From Conchocele bisecta (lineage: Eukaryota > Mollusca > Bivalvia > Lucinida > Thyasiridae): a stretch of DNA of 64,000 nt. Below are positions 1 through 64,000 of the stretch, one piece after another. A model generated the notes under the pieces. That model saw only the letters and a list, made by a program, of their open reading frames with translations. It was not told the DNA's origin and ran no database searches. Where the stretch lies: positions 42,091,331 through 42,155,330 of the forward strand of contig CM055265.1 in the NCBI GenBank assembly GCA_029237695.1, in the 5' to 3' direction. Position numbers and translations under genes: made by a program. Position 1 is the first letter of the stretch; every line of letters begins with the position of its first letter.

Positions 1-258
1 CTAGCAAAGTATACTTTGAGGGAGTAATCATTTATTTTTCCCAAAATGCATTGTCATATAGAACTAACGACTGCATATATGTGATGATTAAAAGTATGCA
101 GAATTATTATACTGCATTTATAACATTACCACAGCCAAAATGGCTGTGATAATGTAATACATTCAGTATAATAAAAAATAATAAATTTATCCTAAAATTT
201 AACATTTCTCCCTCAAAGTATACTTTGCAATGTTGGTGAAATAGGCTACTGGTCACAA
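1..258. mobile_element. Palindromic MITE family A, cut by the window edge
   Basis: Arms carry AAAGTATACTTTGAGGGAG facing CTCCCTCAAAGTATACTTT, with GCCAAAATGGC at the centre. Other copies at 10060-10365 and 15724-16032 show the full end, GTAGCCGATTTCACCAACAT. Confidence 0.85.
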
Positions 259-351
259 ATCATATAAGCTCCATTTCTCCAGTTACATATCAAATACATT
301 GTATTGCCGTACTATTTATGTGCCTGTGTGTCATTAAAGCGATGTATATTA

Positions 352-735
352 TACCAGCGCTCCAGATAAGCTGCGTATTTGCGTAAAAACCCAAATAAAA
401 TTGCCAAAAACACAATTGAAATCAGAAGTAGCGAGTATCAAAAAGCAATAACAAATGTGTGGTACCTTTATCATACTACAGAAAACAATAAACGGACCAC
501 AAATATAGCATATTTTTCATGAAAACACATCTTGGTATATCATTAGAATTGTCTCCAAGGAGACAATTCTAATGAAATGCCAAGACATGTTTTCATTTCG
601 AAGCAAACTATTCAACAATTGCTGTCTGTTGATGTGTAAACAGTAGTGCGATTTTATTGTACACAATTAAAATATTGAAATACCCAATTGCTTCAGATAT
701 GATGGAGTGAAAATACTCAATTACTAATTTGGAGC
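352..735. mobile_element. MITE family C with central hairpin
   Basis: Ends resemble CTCCAGATAAG / CTTATCTGGAG. The centre is a near-perfect hairpin, CATTAGAATTGTCTCC then its complement. Other copies: 12925-13305, 18195-18590, 51160-51530. Confidence 0.8.
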
Positions 736-805
736 CCTGTTATACATGCGCCCTTGTATCATTACAGCCATTTCGTATTATTTATATGCCCTTATATCTT
801 TTCAG

Positions 806-881
806 CCACAAGTTGTTGGAGATCATCCACAAAACCGATGAGGATTTTCTCAGAATCATGGAACTAGTGTCGTCGTTTAAC
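806..881 (+). CDS. Carboxypeptidase exon 1 in window: prodomain, first part
   Basis: Acceptor ATATCTTTTCAG and donor AAC|GTGAGT bound 76 bp. The first base completes a codon begun upstream; the rest reads HKLLEIIHKTDEDFLRIMEL then VSSFN. This matches the first helix of the M14 activation peptide. The exon ends on a codon boundary, matching exon 2. The preceding exon (signal peptide plus first prodomain strand) should lie left of position 1; 1-805 holds only MITEs and no plausible signal peptide. Confidence 0.85.
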
Positions 882-1154
882 GTGAGTATATACATTATTC
901 AGAGTCAGAATAATGTCTGCATTATCTCCCCTAACTTTACGCTCTTCTAAACACTACTTTCTAATACATTTTTCTTATGTAACTTGTCTAGTATAATTAG
1001 ATACTATTAAAAAAAATAATGATAATGTTGTTTCATATTTCCAGCGTAACAACGAGTCGATGTATACTTGATTGTAAAACAAGGACATGTCCCTCCCCAT
1101 TCAAGTGCATACAGGACACGTAAACGAAATAAAAAGAAAGAAGCTGGTATACCA

Positions 1155-1722
1155 TAGTCTGTTTCACGAAAGTTGCCCAAATTTTACGGCTATATAGACA
1201 ATTCAAAAACAATATTATTTTCGATAATATTAAATTAAAGGAAAATTTAAGAATGAGCCTTCTTTTTATTTCGTGAAATTTGGTCAAATATTGATTTTAT
1301 AACGAAAAATTGATTTCTCTATGGGAATTTAACATGGGAGGAAAACGGGTAGAGGACTTGTGGGAGGAGTCAAAAAACAATTTTTTTTGGAAATTGACTC
1401 CGAAACCTGGCTAGATAGCTGGGAAATGATCTAATTAAGAAAACAAAAGTTAAATTTTAAAAATCGGTCCAGTATTTCTAAAATTCAAAAATGTTTCCCC
1501 ATGTTAAATCCCCATAGGCATCTTCACTCCGTGAATATGTCTATGGGGATTTAACATGGGGAAATTTTTTTTCGCAATAAAATCAATATTTGACCAAATT
1601 TCATGAAATAAAAAGAAGGCTCATTCTTAAATTTTCCTTTAATTTAATATTATCGAAAATAGTATGGTTTTTGAATTGTCTATATGGCCGTAAAATTTGG
1701 GCAGCTTTCGTGAAACAGACTA
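1155..1722. mobile_element. Palindromic MITE family D
   Basis: TIR GTCTGTTTCACGAAAGYTGC; the arms contain a facing repeat of CCATGTTAAATCCCCATAG. TA borders both ends, suggesting a Tc1/mariner-type insertion. Apparent reading frames beginning MTKFHEIKRR lie in the arms and are not genes. Copies at 16646-17200 and 43836-44245. Confidence 0.85.
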
Positions 1723-1945
1723 TAAATGTGTTATGGATAAGTGCTTCAGCAATTTTGTCAAGGCAAGAAACGCCAATGCCAGCTTTATGAATGTCGGGAC
1801 ATATGGATAAATGTATCATGTATCCAGATATTACATTAAAGTAACCATTAATGTTATTTGGAATTAATAGCACAATGAAGTATTATGTAGCTAAGTTTTT
1901 AAGCGACCTACATAAGGTAAATATTGTCTTAACCATTTGAACCAG

Positions 1946-2060
1946 AAAGCCCGCTATAGCGGTTTATGCAAACAGTGCAGATCCAGATGAGCCGGCTCGT
2001 TGCTCGTCTCATCAGGATCTGCACTTTTTGAAAGTAATTTTTGAGAAGAAAAAATACACC
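1946..2060. mobile_element. Fragment of TTAA-type MITE family J
   Basis: Hairpin GATGAGCCGGCTCGT with its complement, followed by GCACTTTTTG. Full copy at 20592-20812. Confidence 0.6.
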
Positions 2061-2122
2061 CTTTTCATAACTGGACTAGTCTGAATAACGGTTGGGTTGA
2101 TTGCAAAATTAGCATATCAAAA

Positions 2123-2256
2123 TCCATGCCAGTTACGTAGGGTGAAAGCGTTAACAGCCAGTGACCTTCTAAAGGCCGAACACGTCCATGTCAGTTACGT
2201 AGGGTGAAAGCGTTAACAGAGCCAGTGACCTTCTAAAGGCCGAACACGTCCATGTC
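2123..2256. repeat. 62-64 bp tandem duplication before exon 2
   Basis: Two near-identical units begin TCCATG(C/T)CAGTTACGTAGG, with a partial third at 2249. The block ends about 24 bp before the exon 2 acceptor, so it lies in the branch-point region. Confidence 0.9.
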
Positions 2257-2279
2257 GTGTGTATTGTTCATGGTTTCAG

Positions 2280-2416
2280 TTTGACGTCTGGAGTATGCCT
2301 AAATATGCCAACGACACAATGCACGTGCACGTTTTCCCGGGAGCCATGGAACAGTTCATAGCACAACTCAAGGAACTAGATGTCGATAACAAGATATTAA
2401 TAGAAAACATACAAAG
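2280..2416 (+). CDS. Carboxypeptidase exon 2: prodomain core
   Basis: Acceptor TGGTTTCAG, donor AG|GTATAT, 137 bp. It opens FDVWSMPKYANDTMHVHVFP and ends near LIENIQ(R/S). The D-W start, the HVHV-P strand and the closing I-E-(N/D)-(I/V)-Q are the standard M14 prodomain pattern. It ends two bases into a codon, which the first C of exon 3 completes as Ser. A 62-64 bp tandem duplication lies just upstream of the acceptor. Confidence 0.92.
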
Positions 2417-3020
2417 GTATATGTTGGCTGAATTCCAGTTCACCGCGGATTGGCAAACCTATTTTAGATTGTATCTTTATGTTTATTTGAACTTGAAATA
2501 GACCGATTGCTGCCATTTCTGCTATCAGGCATCGTGTCGGAAATTTTAATTTATTTTACGTGTCTGGCCAATACAATTGTTCTGATTAATACTTTAAAAT
2601 GACCATACATTGTATATGCATGCCTTTATGCTGAAATAAAAAAAGAACATTCACCGCAAGTTTAAACTCTTATTTCCGCCTCAGGTACACATATCATACC
2701 TTCTTATTCCTTCTTGAATCAAACGGCATAGTTTGCAACAACTACACAACCGCCTGAGTTAATCTTTACCAGATGTTAACATTTCTGAACATCTACTGGC
2801 AATCTCAACTCGCAATCACGCAGTTTGATCGACTGAACCTGAGCTTACCACAGTTCAGGTTCAGCCAACCAAGCTGCTTGATTTCAAGCACGATATTCAA
2901 GTATTTTGAAATAAAAAAATGACAATTCAAGTACATAATTTTGGAATAAAAATTTACAAATGTTGGCAAGATTAGCACAGACTGTAGTGTACATGACCAG
3001 TTGCCCATTTCACTATCTAG

Positions 3021-3147
3021 CCTACTGGAAGAACACGGGGCCCAGAAGCAGCCGCCCCGTCGCCGGGCCTTCAACAAGCGGACCCGTCCGGCCTCCATGC
3101 AGGGCGGCAGCGGGATGGAACTCAATGTTTACCACACACACGATTCC
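3021..3147 (+). CDS. Carboxypeptidase exon 3: basic activation linker and start of catalytic domain
   Basis: Acceptor CACTATCTAG, donor TCC|GTAAGT, 127 bp. It begins (S)LLEEHG, then a long basic linker with PPRRRAFNKRTRPAS, then LNVYHTHDS, the usual first strand of the mature enzyme. The linker is longer and more basic than in vertebrate CPA/CPB and offers several trypsin- or furin-like sites, so prodomain removal probably occurs here (inference). GC-rich compared with its surroundings. Confidence 0.9.
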
Positions 3148-3214
3148 GTAAGTTGAACTCAAATGGTCTAGAAAACACAAGATAATTCTGGATAGCTGAG
3201 ATAACAAGAACTTG

Positions 3215-3375
3215 TCAGTGTGTACCTAAGAAGATGTGCGAAATATCATGAAAATATTTACCATATTTACTATAGTATTGCGCAAGTGACGTCGAAAGTT
3301 GACGAAATTTTTCACGTGATATCGCACATCTAAGGCACAAAATCACATGGCTTGTTTCATATTATACATCAACGA
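3215..3375. repeat. Family P inverted repeat
   Basis: GTACCTAAGAAGATGTGC faces GCACATCTAAGGCACAAA. Related copies or fragments at 21500-21760, 50010-50260, 52850-52910 and 55625-55745. Confidence 0.65.
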
Positions 3376-3454
3376 CTCTCTAAATTGGAAACTCAGAACG
3401 CATCAGTGTGAAATATGTTGATACCTTTCTTATATAGAATCACATTATATTCAG

Positions 3455-3565
3455 ATACGGAATTTCCTGCAAGTCGTCTCCAGTGCCCACCTGCCCCATG
3501 GTGTGACGGCGACCATCGAGGATATTGGGACAACTTACGAACGCCGAAATGTCGAAGTCATAAAG
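3455..3565 (+). CDS. Carboxypeptidase exon 4: N-terminal catalytic domain
   Basis: Acceptor TTATATTCAG, donor AAG|GTATAA, 111 bp = 37 codons, phase 0 both ends. It reads IRNFLQVVSSAHLPHGVTAT then IEDIGTTYERRNVEVIK. The I-G-x-(T/S)-(Y/F)-E-x-R string is the typical M14 segment before the Zn-binding loop. A 4.6-kb intron with a nested 3.45-kb transposon follows. Confidence 0.93.
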
Positions 3566-3699
3566 GTATAAGACGCATAACTTGATGCTGAAAATCCCAG
3601 GTGTAGTCCAAATCGAATGAACTAATTGATACCTAATTGCACACTATAGAAACTTGAATTGTGACACTAAAGAAACTTGAATTGTGAATAACGTTGACC

Positions 3700-3829
3700 T
3701 TAGGTGATGGAACGTGAGCAAATGTAAATGCTTTGATTTAACGACGACACTGGCTCGATAACCTTGCATGTCGGGACCGACTATTTAAGTCCCCATCCGA
3801 TAGGACGAAGTTATCTTGACCAAGCACAC
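3700..3829 (-). mobile_element. 3' part of a tRNA-derived SINE split by a transposon
   Basis: On the minus strand this reads as a SINE body (GACTTAAATAGTCGGTCCCG ... CATTTACATTTGCTCACGTT). The matching tRNA-like head is at 7284-7384, on the other side of the 3830-7283 element. Confidence 0.6.
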
Positions 3830-4417
3830 TAGTCCATTTGCCGTCCTTATGAATTACATGTCGGACCTATGAATTGTCTATAGTACAATGTGTTTTGGAG
3901 GATTTACATTCCGATGGGTGCCTTGGAGCAAACCAGCTTGGTTGTCCTCTTGACAACCTTGGGCAACTTTTTTAGTATGCAAATTAGTTGCCGTCATTAG
4001 CGGAAACAATATTTCCTTGTATAACTCTACAGCTATACACTGCAACTTCACACAAATGGTGCCTATACCCATGTTTTCATGGTCAATGATGACACTGGTG
4101 GCATTTATACAGTGAGTACATGTATATATTGTCTCATTATGCAAATTGGTTGCCGCCATTACCGAACATCATATTTTCTTGTATAGCTCTGCAACCGTTT
4201 ATGATAAATTCACGAAAATGGATTTCAGACCCATGTTTTCCTGGTCTAGGATTTCAATACATGTATTTATAAAGTGACTACATGCAATGAAATATTTTAT
4301 TTATATTTGGCAGTTTGGATCCTTTCTGCGAGGATTATTAGTGGCCGCCAATACATAAATTCCAATTTTCACAGCTCTGTAGCGTGTGGTTAGTTGGATG
4401 CATGCCAATGGTAATTT

Positions 4418-4720
4418 ATCGATGGGGTTCATCCTTTTCGGAATATCAGGCTACCTGATTATGTATGTGAGAGTTTGTTACACCCCTTATAAGAGTAGTA
4501 GGATTATGGCTAATCCTATTACTTTTAGGGGATGGGGCTAAGTGATTCCGATGCGGTGAAGACCTGGCACCAGATCAGGTTATTCTAATTTCAGGCTCGA
4601 ATATGTGTGTTTCTTGATGTAAATATTAAGTTCTGATTTTGAGATGTTCCCCCTTTCTTACAGGTGAAATACGGGATTCGACCCCGTTGACCCGTCTGTA
4701 TATGACCTCGCTGTTGAACA
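4418..4720 (-). mobile_element. SINE-G fragment
   Basis: Contains GGGGTTCATCC, CACCAGATCAGGTTATTCTAA and GGGATTCGACCCCGTTGACC in the order seen in full copies (for example 40065-40475). Confidence 0.7.
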
Positions 4721-4898
4721 GATATAGGAGGAGAGCGTAGACTCTGTTGTTCGTCAGATCAGGAGTGAGGCTCCAGCTGTACAGTACCGTAATGCGAATT
4801 ATGGTCTGAAAGAATTCACATACAGAAACACTGAAACAGACAAGCGCAACACTGAATGGATTTATTCTTTCCCGATCTCAGCGTATCTTTCTGTTGCT

Positions 4899-6410
4899 AT
4901 GGAACAGTCGTACTCCGATGAAGTGCACTGCTCATCATCACCAAGCAAGCATAAAGAGGAAGGTAATAAGAGACGAAAGCTGAACAGTGACGATCGGCAG
5001 CGTATTGCCACAGAGCTAACAAGGCATTCCCATCCGTTGGAAGTCAAGAGTGACGTCCTCTACAGCATTGTCAATGGTCGGGTAGCTCACAAAGATGTAA
5101 ATGTGGAAAATGCACTAGTCATTGGAGCGAAAATGGCCACATCCTTCCGCAACTCTCTGCCGTTTCACTTCCATGCCAATATATACAGTCAAGTCAAGTC
5201 GATGGAGCAACTTAAGAGAGGCGTGAAGGTTGGTGGCAAAACTGTATTCGACCTAGAGGCCATCTTCATCCGTCTTTTGTTGGTCGGGCAACAACGACAG
5301 TTGCAACTGGAACCAATTTTCCAGTACGAGTTGTATGCTGTTCCACCTTCTATCATCGACGAGTATGGCTGCTTGAAGAAAGGAAACAAATATTCACTCG
5401 CCAATCATCTCGGTATACCACAACTTGGAGGTCCAGATCCGGACATCGTCATCGTGAATGCACAACAACTTTTCTTTCATATCGTCTGGCCACACGGATG
5501 AGTGGTATCCATCATCGTTGTGAGCATTAAGCGCCGCCTCTCGATTTACCCGACGTCCACCGAGAAGATGCCATCGTGATGCCATTCTAAAGAATAAGCA
5601 CAACAAGCGTGAACTCATCCGCGTGATATCCATACTCAATCTGTGTGATCACATATTCATATATTATCGGGATGACAGCAGCTTTGCACACGATGAGGCA
5701 AGCTTCCTAAATGGACATGGCTGTGGTCCGAATCCTCAGCGATGATACAGGTGTATTTGTGCTACTGGTCTGCTGGGTCTGGAAGCTGCAACTACTTTCT
5801 AGCTGTAGTGTCCAGATAGAACACTGGAATGGGGTGGTGATCGACATCAATGCGATATGTATACATATGGGATCTAAGTGTCTGCAGCTACTGGGCATGC
5901 ACCCGCTTAGCGGCTGTGACACTGTATAATACCCATTCAGCAAGGCGATGGTCAGTGCCTTGAATGCTCTGAAGGCTGGCGAATTTCCAGGATTGTTTGA
6001 TGTACTGGGTAAAGCAAACGCCACTAATGTTGCTCTCCTAGAAACAGGTAAGCGGTTACTCGCAGCTATGAATGGTTAGCAAACAGGAATCTCGATTGGT
6101 GCGGCACGCTACCATATATATGCTAAGAAGAAAGTGAAGCCAATGAGCATCATATCATGGCATTGCCTCCGACATCCTGCTTCACCACATGTTAGGAATG
6201 ATGATGTTGTGAAAGGCGGCTGATAAACAGAGGGTTGTAGCTGCCACAGACATCAGATGTCGTTACCATCTAGTGCGTGTGTACAGCTTGCGATTGGTGT
6301 TGCAATATGTGCACTATAAAAGAAGATGGGATACATGTAGGAGGTGTACATCAGATAGATGCCGATGCTGTGGCTGAGGATGTGGAGGATGTGGAGGAGC
6401 TGGAATAACG
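4899..6410 (+). pseudogene. Broken transposon-borne ORF with PIN/FEN1-like LSDDTxVFVLL motif
   Basis: An intact stretch of 200 codons runs from MEQSYSDEVHCSSSPSKHKE to FFHIVWPHG and then stops. It has a lysine/arginine-rich N terminus and DVNVENALVIGAKMATSFRN, KVGGKTVFDLEAIFIRLLLV and DEYGCLKKGNKYSL. Recognisable pieces continue after frame breaks: VVRILSDDTGVFVLLVCWVW (about 5717), KCLQLLGMHPLSGCDTV with a stop (5878-5928), then VSALNALKAGEFPGLFDVLG. I know similar proteins only as a multicopy, uncharacterised family in fish and mollusc genomes. Several stops and shifts make this a relic; it lies inside the long-TIR element, probably its cargo or core protein. Confidence 0.75.
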
Positions 6411-7283
6411 CGTGGTATCAGACCGAAGCAATTGCAGCAGCTATAAATTATCAAATTATTAATGAATCCAAAGTTTAAAATTGTTAGTGCATTGGTAGTT
6501 ATGGAGTTATGGTTACTACAATGGATGGATTTGTAGAAACTGTACGACTACTAAGAAAATCCGAACATTGATGATGATGAGTAAATGAACAAAGGCATAT
6601 CATATAGTACACCCCAAAACGAAAGTGTGTATGTGTGAGCGGGTGGGGGGGGGGGGGGGTCAATAATATAACTTCAGTACCATTGTATTTATGGAACGTG
6701 TACAGCGGTGGCTACGGAGTTTTGAATAAGGCACTACTGTGAGTGCACTCCTGGACCAGCAGTGTATAGTCCATAAGAATGCACGACACTAATACTACTA
6801 TACTAATATTAGTCTCATTTACATAAAGGCAACACGCATACATACCATCACTTTATAAATGCATTTATTGTAATCCTCGACCATGAAAACATATGTATTG
6901 AAACTATTTCTGAGAAATTATCCCACATAGTAGCATGGCTATCTAAACAACAAGTTTTTTTCGGTAATGGCGACAACTAATTTCCATAAAGAGAAAGCGT
7001 ATGCATGTAACAACTTTATAAATGCCAAAGTCGTATCCTTGACCATGAAAATATAGGTATAGGCACCATTTTTGTGAATTTATAGTGCATAGTTATTGAC
7101 CTATGACAGGAAATAGGTTTTCCGGTAATGGTGGCAACTAATTTGCATATTGAAAAAGTTGCCCAAGGTCGTCAAGAGGACAACCAAGCTGAATTGTTTC
7201 AAGACACCCTTGTGAATGTAAAGCCACCAAAAAACCTTGTACTATAGACAATTCATAGGTCTGGTAGAGTGGCAAATGGACTA

Positions 7284-7384
7284 CACGTCGAATCGGCCAT
7301 TCGGAGCGGGTATAGGTGGGAATCGGACCCTGGATCCCCCGGTTCGCAGTCCGACGCTCTACCCACTGAGCTAATCCGGCCACC
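7284..7384 (-). mobile_element. tRNA-like SINE head
   Basis: Minus strand reads GGCCGGATTAGCTCAGTGGG then TAGAGCGTCGGACTGCGAAC and GGTCCGATTCCCACC: A box and B box of a tRNA. The anticodon stem does not pair properly and a SINE tail appears across the transposon, so this is not a working tRNA. Confidence 0.75.
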
Positions 7385-7675
7385 GAACGTGAACTACACG
7401 TGCCAGAAACATTAACCCTACATAGCCGGAATAGAGTTGGATGTCACACATGGCGACTTTCTTGTAATTCGACATCCAAAACATTCCTGTAACTTCATAC
7501 CTAGACACACATGGTTGCCAAATATGGTAGAAACTCGAAGCACATATGAGTTAATCTGGCATATGAGCTAATAGAGTGGTAAATTCTGAACATACAGTGG
7601 AAGTATAAAATAAAACGTATGTTTGCATGACGGGTATTATAGCAGGTCAGTTGGTCTGATGCTGGAATATATATA

Positions 7676-7774
7676 TTAATTAATTGATTGATTTATCGAT
7701 TGATCGGTTGGTTTATTGATTGGTTGATTTTTGATTTGTTGGTTAATTGATTTATTGATCAGTTGGTTGTTTGC

Positions 7775-7811
<37 letters not shown>

Positions 7812-7835
7812 CGATTGATCGATCGATGGATCATG
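7676..7835. repeat. (GATT)n-rich microsatellite
   Basis: GATT/GATC/GGTT-type tetranucleotides, purest at about 7770-7830. Confidence 0.95.
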
Positions 7836-7910
7836 GACCTGTATGCGCGGAGGGTAACACACGTGCAGCTGAAATTACAACAACAACGTTTTGCACTGAA
7901 ATACAATGTC

Positions 7911-8110
7911 CAGAGGGCCGTTTCACTAAACTTTGTACGACTAAAATGTTGATAAATGCATTTATGATCGTCTGAAAATTTCAATTGATAGATTTACATT
8001 TATTGAACATTGGCTGCATATGCCGTACAGTAAAATATTGTTAATGCAATATCTACAGACTATCATAATTGTGCACTTACGAAGATTTTAGTCGTAAGAA
8101 CGAACGAACA
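7911..8110. mobile_element. Family F MITE, internally deleted
   Basis: GGCCGTTTCACTAAACTTTG at one end, then TTTATTGAACATTGGCTGCA without the facing arm, then the right-hand part CAGACTATCATAATT. Confidence 0.75.
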
Positions 8111-8176
8111 CGACAGTTTTTGTTTCTGTTTATATATCGTGTTTTATAACACCCTGAGCTGACTGTCCCGTTTCAG

Positions 8177-8287
8177 ATATCTATCCCGACGACGTCCGGC
8201 CATCGAAAACATGGTATCTTCATTGACGGGGGCATACACGCGCGGGAATGGATTGCCCCGGCCACCGTCCTATACGTCATAGAGCAG
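8177..8287 (+). CDS. Carboxypeptidase exon 5: HAREW zinc-binding motif
   Basis: Acceptor CCCGTTTCAG, donor CAG|GTACAG, 111 bp, phase 0. It reads [20 protein letters not shown] then [22 protein letters not shown] supplies two Zn ligands (His69, Glu72 in bovine CPA numbering) and the Arg71 equivalent; [14 protein letters not shown] is a family signature. Confidence 0.97.
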
Positions 8288-8436
8288 GTACAGTGAACCC
8301 CCTCTAAACCGCACTCTCAGTAAAATATAGATGTATACCTTAGACGTGTTTCGCTGTTATTTATAGCTGATGACAATGACTTTTCATGATTGCAAAACAC
8401 TAGAATGTGTCATGAAGTGCTAACATGTCTGATTTA

Positions 8437-8505
8437 CAGTGTAACATCTCCAACCCGGACACCATGGGGACCTCCCAGGGTGTCCGATTTGATGAGGTTC
8501 CACTG
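8437..8505. mobile_element. Pogo/Tigger-like MITE (degenerate)
   Basis: CAGTGTAACATCTCCAACCC faces GATGAGGTTCCACTG, flanked by TA. Terminal CAGTGGAACCTC with TA target sites is typical of pogo/Tigger. Confidence 0.75.
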
Positions 8506-8760
8506 TATACGTGGCTGTCAATTATGGCGTATGGGGCTTATGACATTTGTGATCAGTGTATATCCAGATCAAATAGCACACTCGTGTAGCCTGATAACGA
8601 TCATATTGCTTGTTTGAAGAATGACGAGAGTTCCATTGATTGACTGCCGAACAGTGTGGATCCTGATCAGAATGTGCGGATGCACAGGCTGATCTGGACC
8701 CGCACTGGTCTCAAAATCCATAAGCCCCATTTACCCAGTCACAGCCACAAATTCGAAACG
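8506..8760. mobile_element. MITE family B
   Basis: GTGGCTGT near one end faces CACAGCCAC at the other; the interior has GATCAAATAGCACAC and CGGATGCACAGGCTGATCTG. Other copies: 9985-10520, 32925-33050, 36790-37035, 56640-56770, 61180-61405. Confidence 0.75.
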
Positions 8761-8932
8761 CATGCTGTAATATGCAACCTATATTGGCGTACATGTATGC
8801 ACAGGGATTGTACAGTTGGTGTACAGGTGCCAGCCACAGTCACATATATTAACCATAGATGTGTCACCTATAATTCTAGAAAATAGACAGCAAGATACGC
8901 AAAAGAAACCGATCAATCCATGAAAGAAAAAC

Positions 8933-9050
8933 TATGCATATGCAGCCTATGCTCAATAAATGTAAATCCATAAATTGAAATTTACAGACGATCCTAAATT
9001 TGCGCTTACGAACAGTTTAGTCGTACGAAGTTTAGTGAAACGGGCCCCTG
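8933..9050. mobile_element. Family F MITE, right half
   Basis: Begins in the central hairpin (GCAGCCTATGCTCAATAAAT) and ends GTGAAACGGGCCC. Confidence 0.75.
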
Positions 9051-9223
9051 TACCATAATGACGGAAATCAGTCAAACAGTTGGTCATAAGTGTGTACTAT
9101 TTCATACTTATAATAAAAAGCTTGAAATGTTCGAAATTCATCGTAGTGGTATGAAGCAGTATAAAAGAAGTGACATACATTCTGATCATTCCATTTCCCC
9201 AACTTTGTCTGATATAATATATG

Positions 9224-9617
9224 CAAGGTGCATGATCACGTGGTTATAACAACAACAACTGTGGCTGAAAGTGTTGAAATCTTGAAAGTATTATTCGATA
9301 TTTTCCTTAATATGAAACGGATTTTGATGAAATATGGCGCAGCAAACGCGTCATCATGAGCTGCATTTAGTGGTCCAGGGAGTTTGGCACAGACATATGT
9401 CGTTTTTGCGAAGAATCGATTTCCGTGTCGTAGACACTGAAATCGATTCTTCGCAAAAACGACAGAAGTTTGGGCGAAAATACAGAGACCACCAAATGCA
9501 GCTTAACAAGACGAGTTTGATGCACCATATTTCATCAAATTGCGTTACATAATAAGGACACTATAAAATAATACGTACTTTGTTGTTAGTACCACGTGAT
9601 CATACACCTTGATATTA
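9224..9617. mobile_element. MITE family I
   Basis: TIR near CAAGGTGCATGATCACGTGG; centre GCGAAGAATCGATTTCCGTG faces its complement. Copies at 23640-24055, 55744-56080 and 62884-63303. Confidence 0.8.
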
Positions 9618-9845
9618 TTTCAGTACATATAAACAAGTTATCCTTTGAATGGATAATGCACTTAACGACATCGTAAAATTCGCTCCAGGCATGTTGACTT
9701 TCATGAAAAATGAAATAAACTTATTGCAAGCAACATACATGCACATTAGATCAAAATTTCGGGTTAGGCCTTGATCATCATTTAATTATGCTTAACTAGG
9801 ATTGAATGGGTGTTGTTCAAATGTTCATTGTTGCGTATGTTACAG

Positions 9846-9950
9846 TTGGCATATAACCCTGACAACGACCCCGTCGTGACCTCTCTCTTGCACAAGTATG
9901 ACTTCTACCTGCTACCCGTGGTCAACCCGGATGGATACGAATACACAGAT
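9846..9950 (+). CDS. Carboxypeptidase exon 6: NPDGYEYT segment
   Basis: Acceptor GTATGTTACAG. It reads LAYNPDNDPVVTSLLHKYDF then YLLPVVNPDGYEYTD; VNPDGYEYT is a family signature. The donor is ambiguous: GAT|GTTGTA (used here) or GTT|GTAAAT three bases later, adding Val. Both keep frame into ERFWRKNR of exon 7. Either way the loop before RFWRK is one or two residues shorter than in vertebrate CPA/CPB. A family-B MITE starts about 35 bp downstream. Confidence 0.9.
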
Positions 9951-9984
9951 GTTGTAAATATGGCTATCTTTATCATCCACTTAC

Positions 9985-10520
9985 ATATACGTGGCTGTGA
10001 TTGGAGAAATTGTAGCCAGTGTTGCTCCAGATCAAATAGCACACTCATGTAGCCAACCTGTAGCCTATTTCACCAACATTGCAAAGTATACTTATCTAGC
10101 AAAGCATACTTTGAGGGAGAAATTTTCAATTTTAGGATAAAATTATTAATTTTTATTATACTGAATTTATTACATTATCACAGCCATTTTGGCTGTGATA
10201 ATGTAATAACTTCAGTATCATAATTCTGCATGCTTTTAATCATCACATATATGCAGTTGTTAGTTCTATATGAAATAATGCATTTCAGGAAAAATAAATG
10301 ATTACTCCCTCAAAGTATACTTTGCTAGAAAAGTATACTTTGCAATGTTGGTGAAATCGGCTACTGATGATGAGTTGATTGTTTTGTTGATTGATTGGCG
10401 AACAGGGCAGATCCAGATCAGACTGTGCGGATGCACAGGCTGATCTGGATCTACACTGGTCGCAAAACCCATAAACCTCATTTAAATTCTCATAAAAAAA
10501 TCTCCCATCACAGCCATATT
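9985..10520. mobile_element. MITE family B, interrupted by family A
   Basis: The left part stops at CACACTCATGTAGC and resumes after 10365 with the CGGATGCACAGGCTGATCTG half. Confidence 0.7.
10060..10365. mobile_element. MITE family A, complete
   Basis: TIR GTAGCCTATTTCACCAACAT ... ATGTTGGTGAAATCGGCTAC-like ends, with paired AAAGTATACTTT motifs inside. Inserted in the family-B element, so it is younger. Confidence 0.85.
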
Positions 10521-10982
10521 CGAGCTCATGCTGCAATATGCCACCGATATTGATTGATGCACTGGGATTATCAAGTTGGTGTTCATTGTGCAATTTGGAA
10601 ACATACTCAAAATGTATTAATAGTGTCAAACCGCCAATCAGGTCCTACTATTGCCATTGAAAAGCACGTTTATGGGCGGGGTTTCATTCCAACAGCCATG
10701 TGCATGCGAAGAGGCTGGGCCAACAATAAGATAGTCATAGCTTCCATATTGAATTAAATATGTGAACTATAACTTACATATTTTCGATAAATGGTGTCGT
10801 GTAGAAACTTGACACATCAATTCAGTTCCGCCTGAGCTCTGATTTTGTTTTTCAACGTTACGCCTAAGTAACGAACGAATTGCTGCGATTGCGATGTAAT
10901 AATGGGGGGAGTAGATTTACCAGACATGGGTTTATATTGTTTTCTAAATTATCATAGTCCTGTATGTTGTGTGCTTCGGCAG

Positions 10983-11037
10983 GAGCGGTTCTGGAGAAAG
11001 AAATGAGGCGAGGCATTTTTAAACACAGACACGGGCA
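10983..11037 (+). pseudogene. Relic duplicate of carboxypeptidase exon 7
   Basis: After an acceptor-like CTTCGGCAG the sequence GAGCGGTTCTGGAGAAAGAA differs from the start of true exon 7 (11332) at one base. It encodes ERFWRKK and then hits TGA. A weaker match (ACAGACACGGGCA) follows after a small insertion. No donor remains. Confidence 0.75.
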
Positions 11038-11134
11038 TACTCACTGATGATGCACTCTGCACGAGTGTAAACAGTTTCACATCAAAACAGCACCGGTTTC
11101 CCGACGAGATACCACTTAGCTACTAGGATATATC

Positions 11135-11213
11135 ACATAAACTCATTTTTCGTCTAGTAACCGGCGCAAATTTCTTGCGCCGGTTACTAGACGAAACTGT
11201 GTTTATGTAATAC
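11135..11213. repeat. Perfect-stem hairpin
   Basis: CGTCTAGTAACCGGCGCAA and its complement are separated by about 5 bp; weaker flanking CACATAAAC / GTTTATGT extends the stem. Between the exon 7 relic and true exon 7. Confidence 0.9.
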
Positions 11214-11331
11214 ATTCCGCATGCATGTAGCTGAATGGGAAATCGTCAGAAATCCTGTGCCTGTTTCGACGTGAAACATTTTACGCTGGCGCGGAGTGTA
11301 GCACCAGTGACAATGGTTTATGTTTCCGTAG

Positions 11332-11425
11332 GAGCGATTCTGGAGAAAGAACCGGAACACCAACACGGGCAGTACGTGTGTCGGGGTGGACCTCAACCGC
11401 AACTTCCCCTTCCAGTGGGACCCAG
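11332..11425 (+). CDS. Carboxypeptidase exon 7: WRKNR and DLNRNF substrate residues
   Basis: Acceptor TGTTTCCGTAG, donor CAG|GTCAGT, 94 bp; the last G begins a codon completed in exon 8. It reads [20 protein letters not shown] then [11 protein letters not shown]. It carries the Arg127 equivalent and the Asn144/Arg145 carboxylate-binding pair, plus the first Cys of the conserved disulfide. Confidence 0.96.
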
Positions 11426-11728
11426 GTCAGTCCGCTCATTCTCACAACATGGGCACGCTTGCTTTGTCTGACTTGCCATGATATAATGGGGGTTTACAGA
11501 ATGCACAGGCAAAACAACAGTGGTGTTTAATGGCCTGTTAACAGCTAAGGTCATTTAGGCCGAGTTAACGGGGTCGGTTCTCATACTTACAGTCAAGACC
11601 CTATAAAATGGACAGACAAGTTGTGCTTAATTTTGATATGCTTCATTGGCATTTATCTCCGAGGATAATGTCTGTTCATGATTGCAAAGCACTGATGGGT
11701 GTCTTGAAGCAGTTATATGCAAGTTTCT

Positions 11729-11797
11729 CAGTGGAACCTCTTTAAACCGGACACCCTGGGATGTCCCCAGGGTTTCCGGTTTAGAGAGGTTCCACTG
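11729..11797. mobile_element. Pogo/Tigger-like MITE
   Basis: CAGTGGAACCTCTTTAAACC faces GGTTTAGAGAGGTTCCACTG-type end. Confidence 0.85.
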
Positions 11798-11994
11798 TAT
11801 TGTCCGGGATTTGGGATTACATCACCTGTGTGGATTCACAAGAAAGCCAAAAATGTACGTGATTGACCATCTAGGGATATCATTATTCTGTAAGAAGCAT
11901 GATGAACCCCATTGTTAAATTACCCTTCGCATGCCCTTAGCATGCCGCCCGCACAAGCCTGATAAAACTGATGTCAAAAGGCATTAGCCATGTA

Positions 11995-12063
11995 CAGTGG
12001 AACCTCTCTAAACCGGACACCCTGGGAGGTTCCCATGGTGTCCGGTTCAGAGAGGTTCCACTG
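11995..12063. mobile_element. Pogo/Tigger-like MITE
   Basis: Hairpin beginning CAGTGGAACCTCTCTAAACC, flanked by TA. A half copy lies at 12165-12195, just before exon 8. Confidence 0.9.
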
Positions 12064-12219
12064 TAGTTAAGCACATGGCCAATGTTTGTCATTTTATGTT
12101 ATGAACAGACAGGAAAATGACATGCATTGCATTGAAACCCATCTAAAATACACAATGGGGTCCACATGGTGTTCGGTTTAGAGAGATTCCACTATATTCT
12201 CGATGTATTTCATTCCTAG

Positions 12220-12434
12220 CCACCGGAGGCAGCGTAAACCCCTGCAACGACATCTACAGCGGTTCAGGCGCCGGCTCCGAACTGGAGACCCGGAACCTGG
12301 CCAACTACCTGCTCCGCCACACCCACACTGACTCCTCGTATATGGTGGCCTATCTCACCCTCCACTCGTACGGACAGATGTGGCTCTATCCGTGGGGGTA
12401 TACCAGTGATCTTCCTCATGATTGGCGCGATTTG
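12220..12434 (+). CDS. Carboxypeptidase exon 8: third Zn ligand and Tyr198 region
   Basis: Acceptor TTCATTCCTAG, donor TTG|GTAGGT, 215 bp (72 codons with the carried G). It contains GGSVNPCNDIYSGSGAGSEL with the second disulfide Cys, and YLTLHSYGQMWLYPWGYTSD with the third Zn ligand (His196) and Tyr198. It ends on a codon boundary, so it can join either exon 9 copy. Confidence 0.97.
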
Positions 12435-12498
12435 GTAGGTATACCGGTATTAAGCATGGGTCCCAAGAATGCAGATGATGCCATGTTCGAAATGCACT

Positions 12499-12900
12499 TA
12501 AAGGTACATGCCCAGTCAGTAGGCACGAAATGTTCTTTATAGGAATTAAATGTGTGTATAATTGTGCCACTATCCCACCAGTTCTAAAAATTACGAGTGC
12601 CCGCTATATAGATTATAATCATTTAGTAATATTAAATTTACGGATAGTGACTCGCGGTGGTATCAGGCTATTTACATATGCAAATGAGGCATGATATTTT
12701 TTTAATTATTTATACTAATTAAATGCGTAACCCGAAAAAATAATATTTTCAACAGATTATAAAGTATGATCATTGCACACCAAAAAATAAATACAGAGAA
12801 TAAATAGTAATGTCTGTTAACATTTTAAGGAAACACGGAAATACATGGGGTAATGGGGAATGAATGTTTAGTTTGCCAGAGAATGTCATATATTTACTGA
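12499..12900. mobile_element. Family M TIR element, right end decayed
   Basis: Begins AAAGGTACATGCCCAGTCAG followed by GGCACGAAATGTTCTTTATA, as in the complete copy 39528-40038. Starts 65 bp after exon 8. Confidence 0.8.
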
Positions 12901-12924
12901 ATATGCAAGACTATCTGTCTCCTA

Positions 12925-13305
12925 TATTGTAATTGAGCATTGTTACTCCATCATTTCTGAAGCTATTAGGTATTTCACAATTTTAATAGGGTAAAATTAA
13001 ATCACACTACTGTTTGCACATCAACCGACAGCAATTATTGAATAGTTTGTTTCGAAATGAAAACATATCTTGGCATTTCATTAGAATTGTCTCCTTGGAG
13101 ACAATTCTAATGAAATACCAAGATGTGTTTTCATGGAAAAATAAGAAAATTGTTGGTCTGTTTATTGCTTTTCTGCAGCATGATAAAGGTACCACAATTG
13201 TTCTCATTGCTTTTCGATACTCACTACTTGAGTCTTCTGATTTCAATTGTTTTTTTTAGCAATTTTAATTGGTATTGACGCAAATACGCAGCTTATCTGG
13301 AGCAG
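12925..13305. mobile_element. MITE family C
   Basis: Central hairpin CATTAGAATTGTCTCCTTGG with complement; right end CGCAGCTTATCTGGAG. Confidence 0.8.
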
Positions 13306-13374
13306 GTTTTCATACCCAAGATAAACATTTATTTCCGATTTTTTTTATTTATGTTTCGGTATTTTTCGTCACAG

Positions 13375-13455
13375 AAGTACATGTAATGTTGTGACCAATC
13401 ATTGGAACCGTCTCACCCAGACGGTTTCAAATGAGTGGTAACAACATACTTTCAT
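13375..13455. repeat. Hairpin repeat, GAACCGTCTC family
   Basis: GGAACCGTCTC faces GACGGTTTCAA, flanked by TTGTGACCA and its complement. Copies at 23030-23108, 25665-25742 and 31150-31215 are longer and purer. Confidence 0.75.
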
Positions 13456-13534
13456 ACAGAAATGAAGAAAATTTCTTCACATACTGTCCCATTATGGGCA
13501 AAAAGGTGAATACGATAACGTTGGTGAATGTTTG

Positions 13535-14130
13535 TTTGTTGGTGTTTTTCTAAGGTCATTTAAGGCCGGGCCAACGGGTTCGATCCCGTATTTAACCTGC
13601 TGCATTGGGGCGAAAATCACAAAATCAGAACGGAATATTTACATCGAAACAACATACATATTCAGCCCTGAAATTAGAATAGCCTGACCTGGTGTACCAC
13701 ACCAGTCACCTGGCCCCTTCCCCTAAAAGTAATAATAATATTACACTTAAAGGGGGTATAACCAGATTCAACTCTCACATACAAGAATGCCAATGACGTA
13801 CGTGAGGGCCAAACCAGGGGCCCGTTTCACTAAACTTTGTAGTACAAAGTTAGGATCATCTGGAAACTTCAATTGATGGATTTACATTTATTGAGCATAG
13901 GCTGCATATGCAGCATATGCTCAATAAATGTAAATTCATCAATTGTTTACAAAAAAAAGATTGTTAATTTGAAATGTACAGACTATCATAAGTTTGCACT
14001 TGCGAACATTTTAGTCGTACAAAGTTTAGTGAAACGGGCCCCAGGTCTCCGGTCGGGATTCCGATAAGGACGAATCCTTATCGTTAAATTACCCATCACA
14101 TGCTCCCAACCACCACCACCGCAAAAAGGT
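13535..14130 (+). mobile_element. SINE-G, split by family F MITE
   Basis: Runs from the AAGGTCATTTAAGGCCGGGC end to CATCACATGCTCCCAACCAC. Interrupted at AAACCAG by the MITE at 13817-14042. Confidence 0.75.
13817..14042. mobile_element. Family F palindromic MITE
   Basis: TIR GGGCCCGTTTCACTAAACTT; central TTTATTGAGCATAGGCTGCA hairpin. Possible 3-bp target duplication CAG in the host SINE. TIR resembles Harbinger-type elements (inference). Lies 5' of exon 9a. Confidence 0.88.
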
Positions 14131-14239
14131 GATATGATAACGTTGGTGAATGTGTATGTAACAAAATTATTTTGTTCAATTCGCAATAACGCTTGTATAG
14201 TATAATAGTAAATGAAATTATTTACAGATGTTTAAGATA

Positions 14240-14450
14240 TTCAAAGTGAAAGTGAAAAGGTTTAACGTCCCACCAACAGCTAGGGTCATAGAGCGATGGG
14301 ACCACAGTTTAAAGTCTCATCCGACAGACCAATGGGATGGAAATACTATGAAAGCCTTGTTGATGCCTAAGACGAGGTTTGAACCCACAACCTCCGGATT
14401 GTTTGATATGCTAACCCCTAGGCCACAATCCATCTCTCATTGAGATATTA
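14240..14450 (-). mobile_element. tRNA-derived SINE H
   Basis: Minus strand reads GTGGCCTAGGGGTTAGCATA (A box) and GAGGTTGTGGGTTCAAACCT (B box), then a body ending in GGGACGTTAAACC. Copies at 54490-54690 and 62430-62590. Confidence 0.8.
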
Positions 14451-14638
14451 AAAGATTTGAGTCTTCTCTATATGTGCACATGTCGAAATACCAATCGCTA
14501 CAGTGTGCACATGCATTGTATCTGGTTGATAATATGCTGCATACGTAGATCATAGACGCTTATAGAAATACAACTGTGCCACTGTAGGCTTTCTTTTGTC
14601 GCCGAGTATTATTGTCATGTAGTCCATGTTTTCATCAG

Positions 14639-14723
14639 CACAGCGCTGCAGAACATGGCATTAACACTATAAGAGCTGTGGGAGGTACACAATATGTGAT
14701 TGGCTCATCAACTCGCACCTTGT
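14639..14723 (+). CDS. Carboxypeptidase exon 9a: alternative copy of the S1' loop exon
   Basis: Acceptor TTTTCATCAG, donor T|GTAAGT, 85 bp = 28 codons plus the first T of Tyr248. It reads HSAAEHGINTIRAVGGTQYV then IGSSTRTL(Y). Length, phase, the G-T-x-Y-x-x-G-S core and final L(Y) match exon 9b (12/28 identical). No stop, both splice sites good. Because 85 is not a multiple of 3, using both copies would shift the frame. It lies between two palindromic family-F MITEs (13817-14042 and 14769-15006). Transcription is unproven; it could be a recent relic. Confidence 0.8.
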
Positions 14724-14768
14724 GTAAGTTTCCTTATATTTCCCAAAACTGCCATCTTTATCACCAGG

Positions 14769-15006
14769 GGGCCGTTTCACTAAACTTCGTACGACTAAAA
14801 TGTCGTAAGTGCAAATTTAGGATCGTCTGGAAATTTCAATTGATGGATTTACATTTATTGAGCATAGGCTGCATATGCAGCCTATGCTCAATAAAGGTAA
14901 ATCCAATAAGTGTTTACCAGAAAACATTGTTAATGTGAAATGAATAGACTATCATAAGTTTGCACTTACGAACAGTTTAGTCGTACAATGTTTAGTGAAA
15001 CGGCCT
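14769..15006. mobile_element. Family F palindromic MITE
   Basis: Complete copy with central hairpin, 45 bp after exon 9a. Confidence 0.88.
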
Positions 15007-15244
15007 CCAGCTGTTTTAACCCACTCACCCCGTGTAACTGGTATTGACTTTCCCATATCTAATCAATGTTCATGCTACATATATTCCATTAATAGCCAAA
15101 AGGTTTTTGTTTTTTTTGAAGAAAAAAATACAAACATTTAAAGGTCTGTAGTCTTAAAAAAAGCCTATGTTTAATGTATAAATCTGTTTTGGCGGCACTT
15201 CGGTATATCATTAACTAACTAACAAATGTTTGAACAAATAATTA

Positions 15245-15640
15245 ACCACTTAATACAATGCTGAATCAAATGTTGTCGTCAGCTGTATATTTTTTATTTT
15301 CCATTGTTCTCCTCAACATGGTTTAACAACACTTTTGAATGATTTCCAATGGAAATCATTCTAAAGTGCTGTTAAACCATGTTTCAGGGATTCCGCTGGG
15401 GAAAATAAAAAAATCGCCACTTCAAAAGAAAAAAAAAGAAAAAAATTTTTCTTTTGAAGTGGCGATTTGTTTTTCGAAAATTGTAATTTTTTATCGCCAA
15501 TTGTTTATTTTTATCGCCAATTGCGAAAGTGGCGATCGTCAGCGGAATCCCTGATGTTTTTATTGAGAAAGAAGACATAAAACAACAGCAGCGGACAAGT
15601 TTTGTTTCCCAACATTCTAAGGCGCAATACAAACAATAAA
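15245..15640. mobile_element. MITE family K with nested element
   Basis: ATGCTGAATCAAATGTTGTC end, central hairpin TTGAATGATTTCCAATGGAA; the right arm is interrupted at 15385. Confidence 0.75.
15385..15553. mobile_element. Short CAGGGATTCCGC TIR element with 6-bp duplication
   Basis: TIR CAGGGATTCCGCTGG / CAGCGGAATCCCTG, flanked on both sides by ATGTTT (15379-15384, 15554-15559). Interior repeats TTTTTATCGCCAATTG. Sister copy at 53057-53249. Confidence 0.88.
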
Positions 15641-15723
15641 AGGATTTGATTTATTGGTGTTTAACGGCCTAATCAGAAAACCGTTTTCCCTACATTGGAA
15701 GCGTTAGACCGCCAGCTCCCTCC

Positions 15724-16032
15724 AGTAGCCGATTTCACCAACATTGCAAAGTACACTTTTCTAGCAAAGTATACTTTGAGGGAGTACGATCATTTATTTT
15801 TCCTGAAATGCATTATTTCATATATAACTAACCACTGCATATATTTGATGATTAAAAGTATGCAGAATGATTATACTGAATTTATTATATTATCACAGCC
15901 AAAATGGCTGTGATAATGTAATAAATTCAGTATAATAAAAATTAATAAATTTATCCTTAAATTGAAAATTTCTCCCTCAAAGTATACTTTTCTAGATAAG
16001 TATTCTTTGCAATGTTGATGAAATCGGCTACT
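15724..16032. mobile_element. MITE family A, complete
   Basis: AGTAGCCGATTTCACCAACA ... GATGAAATCGGCTACT with inner AAAGTATACTTT pairs. Confidence 0.88.
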
Positions 16033-16189
16033 GCATGATCTGTGCAATGCTTTTCGTGTACAGGTGATGGTTGTATGTGGTCGTGTGAATTGGACAACAT
16101 AAACTCTCGAAGCCGGACAGCCTGGCGACCACATTGTGTTTAATTTACATGAGTTTCACTGTAATTTACTTCATTGTCGAATCTGTTAG

Positions 16190-16620
16190 TTTGTTGGTTG
16201 GGGTTTAACGGCCTATCAACAGTTAAGGTCATTTAAGGCCGGGTCAATGGGTTTAGTACTGAATCCCATATATTACCTGTACAAGTACATGTACATGTAC
16301 ATGTTCAAGTACAAATGGGGGGGAAATCCCAAAATCAAAAATGAATATTTACAATAAAAAAATATATATATTCAGCCCTGAAATCAGAATAATCCTGATC
16401 TGATGCCAGGTCCTCGCCACACCAGAATCCCTTGGCCCCTCCCAAAATTAGTAGGATCAGTAATAATCTTACTACTTTTATAATGGGCAATAACCAAATT
16501 CAACTCCCAGGTAACAAAAAAGTCAAAGATAAAAACGTACCTGAGGGCAAAACCAGGCAAATCGTGATTCCCATCAGGAAGAACCCCTTATCGAGCCTGT
16601 GCATGGTTTAAAATGACATA
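16190..16620 (+). mobile_element. SINE-G2 (ACATGTACATG variant)
   Basis: GGGGTTTAACGGCCTATCAA start, CCTGTACAAGTACATGTACA, GATCTGATGCCAGGTCCTCG, and AATCGTGATTCC-type end. Confidence 0.75.
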
Positions 16621-16645
16621 AATTATCCATCCATATACGGCTTAT

Positions 16646-17200
16646 AGTCCGTTTCACGAAAGCTGCCCAAATTTTACGGCCATATAAACAATTCAAAAAC
16701 AATTTTTTTTTGGATAATATTAAATTAAAGGAAAATTTAAGAATGAGCCTTCTTTTTATTTCGTGAAATTTGGTCAAATATTGATTTTATTACGAATAAT
16801 TGATTTCTCTATGGGAATTCAACATGGGCGGAAAAAGAGGTAGAGGAGTGTGGGAGGAGTCAAAAAACGAAAAAATTTGGAAATTAACTCCGAAACCTAT
16901 CTAGATAGCTTGGAAATGATCTAACTAAGAAAACAAAAGTTAAATTTTGAAAATCGGTCCAGAATTACTGAAATTCTAAAAAATTTCCGCATGTTAAATC
17001 CCCATAGACATCTTCACTGTCTATGGGGATTTAACATGGGGAAATTTTGTTTTCGCAATAAAATCAATATTTGACCAAATTTCACGAAATAAAAAGAAGG
17101 CTCATTCTTAAATTTTCCTTTAATTTAATATTATCAAAAAAAAATAGTTTTTGAATTGTTTATATGGCCGTAAAATTTGGGCAGGTTTCGTGAAACAGAC
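16646..17200. mobile_element. Palindromic MITE family D, complete
   Basis: GTCCGTTTCACGAAAGCTGC ... TTTCGTGAAACAGAC; centre TCTATGGGGATTTAACATGG facing its complement. A pogo/Tigger half-copy follows at 17208-17255. Confidence 0.88.
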
Positions 17201-17596
17201 AGTAATTACAGTGAAACCTCTCTAAACCAGACACCCTGGAGAGGGTCCACTGTATGACTTTCATTTATGTAATATGTTGAACCAAATTTCCACCGACACA
17301 CCCAGGATGAAGCGAATGACAATTTCACAACAAACAGAGTAGTAACTCTAGTAGAAACAAAATTTAGGCGATAACAAATATTACTTTGGTTCTCACATAT
17401 CGCCGCGTCTGAATAATCCCTGCGCGTCGAGCACTTTAATATCGTCGTGAAGAAATATAAGTGTACTATAAATTTGCCACATGATCAATAAAAAAACACT
17501 ACTGTACCATGCACAAATATGTTACATCCATTCATGTCTAGTTGTGATGGTGATGGGATATAGCTAGGTTGGATCGATGGACCTACTCATGTTATT

Positions 17597-18090
17597 ACTG
17601 TCTATTCCACGTTTTGCTGCCGATGAACTTTTGGCTATTAAACACATTAAATCTAAAAAATATTTAAAAGCAAGTACTTTTTTATCAATAACAAAAAAGT
17701 GACCCTCCCCAAAAAATATTATTTGATGAAATTCCATGAAATATTGATTTTATTGCCAAAAAAAAACGATTTTCCTATGGGAATTTAACATGGGGGCTAA
17801 AAATAGATTTTTTTGAAATATGTTTTTTATTTGTGGACCGATTTTCAAAATATAACTTTTGTTTTCTTAATTACATCATTTTCAAGCTATCTCGCCAGGT
17901 TTCGGAGTCAATTTCGAATTTTTTTTCGTTTTTTGATCCTGCAGGATCAAAAACGAAAAGTTTTGGAAATTGACTCCCATAGGAAAATCATTTTTCGCAA
18001 TAAAATCAATATTTGATGGGATTTCATCAAATACATTTTTTTGGGGAGGGTGACTTTTTTGTTATTGGTGAAAAAGTACTTTGTTTGCTA
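17597..18090. mobile_element. Palindromic MITE family E, 3' end truncated
   Basis: GTCTATTCCACGTTTTGCTG start; CGTTTTTTGATCCTGCAGGA centre; ends in GTGAAAAAGTACTTTG before its TIR. Confidence 0.8.
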
Positions 18091-18194
18091 TGGTTTAACG
18101 GCCTATCAACAGCTAAGGTCTTGTTGTGATTGTGGTGGGATACAGCTAGGTTGGACCGACCCATGGACCTACTCATGTTAGTAATTGTCAGGGT

Positions 18195-18590
18195 TCCAGA
18201 TAAGGAATTAGGAATTGAGTATTGTTACTCTTATCATTTCTGAAGCAATTGGGTATTTCAAAATTTAATTGGGTAAAATAAAATCACACTACTGTTTACA
18301 CATCAACAGACCGCAATTATTGAATAGTTTGCTTCGAAATGAAAACATGTCTTGGCATTTCATTAGAATTGTCTCCTTGGAGACAATTCTAATGAAATAC
18401 CAAGATGTGTTTTCATGGAAAATAAGAAAAATATGCTATATATGTGGTCTGTTTATTGTTTTCTGCAGCATGATAAAGGTACCACAAAATTTGTATTGCT
18501 TTTTGATACTCGCTACTTCGGATTTCAATTGGGTTTTTGGCAATTTTAATTGGGTATTTAAGCAAATACGCAGCTTATTTGGAGCACTGA
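18195..18590. mobile_element. MITE family C, next to exon 9b
   Basis: TTCCAGATAAGGAATTAGGA to GCAGCTTATTTGGAG with the GTCTCCTTGGAGAC hairpin; ends about 30 bp before the exon 9b acceptor. Confidence 0.85.
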
Positions 18591-18622
18591 ATTGTGATGG
18601 TGGTGGGATGCTTTGGTTGCAG

Positions 18623-18707
18623 GATAGCATAGCCCGCGTTGCCATATACCACATCAGGAAAGTGCACGGTACCCGGTATATCACAGGATCCGCTGAAAAT
18701 GTCCTCT
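18623..18707 (+). CDS. Carboxypeptidase exon 9b: S1' loop exon
   Basis: Acceptor TTTGGTTGCAG, donor CTCT|GTAAGT, 85 bp. It reads DSIARVAIYHIRKVHGTRYI then TGSAENVL, ending in the first base of Tyr248; joined to exon 10 it gives [16 protein letters not shown]. It corresponds to roughly residues 220-248 of bovine CPA, the helix and loop lining the S1' pocket. 9a and 9b differ at the 243-246 equivalents (S/A, T/E, R/N, T/V). A family-C MITE ends about 30 bp upstream and a family-E MITE begins 18 bp downstream. Confidence 0.92.
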
Positions 18708-18725
18708 GTAAGTATAGGTGACTAC

Positions 18726-19194
18726 TGTCTGTTCCACGTTTTGCTGCCGACGAACTTTTGGCTATTAAACATATTAAATCTAAAAAATATTTAAAAGTAA
18801 GTACTTTTTCATCAATAACAAAAAAAGTCACCTTCCACAAAAAAAATTATTTGATGAAATTCCATCCAATATTGATTTTATTGTGAAAAAAAAACGATTT
18901 TCCTATGGGAATTTAACATGGGGTCTAAAAAGAGATTTTTTTTAAAATATTTTTTTTATTTGTAGACCGATTTTCAAAATCTAACGTTTGTTTTCTTAGT
19001 TACATCATTTTCAAGCTATCTCGCAAGGTTTCGATGTCAATTTCCAAAATTTTAAAAGTTTTGGAAATTGACTCCATGTTAAATTCCCATACGAAAATCG
19101 GTTTTTTCGCAATACTTACTTTTAAATATTTTTTAGATTTAATCTGTTTAATGGCCAAATGTTCGTCGGCAGCAAAACGTGGAACAGACAGTAG
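18726..19194. mobile_element. Palindromic MITE family E, complete
   Basis: GTCTGTTCCACGTTTTGCTG faces AGCAAAACGTGGAACAGAC; starts 18 bp after the exon 9b donor. Confidence 0.88.
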
Positions 19195-19311
19195 TGTAGG
19201 GCACATGCACCTGCTATATTCATCCGCTTCGACAAAACTTTTGCTAAATATCTCGGTACATTGTAGCTATCAAAGTTTAAATTGTTAACAGCTACAGTCA
19301 TTTTAGATCAG

Positions 19312-19553
19312 GGGCCCGTTTCACTAAACTTCTAATGACTAAAATGTTCGTAAGTGCAAATTTAAGATCGTCTGTAAATTTCAATTTACGGATTTACATT
19401 TATTGAGCATAGGCTGCATATGCAGCCTATGCTCAATAAATGTAAATCCAATAATTATTTACAAGAAAACAATGTTAATGTGAAATTTACAGACTATCAT
19501 AATTTTGCACTTACGAACATTTTAGTCGTACGAAGTTTAGTGAAACGGCCCCC
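19312..19553. mobile_element. Family F palindromic MITE
   Basis: GGGCCCGTTTCACTAAACTT to TTTAGTGAAACGGCCCCC with the TATGCAGCCTATGCTC hairpin. Confidence 0.88.
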
Positions 19554-19995
19554 TGGTTAACAGGGTTGGAGCCGATATTGATACAGTGGCATGGCAAATA
19601 ACCAAGAAATTACATAACACCTACAGATCTTCATCGCTGTTGCCATTCGTGTTTCAAGAAAACTTACAAAAAATGTAAAAATTCTTGGAAAACTTAGGAA
19701 CAGCTTCAGTTGTAGTGGTCAATACCTTTTCCCTGTAGAGTAGGTAATCCGATCTCATTCACACTTAAATTTATCTGTTAAATATGAGACCCGTTTCTAT
19801 ATTATGCAAATACATGTAAATGTCAATATTATGAAACTAGCAAGGTCTTAAATTTAATAATGCACAACCGACCTGGTCAGTGCCAACCAAAATGAAATTT
19901 TGCTGGAGCCAAGTCTCTAAAAAGACAAACAAATATTGCCTAGATATTCTGCAGCAATGTATAGTGTCAATATTGAAAGGGTGTCATAATTAATA

Positions 19996-20062
19996 CAGTG
20001 GAACCTCTCTAAACCGGACACCCTGGGAGGTCCCCAGGGTGTCCGGTTTAGAGGTTCCACTG
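19996..20062. mobile_element. Pogo/Tigger-like MITE, near-perfect hairpin
   Basis: CAGTGGAACCTCTCTAAACC with complement, TA on both sides. Half copies at 20147-20174 and 20284-20308. Confidence 0.9.
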
Positions 20063-20436
20063 TAAATCTGTGCTGTGGTTTGCAAACATGAACAGCCATT
20101 ATCATCATAAATATACACCAATGAAAACCATAAAATTAACTGCCTGTGTGTCCGGTTTAGAGAGGTTCGACTGTAGTTAACATGTGAATTATATCAAATT
20201 TGCTACACTGCACGGGACGGAGACAATGGATGGCCAGGTAACTCCGATATAGACGATAGTGACTACTTGAAGAAATCACATACAGTGGAACCTCTCTAAA
20301 CCGAACAACCATGCGACATGGATGTGTTAAATTACAACCGATTTCATTGTCAAATATCGCTGATGTTGATGGTTGATCAGTGTTCATATTTGCAATGCAC
20401 ACAGGCATGTGCTTCAGTGCTCTTACATCGGAATTA

Positions 20437-20485
20437 CAGTGAAACATCTCTAAACTGGACACCCTGGTTTAGAGAGGTTCCACTG
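20437..20485. mobile_element. Pogo/Tigger-like MITE, internally deleted
   Basis: CAGTGAAACATCTCTAAACT joined directly to GGTTTAGAGAGGTTCCACTG. Confidence 0.85.
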
Positions 20486-20591
20486 TATTCGCAACTACAT
20501 CAGTAGGTGATTTTAAATAATTTTGTGAGACATCTGATGAGACATCAAAATTGCTCTAGTAGTTACCGATATATTTAGGAAAATGGCTTAA

Positions 20592-20812
20592 CCCTTTCAC
20601 CCCTAAGTAACTGGAAAGGATTTTGATATATTAATTATGCAACCAATTCGACCGTCACAAAATGATTGTGAAACTAGTCCCTTTATGAAAAGGGAGTGTT
20701 TTTGTTACTTGCAAAAAGTGCAGATCCTGATGAGACAGCTCGTTACGAGCCGGCTCATCTGGATCTACACTTTTTGTCAATACCACTATACAGGCCTGTG
20801 GTGTTGAAAGGG
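20592..20812. mobile_element. TTAA-flanked MITE family J, complete
   Basis: TTAA lies on each side of CCCTTTCACCCC ... GGTGTTGAAAGGG. Hairpin CAGCTCGTTACGAGCCGGCT. TTAA plus CCCT termini suggest piggyBac-like mobilisation. Other copies 42125-42432 and 53604-53740. Confidence 0.8.
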
Positions 20813-20947
20813 TTAAATGAAATGGGTGTGTGTGACGTACATGGCACACAGTGAACATTAATAATGATTGCAGACTTTACATGTCCTAGTGACTACTAGT
20901 TAGGAGCAAACTACGGAGCCCCGCAGAAGACGTAGAATTCTATTTTT

Positions 20948-21450
20948 TTATTAATTCGTTCCCACGAAATAACAATTCGTTCTCACGAAATAACAATTTG
21001 TTCCCTCAATTTAACAATTCGTTCCCATGAAATAAAAACTTGTTCCCACTGGAATGACTTGTTAATTTGAGAGTAATTAACAATTCGTTCCCTCAATTTA
21101 ACAATTCGTTCCCACGAAATAACAATTTGTTCCCACGAAATAACAATTCGTTCCCACGTTCCCACGAAATAACAATTTGTTCCCACAAAATAACAATTCG
21201 TTCCCACGGGAACGACTTGCTAATTCTTGGGAATGAATTGTTATATCGTGGGAACAAACTATTAATTCGAGGGAACAAATTGTTATGTCGTGGTAACGAA
21301 TTGTTAATTCGAGGGAACAAATTGTTAAATTGAGGGAACGAATTGTTCATTCGAGGGAACGAATCGTTATATCGTGGAAACGAATTGTTAATTCAAGGGA
21401 ACCCATTTTTAAATTGAGGGAACGAATTGTTATTTCGTGGGAACGAATTA
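20948..21450. repeat. Inverted tandem satellite
   Basis: About 250 bp of units like ATTCGTTCCCACGAAATAAC face about 240 bp of the complement (GTTATTTCGTGGGAACGAAT), turning at about 21213. Units alternate CACGAAATAA and CCTCAATTTA types. Open frames on both strands (NNLFPRNNNS-type) come from the repeat. Confidence 0.9.
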
Positions 21451-21499
21451 ATAAAAAAAAATCCATGTCCCTGTGGGGCTCTGTAGCATACATATAGTG

Positions 21500-21760
21500 G
21501 TCCGTTTTCTTGCTTTATAAATGCACTTGTATCACTATATCAGTGGCGAATTTTCATGAAAAATATTTACAGAAACTATGATATTTTCTATAAATGACAT
21601 TGACAGTTGACAAAATATTCATAGAAAATGCATAATTCTGTTCCGAAAATATTCGTCAACTTTCGACGTCATTTATGGAAAATATCGTAAATTTGTAAAT
21701 ATTTTTCACAAGACTTCAAACATCTTCTTAGGTACAAAATTACATGGCTCGTCTCATTAT
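21500..21760. repeat. Family P inverted repeat
   Basis: GAAAATATTTACAGAAACTA ... AAACATCTTCTTAGGTACAA; the arms contain GACGTCATTTATGG. Confidence 0.6.
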
Positions 21761-21889
21761 GAAGTGGAGAAAATCTTGCCAACAACCATCATATTCATTT
21801 AGTAGAAACGCAGATTTAAATAAATGACATCTACTAATTTTACTTGGGTCAATCTATATTTTCTGTCTCAGAAAATGAGGTTTTCCAAA

Positions 21890-22070
21890 ATCTGTGATAA
21901 CTTCTGTAGCTAATGTCAAAAAAGATTTTTTCCATTATCACATATTCATATTAAAAAAAGTTAACAAAAACTTCAGTGCAGATGCAGAATTTAATTCTGC
22001 ATCTGCACTGATGTTTTTGTTAACTTTTTTTAATACGAATATGTGATAATGGAAAAAATCTCAAACACTG
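21890..22070. mobile_element. Hairpin MITE before exon 10
   Basis: TTCCATTATCACATATTCAT ... GTGCAGATGCAGAATT faces its complement; ends about 30 bp before the exon 10 acceptor. Confidence 0.85.
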
Positions 22071-22098
22071 GCCAATTTCATTTTATTAATTTCCACAG

Positions 22099-22292
22099 AT
22101 TCTGCGGCAGGTGGGTCGGACGATTTTGCAAAAGGCTCAGCAGGTATAAAATACTCGTACACCATAGAGCTGCGGGATGAAGGGCGATACGGGTTCCTAT
22201 TGCCCACCAGCCAAATCCTGCCCACGGGCAAGGAAAACTGGGAAGGCATCAAGGCATTCGTAAATGAGATGACGAGTATAGAGGGATGGTAA
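22099..22292 (+). CDS. Carboxypeptidase exon 10: catalytic Glu and C terminus
   Basis: Acceptor TTTCCACAG. The first two bases complete Tyr248. It reads [40 protein letters not shown] and ends TSIEGW at TAA 22290-22292. [15 protein letters not shown] holds the catalytic Glu270 equivalent and GGSDDF the Asp255 equivalent. No extension past the normal M14A end. Possible ATTAAA poly(A) signals at 22359 and 22434. Confidence 0.97.
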
Positions 22293-22585
22293 TAGGACCG
22301 ATTGTTTATGGACTATTTCTGATATGTCATACGTTCATAATCATGTTTTAGACACGGTATTAAAATCTAGTGACCTAATTTAGATACTAAGACGTTTTAA
22401 TTACCGCATTTACTTTATTATTAGCAAACTCCAATTAAAGTAACACTTGTGCCACTTGGTGTTTAACGGCCTATCAACAGCCGAGGTCATTTCAAGCCGG
22501 ACCAACGGGTTCGATCCCACATTTAACCTGCTTCATTGGGGAAATCCCAAAATTATACCAGACTATTTACATTGAAACACGTACA

Positions 22586-22654
22586 CAGTGAAACCTCTCT
22601 AAGCCGGACACCCTGGGAGGTCCGCAGGGTGTCCGGTTTAGACAGGTTTCACTG
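22586..22654. mobile_element. Pogo/Tigger-like MITE
   Basis: CAGTGAAACCTCTCTAAGCC to GTCCGGTTTAGACAGGTTTC. Half copy at 23188-23214. Confidence 0.88.
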
Positions 22655-22854
22655 TAAATCAGGTATTTTATCATTCTGAGCCACAGTTGTGTGCTATGCG
22701 ATCACATACAGAGGTTATTACCGGATATAAATGACTGAGAAACTCATCAAAAATAATTTATCCCATCAACACTGTGCGTATGTGCCGTGAAACATTTTTG
22801 ATATCCAGTCAATACAATTTTTGCATTTTACAGCCATTTGAAGATGTTGACGGG

Positions 22855-23190
22855 ATAAATAGAATAGTAGGTTAGTGCCGTGAATGGGAAAAAATATCTG
22901 GCGCGGCACGGAAACGGGATGTGCTCGGCAGAGCCTCGCCCATCCCGTTTCCTGAGTCTTGCCAGATATTTTTTCCCATTCACGGCACTAACCTACTATT
23001 CTCTATCTATTTTCCTTATTTCTGAACCAAAGTATATGTTGTGACCACTCATTTGAACCGTCTCGGCGAGACGGTTCAAATGAGTGGTCACAACATATAC
23101 TTCTGATGAGAAATAAAGAAATTCTTGAGCCTTGCCGGATATGTTTTCCCATTCACGGCACTAACCTACTATTCTCTATATCACAGGTGT
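22855..23190. mobile_element. Foldback MITE with secondary hairpin
   Basis: AGTAGGTTAGTGCCGTGAAT faces its complement at about 22975-23000 and again at 23155-23175. Loop pairs GAAACGGGATG/CATCCCGTTTC. A GAACCGTCTC-family hairpin (23030-23108) sits inside. Confidence 0.85.
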
Positions 23191-23639
23191 CTGGTTTAGA
23201 GAGGTTCCACTGTATAGTTAGCCCTGAAATTAAAATAACATGACCTGGTGTCAGGTCCATACCACACCAAAGTCACCTGGCCCCTTCCCCTAAAATTAAT
23301 AGGATTAGGAATAATCGTATTACTCTTTAAGCAGGGCCGTAACAGCCAGATGATGAGATCCATGTCCCGATATGGGGTATCTTAGCAACAACAAACATCA
23401 CAAAATTGTCTGCCTCATCCTGGTTACGGTACTGCTTTAAGTATAACCAGATTCAACTCGCATATACAAGAATGCCAAAGACGTACCCAAGGGCCAAACC
23501 AGGTCTCCAGTCGAGATTCTGGTAAGGATGAACCCTGATCGTAAATTACCCATCGCATGCTGTCAACCAACCACCACTTTGCCGGTTTTGAATTTAACTA
23601 CATTGTATTAAAATTTTGAAATAATATTTTGACTTATGC

Positions 23640-24055
23640 TGTTTTAATTTTGATGACTTCCTGTTTAAAAGTTAAATCTTCTCACTTATGCCGATTCAAA
23701 GAACGTATTCTTTTATTTTGTCCTTATTATGTAACGGATTTTGATGAAATATGGCGCATCAAACACGTCTTGTTAAGCTGCATTTGGTGGTCTCTGTACT
23801 TGGGGCCCAAATTGTCGTCTTTGCGAAGAATCGATTTCTACTGACATGGAAATCGATTCTTCGTAAAAACGACATAAGTATGTGCCAAACTCCCGTGACC
23901 ACCAAATGCAGTTCATGAAGACGCATTTGCTGCGCAGTATTTCATCAAAATCCGTTGCCTATTAAGGAAAATATCAAATAATACTTACTGTGGGTGCGCT
24001 TTCAACACTTACCGCCATTGTTGTTGTTGTTGTAACCACGTGATCATGCACCTTG
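23640..24055. mobile_element. MITE family I, left end decayed
   Basis: TTGCGAAGAATCGATTTC faces its complement; right TIR ACCACGTGATCATGCACCTT. Confidence 0.8.
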
Positions 24056-24387
24056 AACTAGCCATAATTATTATTATGAACATCAATCAACACATCTCAC
24101 ATTGGAGCTACGGTATATATAGATTGGGCTACCAATCAGGACAATACATATTATGTATATATATTTATTTCTGAAAATAGAAGTGACATTGTATGTAATA
24201 AAAGTATATTAATGTCAGGGACATACAGATATAAAAATATCCAACAGACTTGAAGATATTGACCCAATAAATAAATAAGTAATCCTTACAATGCTGAAAT
24301 AAACTTTCACTTTCTTTTTATCAAAACTATTCTTTGACGACACTGGCCAACCATGTTTTTTATTTGAGACTGAGGATACAATATAAA

Positions 24388-24768
24388 CAAGGGCATCGTT
24401 ATCACTAAGCTAATCCCCTCGCTGCAAGCCTTGATAATGAACATAAGTGTGAAATGTGAACATATGTCCTCAGTGACCTTGGGCGCTCAGATGTGGGTCG
24501 TATGCAAAACACAGAACCATCAAGACACACAATGTGGCCAAATATTATCATAATCGGTGAAGCTGTTAATAAGTTATTGACAATGTTGATAGGTGTTACT
24601 AACATACAGTGGGGTCAGCGTGTAAGTGCACACACGAAAGAACACGACAGGTTGGAACCAACCTGTCGTGTTCGTTCGTGTGTGCACTTACACGCTGACC
24701 CCACTGTACGCACATATGTACGTACATTGACTAATGCTATATCCCCCTAGCCTATCAGCGAGGGGATA
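24388..24768. mobile_element. Helentron-like short element with CCCCTCGCTG inverted pair
   Basis: Begins CAAGGGCATCG; subterminal CCCCTCGCTG faces CAGCGAGGGG near the other end. Related pieces at 45605-45741 plus 48580-48650, and 56350-56645. Split by the MITE 24607-24706. Helentron assignment is inference from architecture. Confidence 0.6.
24607..24706. mobile_element. Near-perfect 100-bp palindromic MITE, TA target
   Basis: CAGTGGGGTCAGCGTGTAAG ... arms of about 49 bp with a single mismatch, TA on both sides (24605-24606, 24707-24708). Confidence 0.92.
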
Positions 24769-25664
24769 ACAAATACAGAGTAAAATTTACGTTTTCCATA
24801 TTCTAAGGGTAAATGCATAAATACAAATATTCTATAGAGAAGATGTGGGATCACATGATTTAAGATTAGGCAATACAAAGTTCTTTCTCTGTTAAGTGTA
24901 TGCGTGCAGGAAGGTTTTTAGAGTGGTTCTGTGAAAAAACAAACTCTGTATGCTATTTGACATTATTTACTGGCGAAGTAATATGAAAACTGATTGGAGA
25001 CATGTGCATGTTTTATATCCGTTCATGAATTTACACTTAATAAGTTTAATTAGACTATGTTCTCATTTTTTGGTGGCGGAAATTTCAATTTATGCTAAAA
25101 TATCCTAAACCCTTTGCAGAAGCAATGGGGTTGAGGAAGTTTTTAACATAAATTTACATTCGTTTTTTTTTTTAGATCTTGTTTGTTTTTACCGGATACG
25201 TAGGTAGGTTTCGGCCATCCGGGTGGATGCTTAACAGAGACAAATAATGGCATGGCCTTACTGTGATGTAATGTTTACTGAATAAAACAGGCTTTTAGAG
25301 TGTACAACATAATGTATTAAAAAACGTAATAAACTAGTATGTCAAAATTATGTCAATTCGACAGATTCAGAGATGAATTGTAAGTGATAAATATTGTTTC
25401 AATGTATGATTATATGCTTTTTTGTTTCAAAAAAGAAAATTTTATATTATCAACATCCGTCCACCATCTGTTTGTTACAAAGAGTTTAGAGAAAATCTAC
25501 TGTAAAAATAATACTATATATTACGTCACATGGTTACAAAACCAAGTGATCCCATATCCTGACAAGAGACAGCAAGATAATATTAACCAAATACATGCAG
25601 AACACATCTCTAGGGGTATAGCAATTTTAAATGATTTTTTTACAAATTGTTCTCATCTCTCGTC
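24769..25664. other. Low-complexity AT-rich stretch, nothing recognised
   Basis: No gene or known repeat is apparent. A 120-codon open frame at 25384-25746 has biased composition, no family resemblance, and ends in a hairpin repeat. Confidence 0.5.
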
Positions 25665-25742
25665 CAAAATATATGTTGTGACCACTCATTTGAACCGTCT
25701 CAAAGAGACGGTTCAAATGGTGGTCACAACATATATTTTTGA
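25665..25742. repeat. Hairpin repeat, GAACCGTCTC family
   Basis: ATATATGTTGTGACCACTCA-TTTGAACCGTCTC and its near-perfect complement. Confidence 0.85.
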
Positions 25743-25994
25743 GTAAGAATTGTTTTTTTTTAATTTGAAGATAATTATCAGTATGCTCAGCAAGTAAAGA
25801 GTTCCAGAAAAAATTGAATGAGGCACTTTTTGAAAAACCCCACTACCCATGTAATGAACTTTTTAATGACAATTTCATTTTTTCAACCGCACCACCCTGA
25901 AAATTAGATGGCCGCAGCCCGCATGTCACGCCCATCGAGGCTGTTGTAGTATACCGGAAAACTTTAACCAAAACACTTTAACCTAAAATATTAG

Positions 25995-27593
25995 CAAGAG
26001 GGCCATGATGGCCCTAATTCGCTCACCTGACTCCATGAACACCAGAGGAGAATGTGACATTGAGTTCATGTGTTCTAAAAAAATTGTGCTATTTTTTAGA
26101 TGGCGGTCATCTTGGATTAAGCGATGACTCTCATTTTACAAAATCTGAAAATGCTTCACCCAGCATCGGCCATGTGGTTCCTGAGAAAAAGACGTTAAAA
26201 ATCTTGAATCAATGGACCTTTTGGTGGCCATCATGGATGACATAATCATCCGATTCCGAAAAATATTGCACCAGAGTGATCGCCTCTTTGATACCTTCAA
26301 TTTGATATATGACATGACCATATTCAGTAAAAAATTTGACCCCAATTTGACCCCACTGGCCACGCCCATTTTTGACACCGGGGTCACCATTTTAACAACT
26401 TTCAAAGAGCAATGTACATCGATCATTCCTACCAAGTTTCGTCGAAATCCAGCTAGTGGTTCATGAGAAGAAGATTTTTTAAGAATTTATGCTATTTTTA
26501 GACGGCGATCATCTTGGATTAGCGATGACCTCCATTTTAACAAATCTGAAAAGGCTTCACCCATGGACCATAACTTTTAAGTTTGGCTACCATGGGCCAA
26601 GCGGTTCATGTGAAGAAGAATTTTGAAATCTCTAATAAAAGAACGACCTTTTGACCTTTCGGCGGCCATCTTGGATGACATAACAATCCGATTTGGACAG
26701 AAAATGTACCAGAGTGATCACCTCATTGATACCTTCGATTTGATATATGACATGACCATATTCGGTCAAAAATAAAATTTGACCGCACGGGCCACGCCCA
26801 TTTTTGACCCCGGGGTCACCATTTTAACAACTTTCAAAGAGCAATGTACATCGATCATTCCTACCAAGTTTTGTCGAAATCCGGCAAGCGGTTCATGAGA
26901 AGAAGATTTTTTAAGAATTTATGCTATTTTTAGACGGCGGCCATCTTGGATTAGCGATGACCTCCATTTTAACAAATCTGAAAAGGCTTCACCCATGGAC
27001 CATAACTTTTAAGTCTGGCTACCATGGGCCAAGCGGTTCATGTGAAGAAGAATTTTGAAATCTCTAATAAAAGAACGACCTTTTGACCTTTCGGCGGCCA
27101 TCTTGGATGACATAACAATCCGATTTCGACAAAAAATGCACCAGAGTGATCGCCTCATTGATACCTTCAATTTGATATATGAAATGACCATATTCAGTCA
27201 AAAATAAAATTTGACCTCAATTTGACCCCACGGGCCACGCCCATTTTTGACCCCAGGGTCACCATTTTAACAACATTGAAAGAGCAATGTACATCAATCA
27301 TTCCTACCAAGTTTTGTCGAAATCCGGTTGGCGGTTCTTGAGAAGAAGATTTTTTAAGAATTTGTGTTATTTTTAGACGGCGGCCATCTTGGATTACGTA
27401 ATAACGTCATTTTAACAATTTTGTAATCCCCTACCTAAGGACCATGACCATGAAGTTTGGTGACCATAGGCCCAATGGTTACCGAGGAGAAGACGTTTGA
27501 AAATGTTCACGGACGACGACGACGACGGACGACGACGGACGACGGACACATTGCGGTAACAATAGCTCACATGAGCTTCGCTCAGGTGAGCTA
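25995..27593. mobile_element. Helentron-like element with four ~430-bp tandem units
   Basis: Starts CAAGAGGGCCATGATGGCCC (hairpin) then GCTCACCTGA; ends TCAGGTGAGCT. Units restart at about 26088, 26490, 26922 and 27366 (CTATTTTTAGACGGCGGCCA, CATCTTGGATTAGCGATGAC). A GAC-rich microsatellite (27505-27545) precedes the end. Confidence 0.75.
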
Positions 27594-27779
27594 ACAAAAA
27601 ACTTTAACCAACAAGAAAATGTGGCATGTCGGCACACGATATGCCCCTGGTGGCAGATTGGAGAAACTGTGGCAAAGTTAATTAACGAAAAATGATAAGT
27701 ATTCATAAGCACAGTTGCGAAGATCAAATGGTGATGGTCATATTAAGGGCAGCATGAGTGTGTGACATTTGTGCACAGT

Positions 27780-28180
27780 ATGATGTATTGAAATATTAAA
27801 GTAATCCTTCAATGGGTATAGAAGATATGACAGAATTGAGAAACTCCGGCAAACTTCTTAATGTGTTAAAAGTTGTGACGGTCAAAGGGTCAAGGTCATA
27901 TTACGTGTATTGAAATATTAAAGTAATCCATCAAGGGATATAGAAGTTATGACGGCATTAAGAAACTCAGACGAACTTATAAAGTGTGAAAAAGTTCAAA
28001 GTTGTCACGGTCAAGGTCATATTAAGGGCAGCATGGATGTGTGGCATTTGTCCACAAGTATGATGTATTAAACTATTACAGTAATCCTTCAATGAATATA
28101 GAAGTTATGACAGAATTGAGAAACTCCGGCAAACTTCTTAATGTGGAAAAAGTTCAAAGTTGTGAAGGTCAAAAGGTCAT
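27780..28180. repeat. Tandem repeat, about 130-150 bp, three units
   Basis: AGTAATCCTTCAATGGGTAT, GAGAAACTCCGGCAAACTTC and TCAAGGTCATATTA recur. Confidence 0.85.
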
Positions 28181-28480
28181 GGAGGCCGAACCGGAGACCT
28201 GGTTTGACCCTCAGGTACGTCTTTGGCATTCTTGTATGTGTGAGTTGAATCTGGTTATACCCCTTATAAGAGTAATCCTACCCGTACCGGTATTACTTTT
28301 AGGGGAAGGGGCCAAGTGACTTTGGTATGGTTATTCTAATTTCAGGGCTGAATATATATTTATTTAAATGCAAATATTCCATTCTAATTCTGGGAGTTTC
28401 CCCCCAATGCAGCAGGTTTTAAATAGGGCAACGAATCCCGTTGGCCCAGCCTTAAATGACCTTAAATAACCGTAGCTGTT
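28180..28480 (-). mobile_element. SINE-G fragment
   Basis: GAGACCTGGTTTGACCCTCA, GAGTTGAATCTGGTTATACC, then TTCAGGGCTGAATAT. Confidence 0.75.
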
Positions 28481-28484
28481 GATT

Positions 28485-28870
28485 TGTTTGTTTGTTGGGG
28501 TTTAACGGCCTATCAACAGCTAAGGTAGGTCATTTAAGGCCGGGTCAATGGGTTTAGTACTAAATCCCATATATTACCTGTACACATACATGTACATGTT
28601 CAAGTACATGTACAAATGGGGGAAAATCCCAAAATCAGAACTGAATAATACACCAGAATCACTTGGCCCCCTCCAAAAAACAGTAGAATCAGTAATAATC
28701 TTACTACTTTTATAATGGGCAATAACACAATTCAACTTCCAGGTAACAAAAGAGCCAAATATATAAACGTAGCCGAGAGCCAAACCAGGCAAATCATGAT
28801 TCCTATAAGGAGGAACCCCTACCGTTAATTTACGCCTTCACGTTCACCCGAACAACCACCCACATAGCGG
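28485..28870 (+). mobile_element. SINE-G2, complete
   Basis: GGGGTTTAACGGCCTATCAA to ATTCCTATAAGGAGGAACCC and ACGTTCACCCGAACAACCAC. A reference for the interrupted copy at 56920-59055. Confidence 0.8.
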
Positions 28871-28884
28871 TTGATAGGCAGTTA

Positions 28885-29355
28885 AGTGAGTGAGTGAGTG
28901 AATAGGGTTTAACGTCCGCTTTTCTGACATAGAGGTACAAGCCTCAGGGAGTCTACACGCAGACGGGTCAACGGGGTCGAGTCCCGTATCCACCTGTCCG
29001 AGGGGGGTAAATCCCAACTTCAGAACTCAATATTTACAATCAAAATATATATTCAGTCCTGAAATTAGAACAACCTGATCTGGTGCCAGGCCCTCGCCAC
29101 ACCAGCATCATTTATCCCATCCCCTAAAAGTAATAGGATTAGCGCTAATCTTACTTTTATATATGGGGCATAGCCCAACTCAACTCTCACATACAAGAAA
29201 GCCAAAAATGTACATGAGGGCCAAATCCGGTATAGTGGGTTCCGGAAAGTATGAACACAATCGTTAAGCCAGTTTAGTCGCCTTTTACGACAAGCAATGG
29301 CTACTGCAGCACTATTCTCAGGATCAGTTGATCCCGCCCCGGTGCCTTTAAACAC
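28885..29355 (+). mobile_element. Mollusc-type SINE S with GTCGCCTTTTACGACAAGCA core
   Basis: GTGAGTGAGTGAGTGAATAG start and GTCGCCTTTTACGACAAGCA near the 3' end. Second copy 61794-62268 has a clear target duplication. Followed by a poly-C run. Confidence 0.8.
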
Positions 29356-29373
29356 ATATAAATCAAATCCACG

Positions 29374-29388
29374 CCCCCCCCCCCCCCC

Positions 29389-29426
<38 letters not shown>
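29374..29426. repeat. Poly-C tract
   Basis: About 53 bases, all C except one A at 29389. Length may be unreliable in the assembly. Confidence 0.9.
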
Positions 29427-29707
29427 TAGATACAATCAATTCTGGAATCGATCTAAGATAATACCCATGCACGAGGAACATCTGTAGACAGACTGGGACA
29501 TGTGACATCACAATGCTGATATTGACAGAACTATTGCAAATTTCATAATACATGTACATGTATATGGCCGTGATCTCGACAACCATTGTAAATAAAAATC
29601 GGCCTATACACCAGTGCAGTCTGATCAGGGTCCGCATGGTTCACCTTTCATGCTTCTAAATAGGAAAGCAGTAACACTGATGGATGTACCCCTCAAAAAA
29701 ACTTTAA

Positions 29708-29913
29708 CCCTTACACTGCTGAATTAAATGTTGTCGTCTGCCGTTTATTTTAAATTTTCGATTTTTCTCATAAAAAACATGGTTTGACAGCATTTTAGAA
29801 TCATTTCCAACGGAAATGATTCTAAAGTGCTGTCAAACCATGTTTTTATCGAGAAAGAGGGCAAAATATAAAGCAACAGCAGACGACAATTTTTGTGCTC
29901 AGCAGTCTAAGGT
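29708..29913. mobile_element. TTAA-flanked MITE family K
   Basis: TTAA at both sides; CCCTTACACTGCTGAATTAA start, TTTAGAATCATTTCCAACGG hairpin, CAGCAGTCTAAGG end. Confidence 0.85.
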
Positions 29914-29954
29914 TTAATGTAAACTTCCAAGTGATTTGACCTTGACCACGAGGG

Positions 29955-30180
29955 CCACACCCTAGTGAAAATGTGACTGAGATTTCACTGAAATCCCAGT
30001 GAAATTCACTGAGATTATCATATCCCGGTGTTATTTCCAAATCTCAGTGAAATTCGATGAAATCTCACTGAATTTCAGTGAAATCACAGTGAATTCCCGG
30101 TTCAGCTTCCAAGTGAAATTTCACTGAGAATCTCAGTGAAATTTCACTTAGAATCTCAGCGAGATTTCAATGAAATAATG
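29955..30180. repeat. CAGTGAAATTTCACTGAGAT satellite
   Basis: Irregular ~20-30 bp units built on (C)AGTGAAAT(C/T)(C/T)CA. Poly-A at 30208-30240 follows. A similar satellite abuts the gap at 33527. Confidence 0.85.
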
Positions 30181-30203
30181 ATCATTTCCCGATCCCAAAC
30201 TCG

Positions 30204-30244
<41 letters not shown>

Positions 30245-30249
30245 TTTTT

Positions 30250-31713
30250 GCTGTCCAAATATTGAGGGGGCGGTCGCCACTTGTCCCGGACAAGTGACTT
30301 GACAAAAGTGACTTGTCCTGGAAATTATAATTTACGTATACATATTCCGGGGAGTCCACTAATTTGACCGTCTCGAAGATGAAATCACGTCTATATTTAC
30401 AATATTTAATGTCTATCAGTATGTTCGCGGAACGGTAAATAATAAACTTTTTGAAATTTCAGGTTTTTTTTGTTGGTAACAGCTGTTAATTCGCTAATTA
30501 CACTGCAGCTCCATTTATAACGCGATCGCGTATAGCGTATAGCGCGATCTCCATTATAACGCGGGTATCTCGTGGATCACAAACAAATATTAAAAAAAAA
30601 AATAAAGAAAAAGGAAAAAAAATCAAATAAATCAAAAAAAATCGTCGGACGTCGTAGTCATCGTGTATTTGTTGATTCGTGATTTCTGTAAGTTTATTCA
30701 AACAACGACATTCAAAGTACATGAAATAATTATTATTAGTATGTTAGCAAATGTAATACCTTTAATCAGGTAATCATGTTAATATGCATACAGTGCAGTA
30801 TCCGTGCCAGGGGATATATGAATTCCAAATCCAGATGCGATTACACCCGACACATATTACACAGACGAGATTTGTGTGATGCTTTGTGCAAAAAAATCGA
30901 TACACCAGCTGTGTGTACAGGTGTTTATTGTACGACCTCATTCAGCACGAGGCTGTAAACTGTGTGACCTTTAGGCTATGTTTTGAAATGTTACTGATTG
31001 GTCAACACGTCTTTTGATGTCCCACAGACGTCGCGAACGTGCGACTTTCATCATCGCATCACGGGGCAATCATGCAGTAACCCATTTCATGCTGAGGATA
31101 CACTTATGTTTGCGGAGACAAATATTTCCTTCTATGAACTCAGAAGTATATGCCGCGACCACCATTTATTCCGTCTCGTCGAGACGGTTCAAATGAGTGG
31201 TCACATCGAATACTTTCATTGAGAAATAACAAAAATAAATTTATTTTTTTTTAATAATTTCATACCCGTAAATGTGTATTCCGAAAGGTCTATCGCCATA
31301 TTTCGCCGATATCGATTTCCAAAATATTTTCCGTAAATGGTGTTGACAAGTTGACACAAACTTCAGAGTTCATGCGGAATTGTCGATGGGATTATGCTTT
31401 CAAATTCGAATAAATTAATCTAATCAGGGTCACAGCTAGTATATCACTTTTCTTGCTATATACACAGTATAGCAGCTTCTGTGTAAGTGTGTATCGCCAC
31501 AGGGAAGCCGACACACGCCCTAGGCGTTATCGATCGATGAAATGTTACAATTTAGGATTAGTCTAGTGAAGAAAACAGGCTTGTGGCGGGACGTTTCAAC
31601 GGAAAATAGTGACTTGCCCGGGACTAACTTTCAGCATAGAGCCACTTGCCCGAGACCAAAACCGACTTGTCCCGGGCGTGCCGATTTGTACAGCCCTGCT
31701 GCTGCCCACGTTC
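30250..31713. mobile_element. Decayed hAT-like element
   Basis: Right end CCGATTTGTACAGCCCTG (complement begins CAGGGCTGTACAAAT) is typical of hAT tips. Subterminal ACTTGTCCCGG-type repeats occur at 30276-30330 and, inverted, at 31610-31680. Left tip is poor. A GAACCGTCTC hairpin is nested at 31150-31215. Confidence 0.5.
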
Positions 31714-31939
31714 CGAAGCCACTGTATTATAATTATGTGTCATAAATATTGTTTTATCATGTATTAACTTAATTGGATAATTAACTGGGGATTAACCAAC
31801 TCGATCCCACTGATAAAAATGTGCAATGTCTGCGAGTGCTTTGGTACTAGCTACCGGCTTAGAAATGATTTGCGGGCTGTTTATATCTCATGAGATGGAT
31901 TTTGATTGACAGAAAATTGAATGACGTACACCGAGACAT

Positions 31940-32284
31940 TTGCATATTAATTAACATAGGACTTGCCTACGCGACGTAAATAATCCCAAAAAGTTAACGG
32001 CCTCGTCGCCCATCAAATCATTAAATTAATACCATATTATGCATATATTTATGAAAATTACAAAGAAATATCTTTTATTTGATACGAAATTTGTGTTTCG
32101 GAACCTAATATTGAACTTCGCATTCAATTTTTCAAATGTACCCTTCCGCGCAAATTCTGTCCACTCGCACGCGGGCGCCATTTTGGAAAATCAAAATCCT
32201 ATTCGCGGTATACCTGGTTGAGAAAATCTACCAACAGTTCGATCTACAAAGCGTTGATTGTTCCAGACATGTTGTAAATTTAAG
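31940..32284 (+). promoter_or_regulatory. Possible promoter and non-coding first exon
   Basis: GCGCCATTTTGG (32175-32186) is a reverse YY1-type motif common at housekeeping start sites, in a local CpG-richer patch. A strong donor AAG|GTAAGT follows at 32284/32285. No transcript evidence; could be chance. Confidence 0.35.
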
Positions 32285-32924
32285 GTAAGTATCTTAACTG
32301 TAGTTTATTGATGTTTTCTGTCACAAATATGATGTTTAAAAATTTAAAACGGTTTAAATTATCATTAAATTGCATCCAAAGGCCTCCGAAAAAGGCCGAT
32401 GATTGCAACTTTCTGCTTCGACGAAAAGTGCGAAAGTTTTGTTTCACGATTTACGTACGAAATCGATATATTCTGATGGAATCCTTTGATGTCGAGAACT
32501 AATAATGTTTATTACATTATTAATTATTTATTTCAATCTGATTTGGCTAACTCTATTGTAAAAAAACGTAAACAAAATCCGTAAATATCTTGGAGAATTT
32601 CCGCGATTTCGTACCTACGTAGTTTCGGTCCTTTTGCAACTTTTTCCAATCGATGTTACCGGAACGCGAATTTCGTGATATTTCAGTTGGGTATTAACTA
32701 AATATGCATAATTTATGCACATCGAAGTTCACAAATGGGTATTTTAAGTGAATTTAAAGTTTACTTTACTATTCTTCTAAAATATTGACATAAATCATTA
32801 AATGTTGTTTTGAAACATGTATTTTATTTTTGAAAGCAAACTGTTTTATTTTGGAGGCAATGAAACATTGTCATAGGTAACAAAAAATAACTTGCAATTA
32901 TATATCCTCATTTGTAGCTGTGAA

Positions 32925-33050
32925 TGGAGAAATGGGGCATATGGGATTTGTTAGCAGTGCAGATCCTGATCAGACTGCGGATGCACAGGCTGATCTGAAT
33001 CTACACTAGACACAAAACCCATAAGCCCATTTCTCCAGCCACAGACACTA
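32925..33050. mobile_element. MITE family B fragment
   Basis: AATGGAGAAATGGGGCATAT then GCAGATCCTGATCAGACTGC and CATTTCTCCAGCCACAG. Confidence 0.7.
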
Positions 33051-33143
33051 ATTATGAGGGGCCGGGGGGTGCCATTAATACCTGTAACCCACCTTCTTTC
33101 CCTACTACCGTCGCTCTGCCACACAATTTCATATATTTTTCAG

Positions 33144-33302
33144 CAGTGAAAGACGAGCATGGATTATCCCGGCCCATACTGCCAGTCTCTGAACCTGACT
33201 ACACAAGACGTTGCATCAAGGACATTCACAAACATAAAAACCTTGTCAAATGGACTGAAGACTTATGCAGAGAAAAAAAAGGCTAAAAAAAACATGAACT
33301 GA
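33144..33302 (+). CDS. Possible terminal exon of an unrecognised small gene
   Basis: Acceptor TATATTTTTCAGCAG is a tandem NAGNAG site. Two frames are open. One starts at ATG 33159 and gives 47 residues (MDYPGPYCQSLNLTTQDVAS ... AEKKKAKKNMN, stop 33300-33302). The other needs upstream coding and reads VKDEHGLSRPILPVSEPDYT, RRCIKDIHKHKNLVKWTEDL, CREKKG, stop at 33284. Neither is recognised; the second looks more protein-like. It could pair with the donor at 32284. Confidence 0.35.
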
Positions 33303-33513
33303 AATATGAAAGTGAAGCCGGCCGCAGACATGTATCCATAACTTGGATAAATTTACATTAAGAGTTAATTCTAGTTCGAGTTATTTTTATTTCACTGCTA
33401 AAAAAAACATGAACTGAAATATGAAAGTGAAGCCGGCCGCAGACATGTATCCATAACATAACTTGGATAAATTTACATTAATGAGTTTAATTCAGTTCGA
33501 GTTATTTTTATTT
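33282..33513. repeat. Recent ~116-bp tandem duplication
   Basis: GCTAAAAAAAACATGAACTG to TTCGAGTTATTTTTATTTC occurs twice with a few small differences (an extra ATAAC in copy 2). 200 bp from the gap, so a merged-haplotype artefact is possible. Confidence 0.9.
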
Positions 33514-33526
33514 CCCACACTGAAAC

Positions 33527-33713
33527 TAAAGTGGGATCGGGCACTGTAATCTGGTGAGATCCCAGTAAAATTTTGAGAAATCCCGATGAGATCCCACTGA
33601 AATCTGGCGAGATCCCAGTGGGATTTCACTGAAATAAAGTGGGATCTCACTGTAATCTGGCGAGATCCCAGTGAAATTTTTGAGAAATCCCAATGAGATC
33701 TCAGTGGGATTTC
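33527..33713. repeat. GAGATCCCAGTGAAATTT satellite running into the gap
   Basis: Repeats of CTGGCGAGATCCCAGTG and TTTTGAGAAATCCC; similar to 29955-30180. Confidence 0.85.
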
Positions 33714-34213
33714 NNNNNNNNNNNNNNNNNNNNNNNNNNNNNNNNNNNNNNNNNNNNNNNNNNNNNNNNNNNNNNNNNNNNNNNNNNNNNNNNNNNNNNN
33801 NNNNNNNNNNNNNNNNNNNNNNNNNNNNNNNNNNNNNNNNNNNNNNNNNNNNNNNNNNNNNNNNNNNNNNNNNNNNNNNNNNNNNNNNNNNNNNNNNNNN
33901 NNNNNNNNNNNNNNNNNNNNNNNNNNNNNNNNNNNNNNNNNNNNNNNNNNNNNNNNNNNNNNNNNNNNNNNNNNNNNNNNNNNNNNNNNNNNNNNNNNNN
34001 NNNNNNNNNNNNNNNNNNNNNNNNNNNNNNNNNNNNNNNNNNNNNNNNNNNNNNNNNNNNNNNNNNNNNNNNNNNNNNNNNNNNNNNNNNNNNNNNNNNN
34101 NNNNNNNNNNNNNNNNNNNNNNNNNNNNNNNNNNNNNNNNNNNNNNNNNNNNNNNNNNNNNNNNNNNNNNNNNNNNNNNNNNNNNNNNNNNNNNNNNNNN
34201 NNNNNNNNNNNNN
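33714..34213. other. Assembly gap, 500 N
   Basis: Exactly 500 N, a fixed-size placeholder between two different satellites. True length unknown. Confidence 1.
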
Positions 34214-34625
34214 ACCACCATGCATATCAATTGCAAGATAACATACTGATCGACATGTCCAAACCGATGGGTACACAACCAAACATTATTGATACACAGT
34301 CCAAATCTTATTGGATACAGTGTCCGTTTACCAATTGGGTACCACCAAAAGATGCAATTGCAAGATAACATACTGATCGACAGTCCAACCTTTATTGGGT
34401 ACACATCCAAAACATATTGTATACACAGTCCAAAACCTTATTGGATACAGTGTCCGTTACCAATTGTGTACCACCAAAAAATAGCAATTGCAAGATAACA
34501 TACTGATCGACAGTCCAACCGGTGTTTGGGTACACAGTCCAAACCTTATTGGTATACAGTCCAAACCTATTGGATACAGTGGTCCGTTTACCAATTGGGT
34601 ACCACCATGCATATAAATTGCAAAA
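34214..34625. repeat. Satellite, about 130-bp unit
   Basis: ACCAATTGGGTACCACCA, AATTGCAAGATAACATACTG and CCTTATTGGATACAGTG recur three times. Open frames here are repeat artefacts. Confidence 0.9.
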
Positions 34626-34629
34626 TAAA

Positions 34630-35075
34630 ATACCATGTTGGGTAGTGTCCATACTATCTTGGGTAGAGTTCAAGTTGATATCGAGTATCAACAACTATCC
34701 AGTATTAACTTAAATGTAGTTCAGATTCAAAACATAATTGTCCAGACCATGTTGGGTAGTGTCCATACTATTTTGGGTATGGTCCAAGTTGCTATTGGCC
34801 ATCAACAACTATCGAGTATTAAATGTTGAATTTTTATAATCAATACAGAACTGTCCATACCAAGTTGGGTAGTGTCTACTCTCTTGGGTAGAAATGGTAG
34901 AGTCCAAGTTGATATTGGGTATCAACAACTATCCAGTATTAAATGTTGAAGTTTGATATTCAATACAGAACTTCCCAGACCATGTTGGGTAGTGTCCGTA
35001 CTATTTTGGGTGGAGTCCAAGTTGATATTGGGTATCAACAACTAATCTGTATTAAATGTTGAACATTAATATTCA
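34630..35075. repeat. Satellite, GTTGGGTAGTGTCC unit
   Basis: GTTGGGTAGTGTCCATACTA, AGTCCAAGTTGATATTGGGT and ATCAACAACTATCCAGTATT recur about four times. One isolated unit at 42843-42890. Confidence 0.9.
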
Positions 35076-35224
35076 ATAAAAAAAAATCAGTTGTGAGTAT
35101 GCCGCGGCGCACTAAGTCCGACCGCGGCGCTTATGTTACGCACACGGTGCCTTGATTTTGCTGGCCGAATAATGGTTATGGCCACTTGAAAGACCATTAA
35201 AGTCTCTTGCTTCGTTTCAATTGT

Positions 35225-35950
35225 ATTATCCCCTCGCGTAGCGAAAAGGGGATATAGGGATACAAAAGTTGTCTGTCTGTCCGTCCGTATGTCCGTCACA
35301 AAACTTAACGTTGGGGTTAATCTGAAATAACTTCAGTTTTCTTTCATGGAATGATTTAATATTTCATAGATGCATTTGGAATATCATCCCGCATCATATA
35401 CGGAAAGGGTTTGCCCGCTCACCCCAAGGTCAAGATCACAGACTTAGAAAACACTCTGTTTCGAAAACTTAACGCTGTTGTTAATTCATTATAACTTTTG
35501 TTTGCCTTGATGGAATGCTTTCATATTTCATAGAATCATTTGTAACAGCATCCCACATCATTCTACAGAATGCCCATGGTGCCAGCTAGCCATACGGTCA
35601 AGGTCACAGACTTACGAAATGCTCCATTTCCAAAACTTAACACTCGGGTTAATTCATTACTTCTGTTTCCCTTGATGGAATGCTTTAATATTTTATAGAT
35701 GAATTTGTAACAGCATCCCGCATAATTCTACAGGAAGCCTGTAGTGCCTGCTAACCTGAAGGTCAAGGTCACATACTCAGAAAATGCTCAGTTTCGAAAA
35801 CTTAACGCTTGGCTTAATTCATTGTAACTTCTGTTTCCCTTGATGGAATGCTTTAATATTTCATTGATGCATTTGTATCAACAGCCAGCATCATTCTACA
35901 GAATCCAAATGGTGCCCGCTAACTCCAAGGTCAAGGTGAAAGAAAATATT
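35225..35950. repeat. Tandem repeat of about 180 bp, AAGGTCAAGGTCACA type
   Basis: CTTGATGGAATGCTTTAATA, CATCCCGCATCATTCTACAG and AAACTTAACGCT recur four times. Begins near CCCCTCGCGTAGCGAAAAGG (hairpin). (CCGT)n at 36078-36105 follows. Confidence 0.88.
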
Positions 35951-36204
35951 CTACATTTTTGACACCATTTTACAGAAAGCATCGCGATAGATTATTTTGC
36001 TTGTGCGTTTCCTCACTAATATTTTCATTCTTCTGGAAGCTGACCACGATAGCGGAGGGGCATATAGTGTTACCCTTGTCCGTCCGTCCGTCCGTCCGTC
36101 CGTCCCATTTTTGTCAAGAAGATTTTACAAGTTTTTATATGAGTTTTTCTGACAAGGCCTCGGGTGGGGCATCCGTGTTCCATGAACACATATTCTAGTT
36201 TATC

Positions 36205-36700
36205 TGGGAGCAGCAGTGGTCGAATGGTTATGATGTCGAACCAAAGGTTGTGAGTTTGATCACCATATCAATTGGAGATTGTGTTATATTAAACCACTGC
36301 TCCATTGCACAGACACCACTCATCATACCCGATTGTATCCTCCAGCTTTCCTTCGCATTTTTGTTTACATGCATAGATATCGGGTCAAAGGTGTGTCGCG
36401 CGCAAGAAATACAACTCTCACTTTCATAATTTTGGAGTTATTTCCCTTCATGTTCATTGCTCCAATGGTCCTCTACCGCCCTGTGACAAATCCACATTCA
36501 GTGACTCTGATGTGGTATGGACCTGGCACCAGGTCAGGTTATTCTAATTTCAGGGCTGACTATATATGTTTCTCTGTAAATATTCAGTTCTGATTTTGGG
36601 ATTTATCCCCCATCACAATAGGTATCATATGGGATTTGACCCCGCTAACCTGGCCTAAAATGACCTTAGCTGTTGGCAGGCCGCTAAACACCATAAGAAA
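36205..36700. mobile_element. tRNA-like SINE head followed by SINE-G body
   Basis: GCAGTGGTCGAATGGTTATG then GGTTGTGAGTTTGATCACC resemble A and B boxes. From about 36480 the SINE-G order is seen (CACCAGGTCAGGTTATTCTA). Confidence 0.55.
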
Positions 36701-36789
36701 TAAAATAAAATCTAATTTTGATGCTGCTAACAAAAAGAGAAGATCCATGTTAGACTACTTGAGTTTGTTACCTGATCTGGAGCTACACA

Positions 36790-37035
36790 GGTTAAAGACT
36801 CGATAACCCCATTTTTATTATGGTGAATCACATAATTATGTGATTGGAGAAATGAGACTTATGGGTTGTGTGACCAGTGTAGCTCTTGATCAAATAGCAC
36901 ACTCCTGTAGCATGATAACGATCTATAATGATGGAATGGCAAACAGTGCAGATCCTGATCAGACTGTGAGTATGTACCGGCTGATCTGGATCTACACTGG
37001 TTGCAAAGCACATAAGACCCATTTCTGGAGACGCA
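36790..37035. mobile_element. MITE family B
   Basis: GACCAGTGTAGCTCTTGATC and CAGATCCTGATCAGACTGTG halves, ends near CCATTTCTGGAG. Confidence 0.75.
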
Positions 37036-37106
37036 GCAACATATATGTGTCTCAGTAATGTATTAGTGCAAGTTGTAGAGTTAGATTACATATTGTTAGA
37101 GTGGAT

Positions 37107-37540
37107 GGTTGGTAGGGTGAACGTGACGGCGTAAATTAACGGTCCTCCTTATAGGAATCACGATTTGCCTGGTTTGACTCTCAGGTATGTTTTTATCTTG
37201 GGCTCTTTTGTTACCTGGGAGTTGAATTGGGTTATTTCTCATTAGAAAAGTAGCAAGATTATTACTGATCCTACTGCTTTTGGGAGGGGGGCCAAGTGAT
37301 TCTGGTGTGGCGAGGACCTGCCATCCGATCAGGATTATTCTGATCTCAGGACTGAATATATAGTTATTTTACTGTAAATATTCAGTTCTGATCTTGGGAT
37401 TTTCCCTCCATTTGTACATATACTTGAACATGTATTTGTACTTGTACAGGTAATATATGGGATTTAGTACTAACCCATTGACCCGGAGTTAAATGACCTT
37501 AGCTGTTGATAGGCCGTTAAACCCCAACAAACAAACATAT
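37107..37540 (-). mobile_element. SINE-G2, complete, reverse
   Basis: AATCACGATTTGCCTGGTTT to GTTGATAGGCCGTTAAACCC, then CAAACAAAC. Confidence 0.8.
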
Positions 37541-38517
37541 AAGTTGTTTTCAAATGTCCTAAATAACATGTGTATTATCATTTATCAGGTAACCAGCTTT
37601 GTATTGGCCGAATACATACTGACTGATAACATCATATCGTATCAAGCATTCACCTGCTAATAATATCTTGTATACAACTAATTGAAAACTGATGTTTCAT
37701 TGGACGAACAGCGTCACATGATTTTACCGATTGACGTCAGTGTAATGACACAATGTAAACAAGTCTGCGTTCCTTTCAATGAAATCCGCTCCATATTTCC
37801 ACATTCTATAGCATAACATGTTACCTGATAAATATAATACAGAATACCATGCTCGTGTGTATTGATACTAAGGTTATCAGGTTCGTATCGGAAACAGCGA
37901 GCCTCGGAATTCCTACATGGTTCCTAGCCTTGCCTGATAAACTTGATCTCAAAGGATACACGCATCGTATTCTGTATGTCACAGATTTTTACTAGTTTGC
38001 GGTTTGATAGAGCTAGTTCAAGCGTGTGCACAACTTGGATTATGTAAACTATTTTATTGCATAAAATAGGCTTACACAGTGTAATAACATAGTGTAATAA
38101 AAATCATAATACACTAGTGTAATAAATATACAAATGTGGCCCGTACAGAAAACAAGTTAGGTGATCATTTACAGCTTCGATGTATTGTGATGTGCATATG
38201 CAATAAATAGAATGAAACATTTGTGTATGATTTAATATGAGCCGGCTCATCTGGATCTACACTTTTTGCCAATACCACTATACAGGCCTGTAGTGTAGAA
38301 AGGAAAATTAAATTCTAAGCTCAATTGCACAAAACTAGCACAGTTACTAGTTATCACAAACAAACATTTGATTAAAATCCAATTTTTTCAGGCAACACAT
38401 GTTTCCTTTTGGGTTCAGAATAAGATACAAATCTACAACTGAAGTATTTTTTAACGGATCTGTTACATAACTTTCTGCACATATCTGAGACCAGTAATCA
38501 TTAAATAGATTGTTTAT
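37541..38517. other. Unassigned AT-rich intergenic DNA
   Basis: No gene seen. A family-J fragment (GAGCCGGCTCATCTGGATCT) lies at 38240-38305. Confidence 0.5.
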
Positions 38518-39120
38518 GCCCCACCGGCACCACGATAGTGGAGGGGGCCTTTAATGTTACCCTTGTCCGTCCGCACCAATATATAGGGTATATGTGGCTA
38601 GCCCCCACAGGGATTGACTTAGTAAAGAATAGGGTTAGTTATATTAGCCACCTAAAACACCGATTTATGTGGCTAAAATCGGTTTATGTGGCTTATTCCG
38701 CAGTACTCAAAGGGGACTTATGTGGCTGGTAGACACATAAACACAATTTTTAAGAACGTCCGTCCGTCACCAACCTTGTAAGTTGTAAAACTTTTAAACC
38801 ATACCAGCTACAGACCTGAAACTTGGTATGTAGCTTCCTTAATATGATGAGTAGATGCACAAAGTTTATTTTGGTTTTTGATTTGACCCAGGGTCATGGA
38901 TTATCTCTCCCTTTTCGACTTAGAATTTGGCAATTTTGTCTTGTAACTCGTAAAACTTTTAAACTGTAAGACCTGAAACATGGTATCTATGATGAGTAGA
39001 GGCGCAAAGCTTATTTCGATTTTTTGTTTCGACCCGCGCACTTGGAATTTTGCCTTGTTTATTATCAAAGCGGTATATGTTGGTGCATCCGTGTTCTATG
39101 AACACATTTTGTTCTAGTTT
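38518..39120. mobile_element. TATGTGGCTA element inserted in a (CCGT)n-bearing repeat
   Basis: GCCCCACCGGCACCACGATA and CCTTGTCCGTCCGCA precede, and AACGTCCGTCCGTCACC follows, a unit at 38573-38755 with ATGTGGCTAGCCCCCACAGG and GGTTTATGTGGCT. Same unit at 44310-45400 and 48945-49115. Confidence 0.65.
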
Positions 39121-39527
39121 CGACTATGATTTGTTATATTTAACATAGTACATATATTTAAAATAAAACTTAGAATTTATCGTCTGTGGTTTATATAAAT
39201 CAGGAATACAATGTAGGTGAATTATGCTGACCATATGGTTAACATACATACCATGACCCAAGTCAATTACACCTATAATAGTCTATTGTGAAATACACAT
39301 GTGTAAAGATATAAAAATATACCCAAACATGTGAAAGGGCGGGGGGGGGTGACCCAACCCAGTTATGTGGGTGAATTGTTGACCTAGATTATTTTGCATT
39401 TAAAGTGTTTGTTTGTCTGTCTCAATTACACCTATTGTGAAATATACCCACAAATGTTAAAATGCGGGCAACCCGACCCAGTTTATGTGTATGTTGGAGT
39501 ATTGTCGAGCTTGATGTTTTGTATTTA

Positions 39528-40038
39528 AAGGTACATACCCATTCAGTAGGCACAAGATGTTCTTTATAGGAATTAAATAAGTGTATGATTGTGTCACTAT
39601 TCCACCAGTTGTAAAAAATTACGAGTGCCCCCCCTACACAGATATAATCATTTAGTAACATATATTTTACTGATATTGACTCGATGTGGTATCAGGCTAT
39701 TTTCATATGCAAATGAGGCATGATTTTTTTTAAATTATTTATATTAATTAAATACGTCACCTAAACAATTTATATTTTCGACAGATTATAAAGAACGATC
39801 ATTGCACATCAAAACATAACTACAGCGAATAAACAGTAATATCGCAAAAAGCAAACACGGTTATCACCCCTGCCCCTGATATCAGTTTGGAAATTCACGT
39901 CTAATATAAAATGTTTACTAATGCCAATCAATATGTGGGGTAATGGTGAATGAATGTCTATTTTACCAAAAAATGTCTCAGATTATGTCTTTGATATAAA
40001 GAACATTCTGTGCCTACCAAGTGGGCATGTACCTTTAA
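39528..40038. mobile_element. Family M TIR element, complete (511 bp)
   Basis: TTAAAGGTACATACCCATTC-type left end faces GTGGGCATGTACCTTTAAA right end. Others: 12499-12900 and 61451-62428. Confidence 0.85.
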
Positions 40039-40064
40039 AGTGTTTGTTTTTGTCTGTGGTTTTC

Positions 40065-40475
40065 GGTGGGTGGTAGGTGGGAGCATGCGATGGGTAATTT
40101 AATGATCGGGGTTCATCCTTACCGGAATTCCGACTGGAGACCTGGTTTGGCCCTCACACATCTTCGGCATTTTGTATGTGATAGTTGAATCTGGTTATAC
40201 CCCTTATGTGAGTATTACGATTATTCGTAATCCTATTCTAGGGGAAGTGGCCAAGTGACTTGATGTGGTATTGACCTGGCACCAGGTGAGGCTTTTCTAA
40301 TTTCAGGGCTGAATATATTTTTTTTCTCGATGTAAATATTCCGTTCTGATTTTGTGATTTTCCCCCCAATGCAGCAAGTTAAAACGGGATTGAACCCGTT
40401 TGCCCGGCCTTACATGATATTAGCTGTTGATAGGCCGTTAAACACCAATAAACAAACAAAACAAACAAACTGTGG
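40065..40475 (-). mobile_element. SINE-G, complete
   Basis: GTGGGTGGTAGGTGGGAGCA to GTTGATAGGCCGTTAAACAC then (CAAA)n tail. Confidence 0.8.
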
Positions 40476-41813
40476 TTTTCAACTGTAATATGTAGATTCC
40501 TTTCTTTTTCTATTTGTTAAAGCCCTCTAATCAAGTTCGAAAAATAAAGAACATGGTATAATGACATTTGAAACTGTAGTGTAAAAAAAAAGCAATCAAT
40601 GCTATCTATACATAGTAAATCTATATTCTGCACTGTTTTGTGTGCCTCAAATTGTTGTTCTTGTCCTAATTAAAATACAGATAATTCAGGTAATTGAATA
40701 GGTGATAAATCAGTGGGCTGTGATCTGACAAAACCACGCTTATTTTTGCAGTTAAGTAGTGTCTTCTATTGTCGCAATTTCATGCAAATACCCATTCTGC
40801 ACAAACATTATGATCGATTAACCCTTTCAACTCCCCGTGCCTCTCTCTTTATCCCAATGATTGCCAACATTGTAAATCCAGACGAACCATCTCTGCAGAG
40901 TATTTAATCGGACGGAATATAACGTTTAAACTTGGTCTGATTCAAATTTCTCTGCAGCATGCTCAGACTACATATGTAATGCTGCTAAATTTGGTATTGG
41001 CAGACTCGTAGTGTTAACAGCTGGAACATGGTCATCATTAAAAGGAAGAAACCAGTCGTATTGATGAAAAAGAAGAGACCTCATGGGTGCTGCCATTACT
41101 CCAATTAACACATAACCGCATGATCCCATACTCTGTATCTGGGACTACACTTGTTATAGGTTAGACACCACCAAATAGTTTTACTATATAATTTAACCGA
41201 ATGCCATCCAATAAGGCCAGTCTCTCCTACTTTCACTATTCGTATGGATGCTGTGGGACCCACTTGTACATGACATGCAGCCAGTCTGTACTGGTTCTGC
41301 ATGAACTAAACAATAGGTTCACTTACTCCTAAGAAAGAAAAATCCAACCTTGTCATATCCTCCAATATTGTGTACATTTTGTGGCCACGGAAACTCTGTT
41401 TACATAAAGTGACCAACAGGTTCAGTGTTTTCTTTTAAATGCTACAAATATGCTGAAAACTGGTGTTAAAGGCACCCCAAAATGTTCCTCAAGTGAAACT
41501 GGGTAGTAATGGATCAAGATTTGCAAGCAAACGGAGTCTGAAACCTCAAAACACCCGCACTATATTTTTATACAGGACTACTTTTGCATACACCTCGGCG
41601 ATTTCGCATCATTTGGTGTCTTCTAACCTATATTGTATGGAGACAAGATAGGCTTAGATATACACCTGTTTAATACAAGCACTGATCATAGAATGAGACA
41701 TGCAGGATGAGGCAGGACATGGCTGTCAACATGTGTCAATTACATCTAAATGGAGTCTGCATGGTATATTATAAAACCTGACTTACTATTACATAACAAC
41801 ACTGATTTCATAT
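40476..41813. other. Unassigned stretch
   Basis: No exon recognised. 41150-41170 and 41615-41640 hold a weak facing pair (TAGGTTAGACACCACCAAAT and its near complement), perhaps an old TIR element. A decayed family-J hint at 40815-40905. Confidence 0.45.
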
Positions 41814-41817
41814 TTAA

Positions 41818-42016
41818 CACTTAGAATGCGGGAACCGAAAATAGTCGTCTGCTGATAATTCATATTTTGTCTTTTCTCTCAGTAAAAACATGGTTTGACA
41901 GCATTTTAGAATCATTTCATTGGAAGTGATTCTAAAGTGCTGCCAAACCAAGTTTTTGATGAGAAAAATGGAAAAATATTCAACAGACGACACAAATAAT
42001 TCAGCACTGTAAGGTT
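41818..42016. mobile_element. TTAA-flanked MITE family K
   Basis: TTAA|CACTTAGAATGCGGG start, ATTTTAGAATCATTTCATTG hairpin, CAGCACTGTAAGGT|TTAA end. Confidence 0.82.
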
Positions 42017-42124
42017 TAAACCTTTTTTAATTTTTTCCATGATGTATAATTCTCTACTCCCACGGCATAGTGAAATGTTGCATCCAACAGATTCAACATA
42101 TTCACTCTGGGGTCATTTTTTCAA

Positions 42125-42432
42125 TTAACCCTTTCACCCCAGTAACTGGAATGGATTTTGATTTGTTAATTCTCCGACCAATCCAATCATCATAAAATAA
42201 TTTTCAGACTAGTCCATTTATGATAAGAGGGTGTTTTTGTTTCCAAAAATATGAAAATTAATTGAAAAAGTGTAGTCCATTTATAAAAAGAGGGTGTTTT
42301 TTTTCTCTAAAAAGTATGAAAATTAGTTGCAAAAAGTGCAAATCCTGATGTGACGGCTCGTCACGAGCCGGCTCATAGGATCTACACTTTTTGCCAATAC
42401 AACTATACAGGCCTGTGGTGTTGAAAGGGTTA
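42125..42432. mobile_element. TTAA-type MITE family J
   Basis: TTAACCCTTTCACCCCAGTA start, GACGGCTCGTCACGAGCCGG hairpin, TTGAAAGGGTTAG end. Contains a short internal duplication of the AGTCCATTTATAA segment. Confidence 0.8.
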
Positions 42433-43835
42433 GAAATGTGTGTGGTGGTGGGGAGTTTGGCGACCTGTCTATAGCATCGGTATACTATTCTCTATTCTAT
42501 CGGTATACTAATGTTATGTGAGTATTACGATTATTTGTAATCATATTTTAGGGGAAGGGGCCAAGTGACATTAACGCTTACCTGATTGAAATGACGATCA
42601 TTTGACTAGAATTACGTGATTCATCTGGCGCAAAAGTGAACACCATTTTTTTTCTACAGAAATAGCACTTTCAACAGGTAATATCTTATTTTTGTTAGTA
42701 AAGAATGAGCCAGAATGCACCAAATCACATGTACGTGATAACAAAATTCCGGGGGAGCATGCAACTGGACCAAGCTACCTCCGCGTCCGCGCGGTGGCTC
42801 GACCACCGCAGCGCTTTAATTTTTTTTCTGGGGGACGGCCTGCTTGGGTAGAGTCCAAGTTGCTATTGAGTATCAACAACTATCCGGTATGTGTACGTTT
42901 TGACCACCCAATGTGTATATTTTGAATTCTCTGTTTACACACATTTTTGTAGTGGGAGAGGGTTTTGGTCCACTCTCATTTAATTTTGGTCCGATATGTC
43001 CCGGGTCTAAATTGGCCATAGTCTGTAATGGAAGTAAATGAAGCTGTCACAAGCTGTTATACACAGTCACGACGTTTGCTAATTTTGAGTGAGGATTTAT
43101 TTAAATTAGTAATGGTGACGGTCCCATAACTGCACCCTGTTGTACTCCAAATTAGATTTTGAGATTTTCTGGTCTGGGACACTATGAAAATAATTCTGAA
43201 TGTATGGGATAGTGTAATAGTAAAGGTGCCATAGCTGATCCCTGTAGTACACTGTAGTGTAATGAACATATCAATTTTGCAACCGTTTAAATTTTTAGAA
43301 TCCCTGACCCACTCAATCTGTGTTGCCCTGAGAGTTCAAACAAGCAAATACGATCGCTACATTTTGGATTGGTTACGTTTTGACCCGTAAGCCCACGGTT
43401 ACCGGTATGCATCGTTTACTGGTATATATAGACACGAAAACAAACGATAATTTTGCATTACCAAACTGTATTTTTGTTCTTATATCATGTCACGCCTTGA
43501 GTACTGACGTAATTATTGTTATTTGCGTCGACACTGTGTATTTTAGAAGCTGCATTATTTGTTTTTTTCCTACAAAATAAATGCGTGTTTTCAATTTGGT
43601 AAATTGTAGTTGTAGTTGTTGTACAGAATTACGGACGAGTCGGACCATGGTCGAGTCGACCTCGATAGAGGCTGTGGTCATCTCGGCCCATATCATGTGG
43701 ACGGTTCTGCCCATGTATTATGGTCCATGGCCCGACTTGACAAGCCAGGTCGATGTTTCATAGATAAAAAGAATGTGGAAAACGTGGGCGTCACTCGCCG
43801 TCAGAAAAATGAAATGGCCGACGCTAGTCGACTAC
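42433..43835. other. Unassigned stretch, no exon recognised
   Basis: Scanned for the missing RBCK1 terminal exon without success. Open frames around 43380-43918 have no recognisable family features and the last runs into a MITE. Confidence 0.45.
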
Positions 43836-44245
43836 TGTCTGTTTCACGAAAGCTGCCCAAATTTTTCGGCCATATAAACAATTCAAAAACAATATTTTTT
43901 TGGATAATATTAAATTAAAGGAAAATGTAAGAATGAGCCTTCTTTTTATTTCGTGAAATTTGGTCAAATATTGATTTTATTGCGAAAACAAAATGTCCCC
44001 ATGTTAAATCCCCATAGACATCTTCACGGAGTGAAGATGTCTATGGGGATTTAACATGGGGAAATATTTTAGAATTTCAGAAATACTGGACCGATTTTTA
44101 AAATTTAACTTTTGTTTTCTTAGTTAGATCATTTCCAAGCTATCTAGCTAGGTTTCGGAGTCAATTTCCAAATTTTTTCGTTTTTTGACTCCTCCCACAA
44201 CTCCTCTACCTTTTTCCCCCATGTTAAATTCACAGGCAATGTTGA
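43836..44245. mobile_element. MITE family D, right end truncated
   Basis: GTCTGTTTCACGAAAGCTGC start, GAAGATGTCTATGGGGATTT centre; stops at CCCCCATGTTAAATTC. Confidence 0.85.
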
Positions 44246-44289
44246 ATATCCCCCACCCACTTGAATTCATGTAGTATAAAATTGTAACC

Positions 44290-45400
44290 AATCCTATCCT
44301 TTACCAAGTCCATAACCCTGTAGGGCTAGCCACATAAGTACCCTAATGTGTGCCCGGACGGACGGACGGACGGACGTCTTTACTTTCAGGTAACTATGTG
44401 GCTTATCGCATGTTAAATATTAGCCACATAAAACCATTTTTAGCCACATAAAACGATTTTTTAGGTGGCTAATTGTAACCAACCCTATCCTTTAACAAGT
44501 CCATAACCCTGTGGGGCTAGCCACATAAGTACCCGAATGTCTGCCCGGACGGACGGAGACGGACGGACAGACGGACGGACGGACGGACGGACGGACGTTC
44601 AAACATTTGGGAGTTATGAGGCACCGCTATATAAAAGATCAAAGGGTTAGCTCCTAAATATCAAAGAGTTAGCTCCTAAATTTATGAGGCACCGACAATA
44701 TCAAAGAGATCAAAGGTTACTAACCCTTACCCTAACTCCTAAACCCCCGATGTTGGCCCGGACGGACCGGACGGACAGACGGACGGACGTTCTTACGTTC
44801 TTACAGTACTATACTTATGTGGCTTATCACATGTTAAATATTAGCCACATAAAACGATTTTAGCCACATAAAAGGATTTTTTAGGTGGCTAATTGTAACC
44901 AACCCTATCCTTTAACAAGTCCATAACCCTGTGGGGCTAGCCACATAAGTACCCTAATGTGTGCCCGGACGGACGGACGGACGGACGGACGGACGTTCTT
45001 ACAGTACTATACTTATGTGGCTTATCACATGTTAAATATTAGCCACATAAAACGATTTTTAGCCACATAAAAGGATTTTTTAGGTGGCTAATTGTAACCA
45101 ACCCTATCCTTTACTAAGTCCATAACCCTGTGGGACTAGCCACATAAGTACCCTAATGTGTGCCCGGACGGACGGACGGACGGACAGACGTTCTTACAGT
45201 ACTATACTTATGTGGCTTATCACATGTTAAATATTAGCCACATAAAACGATTTTTAGCCACATAAAAGGATTTTTTAGGTGGCTAATTGTAACCATCCCT
45301 ATCCTTTACTAAGTCCATAACCCTGTGGGGCTAGCCACATAAGTACCCTAATGTGTGCCCGGATGGACAGACGGACAGACGGACAGACGGATGGACGGTC
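44290..45400. repeat. ~200-bp tandem array of TAGCCACATAA units separated by (CGGA)n
   Basis: Five units carrying TAACCAACCCTATCCTTTA, GGGGCTAGCCACATAAGTAC and GTGTGCCC, each joined to a CGGACGGACGG run. Confidence 0.9.
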
Positions 45401-45612
45401 CAAACACTATATGCCACCCGTTTCTTCGAAACCCGGTGGCATAACAAGAAATGCGTCTGTCAAACGCGGATGCCACCTGCAGCATATTTGAGAAACTGTG
45501 ACAAAGTGGTTAACCCAAAAAGTGTGACGGACGGACAGACGGACAGACGGATGGACGGTCCAAACACTATATGCCACCCGTTTCTTCGAAACCCGGTGGC
45601 ATAAAAAACATT
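45400..45612. repeat. Duplicated GCCACCCGTTTCTTCGAAAC hairpin block
   Basis: The block ending in GGTGGCATAA occurs twice (about 45405-45442 and 45570-45605); it folds as GCCACC..GGTGGC. The complement appears at 48862-48890. Confidence 0.8.
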
Positions 45613-45741
45613 TTGCGTCCTCAGTGACCTCGACCTCGGGCGGTTGAACGCGAGCCATATGCAAAACAAAGCACCATTCTTAGACGCACAGTGTGGCCAA
45701 ATATTATCAAAATCGGAGAAGCTGAACACGAGTTATTGAAA
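45605..45741. mobile_element. Left half of the 24388-type element
   Basis: GTGTGGCCAAATATTATCAA and GTTATTGAAA match 24530-24590; the right half resumes at about 48580 after the array. Confidence 0.65.
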
Positions 45742-48578
45742 CAAGAGTTGTCAGAAGACAACGAAGCTCGCCTGTTGGCAGCCTTCATTCAAACTTGTCA
45801 CAGTTGTATAAAAAACATGAATATTATATAATTTGACCTTGGGATAAGGGGTGTGCGGTGGACCTTGACAATGAGGTCAGTGGTGGATGGTGGATCGTGG
45901 ATTTGATATAGCATGATATAGCATATTAAGATGAATGCATGTATGAAATATCAATGCGCTCCCTGAAATGAGAAGGAAAACAAAATTTAACCTAGCGTTA
46001 AGTTTATGAACATTCACATGAGGAATGCATGTATAAATGTGCTAAGTTTGTGACCTTGGCCTTGGCAAAAGGGGTAGGGGAGGTGGGTTATGGATTTGCT
46101 GTAGCACAATAGAGTATTATCAGATGAATGCATGTATGAAATATGAAGGTGTTCCCTGTAAAGAAACAGAAGTTATAAAAAGACATTTATTCCAACGTTA
46201 AGTTTATGATGTTGATCTTGGGGAAAGGGGTGGGGTGGGTCATGGATTTGCTGTAGCACAATAGAGGATCATCGGATGAATGCATGTATGAAATATCAAA
46301 GCGTTCAAAGTGTAAAGAAACAGACATTACACAACATTTACCCCAATGTAAAGTTTATGAACATGCTAAGCTTGTGACCTTGACCTTGGGGAAAGGGTTG
46401 GGTGGTGGGTTGTGGATTTGCTACAGCATGATAGAGGGTCATCTGAGGAATGTATGTATGAAATATCAAGGCGTTCCATCAAAGGAAACAGTTGTTATCA
46501 GACATTTACCCCAACGTTAAGTTTATGAATGTGTCAAGTTTGTGACCTTGACCTTGGGGTAAGGGGTGGGCGGTGGGTCATGGAATTGCTATAGCACGAT
46601 AGAGTATCATCAGATGAATGCGTGTATGAAATATCAAGGCGTTCCATGAAAGGAAACAGATGTTATAAGACATTTACCCCAACGTTAAGTTTATGAATGT
46701 GCTAAGTTTGTGACCGTGACCTTGGGGAAAGGGGTGGGGGTTGGTCATGGATTTGCTATAGCATGATAGAGTAGCATCAGATGAATGCATGTATGAAATA
46801 TCAAGGTGTTCAAAGTGTAAAGAAACAGAAGTTACACAACATTTACCCCAACGTTAAGTTTATGAACATGCTATGTTTGTGACCTTGACTTTTGGGTAAG
46901 GGTTGGGTGGTGGGTTGTGGATTTGCTACAGCATGATAGAGGGTCATCTGAGGAATGTATGAAATAGCAACGCGTTCCATGAAAGGAAACAGACATTTAC
47001 CCCAACGTTAAGTTTATCAATGTACTAAGTTTGTGACCTTGACCTTGGGATAAGGGATGAGCGGTGGGTCATGGATTTGCTATAGCATGATAGAGTATCA
47101 TCAGATGAATGCATATTTGAAATATCAAGGCGTTCCATGAAAGGAAACAGATGTTATAATACATTTACCCCAACATTAAGTTTATGAATGTGCTAAGATT
47201 GTGACCTTGACCTTGGGGAAAGGGGTGGGCGGTGAGTCATGAATTTGCTATAGCACGATAGAGTATCAGCAGATGAATGCATGTATGAAATATGAAGGCG
47301 TTCCCTGTAAATAAACAGAAGTTACACAACATTTACCCCAACGTTAAGTTTATGAACATGCTAAGAGGTGACCTTGACCTTGGGGTAACGATTGGGTGGG
47401 TGGTGGGTCATGGATTTGCTATAGCACGATAGAGTATCATCAGATGAATGCATGTATGAAATATCAAGGCGTTCCATGAAAGGAAACAGATGTTATAAGA
47501 CATTTACCCAACGTTAAGATTATAAATGTGCTAAGTTTGTGACCTTGACCTTGCGGTAAGGGCTGGGTGGTGGGTCATGGATTTGCTACAGCATGATACA
47601 GGGTCATCTGAGAAATGCATGTATGAAATAACAAGGTGTTCCATGAAAGGAAACAGAAGTTATAAGACATTTACCCCAACGTTAAGTTTATGAATGTGCC
47701 AAGTTTGTGACCTTGACCTTGAGGTAAGGGCTGGGTGGTGGGTGATGGATTTGCTACAGCATGATAGAGGGTCATCTGAGGAATGCACGTATGAAATAAC
47801 AAGGTGTTCCATGTAAAGGAAACAGAAGTTTATAAGACATTTACCCAACGTTAAGTTTATGAATGTGCCAAGTGTGTGACCTTGACCTTGGGGTAAGGGC
47901 TGGGTGGTGGGTCATGGATTTACTACAGCATGATAGAGGGTCATCTGAGGAATGATGTATGAAATAACAAGGTGTTCCATGAAAGGAAACAGAAGTTATA
48001 AGACATTTACCCAACGTTAAGTTTATGAGTGTGCCAAGTTTGTGACCTTGACCTTGTGTAAGGGCTGGTGGTGGTCATGGATTTACTACAGCATGATAGA
48101 GGGTCATCTGAGGAATGCATGTATGAAATAACAAGGTGTTCCGTGAAAGGAAACAGAAAGTTATAAGACATTTACCCAACGTTAAGTTTATGAATGTGCC
48201 AAGTTTGTGACCTTGACCTTGGGGTAAGGGCTGGGTGGTGGGTCATGGATTTGCTACAGCATGATAGAGGGTCATCTGAGGAATGCATGTATGAAATAAC
48301 AAGGTGTTCCATGAAAGGAAACAGAAGTTATAAGACATTTACCCCAACGTTAAGTTTATGAATGTGCCAAGTTTGTGACCTTGACCTTGGGGTAAGGGCT
48401 GGGTCGTGGGTCATGGATTTGCTATAGCATGATAGAGGGTCATCTGAGGAATGCATGTATGAAATAACAAGGTGTTCCATGAAAGGAAACAGAAGTTATA
48501 AGACATTTACCCAACGTTAAGTTTATGAATGTGACAAGTTTGTGACCTTGACCTTGGGGTAAGGGCTGGGTAAAAATG
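45742..48578. mobile_element. Mobile 168-bp tandem array, about 16 units
   Basis: Begins CAAGAGTTGTCAGAAGACAA then CGAAGCTCGCCTG, identical in form to the element at 57278. Units repeat GTGACCTTGACCTTGGGG, CATGATAGAGGGTCATCTGA, CAAGGTGTTCCATGAAAGGA and CCCAACGTTAAGTTTATGAA about every 168 bp. The 3' end is lost. Confidence 0.85.
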
Positions 48579-48861
48579 AAAGCTACTAACATACGCACGT
48601 ACATACATGGACTAATGCTATGTCCGCTGTTGCCTATCGTCGAGGGGATATCGAGGATTCCATTCTCATAGGATTCCGTATCCCAATCTTGGATCTCTCC
48701 TGGAGTATGCTGTCTGATCAGGATCTACACTGGCCAACACATCGGTAAGCCCCATGCAGTGTCATGGCTCAACAATTCCACATGGTTTTCATTTAGTGTC
48801 AAACACCAATAACCATGTGTTTATCAGGAAAGTTATTGCCTTGTGGGCATTATTTTTTATG

Positions 48862-49215
48862 CCACCGGGTTTCGAAGAAACGGGTGGCATATAGTGTTTG
48901 GACCGTCCATCTGTCCGTCTGTCCATCCATCTGTCTGTCCGGGCACACATTAGGGTACTTATGTGGCTAGCCCCACAGGGTTATGGACTTAGTAAAGGAT
49001 AGGGTTGGTTACAATTAGCCACCTAAAAAATCCTTTTATGTGGCTAAAAATCGTTTTATGTGGCTAATATTTAACATGCGATAAGCCACATAAGTATAGA
49101 ACTGTAAGAACGTCCGTCCATCCGTATGTCCGTCCGTCACACTTTTCGGTTAACCACTTTGTCAGTTTCTCAAATATGCTGCAGGTGGTATCCGCGTTCG
49201 ACAGACGCATTTCTT
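48862..49215. mobile_element. TATGTGGCTA element in a (CCGT)n host
   Basis: GTCCATCTGTCCGTCTG... precedes and GAACGTCCGTCCATCC follows a single unit with GGGTACTTATGTGGCTAGCC. Confidence 0.75.
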
Positions 49216-49279
49216 GTTTCTCATACATTCACATAATCTTCTCAGCTGTGTGTTGTACCTCTCTAAACCGGACACCCTG

Positions 49280-49525
49280 GGGCCCATTTCACTAAACTTT
49301 GTACGACTAAAATGTTCGTAAGCGCAAATTTATGATCGTCTGGAAATTTCAATTGATGGATTTACATTTATTGAGCATGGGCTGCATATGCAGCCTATGC
49401 TCAATAAATGTAAATCCAACAATTGTTTTAAAACAAGAAATAAATGTTAATGTGATATTTACAGACTATCATACTTTTGCACTTACAAACATTTTAGTAG
49501 TACAAAGTTTAGTGAAGCGGCCCCC
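49280..49525. mobile_element. Family F MITE beside the RBCK1 RING2 exon
   Basis: GGGCCCATTTCACTAAACTT to AGTTTAGTGAAGCGGCCCCC; a pogo/Tigger half lies just left (49257-49279). Confidence 0.85.
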
Positions 49526-49554
49526 CGGTGTTGGAGAGGATTCAGTATACTTAC

Positions 49555-49653
49555 CAGTTCGCCCCATCTCGGACCCTTGGTGACCCAGCAGATTTCCGTC
49601 TTACAAATCGAGCACTGTATCCAGTCACAGCCCTCCTTCTTCATCACGATCAC
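49555..49653 (-). CDS. RBCK1: RBCK1 exon: RING2 with catalytic cysteine
   Basis: Minus-strand acceptor TGTTGTTGCCAG, donor CTG|GTAAGT, 99 bp, phase 0. It reads [20 protein letters not shown] then [19 protein letters not shown] is the RING2 core; the Cys in TEICW aligns with HOIL-1 Cys460. The rest (GGCRCRV...CHPxCxNCH in vertebrates) should lie in one more exon. A family-F MITE lies 29 bp past the donor, and a palindromic MITE about 95 bp upstream of the acceptor. Confidence 0.94.
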
Positions 49654-49746
49654 CTGGCAACAACAGAAATGTGGATCGATGACACAAACCTGCCGCTATG
49701 GCAACGTCATGGTAACAACAGCAAATATATAGCTCCCAGTCAACCA

Positions 49747-49937
49747 CAGAGCTCCAGTTAAGGTGCGTAATTTGAGCAACTTGAGGTGAAATTTTGTCAT
49801 TTCTTCATCAAAAATGGCAAGTTGGGAGTCCTTTAGGATCGTCTCATTGAGACGATTCTAAAGCACTCCCAACTTGCCATTTTTGATGGAGAAATAAGAA
49901 ATTTACCAAATTACGCACCTTAACTGGAGCTCTGAAC
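49747..49937. mobile_element. Palindromic MITE with AGGATCGTCTC centre
   Basis: TIR CAGAGCTCCAGTTAAGGTGC, then GGCAAGTTGGGAGT-CCTTTAGGATCGTCTCA facing its complement. Confidence 0.88.
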
Positions 49938-50009
49938 CAACATAGAGTAACCACAGCACAATAGGGCCACTGTGCTAACACCCTCATTAACAATGACAGA
50001 TTCATATAC

Positions 50010-50260
50010 GAGACAAGCCATGTGATTTTGTACCCGAGAAGATGTGCAATTTTTCATGAAAAACATTTACAGAAACTGTGATATTTTTTATAACACATGT
50101 CAAAGACTGACGAGAATTTCATAGCAATTACGGAATTCTATTTTGCAATTGCTCCGAAGATTTCGTCAACTTTTGACATTGGTTACGAAACATTTCAGCA
50201 ATTTTGTAAATATCTTTCATGAAATATTGCACATTTTCTTAAGTACAAAATCTAAGCGAC
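50010..50260. repeat. Family P inverted repeat
   Basis: CCATGTGATTTTGTACCCGA to CACATTTTCTTAAGTACAAA. Confidence 0.65.
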
Positions 50261-50336
50261 AACTACAGGATCTCACATGACATCAGTTCGTAGAGATTCC
50301 ACTATACATGTAATAAAGGTATATAATGTAATTCAG

Positions 50337-50570
50337 GGGCCCGTTTCACTAAACTTCGTACGACTAAAATGTTCGTAACCGCAAATTTAGGATTGTCTGG
50401 AAATTTCAATTGATGGATTTACATTTATTGAGCATAGGCTGCATATGCAGCCTATGCTCAATAAATGTAAATCAAATAATCGTTTACAAGAAAACGTTGT
50501 TAATGTGATATTTACAGACTTTTGCACTTACAAACATTTTAGTCGTACAAAGTTTAGTGAAACGGCCCCC
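50337..50570. mobile_element. Family F palindromic MITE
   Basis: GGGCCCGTTTCACTAAACTT to TTAGTGAAACGGCCCCC. Confidence 0.87.
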
Positions 50571-50769
50571 AGTAGTTTTGCAATCCGAATTATGTTCAAT
50601 GAGATCGAAATCGATCAATCAAAATCAGACAATCTGGGTTTGAAACTACAAAACTGGTTGAACATTTACATGTATAAAATAATTTGTTTTATAGGGGTAA
50701 TACTTAACTAAAATGTTGCTCCCATAAATGATGAGTTAAGAACTGAACGATGTTGTTTTCTGCTCATCA

Positions 50770-51095
50770 GTTTGTTTGTTTATTGGCGTTTAATGGCCTA
50801 TCAACAGCTACGGTCATTTTAGGCCGGGCAAACAGGATCAAAACAGGTTTGATCCCGTTTTAACCTGTTGCATTGGGGGAAAATCCCAAACTCAGAACAG
50901 AAAATTTATTCGAGAAAAAATATATTCAGCCCTGAAATTAGAATAACCTGACCTGGTGCCAGGTCAATACCACACCAAGTCATTTGGCCCCTTCCCCTAA
51001 AAGTAATAGGATTAGAAATAATCGTATTACTCGTACAAGGGAATCCCGATCATTAAATTACCCATCACATGCTCCCACCTGCCACCCACTTACGT
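50770..51095 (+). mobile_element. SINE-G
   Basis: TTATTGGCGTTTAATGGCCT to CCCATCACATGCTCCCACCT. Confidence 0.8.
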
Positions 51096-51159
51096 TCATT
51101 GGATTATGCACACCTATGGTCACATGACAAATTATATTGTTTATGTTTGCATGCTCCAG

Positions 51160-51530
51160 ATAAGGAATTAGAAATTGAGTATTGTCACTCCATCATTTCT
51201 GAAGCAATTGGGTATTTCAAAATTTTAATTGGGTAAAATAAAATCACACTGCTGTTTACATATCAGCAGACAGTAATTATTGAATAGTTTGCTTCTAAAT
51301 GAAAACATGTCTTGGCATTTCATTAGAATTCTAATGAAATACCAAGATTTGTTTTCATGGAAAAATAAGAAAAACATGCTATATTTGTGGTCTGTTTATT
51401 ATTTTCTGCAGCATGATAAAGGTAACAAAATTTTGTATTGCTTTTTGATACTCACTACTTCTGATTTCAATGGGGTTTTTGGCAATCTTAATTGGGTATT
51501 TAAGCAAATACGCAGCTTATCTGGAGCCCT
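51160..51530. mobile_element. MITE family C
   Basis: CTCCAGATAAGGAATTAGAA to GCAGCTTATCTGGAG; the central hairpin has lost its GTCTCC tip. Confidence 0.85.
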
Positions 51531-51832
51531 GTGTTTGTATCGGCCGCTACTTTAACACCATTAGCTGGAGCAATAACAATGAAATGTACATCGATAATAT
51601 AACAACTCAACACCATGTATTTTGCTTTCTTATAAAACAATGAATGACATGTTTTTGTTATAGCCCTTGTACAAAGTATGGTTTAACTGGAACAACAGAG
51701 TGAGCAGAGGCTCACTGATACCCCCGGCTGTGAACCGGCAAACAAAAACTCTATAATGAAAATTTAGAAATGTTCCAGACAATCAAATGGACAAATGGAC
51801 GGACGGATGACCGGACAGAAAGGCGAAAACTA

Positions 51833-51901
51833 CAGTGAAACCTCTCTAAACCGGACACCCTGGGAGGTCCCCAGGGTGTCCGGTTTAGTGATGTTCCAAT
51901 G
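51833..51901. mobile_element. Pogo/Tigger-like MITE
   Basis: CAGTGAAACCTCTCTAAACC hairpin; half copy at 52013-52038. Confidence 0.88.
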
Positions 51902-52082
51902 TAAATCAGACATATAACCATTCTGTGACATACTTATATATTTTGCAATCATGAACATGCATTATGATCTGAGATGCGTTACCAAGAAACCTCTCAAAAT
52001 ATTATCTCTGTGTCCGGTTTAGAGAGGTTCCACTGTATGGTGTACCTGTTGGTATACTTCATAAGCCATGGGTATATATTAT

Positions 52083-52243
52083 AGGAATGAATGGCCTTTT
52101 TGTGGAATTTATCGGGGTATAAACTTGGAAAAGTCGCGGGAATACTGGATGAAGGCCGGAAGGCCTCGTCCAGTATTCCTACGACTTTTCCAAGTTTATA
52201 TCCCCGATAAATTCAACAAAAATACCATTCATTCCTTATAATT
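52083..52243. mobile_element. Long near-perfect foldback MITE
   Basis: GGAATGAATGGCCTTTTTGT ... GGAATACTGGATGAAGGCC faces its complement through GGAATGAATGGTATTTTT. Confidence 0.9.
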
Positions 52244-52498
52244 CCAGCATTTGAAATAAATTCATCAAGAAAATGTGTCTATTTTCCGTTTTCTTAAGAA
52301 TTATTTTAACTGCGCCTGACGGTTACGGAAAGTAGTTCGGCATGGGAGTTTACTGGGATATAAATTTTGGACAGACTTGCTATGGACCAATCGAATGTTA
52401 GGGAATTGTGTAAATATTTTTGTGCTGGAATTATCTGTTGGTATACTTCATAAGCCATGGGTACATATATCGTGAAACATTCAGCAAGTAGCACATAC

Positions 52499-52822
52499 CC
52501 GACACTGTGGACAATTCATGGCGTCCCCATCATCCAACATCTTCTGGATCATTGACTGTGTCTGTCCGGCCGCCCGGTCATTCTGTGACCGGATCCTCAC
52601 GTCCTCCTGATACTGCATGCAGTTCATGCCCTGGTGTATCGCCTTGCACGTCAGGCAGTTCTCCTTTCGGCAGACTGGACAGACGAAGAAGTTGACGTGG
52701 TCCTCGTAGATGCACCAGCCAGCACAGTCGGCCGTCTTACAGTGGAAGCTATTGGCTGCTTGGCTTTCAGCAGTCTTTAGGCTTCGGGCAAGGTAACGGT
52801 CGTACATTTGCGCAGTGACAAG
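52499..52822 (-). CDS. RBCK1: RBCK1 exon: IBR domain and first RING2 cysteines
   Basis: Minus-strand acceptor TTGTATTATTACAG, donor CGG|GTATGT, 324 bp = 108 codons, phase 0. It begins LVTAQMYDRYLARSLKTAES and contains NSFHCKTADCAGWC, FFVCPVCRKENCLTCKAIHQ, MNCMQYQEDV and closes DAMNCPQCR. Zn-ligand spacing is a complete IBR. YQED and the QNDRAA-QT helix resemble HOIL-1 rather than parkin or ARIH. Confidence 0.96.
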
Positions 52823-53056
52823 CTGTAATAATACAAGATAAGCATAAATGAGACAGGCCATGTGATTTTGTACATCTGCGTAATTTCATTGCATACGTTT
52901 GCAAAATTTACAATACAATGTATATGTATTTTGTGTAAGGTAAGGAAACAGAAATTATAAGACATTTACCCGAACGTTAAGGTTTCGGGATGGACGGACA
53001 GACGGACGACGGAAACACTATATGCCCCCCTCACCATTTGGTGGCAGGGGCATAAT

Positions 53057-53249
53057 CAGGGATTCCGCTGGGAAAAAAAAGAAAAGAGGAATAACCAATA
53101 GGATAAAAATAAACAATTGGCGATAAAAAATTACAATTTTCTAAAAAAAAAAAGGATTTTTTATTTTTTTCGAAAATTGTAATTTTTTATCGCCAATTGT
53201 TTATTTTTATCGCCAATTGCGAAAGTGGCGATCGCCAGCGGAATCCCTG
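53057..53249. mobile_element. CAGGGATTCCGC TIR element with 6-bp duplication
   Basis: TIR CAGGGATTCCGCTGG / CCAGCGGAATCCCTG, CATAAT on both sides (53051-53056, 53250-53255). Confidence 0.9.
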
Positions 53250-53603
53250 CATAATGAATGTGGCTTATGGTTTCGGAGACAAAGGCATTTAAAAACTTTA
53301 ACACCGGTTTCCGACAGATGAAACATATACAAGAACATACGGACATCATTTATCCCATGTAACTCTACAAACCATAAAACCAACATTTGCAAACAGTGTA
53401 GATCCAGGTGAGCTCTCATCAGGGTCTACAGTACTTTTTCAGATGTTGAAAACTATATTTCTCACATGATTAATGAACTAGTCAAAATTTAGCATGAACT
53501 AGTCAATAAAAGAATAGAATAGTTTATTGCATCGAGGCAACTGCCTCATGAGCATACATACAGGACTATGGTATAATATACGTACAATGCAAGATAGAAG
53601 TCA

Positions 53604-53740
53604 TTTAGCCCTTTCAACACTTCAAACCTCTATAGCAGTATTTGCAAACAGTGTAGATCCAGATGAGCCGACTCGTAATGAGCCGGCTCGTAACAAGCCG
53701 TCTCATCAGGATCTGCACTTTTTGGTAGTAATCTTCATAT
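53604..53740. mobile_element. Family J fragment
   Basis: TTAGCCCTTTCAACAC start; GATGAGCCGACTCGTAATGA hairpin; the far end is missing. Confidence 0.7.
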
Positions 53741-53824
53741 TGTTTTTTTTTCAATGGACTGCATGTATATGTAATTTTAAAATGGTTTCATGACAACAGG
53801 CTTGGTTCGAAAATTAACATTATC

Positions 53825-54010
53825 CCTTAGACCGCTACACACAACAATTGTCATCTGCTATTGCTTTTATATCTTGCCTTATTTCTCAATAAAAACATGG
53901 TTTGACAGCACTTCAGAATCATTTCCAAAGCCAAAGGAAATGATTCTGATGTGCTGTCAAAGCATGTTGTAAATTATTCTAAAGTGCTGTCAAAGCATGT
54001 TTTTGATGAT
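53825..54010. mobile_element. MITE family K, rearranged
   Basis: AACATGGTTTGACAGCACTT centre; the GATTCTGATGTGCTGTCAAA arm is duplicated. Confidence 0.75.
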
Positions 54011-54159
54011 AACAAGATTTGTCAGTAAGCGAGGCTTACGGAATACCCACCACGTGTGGGCCCACGTGCCCTAAATATGTAAGGAAATAGAAGTTATAAC
54101 ATATTATGTGATGTTAAGTTTTGTAAAGAGACTAAGTATTTGACCTTGACCTTGGGATT

Positions 54160-54250
54160 AGCGGCGGTTGGGCGGTTCGGCGGTTGGGCGGTTGGGCGGT
54201 TGGGCGGTGGGTTGTCGTTTGGGGCGGTTGGGCGGTTGGGCGGTCCGTGT
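54160..54250. repeat. (GGTTGGGC)n minisatellite
   Basis: GGCGGTTGGGCGGTTGG units, G-rich on the + strand, G-quadruplex-capable; it is in an RBCK1 intron. Confidence 0.9.
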
Positions 54251-54282
54251 GGATTTGGCGCAGCATGGTAGGAGAGCCTTAA

Positions 54283-54354
54283 TAAATGCTCAATAAATGT
54301 AATTTATAGACGATCCTAAATTTTAGTCGTACAAAGTTTAGTGAAACGGCCCCC
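54283..54354. mobile_element. Family F MITE, right end only
   Basis: AATGCTCAATAAATGTAATT to AGTTTAGTGAAACGGCCCCC, ending 14 bp from the RBCK1 donor. Confidence 0.8.
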
Positions 54355-54368
54355 AAGTGTGTACATAC

Positions 54369-54480
54369 TGCCTTTATTTCGCGGTCCTGTAGCGTTCCAT
54401 TACAGGTATAGCTTTCGTCTTGATACGGGCACAGCAACACGGCATCCTCCGCGTATTCCACAGCGTAACTCAGGCATTTC
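54369..54480 (-). CDS. RBCK1: RBCK1 exon: end of RING1
   Basis: Minus-strand acceptor GTTCCACTGCAG, donor GCA|GTATGT, 112 bp. It reads KCLSYAVEYAEDAVLLCPYQ then DESYTCNGTLQDREIKA, matching the HOIL-1 RING1 end (CPF-DxxYxCxGxLxxREIKA). The exon is wedged between transposons: a SINE begins about 10 nt upstream of the acceptor and a family-F MITE about 14 nt past the donor. Confidence 0.93.
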
Positions 54481-54489
54481 CTGCAGTGG

Positions 54490-54745
54490 AACGTGAAAGG
54501 GTTTAACGTTCCAGCAACAGCTAAGGTCATATAGAGACGGGACTACTGTTTAAAGTCTCATCCGACAGACCAGTGGGATGGAAATACTATGAAAGTATTT
54601 TCGATACCCAATGTGAGGTTTGAACCCACAACCTCAGGATTCGAAGTCAGGTGTTCTAACCCCTAGGCCACAGCCCACCCCCGTAAAACGTGAAAGGGTT
54701 CAACACCCCAGCAACAGCCAAGGTCATATAAGGTCACATAGACGT
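54490..54745 (-). mobile_element. SINE H copy plus a truncated second copy
   Basis: Minus strand has GTGGCCTAGGGGTTAGAACA and GAGGTTGTGGGTTCAAACCT, ending AACGTTAAACCCTTTCACGT. A second 3' end starts at 54683. Confidence 0.8.
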
Positions 54746-54749
54746 GACC

Positions 54750-54905
54750 AGTTTATTAAATTTTCGACCACATGGTCGTTATAAAAATAGTGTGAAATGG
54801 GTTACAGCACGGTTTACTGCTACAATATGGACGTCACATAGGACTGCAAATACAGTTTCACACAATTTTGATAAAGACCATGTGGTCAAAAAATTCAATA
54901 AAAAG
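54750..54905. mobile_element. Foldback element
   Basis: TTTTCGACCACATGGTCGTT faces AAGACCATGTGGTCAAAAAA; GTGTGAAA / TTTCACAC inside. Confidence 0.75.
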
Positions 54906-55061
54906 AGTGACTTTAAAACATTTATAGCCCTTTATATGGTCCGTTACTGTGAAACCGCATGGTATCTCAAATCTTCACTATAACATTTCACTTTCTGGAT
55001 TGCCAATGGCTTATTTCTGATGGGAAAGATCATATGTGCTGTCAACAGCAGACAACATTAA

Positions 55062-55292
55062 CTCTTTGCATGCTGGGAAACTTGTGGGCTATAATTAGTT
55101 CAAAAATAGCAGACAATTCATTGTAATTTCTTTTATTTCTCCCTATAAATATCATGAATGTCTTGGAATTTCATTAGAATTGCGTCCAGAGGAAGCAATT
55201 CTAATGAAATTCCAATACATATTTACAGAAATAAATAAAAAATATACTCATAATTTGTTTGGCGGATATTTTCACCGCTAGCATGCAAAGAG
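55062..55292. mobile_element. TTAA-flanked hairpin MITE
   Basis: TTAA on both sides of CTCTTTGCATGCTGGG ... GCTAGCATGCAAAGAG; centre CATTAGAATTGCGTCC. Confidence 0.85.
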
Positions 55293-55438
55293 TTAAGTCA
55301 GCGCTATAAACTTTCCGACAGAACAAGCCTACAGAAACAGCAGAGGATAACATTTAATTCAGTGTTATAAAGTCACCAACAGAATTAGTGTAAAGAAATA
55401 GCAGACAATAATACATAAATTCAGCATGACAAACTTAC

Positions 55439-55620
55439 CGACAGAATACGTGTAAACATTCCCTGAGCATGACTCCGTCAGCAGCAGTAATGATGTCAAA
55501 GCAGATTGGGCAGGTGAAAGGTTCGGCGGTTGGGATGAGGTCACGAGCGTCTGTGTCCTGCAGTAACTCGTAATTCTTCTTTCGCTGCCGTTGTTCCTCT
55601 GCTACACGGATCTCCTCCGC
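55439..55620 (-). CDS. RBCK1: RBCK1 exon: coiled coil and first part of RING1
   Basis: Minus-strand acceptor CACATGACAG, donor CG|GTAAGT, 182 bp. It reads AEEIRVAEEQRQRKKNYELL (charged, coiled-coil-like), then TAEPFTCPICFDI and GVMLRECLHVFC. CPIC-x(n)-C-x-H-x-x-C are the first RING1 ligands. The last two bases (CG) plus G of the next exon give Arg, so FCR-KCL is rebuilt exactly. A degraded family-P repeat starts about 25 bp upstream of the acceptor. Confidence 0.94.
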
Positions 55621-55743
55621 CTGTCATGTGGGCATATAGAAACACGCCATGTGATTTTGTACCGATCTCATGAAAAACATTTACATACTAGTAATTTACG
55701 AAATTTCCAACATCATTTATAGAAAATATCAGTTTCTATAAAT

Positions 55744-56080
55744 ATCAAGGTGTATGATCACGTGGTACTAACAACAACAAGTACCGATTCAAAGTACGTA
55801 TTCTTTTATAGTGTCCTTATTACGTAACGGATTTTGATGAAATATGGCGCATCAAACGCGTCTTGTTAAGCTGCATTTGGTGGTCTCTGTATTTTCGCAA
55901 AAACGACATAAGTCTGTGCCAAACTCCCTAGACCACCAAATGCAGCTCATGAAGACGCGTTTGCTGTGCCCTATTTCATCAAAATCCGTTGCATATTAAG
56001 GAACATATCAAATAATACTTACTTTGGAGTGGGAGACGTTGTTGTTGTTGTTGTAACCACGTGATCATGCACCTTGAATA
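55744..56080. mobile_element. MITE family I
   Basis: TCAAGGTGTATGATCACGTG to ACCACGTGATCATGCACCTT; internal part deleted around the hairpin tip. Confidence 0.85.
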
Positions 56081-56144
56081 ATTCATAAAATTGTATGGCG
56101 TGTTTCCTATAGAGAATACAACGACTAGTGAATTTTAACACATG

Positions 56145-56340
56145 GCCGTGACTGGGGAAATGTGGCTTATGGGATTTGAGACCAGTGTAGCTTCTGATCA
56201 AAAAGCACACTCATGTAGCTTCATAATGATCTACATTTTGTATATTGCTTGTTAGACATGAATATTTACATTTATTGAGCATAGGCTGCATCTGCAGCCT
56301 ATGCTCAATAAATGTAAACAGTCATGTCTAACAGTTTCAT
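56145..56340. mobile_element. MITE family B half joined to family F central hairpin
   Basis: GGCCGTGACTGGGGAAATGT start; ATTTATTGAGCATAGGCTGC palindrome at 56262-56322. Confidence 0.7.
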
Positions 56341-56639
56341 TAATCACTAATCTAATCCCCTCGCTGGCAGCCTTGATAATAAAACAACAGCAAAAAACTT
56401 ATCATTTTTGCCTTACAAACAAGGCAAACATTAGTTCTGTGACCTTGACCATGGGTGGTCGAATGTGGGTCAAATGCAAAACAAAGCACCATCTGTAGAC
56501 ACACATGACAGCCCAATATTATCAAAATTGGTGAAGCGGATCATAAGTTATTGAAACATTAATGGTGTTACTAACGCACGCACGTACGTACGTAGGTACG
56601 TGGACTAACTTTATACATGTATCACCTCTTCCTACTGGC

Positions 56640-56770
56640 GAAGGGTTAATGACAAACAGAGCAGATCCTGATCAGACTGTGCGGATGCACAGGCTGATCT
56701 GGATCTACACTGGTCACAAAACCTGCAACCCCCATTTCTCCAGTCACAGCCACATACATGTATCAGAATT
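56640..56770. mobile_element. MITE family B half
   Basis: GCAGATCCTGATCAGACTGT to CCATTTCTCCAGTCACAGCC. Confidence 0.75.
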
Positions 56771-56935
56771 ATCAGGCAAGGCTTGGAAAAGCGTAAGAAT
56801 TCAAAGGCTGCCTGAGGCATTCCTACTGTTTCCAAATGCAGATTGATCTGATAAACTTGATATCAAATACTAGCCTGGTATTCTATTGCCTGTTATACTA
56901 CGAAATGCGTATGTTTGTTTGTTTGTTTGTTTGTT

Positions 56936-57277
56936 TGGTGGGGTTTAACGGCCTATCAACTGCTAAGGTCATTTAAGTCCGGGTCAATGGGTTTAGTACT
57001 AAATCCCATATATTACCTGTACAAGTACATGCACATGTTCAAGTACATGTACAAATGGAGGGGGGTGGGGATCACAAAATCATAACTGAATATTTACAAT
57101 AAAAAAACTATATATTCAGCCCTGAAATCAGAATAATCCTGATCTGATGCCAGGTCCTCGCCACACCAGAATCACTTGGCCCCCTCCCAAAAGCAGTAGG
57201 ATCAGTAATAATCTTACTACTTTTATAATGGGTAATATCCCAATTCAACTCCCAGGTAACAAAACAGCTAAAGATAA
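56936..57277 (+). mobile_element. SINE-G2, left part, interrupted by the tandem array
   Basis: GGTGGGGTTTAACGGCCTAT to CCCAGGTAACAAAACAGCTA; the right part is at 58953-59055. Confidence 0.85.
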
Positions 57278-58952
57278 CAAGAGTTGTCAGAAGACAACGA
57301 AGCTCGCTTGTTGGCAGCCTTCACTCAAACTTGGCACAATTGCATAAAAAAACATGAATATTATATAACTTGACCTTGGGTTAAGGGGCATGCGGTGGAC
57401 CTTGACATTGGGTCAGTGGTGCAAGGTGGGTTGTGGGTTTGCTATAGCATAATATAGCATATTAAGATGAATGCATGTATTAAGAAATATCAATGCGCTC
57501 CCTGAAAACAGAAGTAAAACAAAATTTAACCCAACGTTAAGTTTATGAACGCACTAAGTTGGTGATTTTCTACAGCATGATAGCTATTCACATGAGGAAT
57601 GCATGTATGAATGTGCTAAGTTTGTGACCTTGACCTTGTGAAAAGGGGTGGTGGGGGGGGGGGGGGCCATGGATTTGCTGTAGCACAATAGAGGATCATC
57701 AGATGAATGCATGTATGAAATATCGAAGCGTTCCCTGTAAAGAAACAGAAGTTATAAAAATAAATTTACTCCAACGTTAAGTTTATGATGTTGATCTTGG
57801 GGTAAGGGTTGGGTGGTGGGTTGTGGATTTGCTACAGCACGCTAGAGGGTCATCTGAGGAATGCATGTATGAAATATCAAGGCATTTCAAGAAAGGAAAC
57901 AGATGTTATAAGATATTTACCCCAACGTTAAGTTTATGAATGTGCTAAGTTTGTGATCTTGACCTTTGGGTAAGGGGTGGGTCATGGATTTGCTATAGCA
58001 CAATATAGTATCATCAGAAGAATGCATGTATGAAATATCAAGGAGTTCCATGAAAGGAAACAGATGTTATAAGACATTTACCCCAACGTGAAGTTTATGA
58101 ATGTGCTAAGTTTGTGACATTGACCTTGGGGAAAGGGGTGGGAGGTGTGTCATGGATTTGTTATAGCACGATAGAGTATCATCAGATGAATCCATGTATG
58201 AAATATGAAGGCGTTCCCTGTAAATAAACAGAAGCTACACAACATTTACCCAAACGTTAAGTTTATGAACATGCTAAGTTTGTGACCTTGACCTTGGGGT
58301 AAGGGTTGGGTGATGGATCGTAGATTTGCTACAGCACGATAGAGGGTCATCAGATGTACACAACATTTACCCCAACGTTAAGTTTATGAATGTGCTAAGG
58401 TTGTGACCTTGACCTTGGGGTAAGGGTTTGGGTGGTGGGTCATGGATTTGCTACAGCATGATAGAGGGTCATCTGAGGAATTCATGTATGAAATAACAAG
58501 GTGTTGCATGAAAGGAAACAGAAGTTAGAAGACATTTACCACAACGTTAAGTTTGTGAATGTGCTAAGTTTGTGACCTTGACCCTGGGGTAAGGGTTGGG
58601 TGGTGTGTCATGGATTTGCTACAGCATGATAGAGGGTCATCTGAGGAATGCATGTATGAAATAGCAAGGTGTTCCATGAAAGGAAACAGATGTTATAAGA
58701 AATTTACCCCAACGTTAAGTTTATGAATGTGCTAAGTTTGTGACCTTGACCTTGGGGTAAGGGTTGGGTGGTGGGTCATGGATTTGCTACAGCATGATAG
58801 AGGGTCATCTGAGGAATGCATGTATGAAATAACAAGGTGTTCCATGAAAGGAAACAGAAGTTATAAGACATTTACCCCAACGTTAAGTTTGTGGACGACG
58901 CCGACGATGCCGGGGGTATGCCATAAGCTCTTTTGCACTTGCAGGCGAGCTA
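57278..58952. mobile_element. Mobile 168-bp tandem array element, about 9 units, complete ends
   Basis: Left end CAAGAGTTGTCAGAAGACAA with AGCTCGC near it; right end GCAGGCGAGCT. Interior repeats the GTGACCTTGACCTTGGGG unit. Inserted in SINE-G2 with no clear target duplication. Confidence 0.85.
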
Positions 58953-59055
58953 AAAATGTACCTCAGGGCCAAACCAGGCAAATCGTGATTCCTATAAGGA
59001 GGAATCCCTACGGTTAATTTATGCCGTCACGTTCGCCCGACCAACCACCCACACG
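58953..59055 (+). mobile_element. SINE-G2, right part
   Basis: ACCTCAGGGCCAAACCAGGC to CGTTCGCCCGACCAACCACC, continuing the 56936 copy. Confidence 0.85.
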
Positions 59056-59244
59056 AAATGCGTATGTAAACTCACAGGTTCTTGAAATACGGTTCACCTT
59101 TCTTGGTTTGGAAGCATTGTTGTGAACATACAATTTATGTCACCACCCTCGAATTTAATGTATAACTAGATATTTTGACAATATAAAAGGGGCCGGAAAG
59201 TTCGAAACAGTGAATGTGCAGATAATTGATGTTTTCTGTCATGT

Positions 59245-59645
59245 GTATTTGTTTGTTTATTGGTGTTTAACGACCTATCAACAGCTAACATCATGTAAGG
59301 GCGGACCAACAGGTTCGATCCCGCATGTAACCTGCTGCATTGGGGGGAAAATCCCAAAATCAGAATGGAATATTTACATCAAGAAAAAATATGTTCAGCC
59401 CTGAAATTAGAATAATTGGAATAATGGGTGCCAGATCCATACCACACCAATGTCACTTGGCCCCTTCCCCTAAAATAGGATTACGAATAATCGTAATACT
59501 CACATAAGGGATATAACCAGATTCAACGGTCACATACAAAATGCCAAAGACGTATGTGAGGGCCAAACCAGGTATCCAATCGGAATTCCGGTAAGGATGA
59601 ACCCCGATCGTTAAATTGCCCATCACATGCTCCCACCTGCCACCC
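59245..59645 (+). mobile_element. SINE-G, complete
   Basis: TTGGTGTTTAACGACCTATC to CCCATCACATGCTCCCACCT. Confidence 0.8.
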
Positions 59646-59672
59646 ACTACAATAAATAAGACGAAGAGTGTA

Positions 59673-60648
59673 CAGGCCTCGACAAATTTTTATTTTCTGA
59701 CTCGTCCCACTGGACGAGAGAACCTAAAAATCTACTCGTCCAGACTGGACTTCTACTCGTGTACTCGTCGAAACTTTTGGTAAAATAACAAAACATACAT
59801 TTTTTCATAATGTCTTTAATTAAAGCAAATATGCAGGCTGGTCTGGGTCTACACTGGTCGTAAATCCCATAACTTGCAGCCCCATTTTCCCAGTTACAGT
59901 CAAATGGTATGTGTATGTACAGTTTGTGATCATTAGAAAATAATATTTCCACAGACAATGTGCCCGTGTAGATCTATATTTCCAGCTTTCGGTGCGCGGC
60001 TTCAACAAATGAATTATGTAATTTATGTAATTTGTGTAACTTACTACACAGCGTGAAACAATGGTGCCGTGGTGGGAGGGGTACATTGCAGTTTGCGTCT
60101 TATTGTAAACGGCTTAGAGTAGCGTTGTATATTGCAGGAATAATAAGATTGCCAAGTTTTAGATATAATTCGCCAGATACCCGTGATTAATTTCGCCTTT
60201 TCGAGTTGTTCATTGGATCTATCAATATCTCCGCCGCCCTGCAAAAACCGGCGTATGTCCGACATCTTGTTTTGTTTGTAAATACCGAGCAGACGACAGT
60301 TAAACAGGATGCTGAGTCACGGTGACTGGTTGTAGAATGCACGTATTAAATTCAGTAGTTGCAGCCATGAATGGGAATAAGTCGGACACAGTCTACATTG
60401 TATATGTGTATCTTGGCAACGCAGAAAGGCGAGTGTAGTAGGTAGTCTCCCTTTACCACACTCGGTAATCAGTTGAATATTTTATTGGAATTTAGTATTT
60501 CGCTTCGCAAAACTTCGCATTTGCATTTTCTCAGTGGTGATCTTCAAATTTCCACTCGCCCGACTGGACGAGCGGCTTTCAATTTTCACTCGCCCAGACT
60601 GAAAAGTTACTCGTAAATACGAACGGACGCGTGGATTTGTCGAGGCCT
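59673..60648 (-). mobile_element. CAGGCCTCGACAAAT TIR element, ~976 bp
   Basis: CAGGCCTCGACAAAT faces ATTTGTCGAGGCCT. AGTGTA flanks both sides (59667-59672, 60649-60654). Subterminal CTCGTCC(A)GACTGG-type repeats at both ends. Contains a possible first coding exon at 60181-60265. Confidence 0.75.
60181..60265 (-). CDS. Possible transposon-borne first coding exon
   Basis: Minus strand ATG at 60265 gives MSDIRRFLQGGGDIDRSNEQ LEKAKLIT, then a possible donor CGG|GTATCT. M-x-D-I-R-(R/K)-F-(L/F) starts are familiar in transposase-related and MYM-type proteins, but the match is short. Perhaps the retained 5' end of an autonomous parent. Not an RBCK1 exon. Confidence 0.35.
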
Positions 60649-60736
60649 AGTGTAATTGTTATTGTAATTACAGTGAATAGGAACAGACACACACCTGCTT
60701 AAATGTTTATTTACTTATCAATAACATTTAACTACA

Positions 60737-61174
60737 GTCTGTTCCACGTTTTGCTGCCGACAAACTTTTGGCCATTAAACACATTAAATCTTAAAAATAT
60801 GTAAATGTAAGTACTTTTTCATCAAAAAAGTCACCCTCCCCAAAAAAAAATTATTTGATGAAATTCCGTCAAATATTGATTTTTATTGCGAACAAAACTA
60901 TTTTCCTATTTCCTATGTAACAATTACAAGAGGGCTAAAAATATATATTTCAAAATCTAACTTGTTTTTTTTACTCCTCTTCCACCTATTTTCTCCCCAT
61001 GTTCATTTCCCATACAAAAACTGTTTTTTCGCTATAATAAAATCAATATTTCATGGAATTTCATCAATCAAATTTTTTTGGGGAGGGCGACTTTTTTATT
61101 ATTGGTGAAAGAGTTCTTACATTTAAATGTTTTTTAGCCAAAAGTTCATCGGCAGAAAAACGTGGAACAGACAG
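60737..61174. mobile_element. MITE family E
   Basis: GTCTGTTCCACGTTTTGCTG to AAAACGTGGAACAGAC. Confidence 0.85.
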
Positions 61175-61179
61175 TAGAG

Positions 61180-61405
61180 AAATGGGGCTTATAGGATTTG
61201 TACCAGTGCAGTTCCTGATCAAATAGCACAGTCATGTATCCTGATAACCATCTGTATTGCTGGTTAGAAACATGACGGGTGTTTCATTGATGAGATGGCG
61301 AACAGTGCAGATCCTGATCAGACTGGGCGGATGCCCAGTCTGATCAGGAACTACACTGGTCGCAAAACTCAAAAAGCCCCATTTCTCCAGTTACAGCCAC
61401 ATGTG
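61180..61405. mobile_element. MITE family B
   Basis: GAGAAATGGGGCTTATAGGA to CCCATTTCTCCAGTTACAGC; tip GGCGGATGCCCAGTCTGATC. Confidence 0.8.
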
Positions 61406-61450
61406 CACTGATACAGAATTGAGAAAAAAAATGAAAGTGAATCGGTTTAA

Positions 61451-62428
61451 AGGTACATGCCCACTCAGAAGGCACAACATGTTCTTTATAGGAATTAAAG
61501 AAGTGTATAATTGTGTCACTATTCCACCAGTTCTAACAATTACGAGTGCTTGCAATACAGATCATTTAGTAATAATTATTTTACTGATAGAGACGCACGG
61601 TGGTATCGGGCTATTTTCATATGCAAATGACGCATGACATTTTTAAATTATTTATACAAATTAAATGAGTCACTTGAAAAAATAATATTTTCGACAGATT
61701 ATAAAGTATGATCAAAAAATAAACACAGAGAATAAATAGTAATGTCCGTTAACATTGTAAGGAAACACAGTTATCACCCCTGATAAGAGAGGAGTGAGTG
61801 AGTGAGTGAGTGAATAGGGTTTAACGTCCGCTTTTCTGACATAGAGGTACAAGCCTCAGGGAGTCTATACGCAGACGGGTCAACGGGGTCGTGTCCCGTA
61901 TCCACCTGTCCAAGGGGGGTAAATCCCAACTTCAGAACTCAATATTTACAATCAAAATATATATTCAGTCCTGAAATTAGAACAACCTGATCTGGTGCCA
62001 GGCCCTCGCCACACCAGCATCATTTATCAAATCCCCTAAAAGTAATAGGATTAGCGCTAATCTTACTTTTATATATGGGGCATAGCCTGACTCAACTCTC
62101 ACATACAAGAAAGCCAAAAATGTACATGAGGGCCAAATCCGGTATAGTGGGTTCCGGAAAGTATGAACACAATCGTTAAGCCAGTTTAGTCGCCTTTTAT
62201 GACAAGCAATGGCTACTGCAGCACTATTCTCAGGATCAGTTGATCCCGCCCCGGTGCCTGCACGGGGCGATAAGAGAGGAATTTTACGTCCGATATAAAA
62301 TGCATAATAATGCCAATCAATATGTGGGGTAATGGTGAATGAATGTTTATTTTGCCAGAAAATGTCTCAGATGATGTCTCTGATATAAAGAACATGTTGT
62401 GTGCCTACTGAGTGGGCATGTGCCTTTA
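61451..62428. mobile_element. Family M element split by SINE S
   Basis: AAAGGTACATGCCCACTCAG start, GAGTGGGCATGTGCCTTTAA end; interrupted at 61793. Confidence 0.88.
61794..62268 (+). mobile_element. SINE S, complete, 12-bp target duplication
   Basis: GATAAGAGAGGA occurs at 61782-61793 and 62269-62280. Body begins GTGAGTGAGTGAGTGAATAG and ends near CCGGTGCCTGCACGGGGC. Confidence 0.92.
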
Positions 62429-62429
62429 A

Positions 62430-62590
62430 CAGCTAGTCATATAGAGACGGGACCACAGTTGAAAGTCTCATCCAACAGACCGGTGGGATGGAAATACTAT
62501 GAAAGTATTTTTCGATGCCCTAGGCGAGGTTTGAACCCACAACCTCCAGATTTGAAGTCACTCCCCTATGCCACAACCCATCCCACCAGA
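62430..62590 (-). mobile_element. tRNA-derived SINE H, truncated
   Basis: Minus strand has GAGGTTGTGGGTTCAAACCT and GGGTTGTGGCATAGGGGAGT. Confidence 0.75.
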
Positions 62591-62594
62591 CGAA

Positions 62595-62770
62595 AATTGT
62601 CGTCTGCTGTTTTTCATTTTTGCCTTAATTTTTAACAAAAAACTGTGTTGACAGCACATGAGAATCGTCTCCACTTCTTATGCACTGCCAAAACAGGTTT
62701 TTTATCAAGAAATATTGAAAATAAAACATTTCCAGCAGACGACAACATTTAATTCAGCATAGTAAGGGAC
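62595..62770. mobile_element. MITE family K, decayed
   Basis: TTGTCGTCTGCTG ... GAGAATCGTCTCCACTT ... CAGCAGACGACAACATTTAA. Confidence 0.7.
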
Positions 62771-62883
62771 AACAATACACACACACATGATTGAACTATT
62801 GATCATTATACCACATTCCGTCTATTGGCAGCATAATAAGAAACAAATAGTTGTGACAATTGTAGGACTTAGCTCTAATAGCT

Positions 62884-63303
62884 ATCAAGGTGTATGATCA
62901 CGTGGTTACAACAACAACAACAAGTACTGAAACTTCCAGAAGCCCTCCGATTGAAAGTATGTATTCTTGTATTTTGTCCTTATTATGTAACAGATTTTGA
63001 TGAAATATGGCACATCAAACGCATCATGTTAAGCTGCATTTGGTGGTCTTGGTACTTTGGCCCAAACTTCTGTCGTTGTTGCGAAGAATCAATTTCCGTG
63101 TCTACCGACACGGAAACCGATTCTTCACAAAAATGACATAAGTATGTGCCTGGAACTCCTGGGACCACCAAATGCAGCCATATTTCATTAAAATCTGTTG
63201 CCTATTAAGGAAACTATCAAATAATACTTACTTTGGAGTGGGCGCGCTTTCAACACTTTCAGCCATTGTTGTTGTTGTTGTAACCAAGTGATCATGCACC
63301 TTG
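62884..63303. mobile_element. MITE family I, complete
   Basis: ATCAAGGTGTATGATCACGT to ACCAAGTGATCATGCACCTT; central hairpin GTGTCTACCGACACGGAAAC. Confidence 0.85.
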
Positions 63304-63559
63304 GCCATTATGATGATCAAATGATTGATTAGATATAGACTGATTACATCTGACACAAACACATTTTCTAAATGAAAAAGGTGAACGTAACATCTTTAAC
63401 CTTGACCTTGGTCAATGGAATGTGGGTCCCATGCAGACTTCAGCATCAACTTCATGTGATAGGTAACCATAACGAGTGTGGTGAAGATCGGCTATGTAGC
63501 TGATGAATTATGTAGAGGTTATGAATAATAAAGACATGCATGACGACAGCAGTTAACGT

Positions 63560-63772
63560 AACCCTTAGAATGCGGGAACCGAAAATAGTCTGCTGTTAAT
63601 TTATATTTTGTCTTTTCTCTCTGACAGTAAAAACATGGTTTTGCAGCATTTTAGAATCATTTCCATTGGAAATGATTCTAAAGTGCTGCCAAACCAAGTT
63701 TTTGATGAGAAAAATGGAAAAGACAAAATATTCAGCAGACGACACAAATTAATTCAGCATTGTCAGGGTTAG
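63560..63772. mobile_element. MITE family K
   Basis: TAACCCTTAGAATGCGGGAA to TTCAGCATTGTCAGGGTTA; hairpin TTTAGAATCATTTCCATTGG. Confidence 0.82.
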
Positions 63773-64000
63773 TTGAAAATCAAATAACAGTATTCATGCT
63801 GTGAATGTGATAAACTATGTGGTTAAGATCTGTCAGGTAAAACTTGCGTTAACGTATGGATAAGGATAAAATAAGAACTAGAAAATGTGTTCATAGAACA
63901 CGGATGCCCCACATATCGCTTTGATAGTAAACGAAGCTACATTACAAGTCCAAAGAGGAGATAATCCAAGACCAGGGGGAAAATAGATTGAAATCAAGAA

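Follow-up and report, generated by a model that had tools for sequence, protein, structure and literature searches.

Two alternative copies of an exon ending at Tyr248 in a thyasirid M14A carboxypeptidase B-like gene, a probable mutually exclusive pair

We analysed a stretch of DNA of 64,000 nucleotides (the window) from the thyasirid clam Conchocele bisecta that carries a carboxypeptidase B-like gene of the M14A family, of the secreted, propeptide-bearing type (Table 1). The gene holds two versions of its ninth exon, 9a and 9b, giving predicted isoforms a and b that are each open to the stop codon in exon 10, span 418 amino acids within the window and are identical but for 16 residues. A domain search assigned Peptidase_M14 (PF00246) to the two isoforms at 315.8 and 317.1 bits, and the propeptide domain (PF02244) to both at 43.8 bits. 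The residues that we take to be catalytic (His69, Glu72, Asn144, Arg145, His196, Tyr248 and Glu270) were placed on the gene by alignment to 1aye, 2boa and 1kwm in one comparison and to 1aye and 2boa in the other, and all are present. A signal peptide is predicted in an exon about 0.3 kb 5′ of the window, which matches in phase and has the highest hydropathy of four candidate start exons. The gene therefore likely has one exon beyond the count of the original prediction, whose layout of exon 8, 9a or 9b, and exon 10 is retained. The sole run of N in the window (33714-34213) lies outside the gene. The best match to the product in the protein database reaches only 58%, so the species' own product is absent from the matches.

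Table 1. Features of the carboxypeptidase gene, in window positions
Feature	Position	Strand	Remarks
Likely signal-peptide exon	-380 to -295, outside window	+	prediction (hydropathy, phase)
Exon 1 of the original prediction, coding	806..881	+	propeptide start
Exon 2	2280..2416	+	propeptide, PF02244
Exon 3	3021..3147	+	
Exon 4	3455..3565	+	
Exon 5	8177..8287	+	zinc-binding HAREW (His69, Glu72)
Exon 6	9846..9953	+	NPDGYEY
Degenerate copy of the 5′ portion of exon 7	10983..11036	+	in-frame stop and insertions
Exon 7	11332..11425	+	Asn144-Arg145
Exon 8	12220..12434	+	zinc ligand His196; phase 0 end
Alternative exon 9a	14639..14723	+	GSSTRTL before Tyr248, canonical motif
Palindromic transposon-like repeat 5′ of 9b	17596..18086	+	can pair with the downstream repeat
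Alternative exon 9b	18623..18707	+	derived motif GSAENVL (Glu244) preceding Tyr248
Palindromic transposon-like repeat	18721..19195	+	first base 14 nt past the end of 9b
Exon 10, last	22099..22292	+	completes Tyr248; Asp255, Glu270; stop 22290-22292

Exons 9a and 9b are each 85 nt long, with cag immediately 5′ and gtaagt immediately 3′, and they have identical phases and are flanked by a single exon 8 and a single exon 10. Their peptides, HSAAEHGINTIRAVGGTQYVIGSSTRTL for 9a and DSIARVAIYHIRKVHGTRYITGSAENVL for 9b, are followed in both by the T of the Tyr248 codon, and the two exons are identical at 12 of 28 residues and 39 of 85 bases. Since 85 cannot be divided evenly by three, joining 9a to 9b produces two stops (TGA TAG) at their junction, and with neither exon the frame is shifted and meets a stop after 16 codons within exon 10. 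The original prediction had described the same open 85-bp exons, splice sites, phase, count of matching residues, disruption of the frame and start of exon 10, all of which we read alike. Neither exon 8 nor exon 10 was found a second time in the window, and no separate terminal exon turned up there that would assign 9a to another gene. A third exon-9-like stretch was likewise not found in the window and the 10 kb upstream, with both strands searched and stops allowed.

Both exons fit the family. On a family profile, 9a scores 45.0 bits and 9b 42.0 bits, where 114 relatives scored in-sample have a minimum of 26.8, a median of 46.1 and a 95th percentile of 56.6. The next best position on either strand of the window and its 10-kb upstream flank, with stops permitted, reaches 8.2 bits, and when all 94 open stretches of the form AG-85-GT in the window are ranked, 9a and 9b included, the third best scores -10; the pair is therefore not a product of chance. 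The mean BLOSUM62 score to the 114 relatives is 43.5 for either exon. Different codons are used at 8 of the 12 shared residues. Silent sites between the copies have reached saturation, with the peptides retained (pS 0.83 over 21 silent sites, pN 0.45), which means that neither can have evolved neutrally for a long time. In simulated neutral decay, none of 3000 replicates per exon was still open, spliced and fitting after 0.5 substitutions per site. With 0.1 substitutions per site, an intact appearance persists in 27% of the replicates for 9a and in 20% for 9b, and a copy could therefore have died recently. What a dead copy looks like can be seen within the gene itself: its exon 7 duplicate, 87% alike over 31 nt, is already broken, unlike 9a and 9b. 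Selection appears to have maintained both copies through most of the period after the duplication. Similarity to bivalve relatives is, for both exons, somewhat below what the remainder of the protein would lead one to expect (mean residuals of -0.061 for 9a and -0.052 for 9b, with 5 of 38 rows lying lower), and a ranking by rate of which copy is ancestral shows no difference. It is very unlikely that 9a is an unused copy and isoform b the sole product: isoform b is slightly ahead against the best PDB relative, 1aye (263 versus 257 bits), but the acceptor of 9a is the better one, and its GSST-x-x-L-Y motif is the canonical form.

One possible source of a doubled exon is a second, tandem carboxypeptidase gene, or a collapsed assembly, of which 9a or 9b would be a remnant after loss of the remaining exons. 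M14 genes do cluster in this genome, two Mercenaria relatives lie on contigs of equal size, and the exon 7 relic indicates that pieces do get copied here. That relic, however, is the only other copied piece found, the gene has no sequence gap, and exons 8 and 10 are single in the window. The DNA around 9a and that around 9b have one assembly match each, and no haplotype copy or duplicate contig was found, in a search that can miss copies. With this evidence, a tandem-gene remnant has only a slim chance of being correct. In a cluster elsewhere in the same genome (C1:68.66-68.71 Mb), all four paralogous genes have an 85-bp exon 9 of the same phase, in single copy each. Derivation of 9b from these paralogues is not favoured, as they match 9a at 7-11 and 9b at 8-11 of 28 residues, about equally. 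A six-frame genome search with the 9b context returned seven matches at E up to 10 that did not include 9a, and is therefore too weak for counting exon copies. With the 9b region as query nothing matched, in a search that had no control and in which just two candidates passed the word filter; we know of no 9b-like exon elsewhere.

The substrate pocket has been described by positions 203, 207, 243, 247, 253, 268 and above all 255 (PMC9925722), with Asp at 255 as the B-type residue (PMC6937156). Asp255 is encoded in the constant exon 10, and B-type (Lys/Arg) activity is thus expected of both forms. Of the pocket positions so named, only 243 and 247 fall inside exon 9; 247 is Leu in both forms, and 243 is Ser in 9a and Ala in 9b, both small. 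The original prediction of a swapped S1′ loop holds insofar as residues 243-246 differ (S-T-R-T in 9a, A-E-N-V in 9b), but is overstated, with 243 the sole named position to change. An exchange of the S1′ loop and thereby of substrate is weakly supported by these residues, and a full substrate switch is not favoured. Much the same applies to the proposal of two substrate variants from one gene: the Tyr248-loop sequences do differ, but a change of class between two predicted B-type forms is the less likely outcome. The marked change between the forms is Glu244 of 9b, an exon that departs from the GSST motif; among 120 relatives listed, Glu244 occurs in none and Ala243 in six. Altered loop dynamics, binding of an inhibitor or partner, or a fine substrate preference seem likelier than a change of class.

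The same unusual residues bear on the main rival, in which 9b was once used as an alternative exon but was recently silenced by transposon insertions, leaving isoform a alone to be made now. The 9b acceptor is the poorest of 11 in the gene, with 9 pyrimidines in 20 positions (others 10-15), and a dispersed repeat ends 33 nt 5′ of the exon while another begins 14 nt 3′ of it. Additionally, 9b is enclosed by two inverted pairs with a loop below 1.5 kb, at least one such pair being present at 4.1% of 5000 random sites. On the other hand, 9b has kept its frame, both splice dinucleotides, a donor that scores like that of 9a and its family fit, and the acceptor of exon 4 (3455) is nearly as poor at 10 of 20. 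We regard a recent loss of 9b as rather improbable. Looping by transposon pairs as a switch between the exons is an idea only: inverted pairs are common here (87 in a BLAST test), and a pair around 9a (13870-13945 with 14837-14912) appears in one listing but is absent from that test. Each transposon-like element can also fold on itself. Steric or U2/U12 exclusion, one known but not obligatory route, is not supported for exons spaced 3899 nt apart with AG before and GT after each, which leaves frame, decay or regulation as the basis of any exclusion.

One M14 gene with alternative products is Drosophila silver (carboxypeptidase D, M14B), in which whole domains change through the use of alternative first exons and ends, whereas the present gene has an internal duplicated exon. 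Within the family, Xenopus CPO paralogues arose by gene duplication with changed pocket residues, Phe243 narrowing the modelled pocket (PMC9925722); variation there likewise includes position 243, but through whole-gene duplication rather than exon choice, and here with Ser versus Ala. Outside it, exons 6a and 6e of coq-2 are an exclusive pair in nematodes, annelids and molluscs, with RNA and genetic evidence (PMC7434440). They too are a duplicated internal pair in an enzyme core, where exclusive use decides the substrate, although in another enzyme and across phyla, compared with one genome here. In the mollusc thioester proteins BgTEP2 and CfTEP, transcripts show 12 and 6 mutually exclusive exons for an immune bait-like region (PMC7016707). 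These are secreted mollusc proteins with tandem interchangeable exons at one variable region, whereas the pair described here lies in the catalytic domain of a protease; set against both systems, the present pair is known from DNA alone. In agreement with the original prediction, the titles and abstract openings of the literature searched describe no exclusive exon pair in M14.

Taken together, 9a and 9b are probably genuine mutually exclusive alternative exons. An old exon duplication would have produced two interchangeable 85-bp cassettes, covering residues about 220-248 and reaching the base of the Tyr248 loop, and the spliceosome would join exon 8 to either cassette and then to exon 10. 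A double-exon transcript would carry TGA TAG 83 nt 5′ of the final junction, making it a likely target of nonsense-mediated decay. The proposal of mutual exclusivity is well supported by the anatomy (single exons 8 and 10, phase, length, constraint and frame); the use of both exons, their exclusivity in RNA and their function are inferences. The products would be two B-type enzymes that differ in the Tyr248 loop and in residues preceding it. A more elaborate version, possible but doubtful, is that one gene makes two working B-type carboxypeptidases differing in the Tyr248 flap, canonical with 9a and bearing Glu244 with 9b, and that the choice depends on tissue or symbiosis, is perhaps aided by RNA pairings of transposon origin that compete around 9b, and alters fine specificity or inhibitor sensitivity. 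Conchocele bisecta is a chemosymbiotic deep-sea clam with a reduced gut that lives with symbionts, so the digestive-gland RNA test suggested originally suits the animal poorly. If both forms work, this would be, as far as we know, the first case of an exclusive pair of exons in M14. Use of both exons would mean that a textbook family of proteases, known for diversity by gene duplication, also diversifies by exon choice at the substrate flap, and the natural enzyme pair would provide a clean test of the role of the Tyr248 loop beyond the pocket floor at 255.

Exon assembly gives two products of the M14A carboxypeptidase B-like gene, which reads 5′ to 3′ on the + strand and joins nine constant exons with either exon 9a or exon 9b. 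Isoforms a and b are each open over 418 aa within the window, score well above cut-offs for Propep_M14 and Peptidase_M14, and can be aligned over almost their whole length with procarboxypeptidases A2, A4 and B. A phase-compatible candidate exon about 0.3 kb 5′ of the window start, the top of four candidates ranked by hydropathy, likely supplies the signal peptide (MKLVCHCLYLVVMVMLSHGLPQDTRRYD, followed by two bases that open a Gly codon). Exon numbers follow the original prediction, with exon 1 the first inside the window. Among the matches listed, the top protein match reaches only 58% (Mercenaria), which fits the separation, dated to about 465 million years ago, between C. bisecta and the other heterodont clams (PMC9993606, in excerpt).

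Exons of the carboxypeptidase gene and other features of the window
Feature	Positions	Strand	Remarks
Constant exons 1-4	806-881, 2280-2416, 3021-3147, 3455-3565	+	joined into open product
Constant exons 5-8	8177-8287, 9846-9953, 11332-11425, 12220-12434	+	joined into open product
Alternative exon 9a	14639-14723	+	85 nt; cag before, gtaagt after
Alternative exon 9b	18623-18707	+	85 nt; cag before, gtaagt after
Constant exon 10	22099-22292	+	joined into open product
Partial exon 7 duplicate	10983-11036		same gene; copy of the 5′ part of exon 7 together with the acceptor
ORF	4899-5501		200 aa, in the intron between exons 4 and 5; perhaps a relic of a captured or mobile gene
RING/IBR-type ubiquitin ligase gene, exon pieces	49483-55623	-	CPICFD...CLHVFCR; presumably resembles RBCK1/HOIL-1
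Cysteine-rich piece of the ligase gene	52481-52885		
Long tandem arrays	46032-48571, 57778-58890		similar 168-bp repeat, flanking the ligase gene on both sides

The original prediction described two open 85-bp exons with splice sites and a shared phase, matching at 12 of 28 residues, of which both or neither would break the frame. That observation is correct and careful. Both exons are entered in phase 0 and left one base into the Tyr248 codon, at its T, and the 12 of 28 residues are accompanied by identity at 39 of 85 bases. Each form has an intact frame; joining 9a to 9b creates TGA TAG right at the junction (T + GATAG), 83 nt upstream of the last exon junction, whereas joining exon 8 straight to exon 10 shifts the frame, with a stop after 16 codons of exon 10. 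Within the window tblastn with the whole protein found no separate terminal exon for 9a, and exon 8 and exon 10 occur there once each. We consider 9a and 9b to be probably mutually exclusive exons, one of which would be picked per transcript. As they lie 3.9 kb apart with AG/GT at both, no mechanical bar to joining both is seen, so exclusivity would rest on regulation, on the decay of messages that carry both exons and so meet TGA TAG, or on repeat pairing.

Both exons fit the family equally. Against an exon-9 profile of 114 relatives (from 120 listed among 6626 matches, leaving out 6 with gaps in exon-9 columns), 9a scores 45.0 bits and 9b 42.0 bits, and the runner-up stretch in the window plus 10 kb upstream, on both strands with stops allowed, 8.2 bits. 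Mean BLOSUM62 to the 114 is 43.5 for either exon, with 59 relatives nearer to 9a, 52 nearer to 9b and the remainder tied. With 12 of 28 residues identical, they are about as alike as family members commonly are (median 9, 75th percentile 12). Compared with 38 rows taken as bivalve, several being unnamed records, both show slightly lower likeness than the remaining protein would lead one to expect, and do so equally.

The duplication appears old. The same codon is used at 4 of the 12 shared residues, third positions are alike in 8 of 28, and pS is 0.83 (21 silent sites) with pN 0.45; silent sites are therefore saturated and yield no pN/pS ratio. In simulations of neutral decay starting from the present-day exons (3000 replicates each), about 14 copies of 9a (0.0047) and about 8 of 9b (0.0027) were still open, spliced and fitting at 0.3 substitutions/site, and none of either at 0.5, so neither exon can have stood idle through the greater part of the period after duplication. 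At 0.1 substitutions/site 27% (9a) and 20% (9b) still passed, leaving room for recent loss of one exon. What a dead copy looks like in this gene is seen in the exon 7 duplicate, 87% alike over 31 nt and carrying a stop and insertions.

Some signs count against 9b. Its acceptor has 9 pyrimidines in 20, the fewest among the gene's 11 acceptors (others 10-15; 9a 13); the donors of 9a and 9b score alike by a donor table. A dispersed repeat ends 33 nt 5′ of 9b and a palindromic repeat starts 14 nt 3′ of it. Exon 9b lies inside two inverted pairs whose loops measure less than 1.5 kb, and 4.1% of 5000 random sites lie within at least one such pair; 9a has none by this test, and one with 891 nt between arms in another repeat listing. 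These repeats might favour skipping of 9b, or regulate it.

COX1 from the mitochondrial contig C385 matches a Thyasiridae record at 100% identity across 91% of the query, with Thyasira tokunagai at 94%. The published C. bisecta assembly has 1.9 Gb, 17 linkage groups and 67% transposons, and was built from PacBio CLR reads (PMC9993606, in excerpt); small errors are possible, and both exons are intact nonetheless. In the 1.89-Gb assembly that holds the window, the DNA around 9a and that around 9b each have at least one match, these counts being lower bounds, with only the window listed. A cluster at C1:68655001-68715000 (L012-L017) holds four M14A paralogues (three on the + strand, one on the -), all with a single 85-bp exon 9 of the same phases; a fifth stretch above the scan threshold there (7.9 bits) lacks splice sites where they would be needed. 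At other M14 places of the assembly no exon-9-like stretch above 6 bits occurs in 40 kb of L018-L021, or in L001 and L002, a scan that left out the place on C4. Small contigs may include other organisms, given a contig whose oxidase subunit reads open under the bacterial code and may be the gill symbiont's (G000:C400, L022), and a protist-looking, mitochondrial-type COX1 with long insertions (G000:C998, L025). Another COX1-like stretch (G000:C848, L024) has many stops under table 11.

The predicted swap of the S1′ loop is overstated. M14 pocket positions are 203, 207, 243, 247, 253, 268 and chiefly 255 (PMC9925722, in excerpt), of which exon 9 encodes only 243 and 247. Residue 243 is Ser in 9a (81/120 listed relatives) and Ala in 9b (6/120), and the residues preceding the loop are also unlike; 247 is Leu in both and Asp255 lies in constant exon 10. 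The most striking change is at 244, Thr in 9a (74/120) and Glu in 9b (0/120); neither Glu244 nor Ala243 occurs in the 38 rows taken as bivalve, several of them unnamed. Since Asp255 is constant, Leu247 common and 243 Ser or Ala, both isoforms should cleave after basic residues, differing in loop or surface; a specificity switch through the choice of exon is possible and not favoured. The nearest functional parallel is coq-2, whose exclusive exon pair sets the enzyme's substrate, molluscs included (PMC7434440, in excerpt), and mollusc thioester proteins likewise use mutually exclusive exons (PMC7016707, in excerpt). In agreement with the original prediction, the literature searched, at the level of titles and abstracts and with most subscription journals outside its scope, yielded no description of such a pair in M14. 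As far as that literature goes, the pair would be the first candidate in M14 for a kind of exon choice already known.
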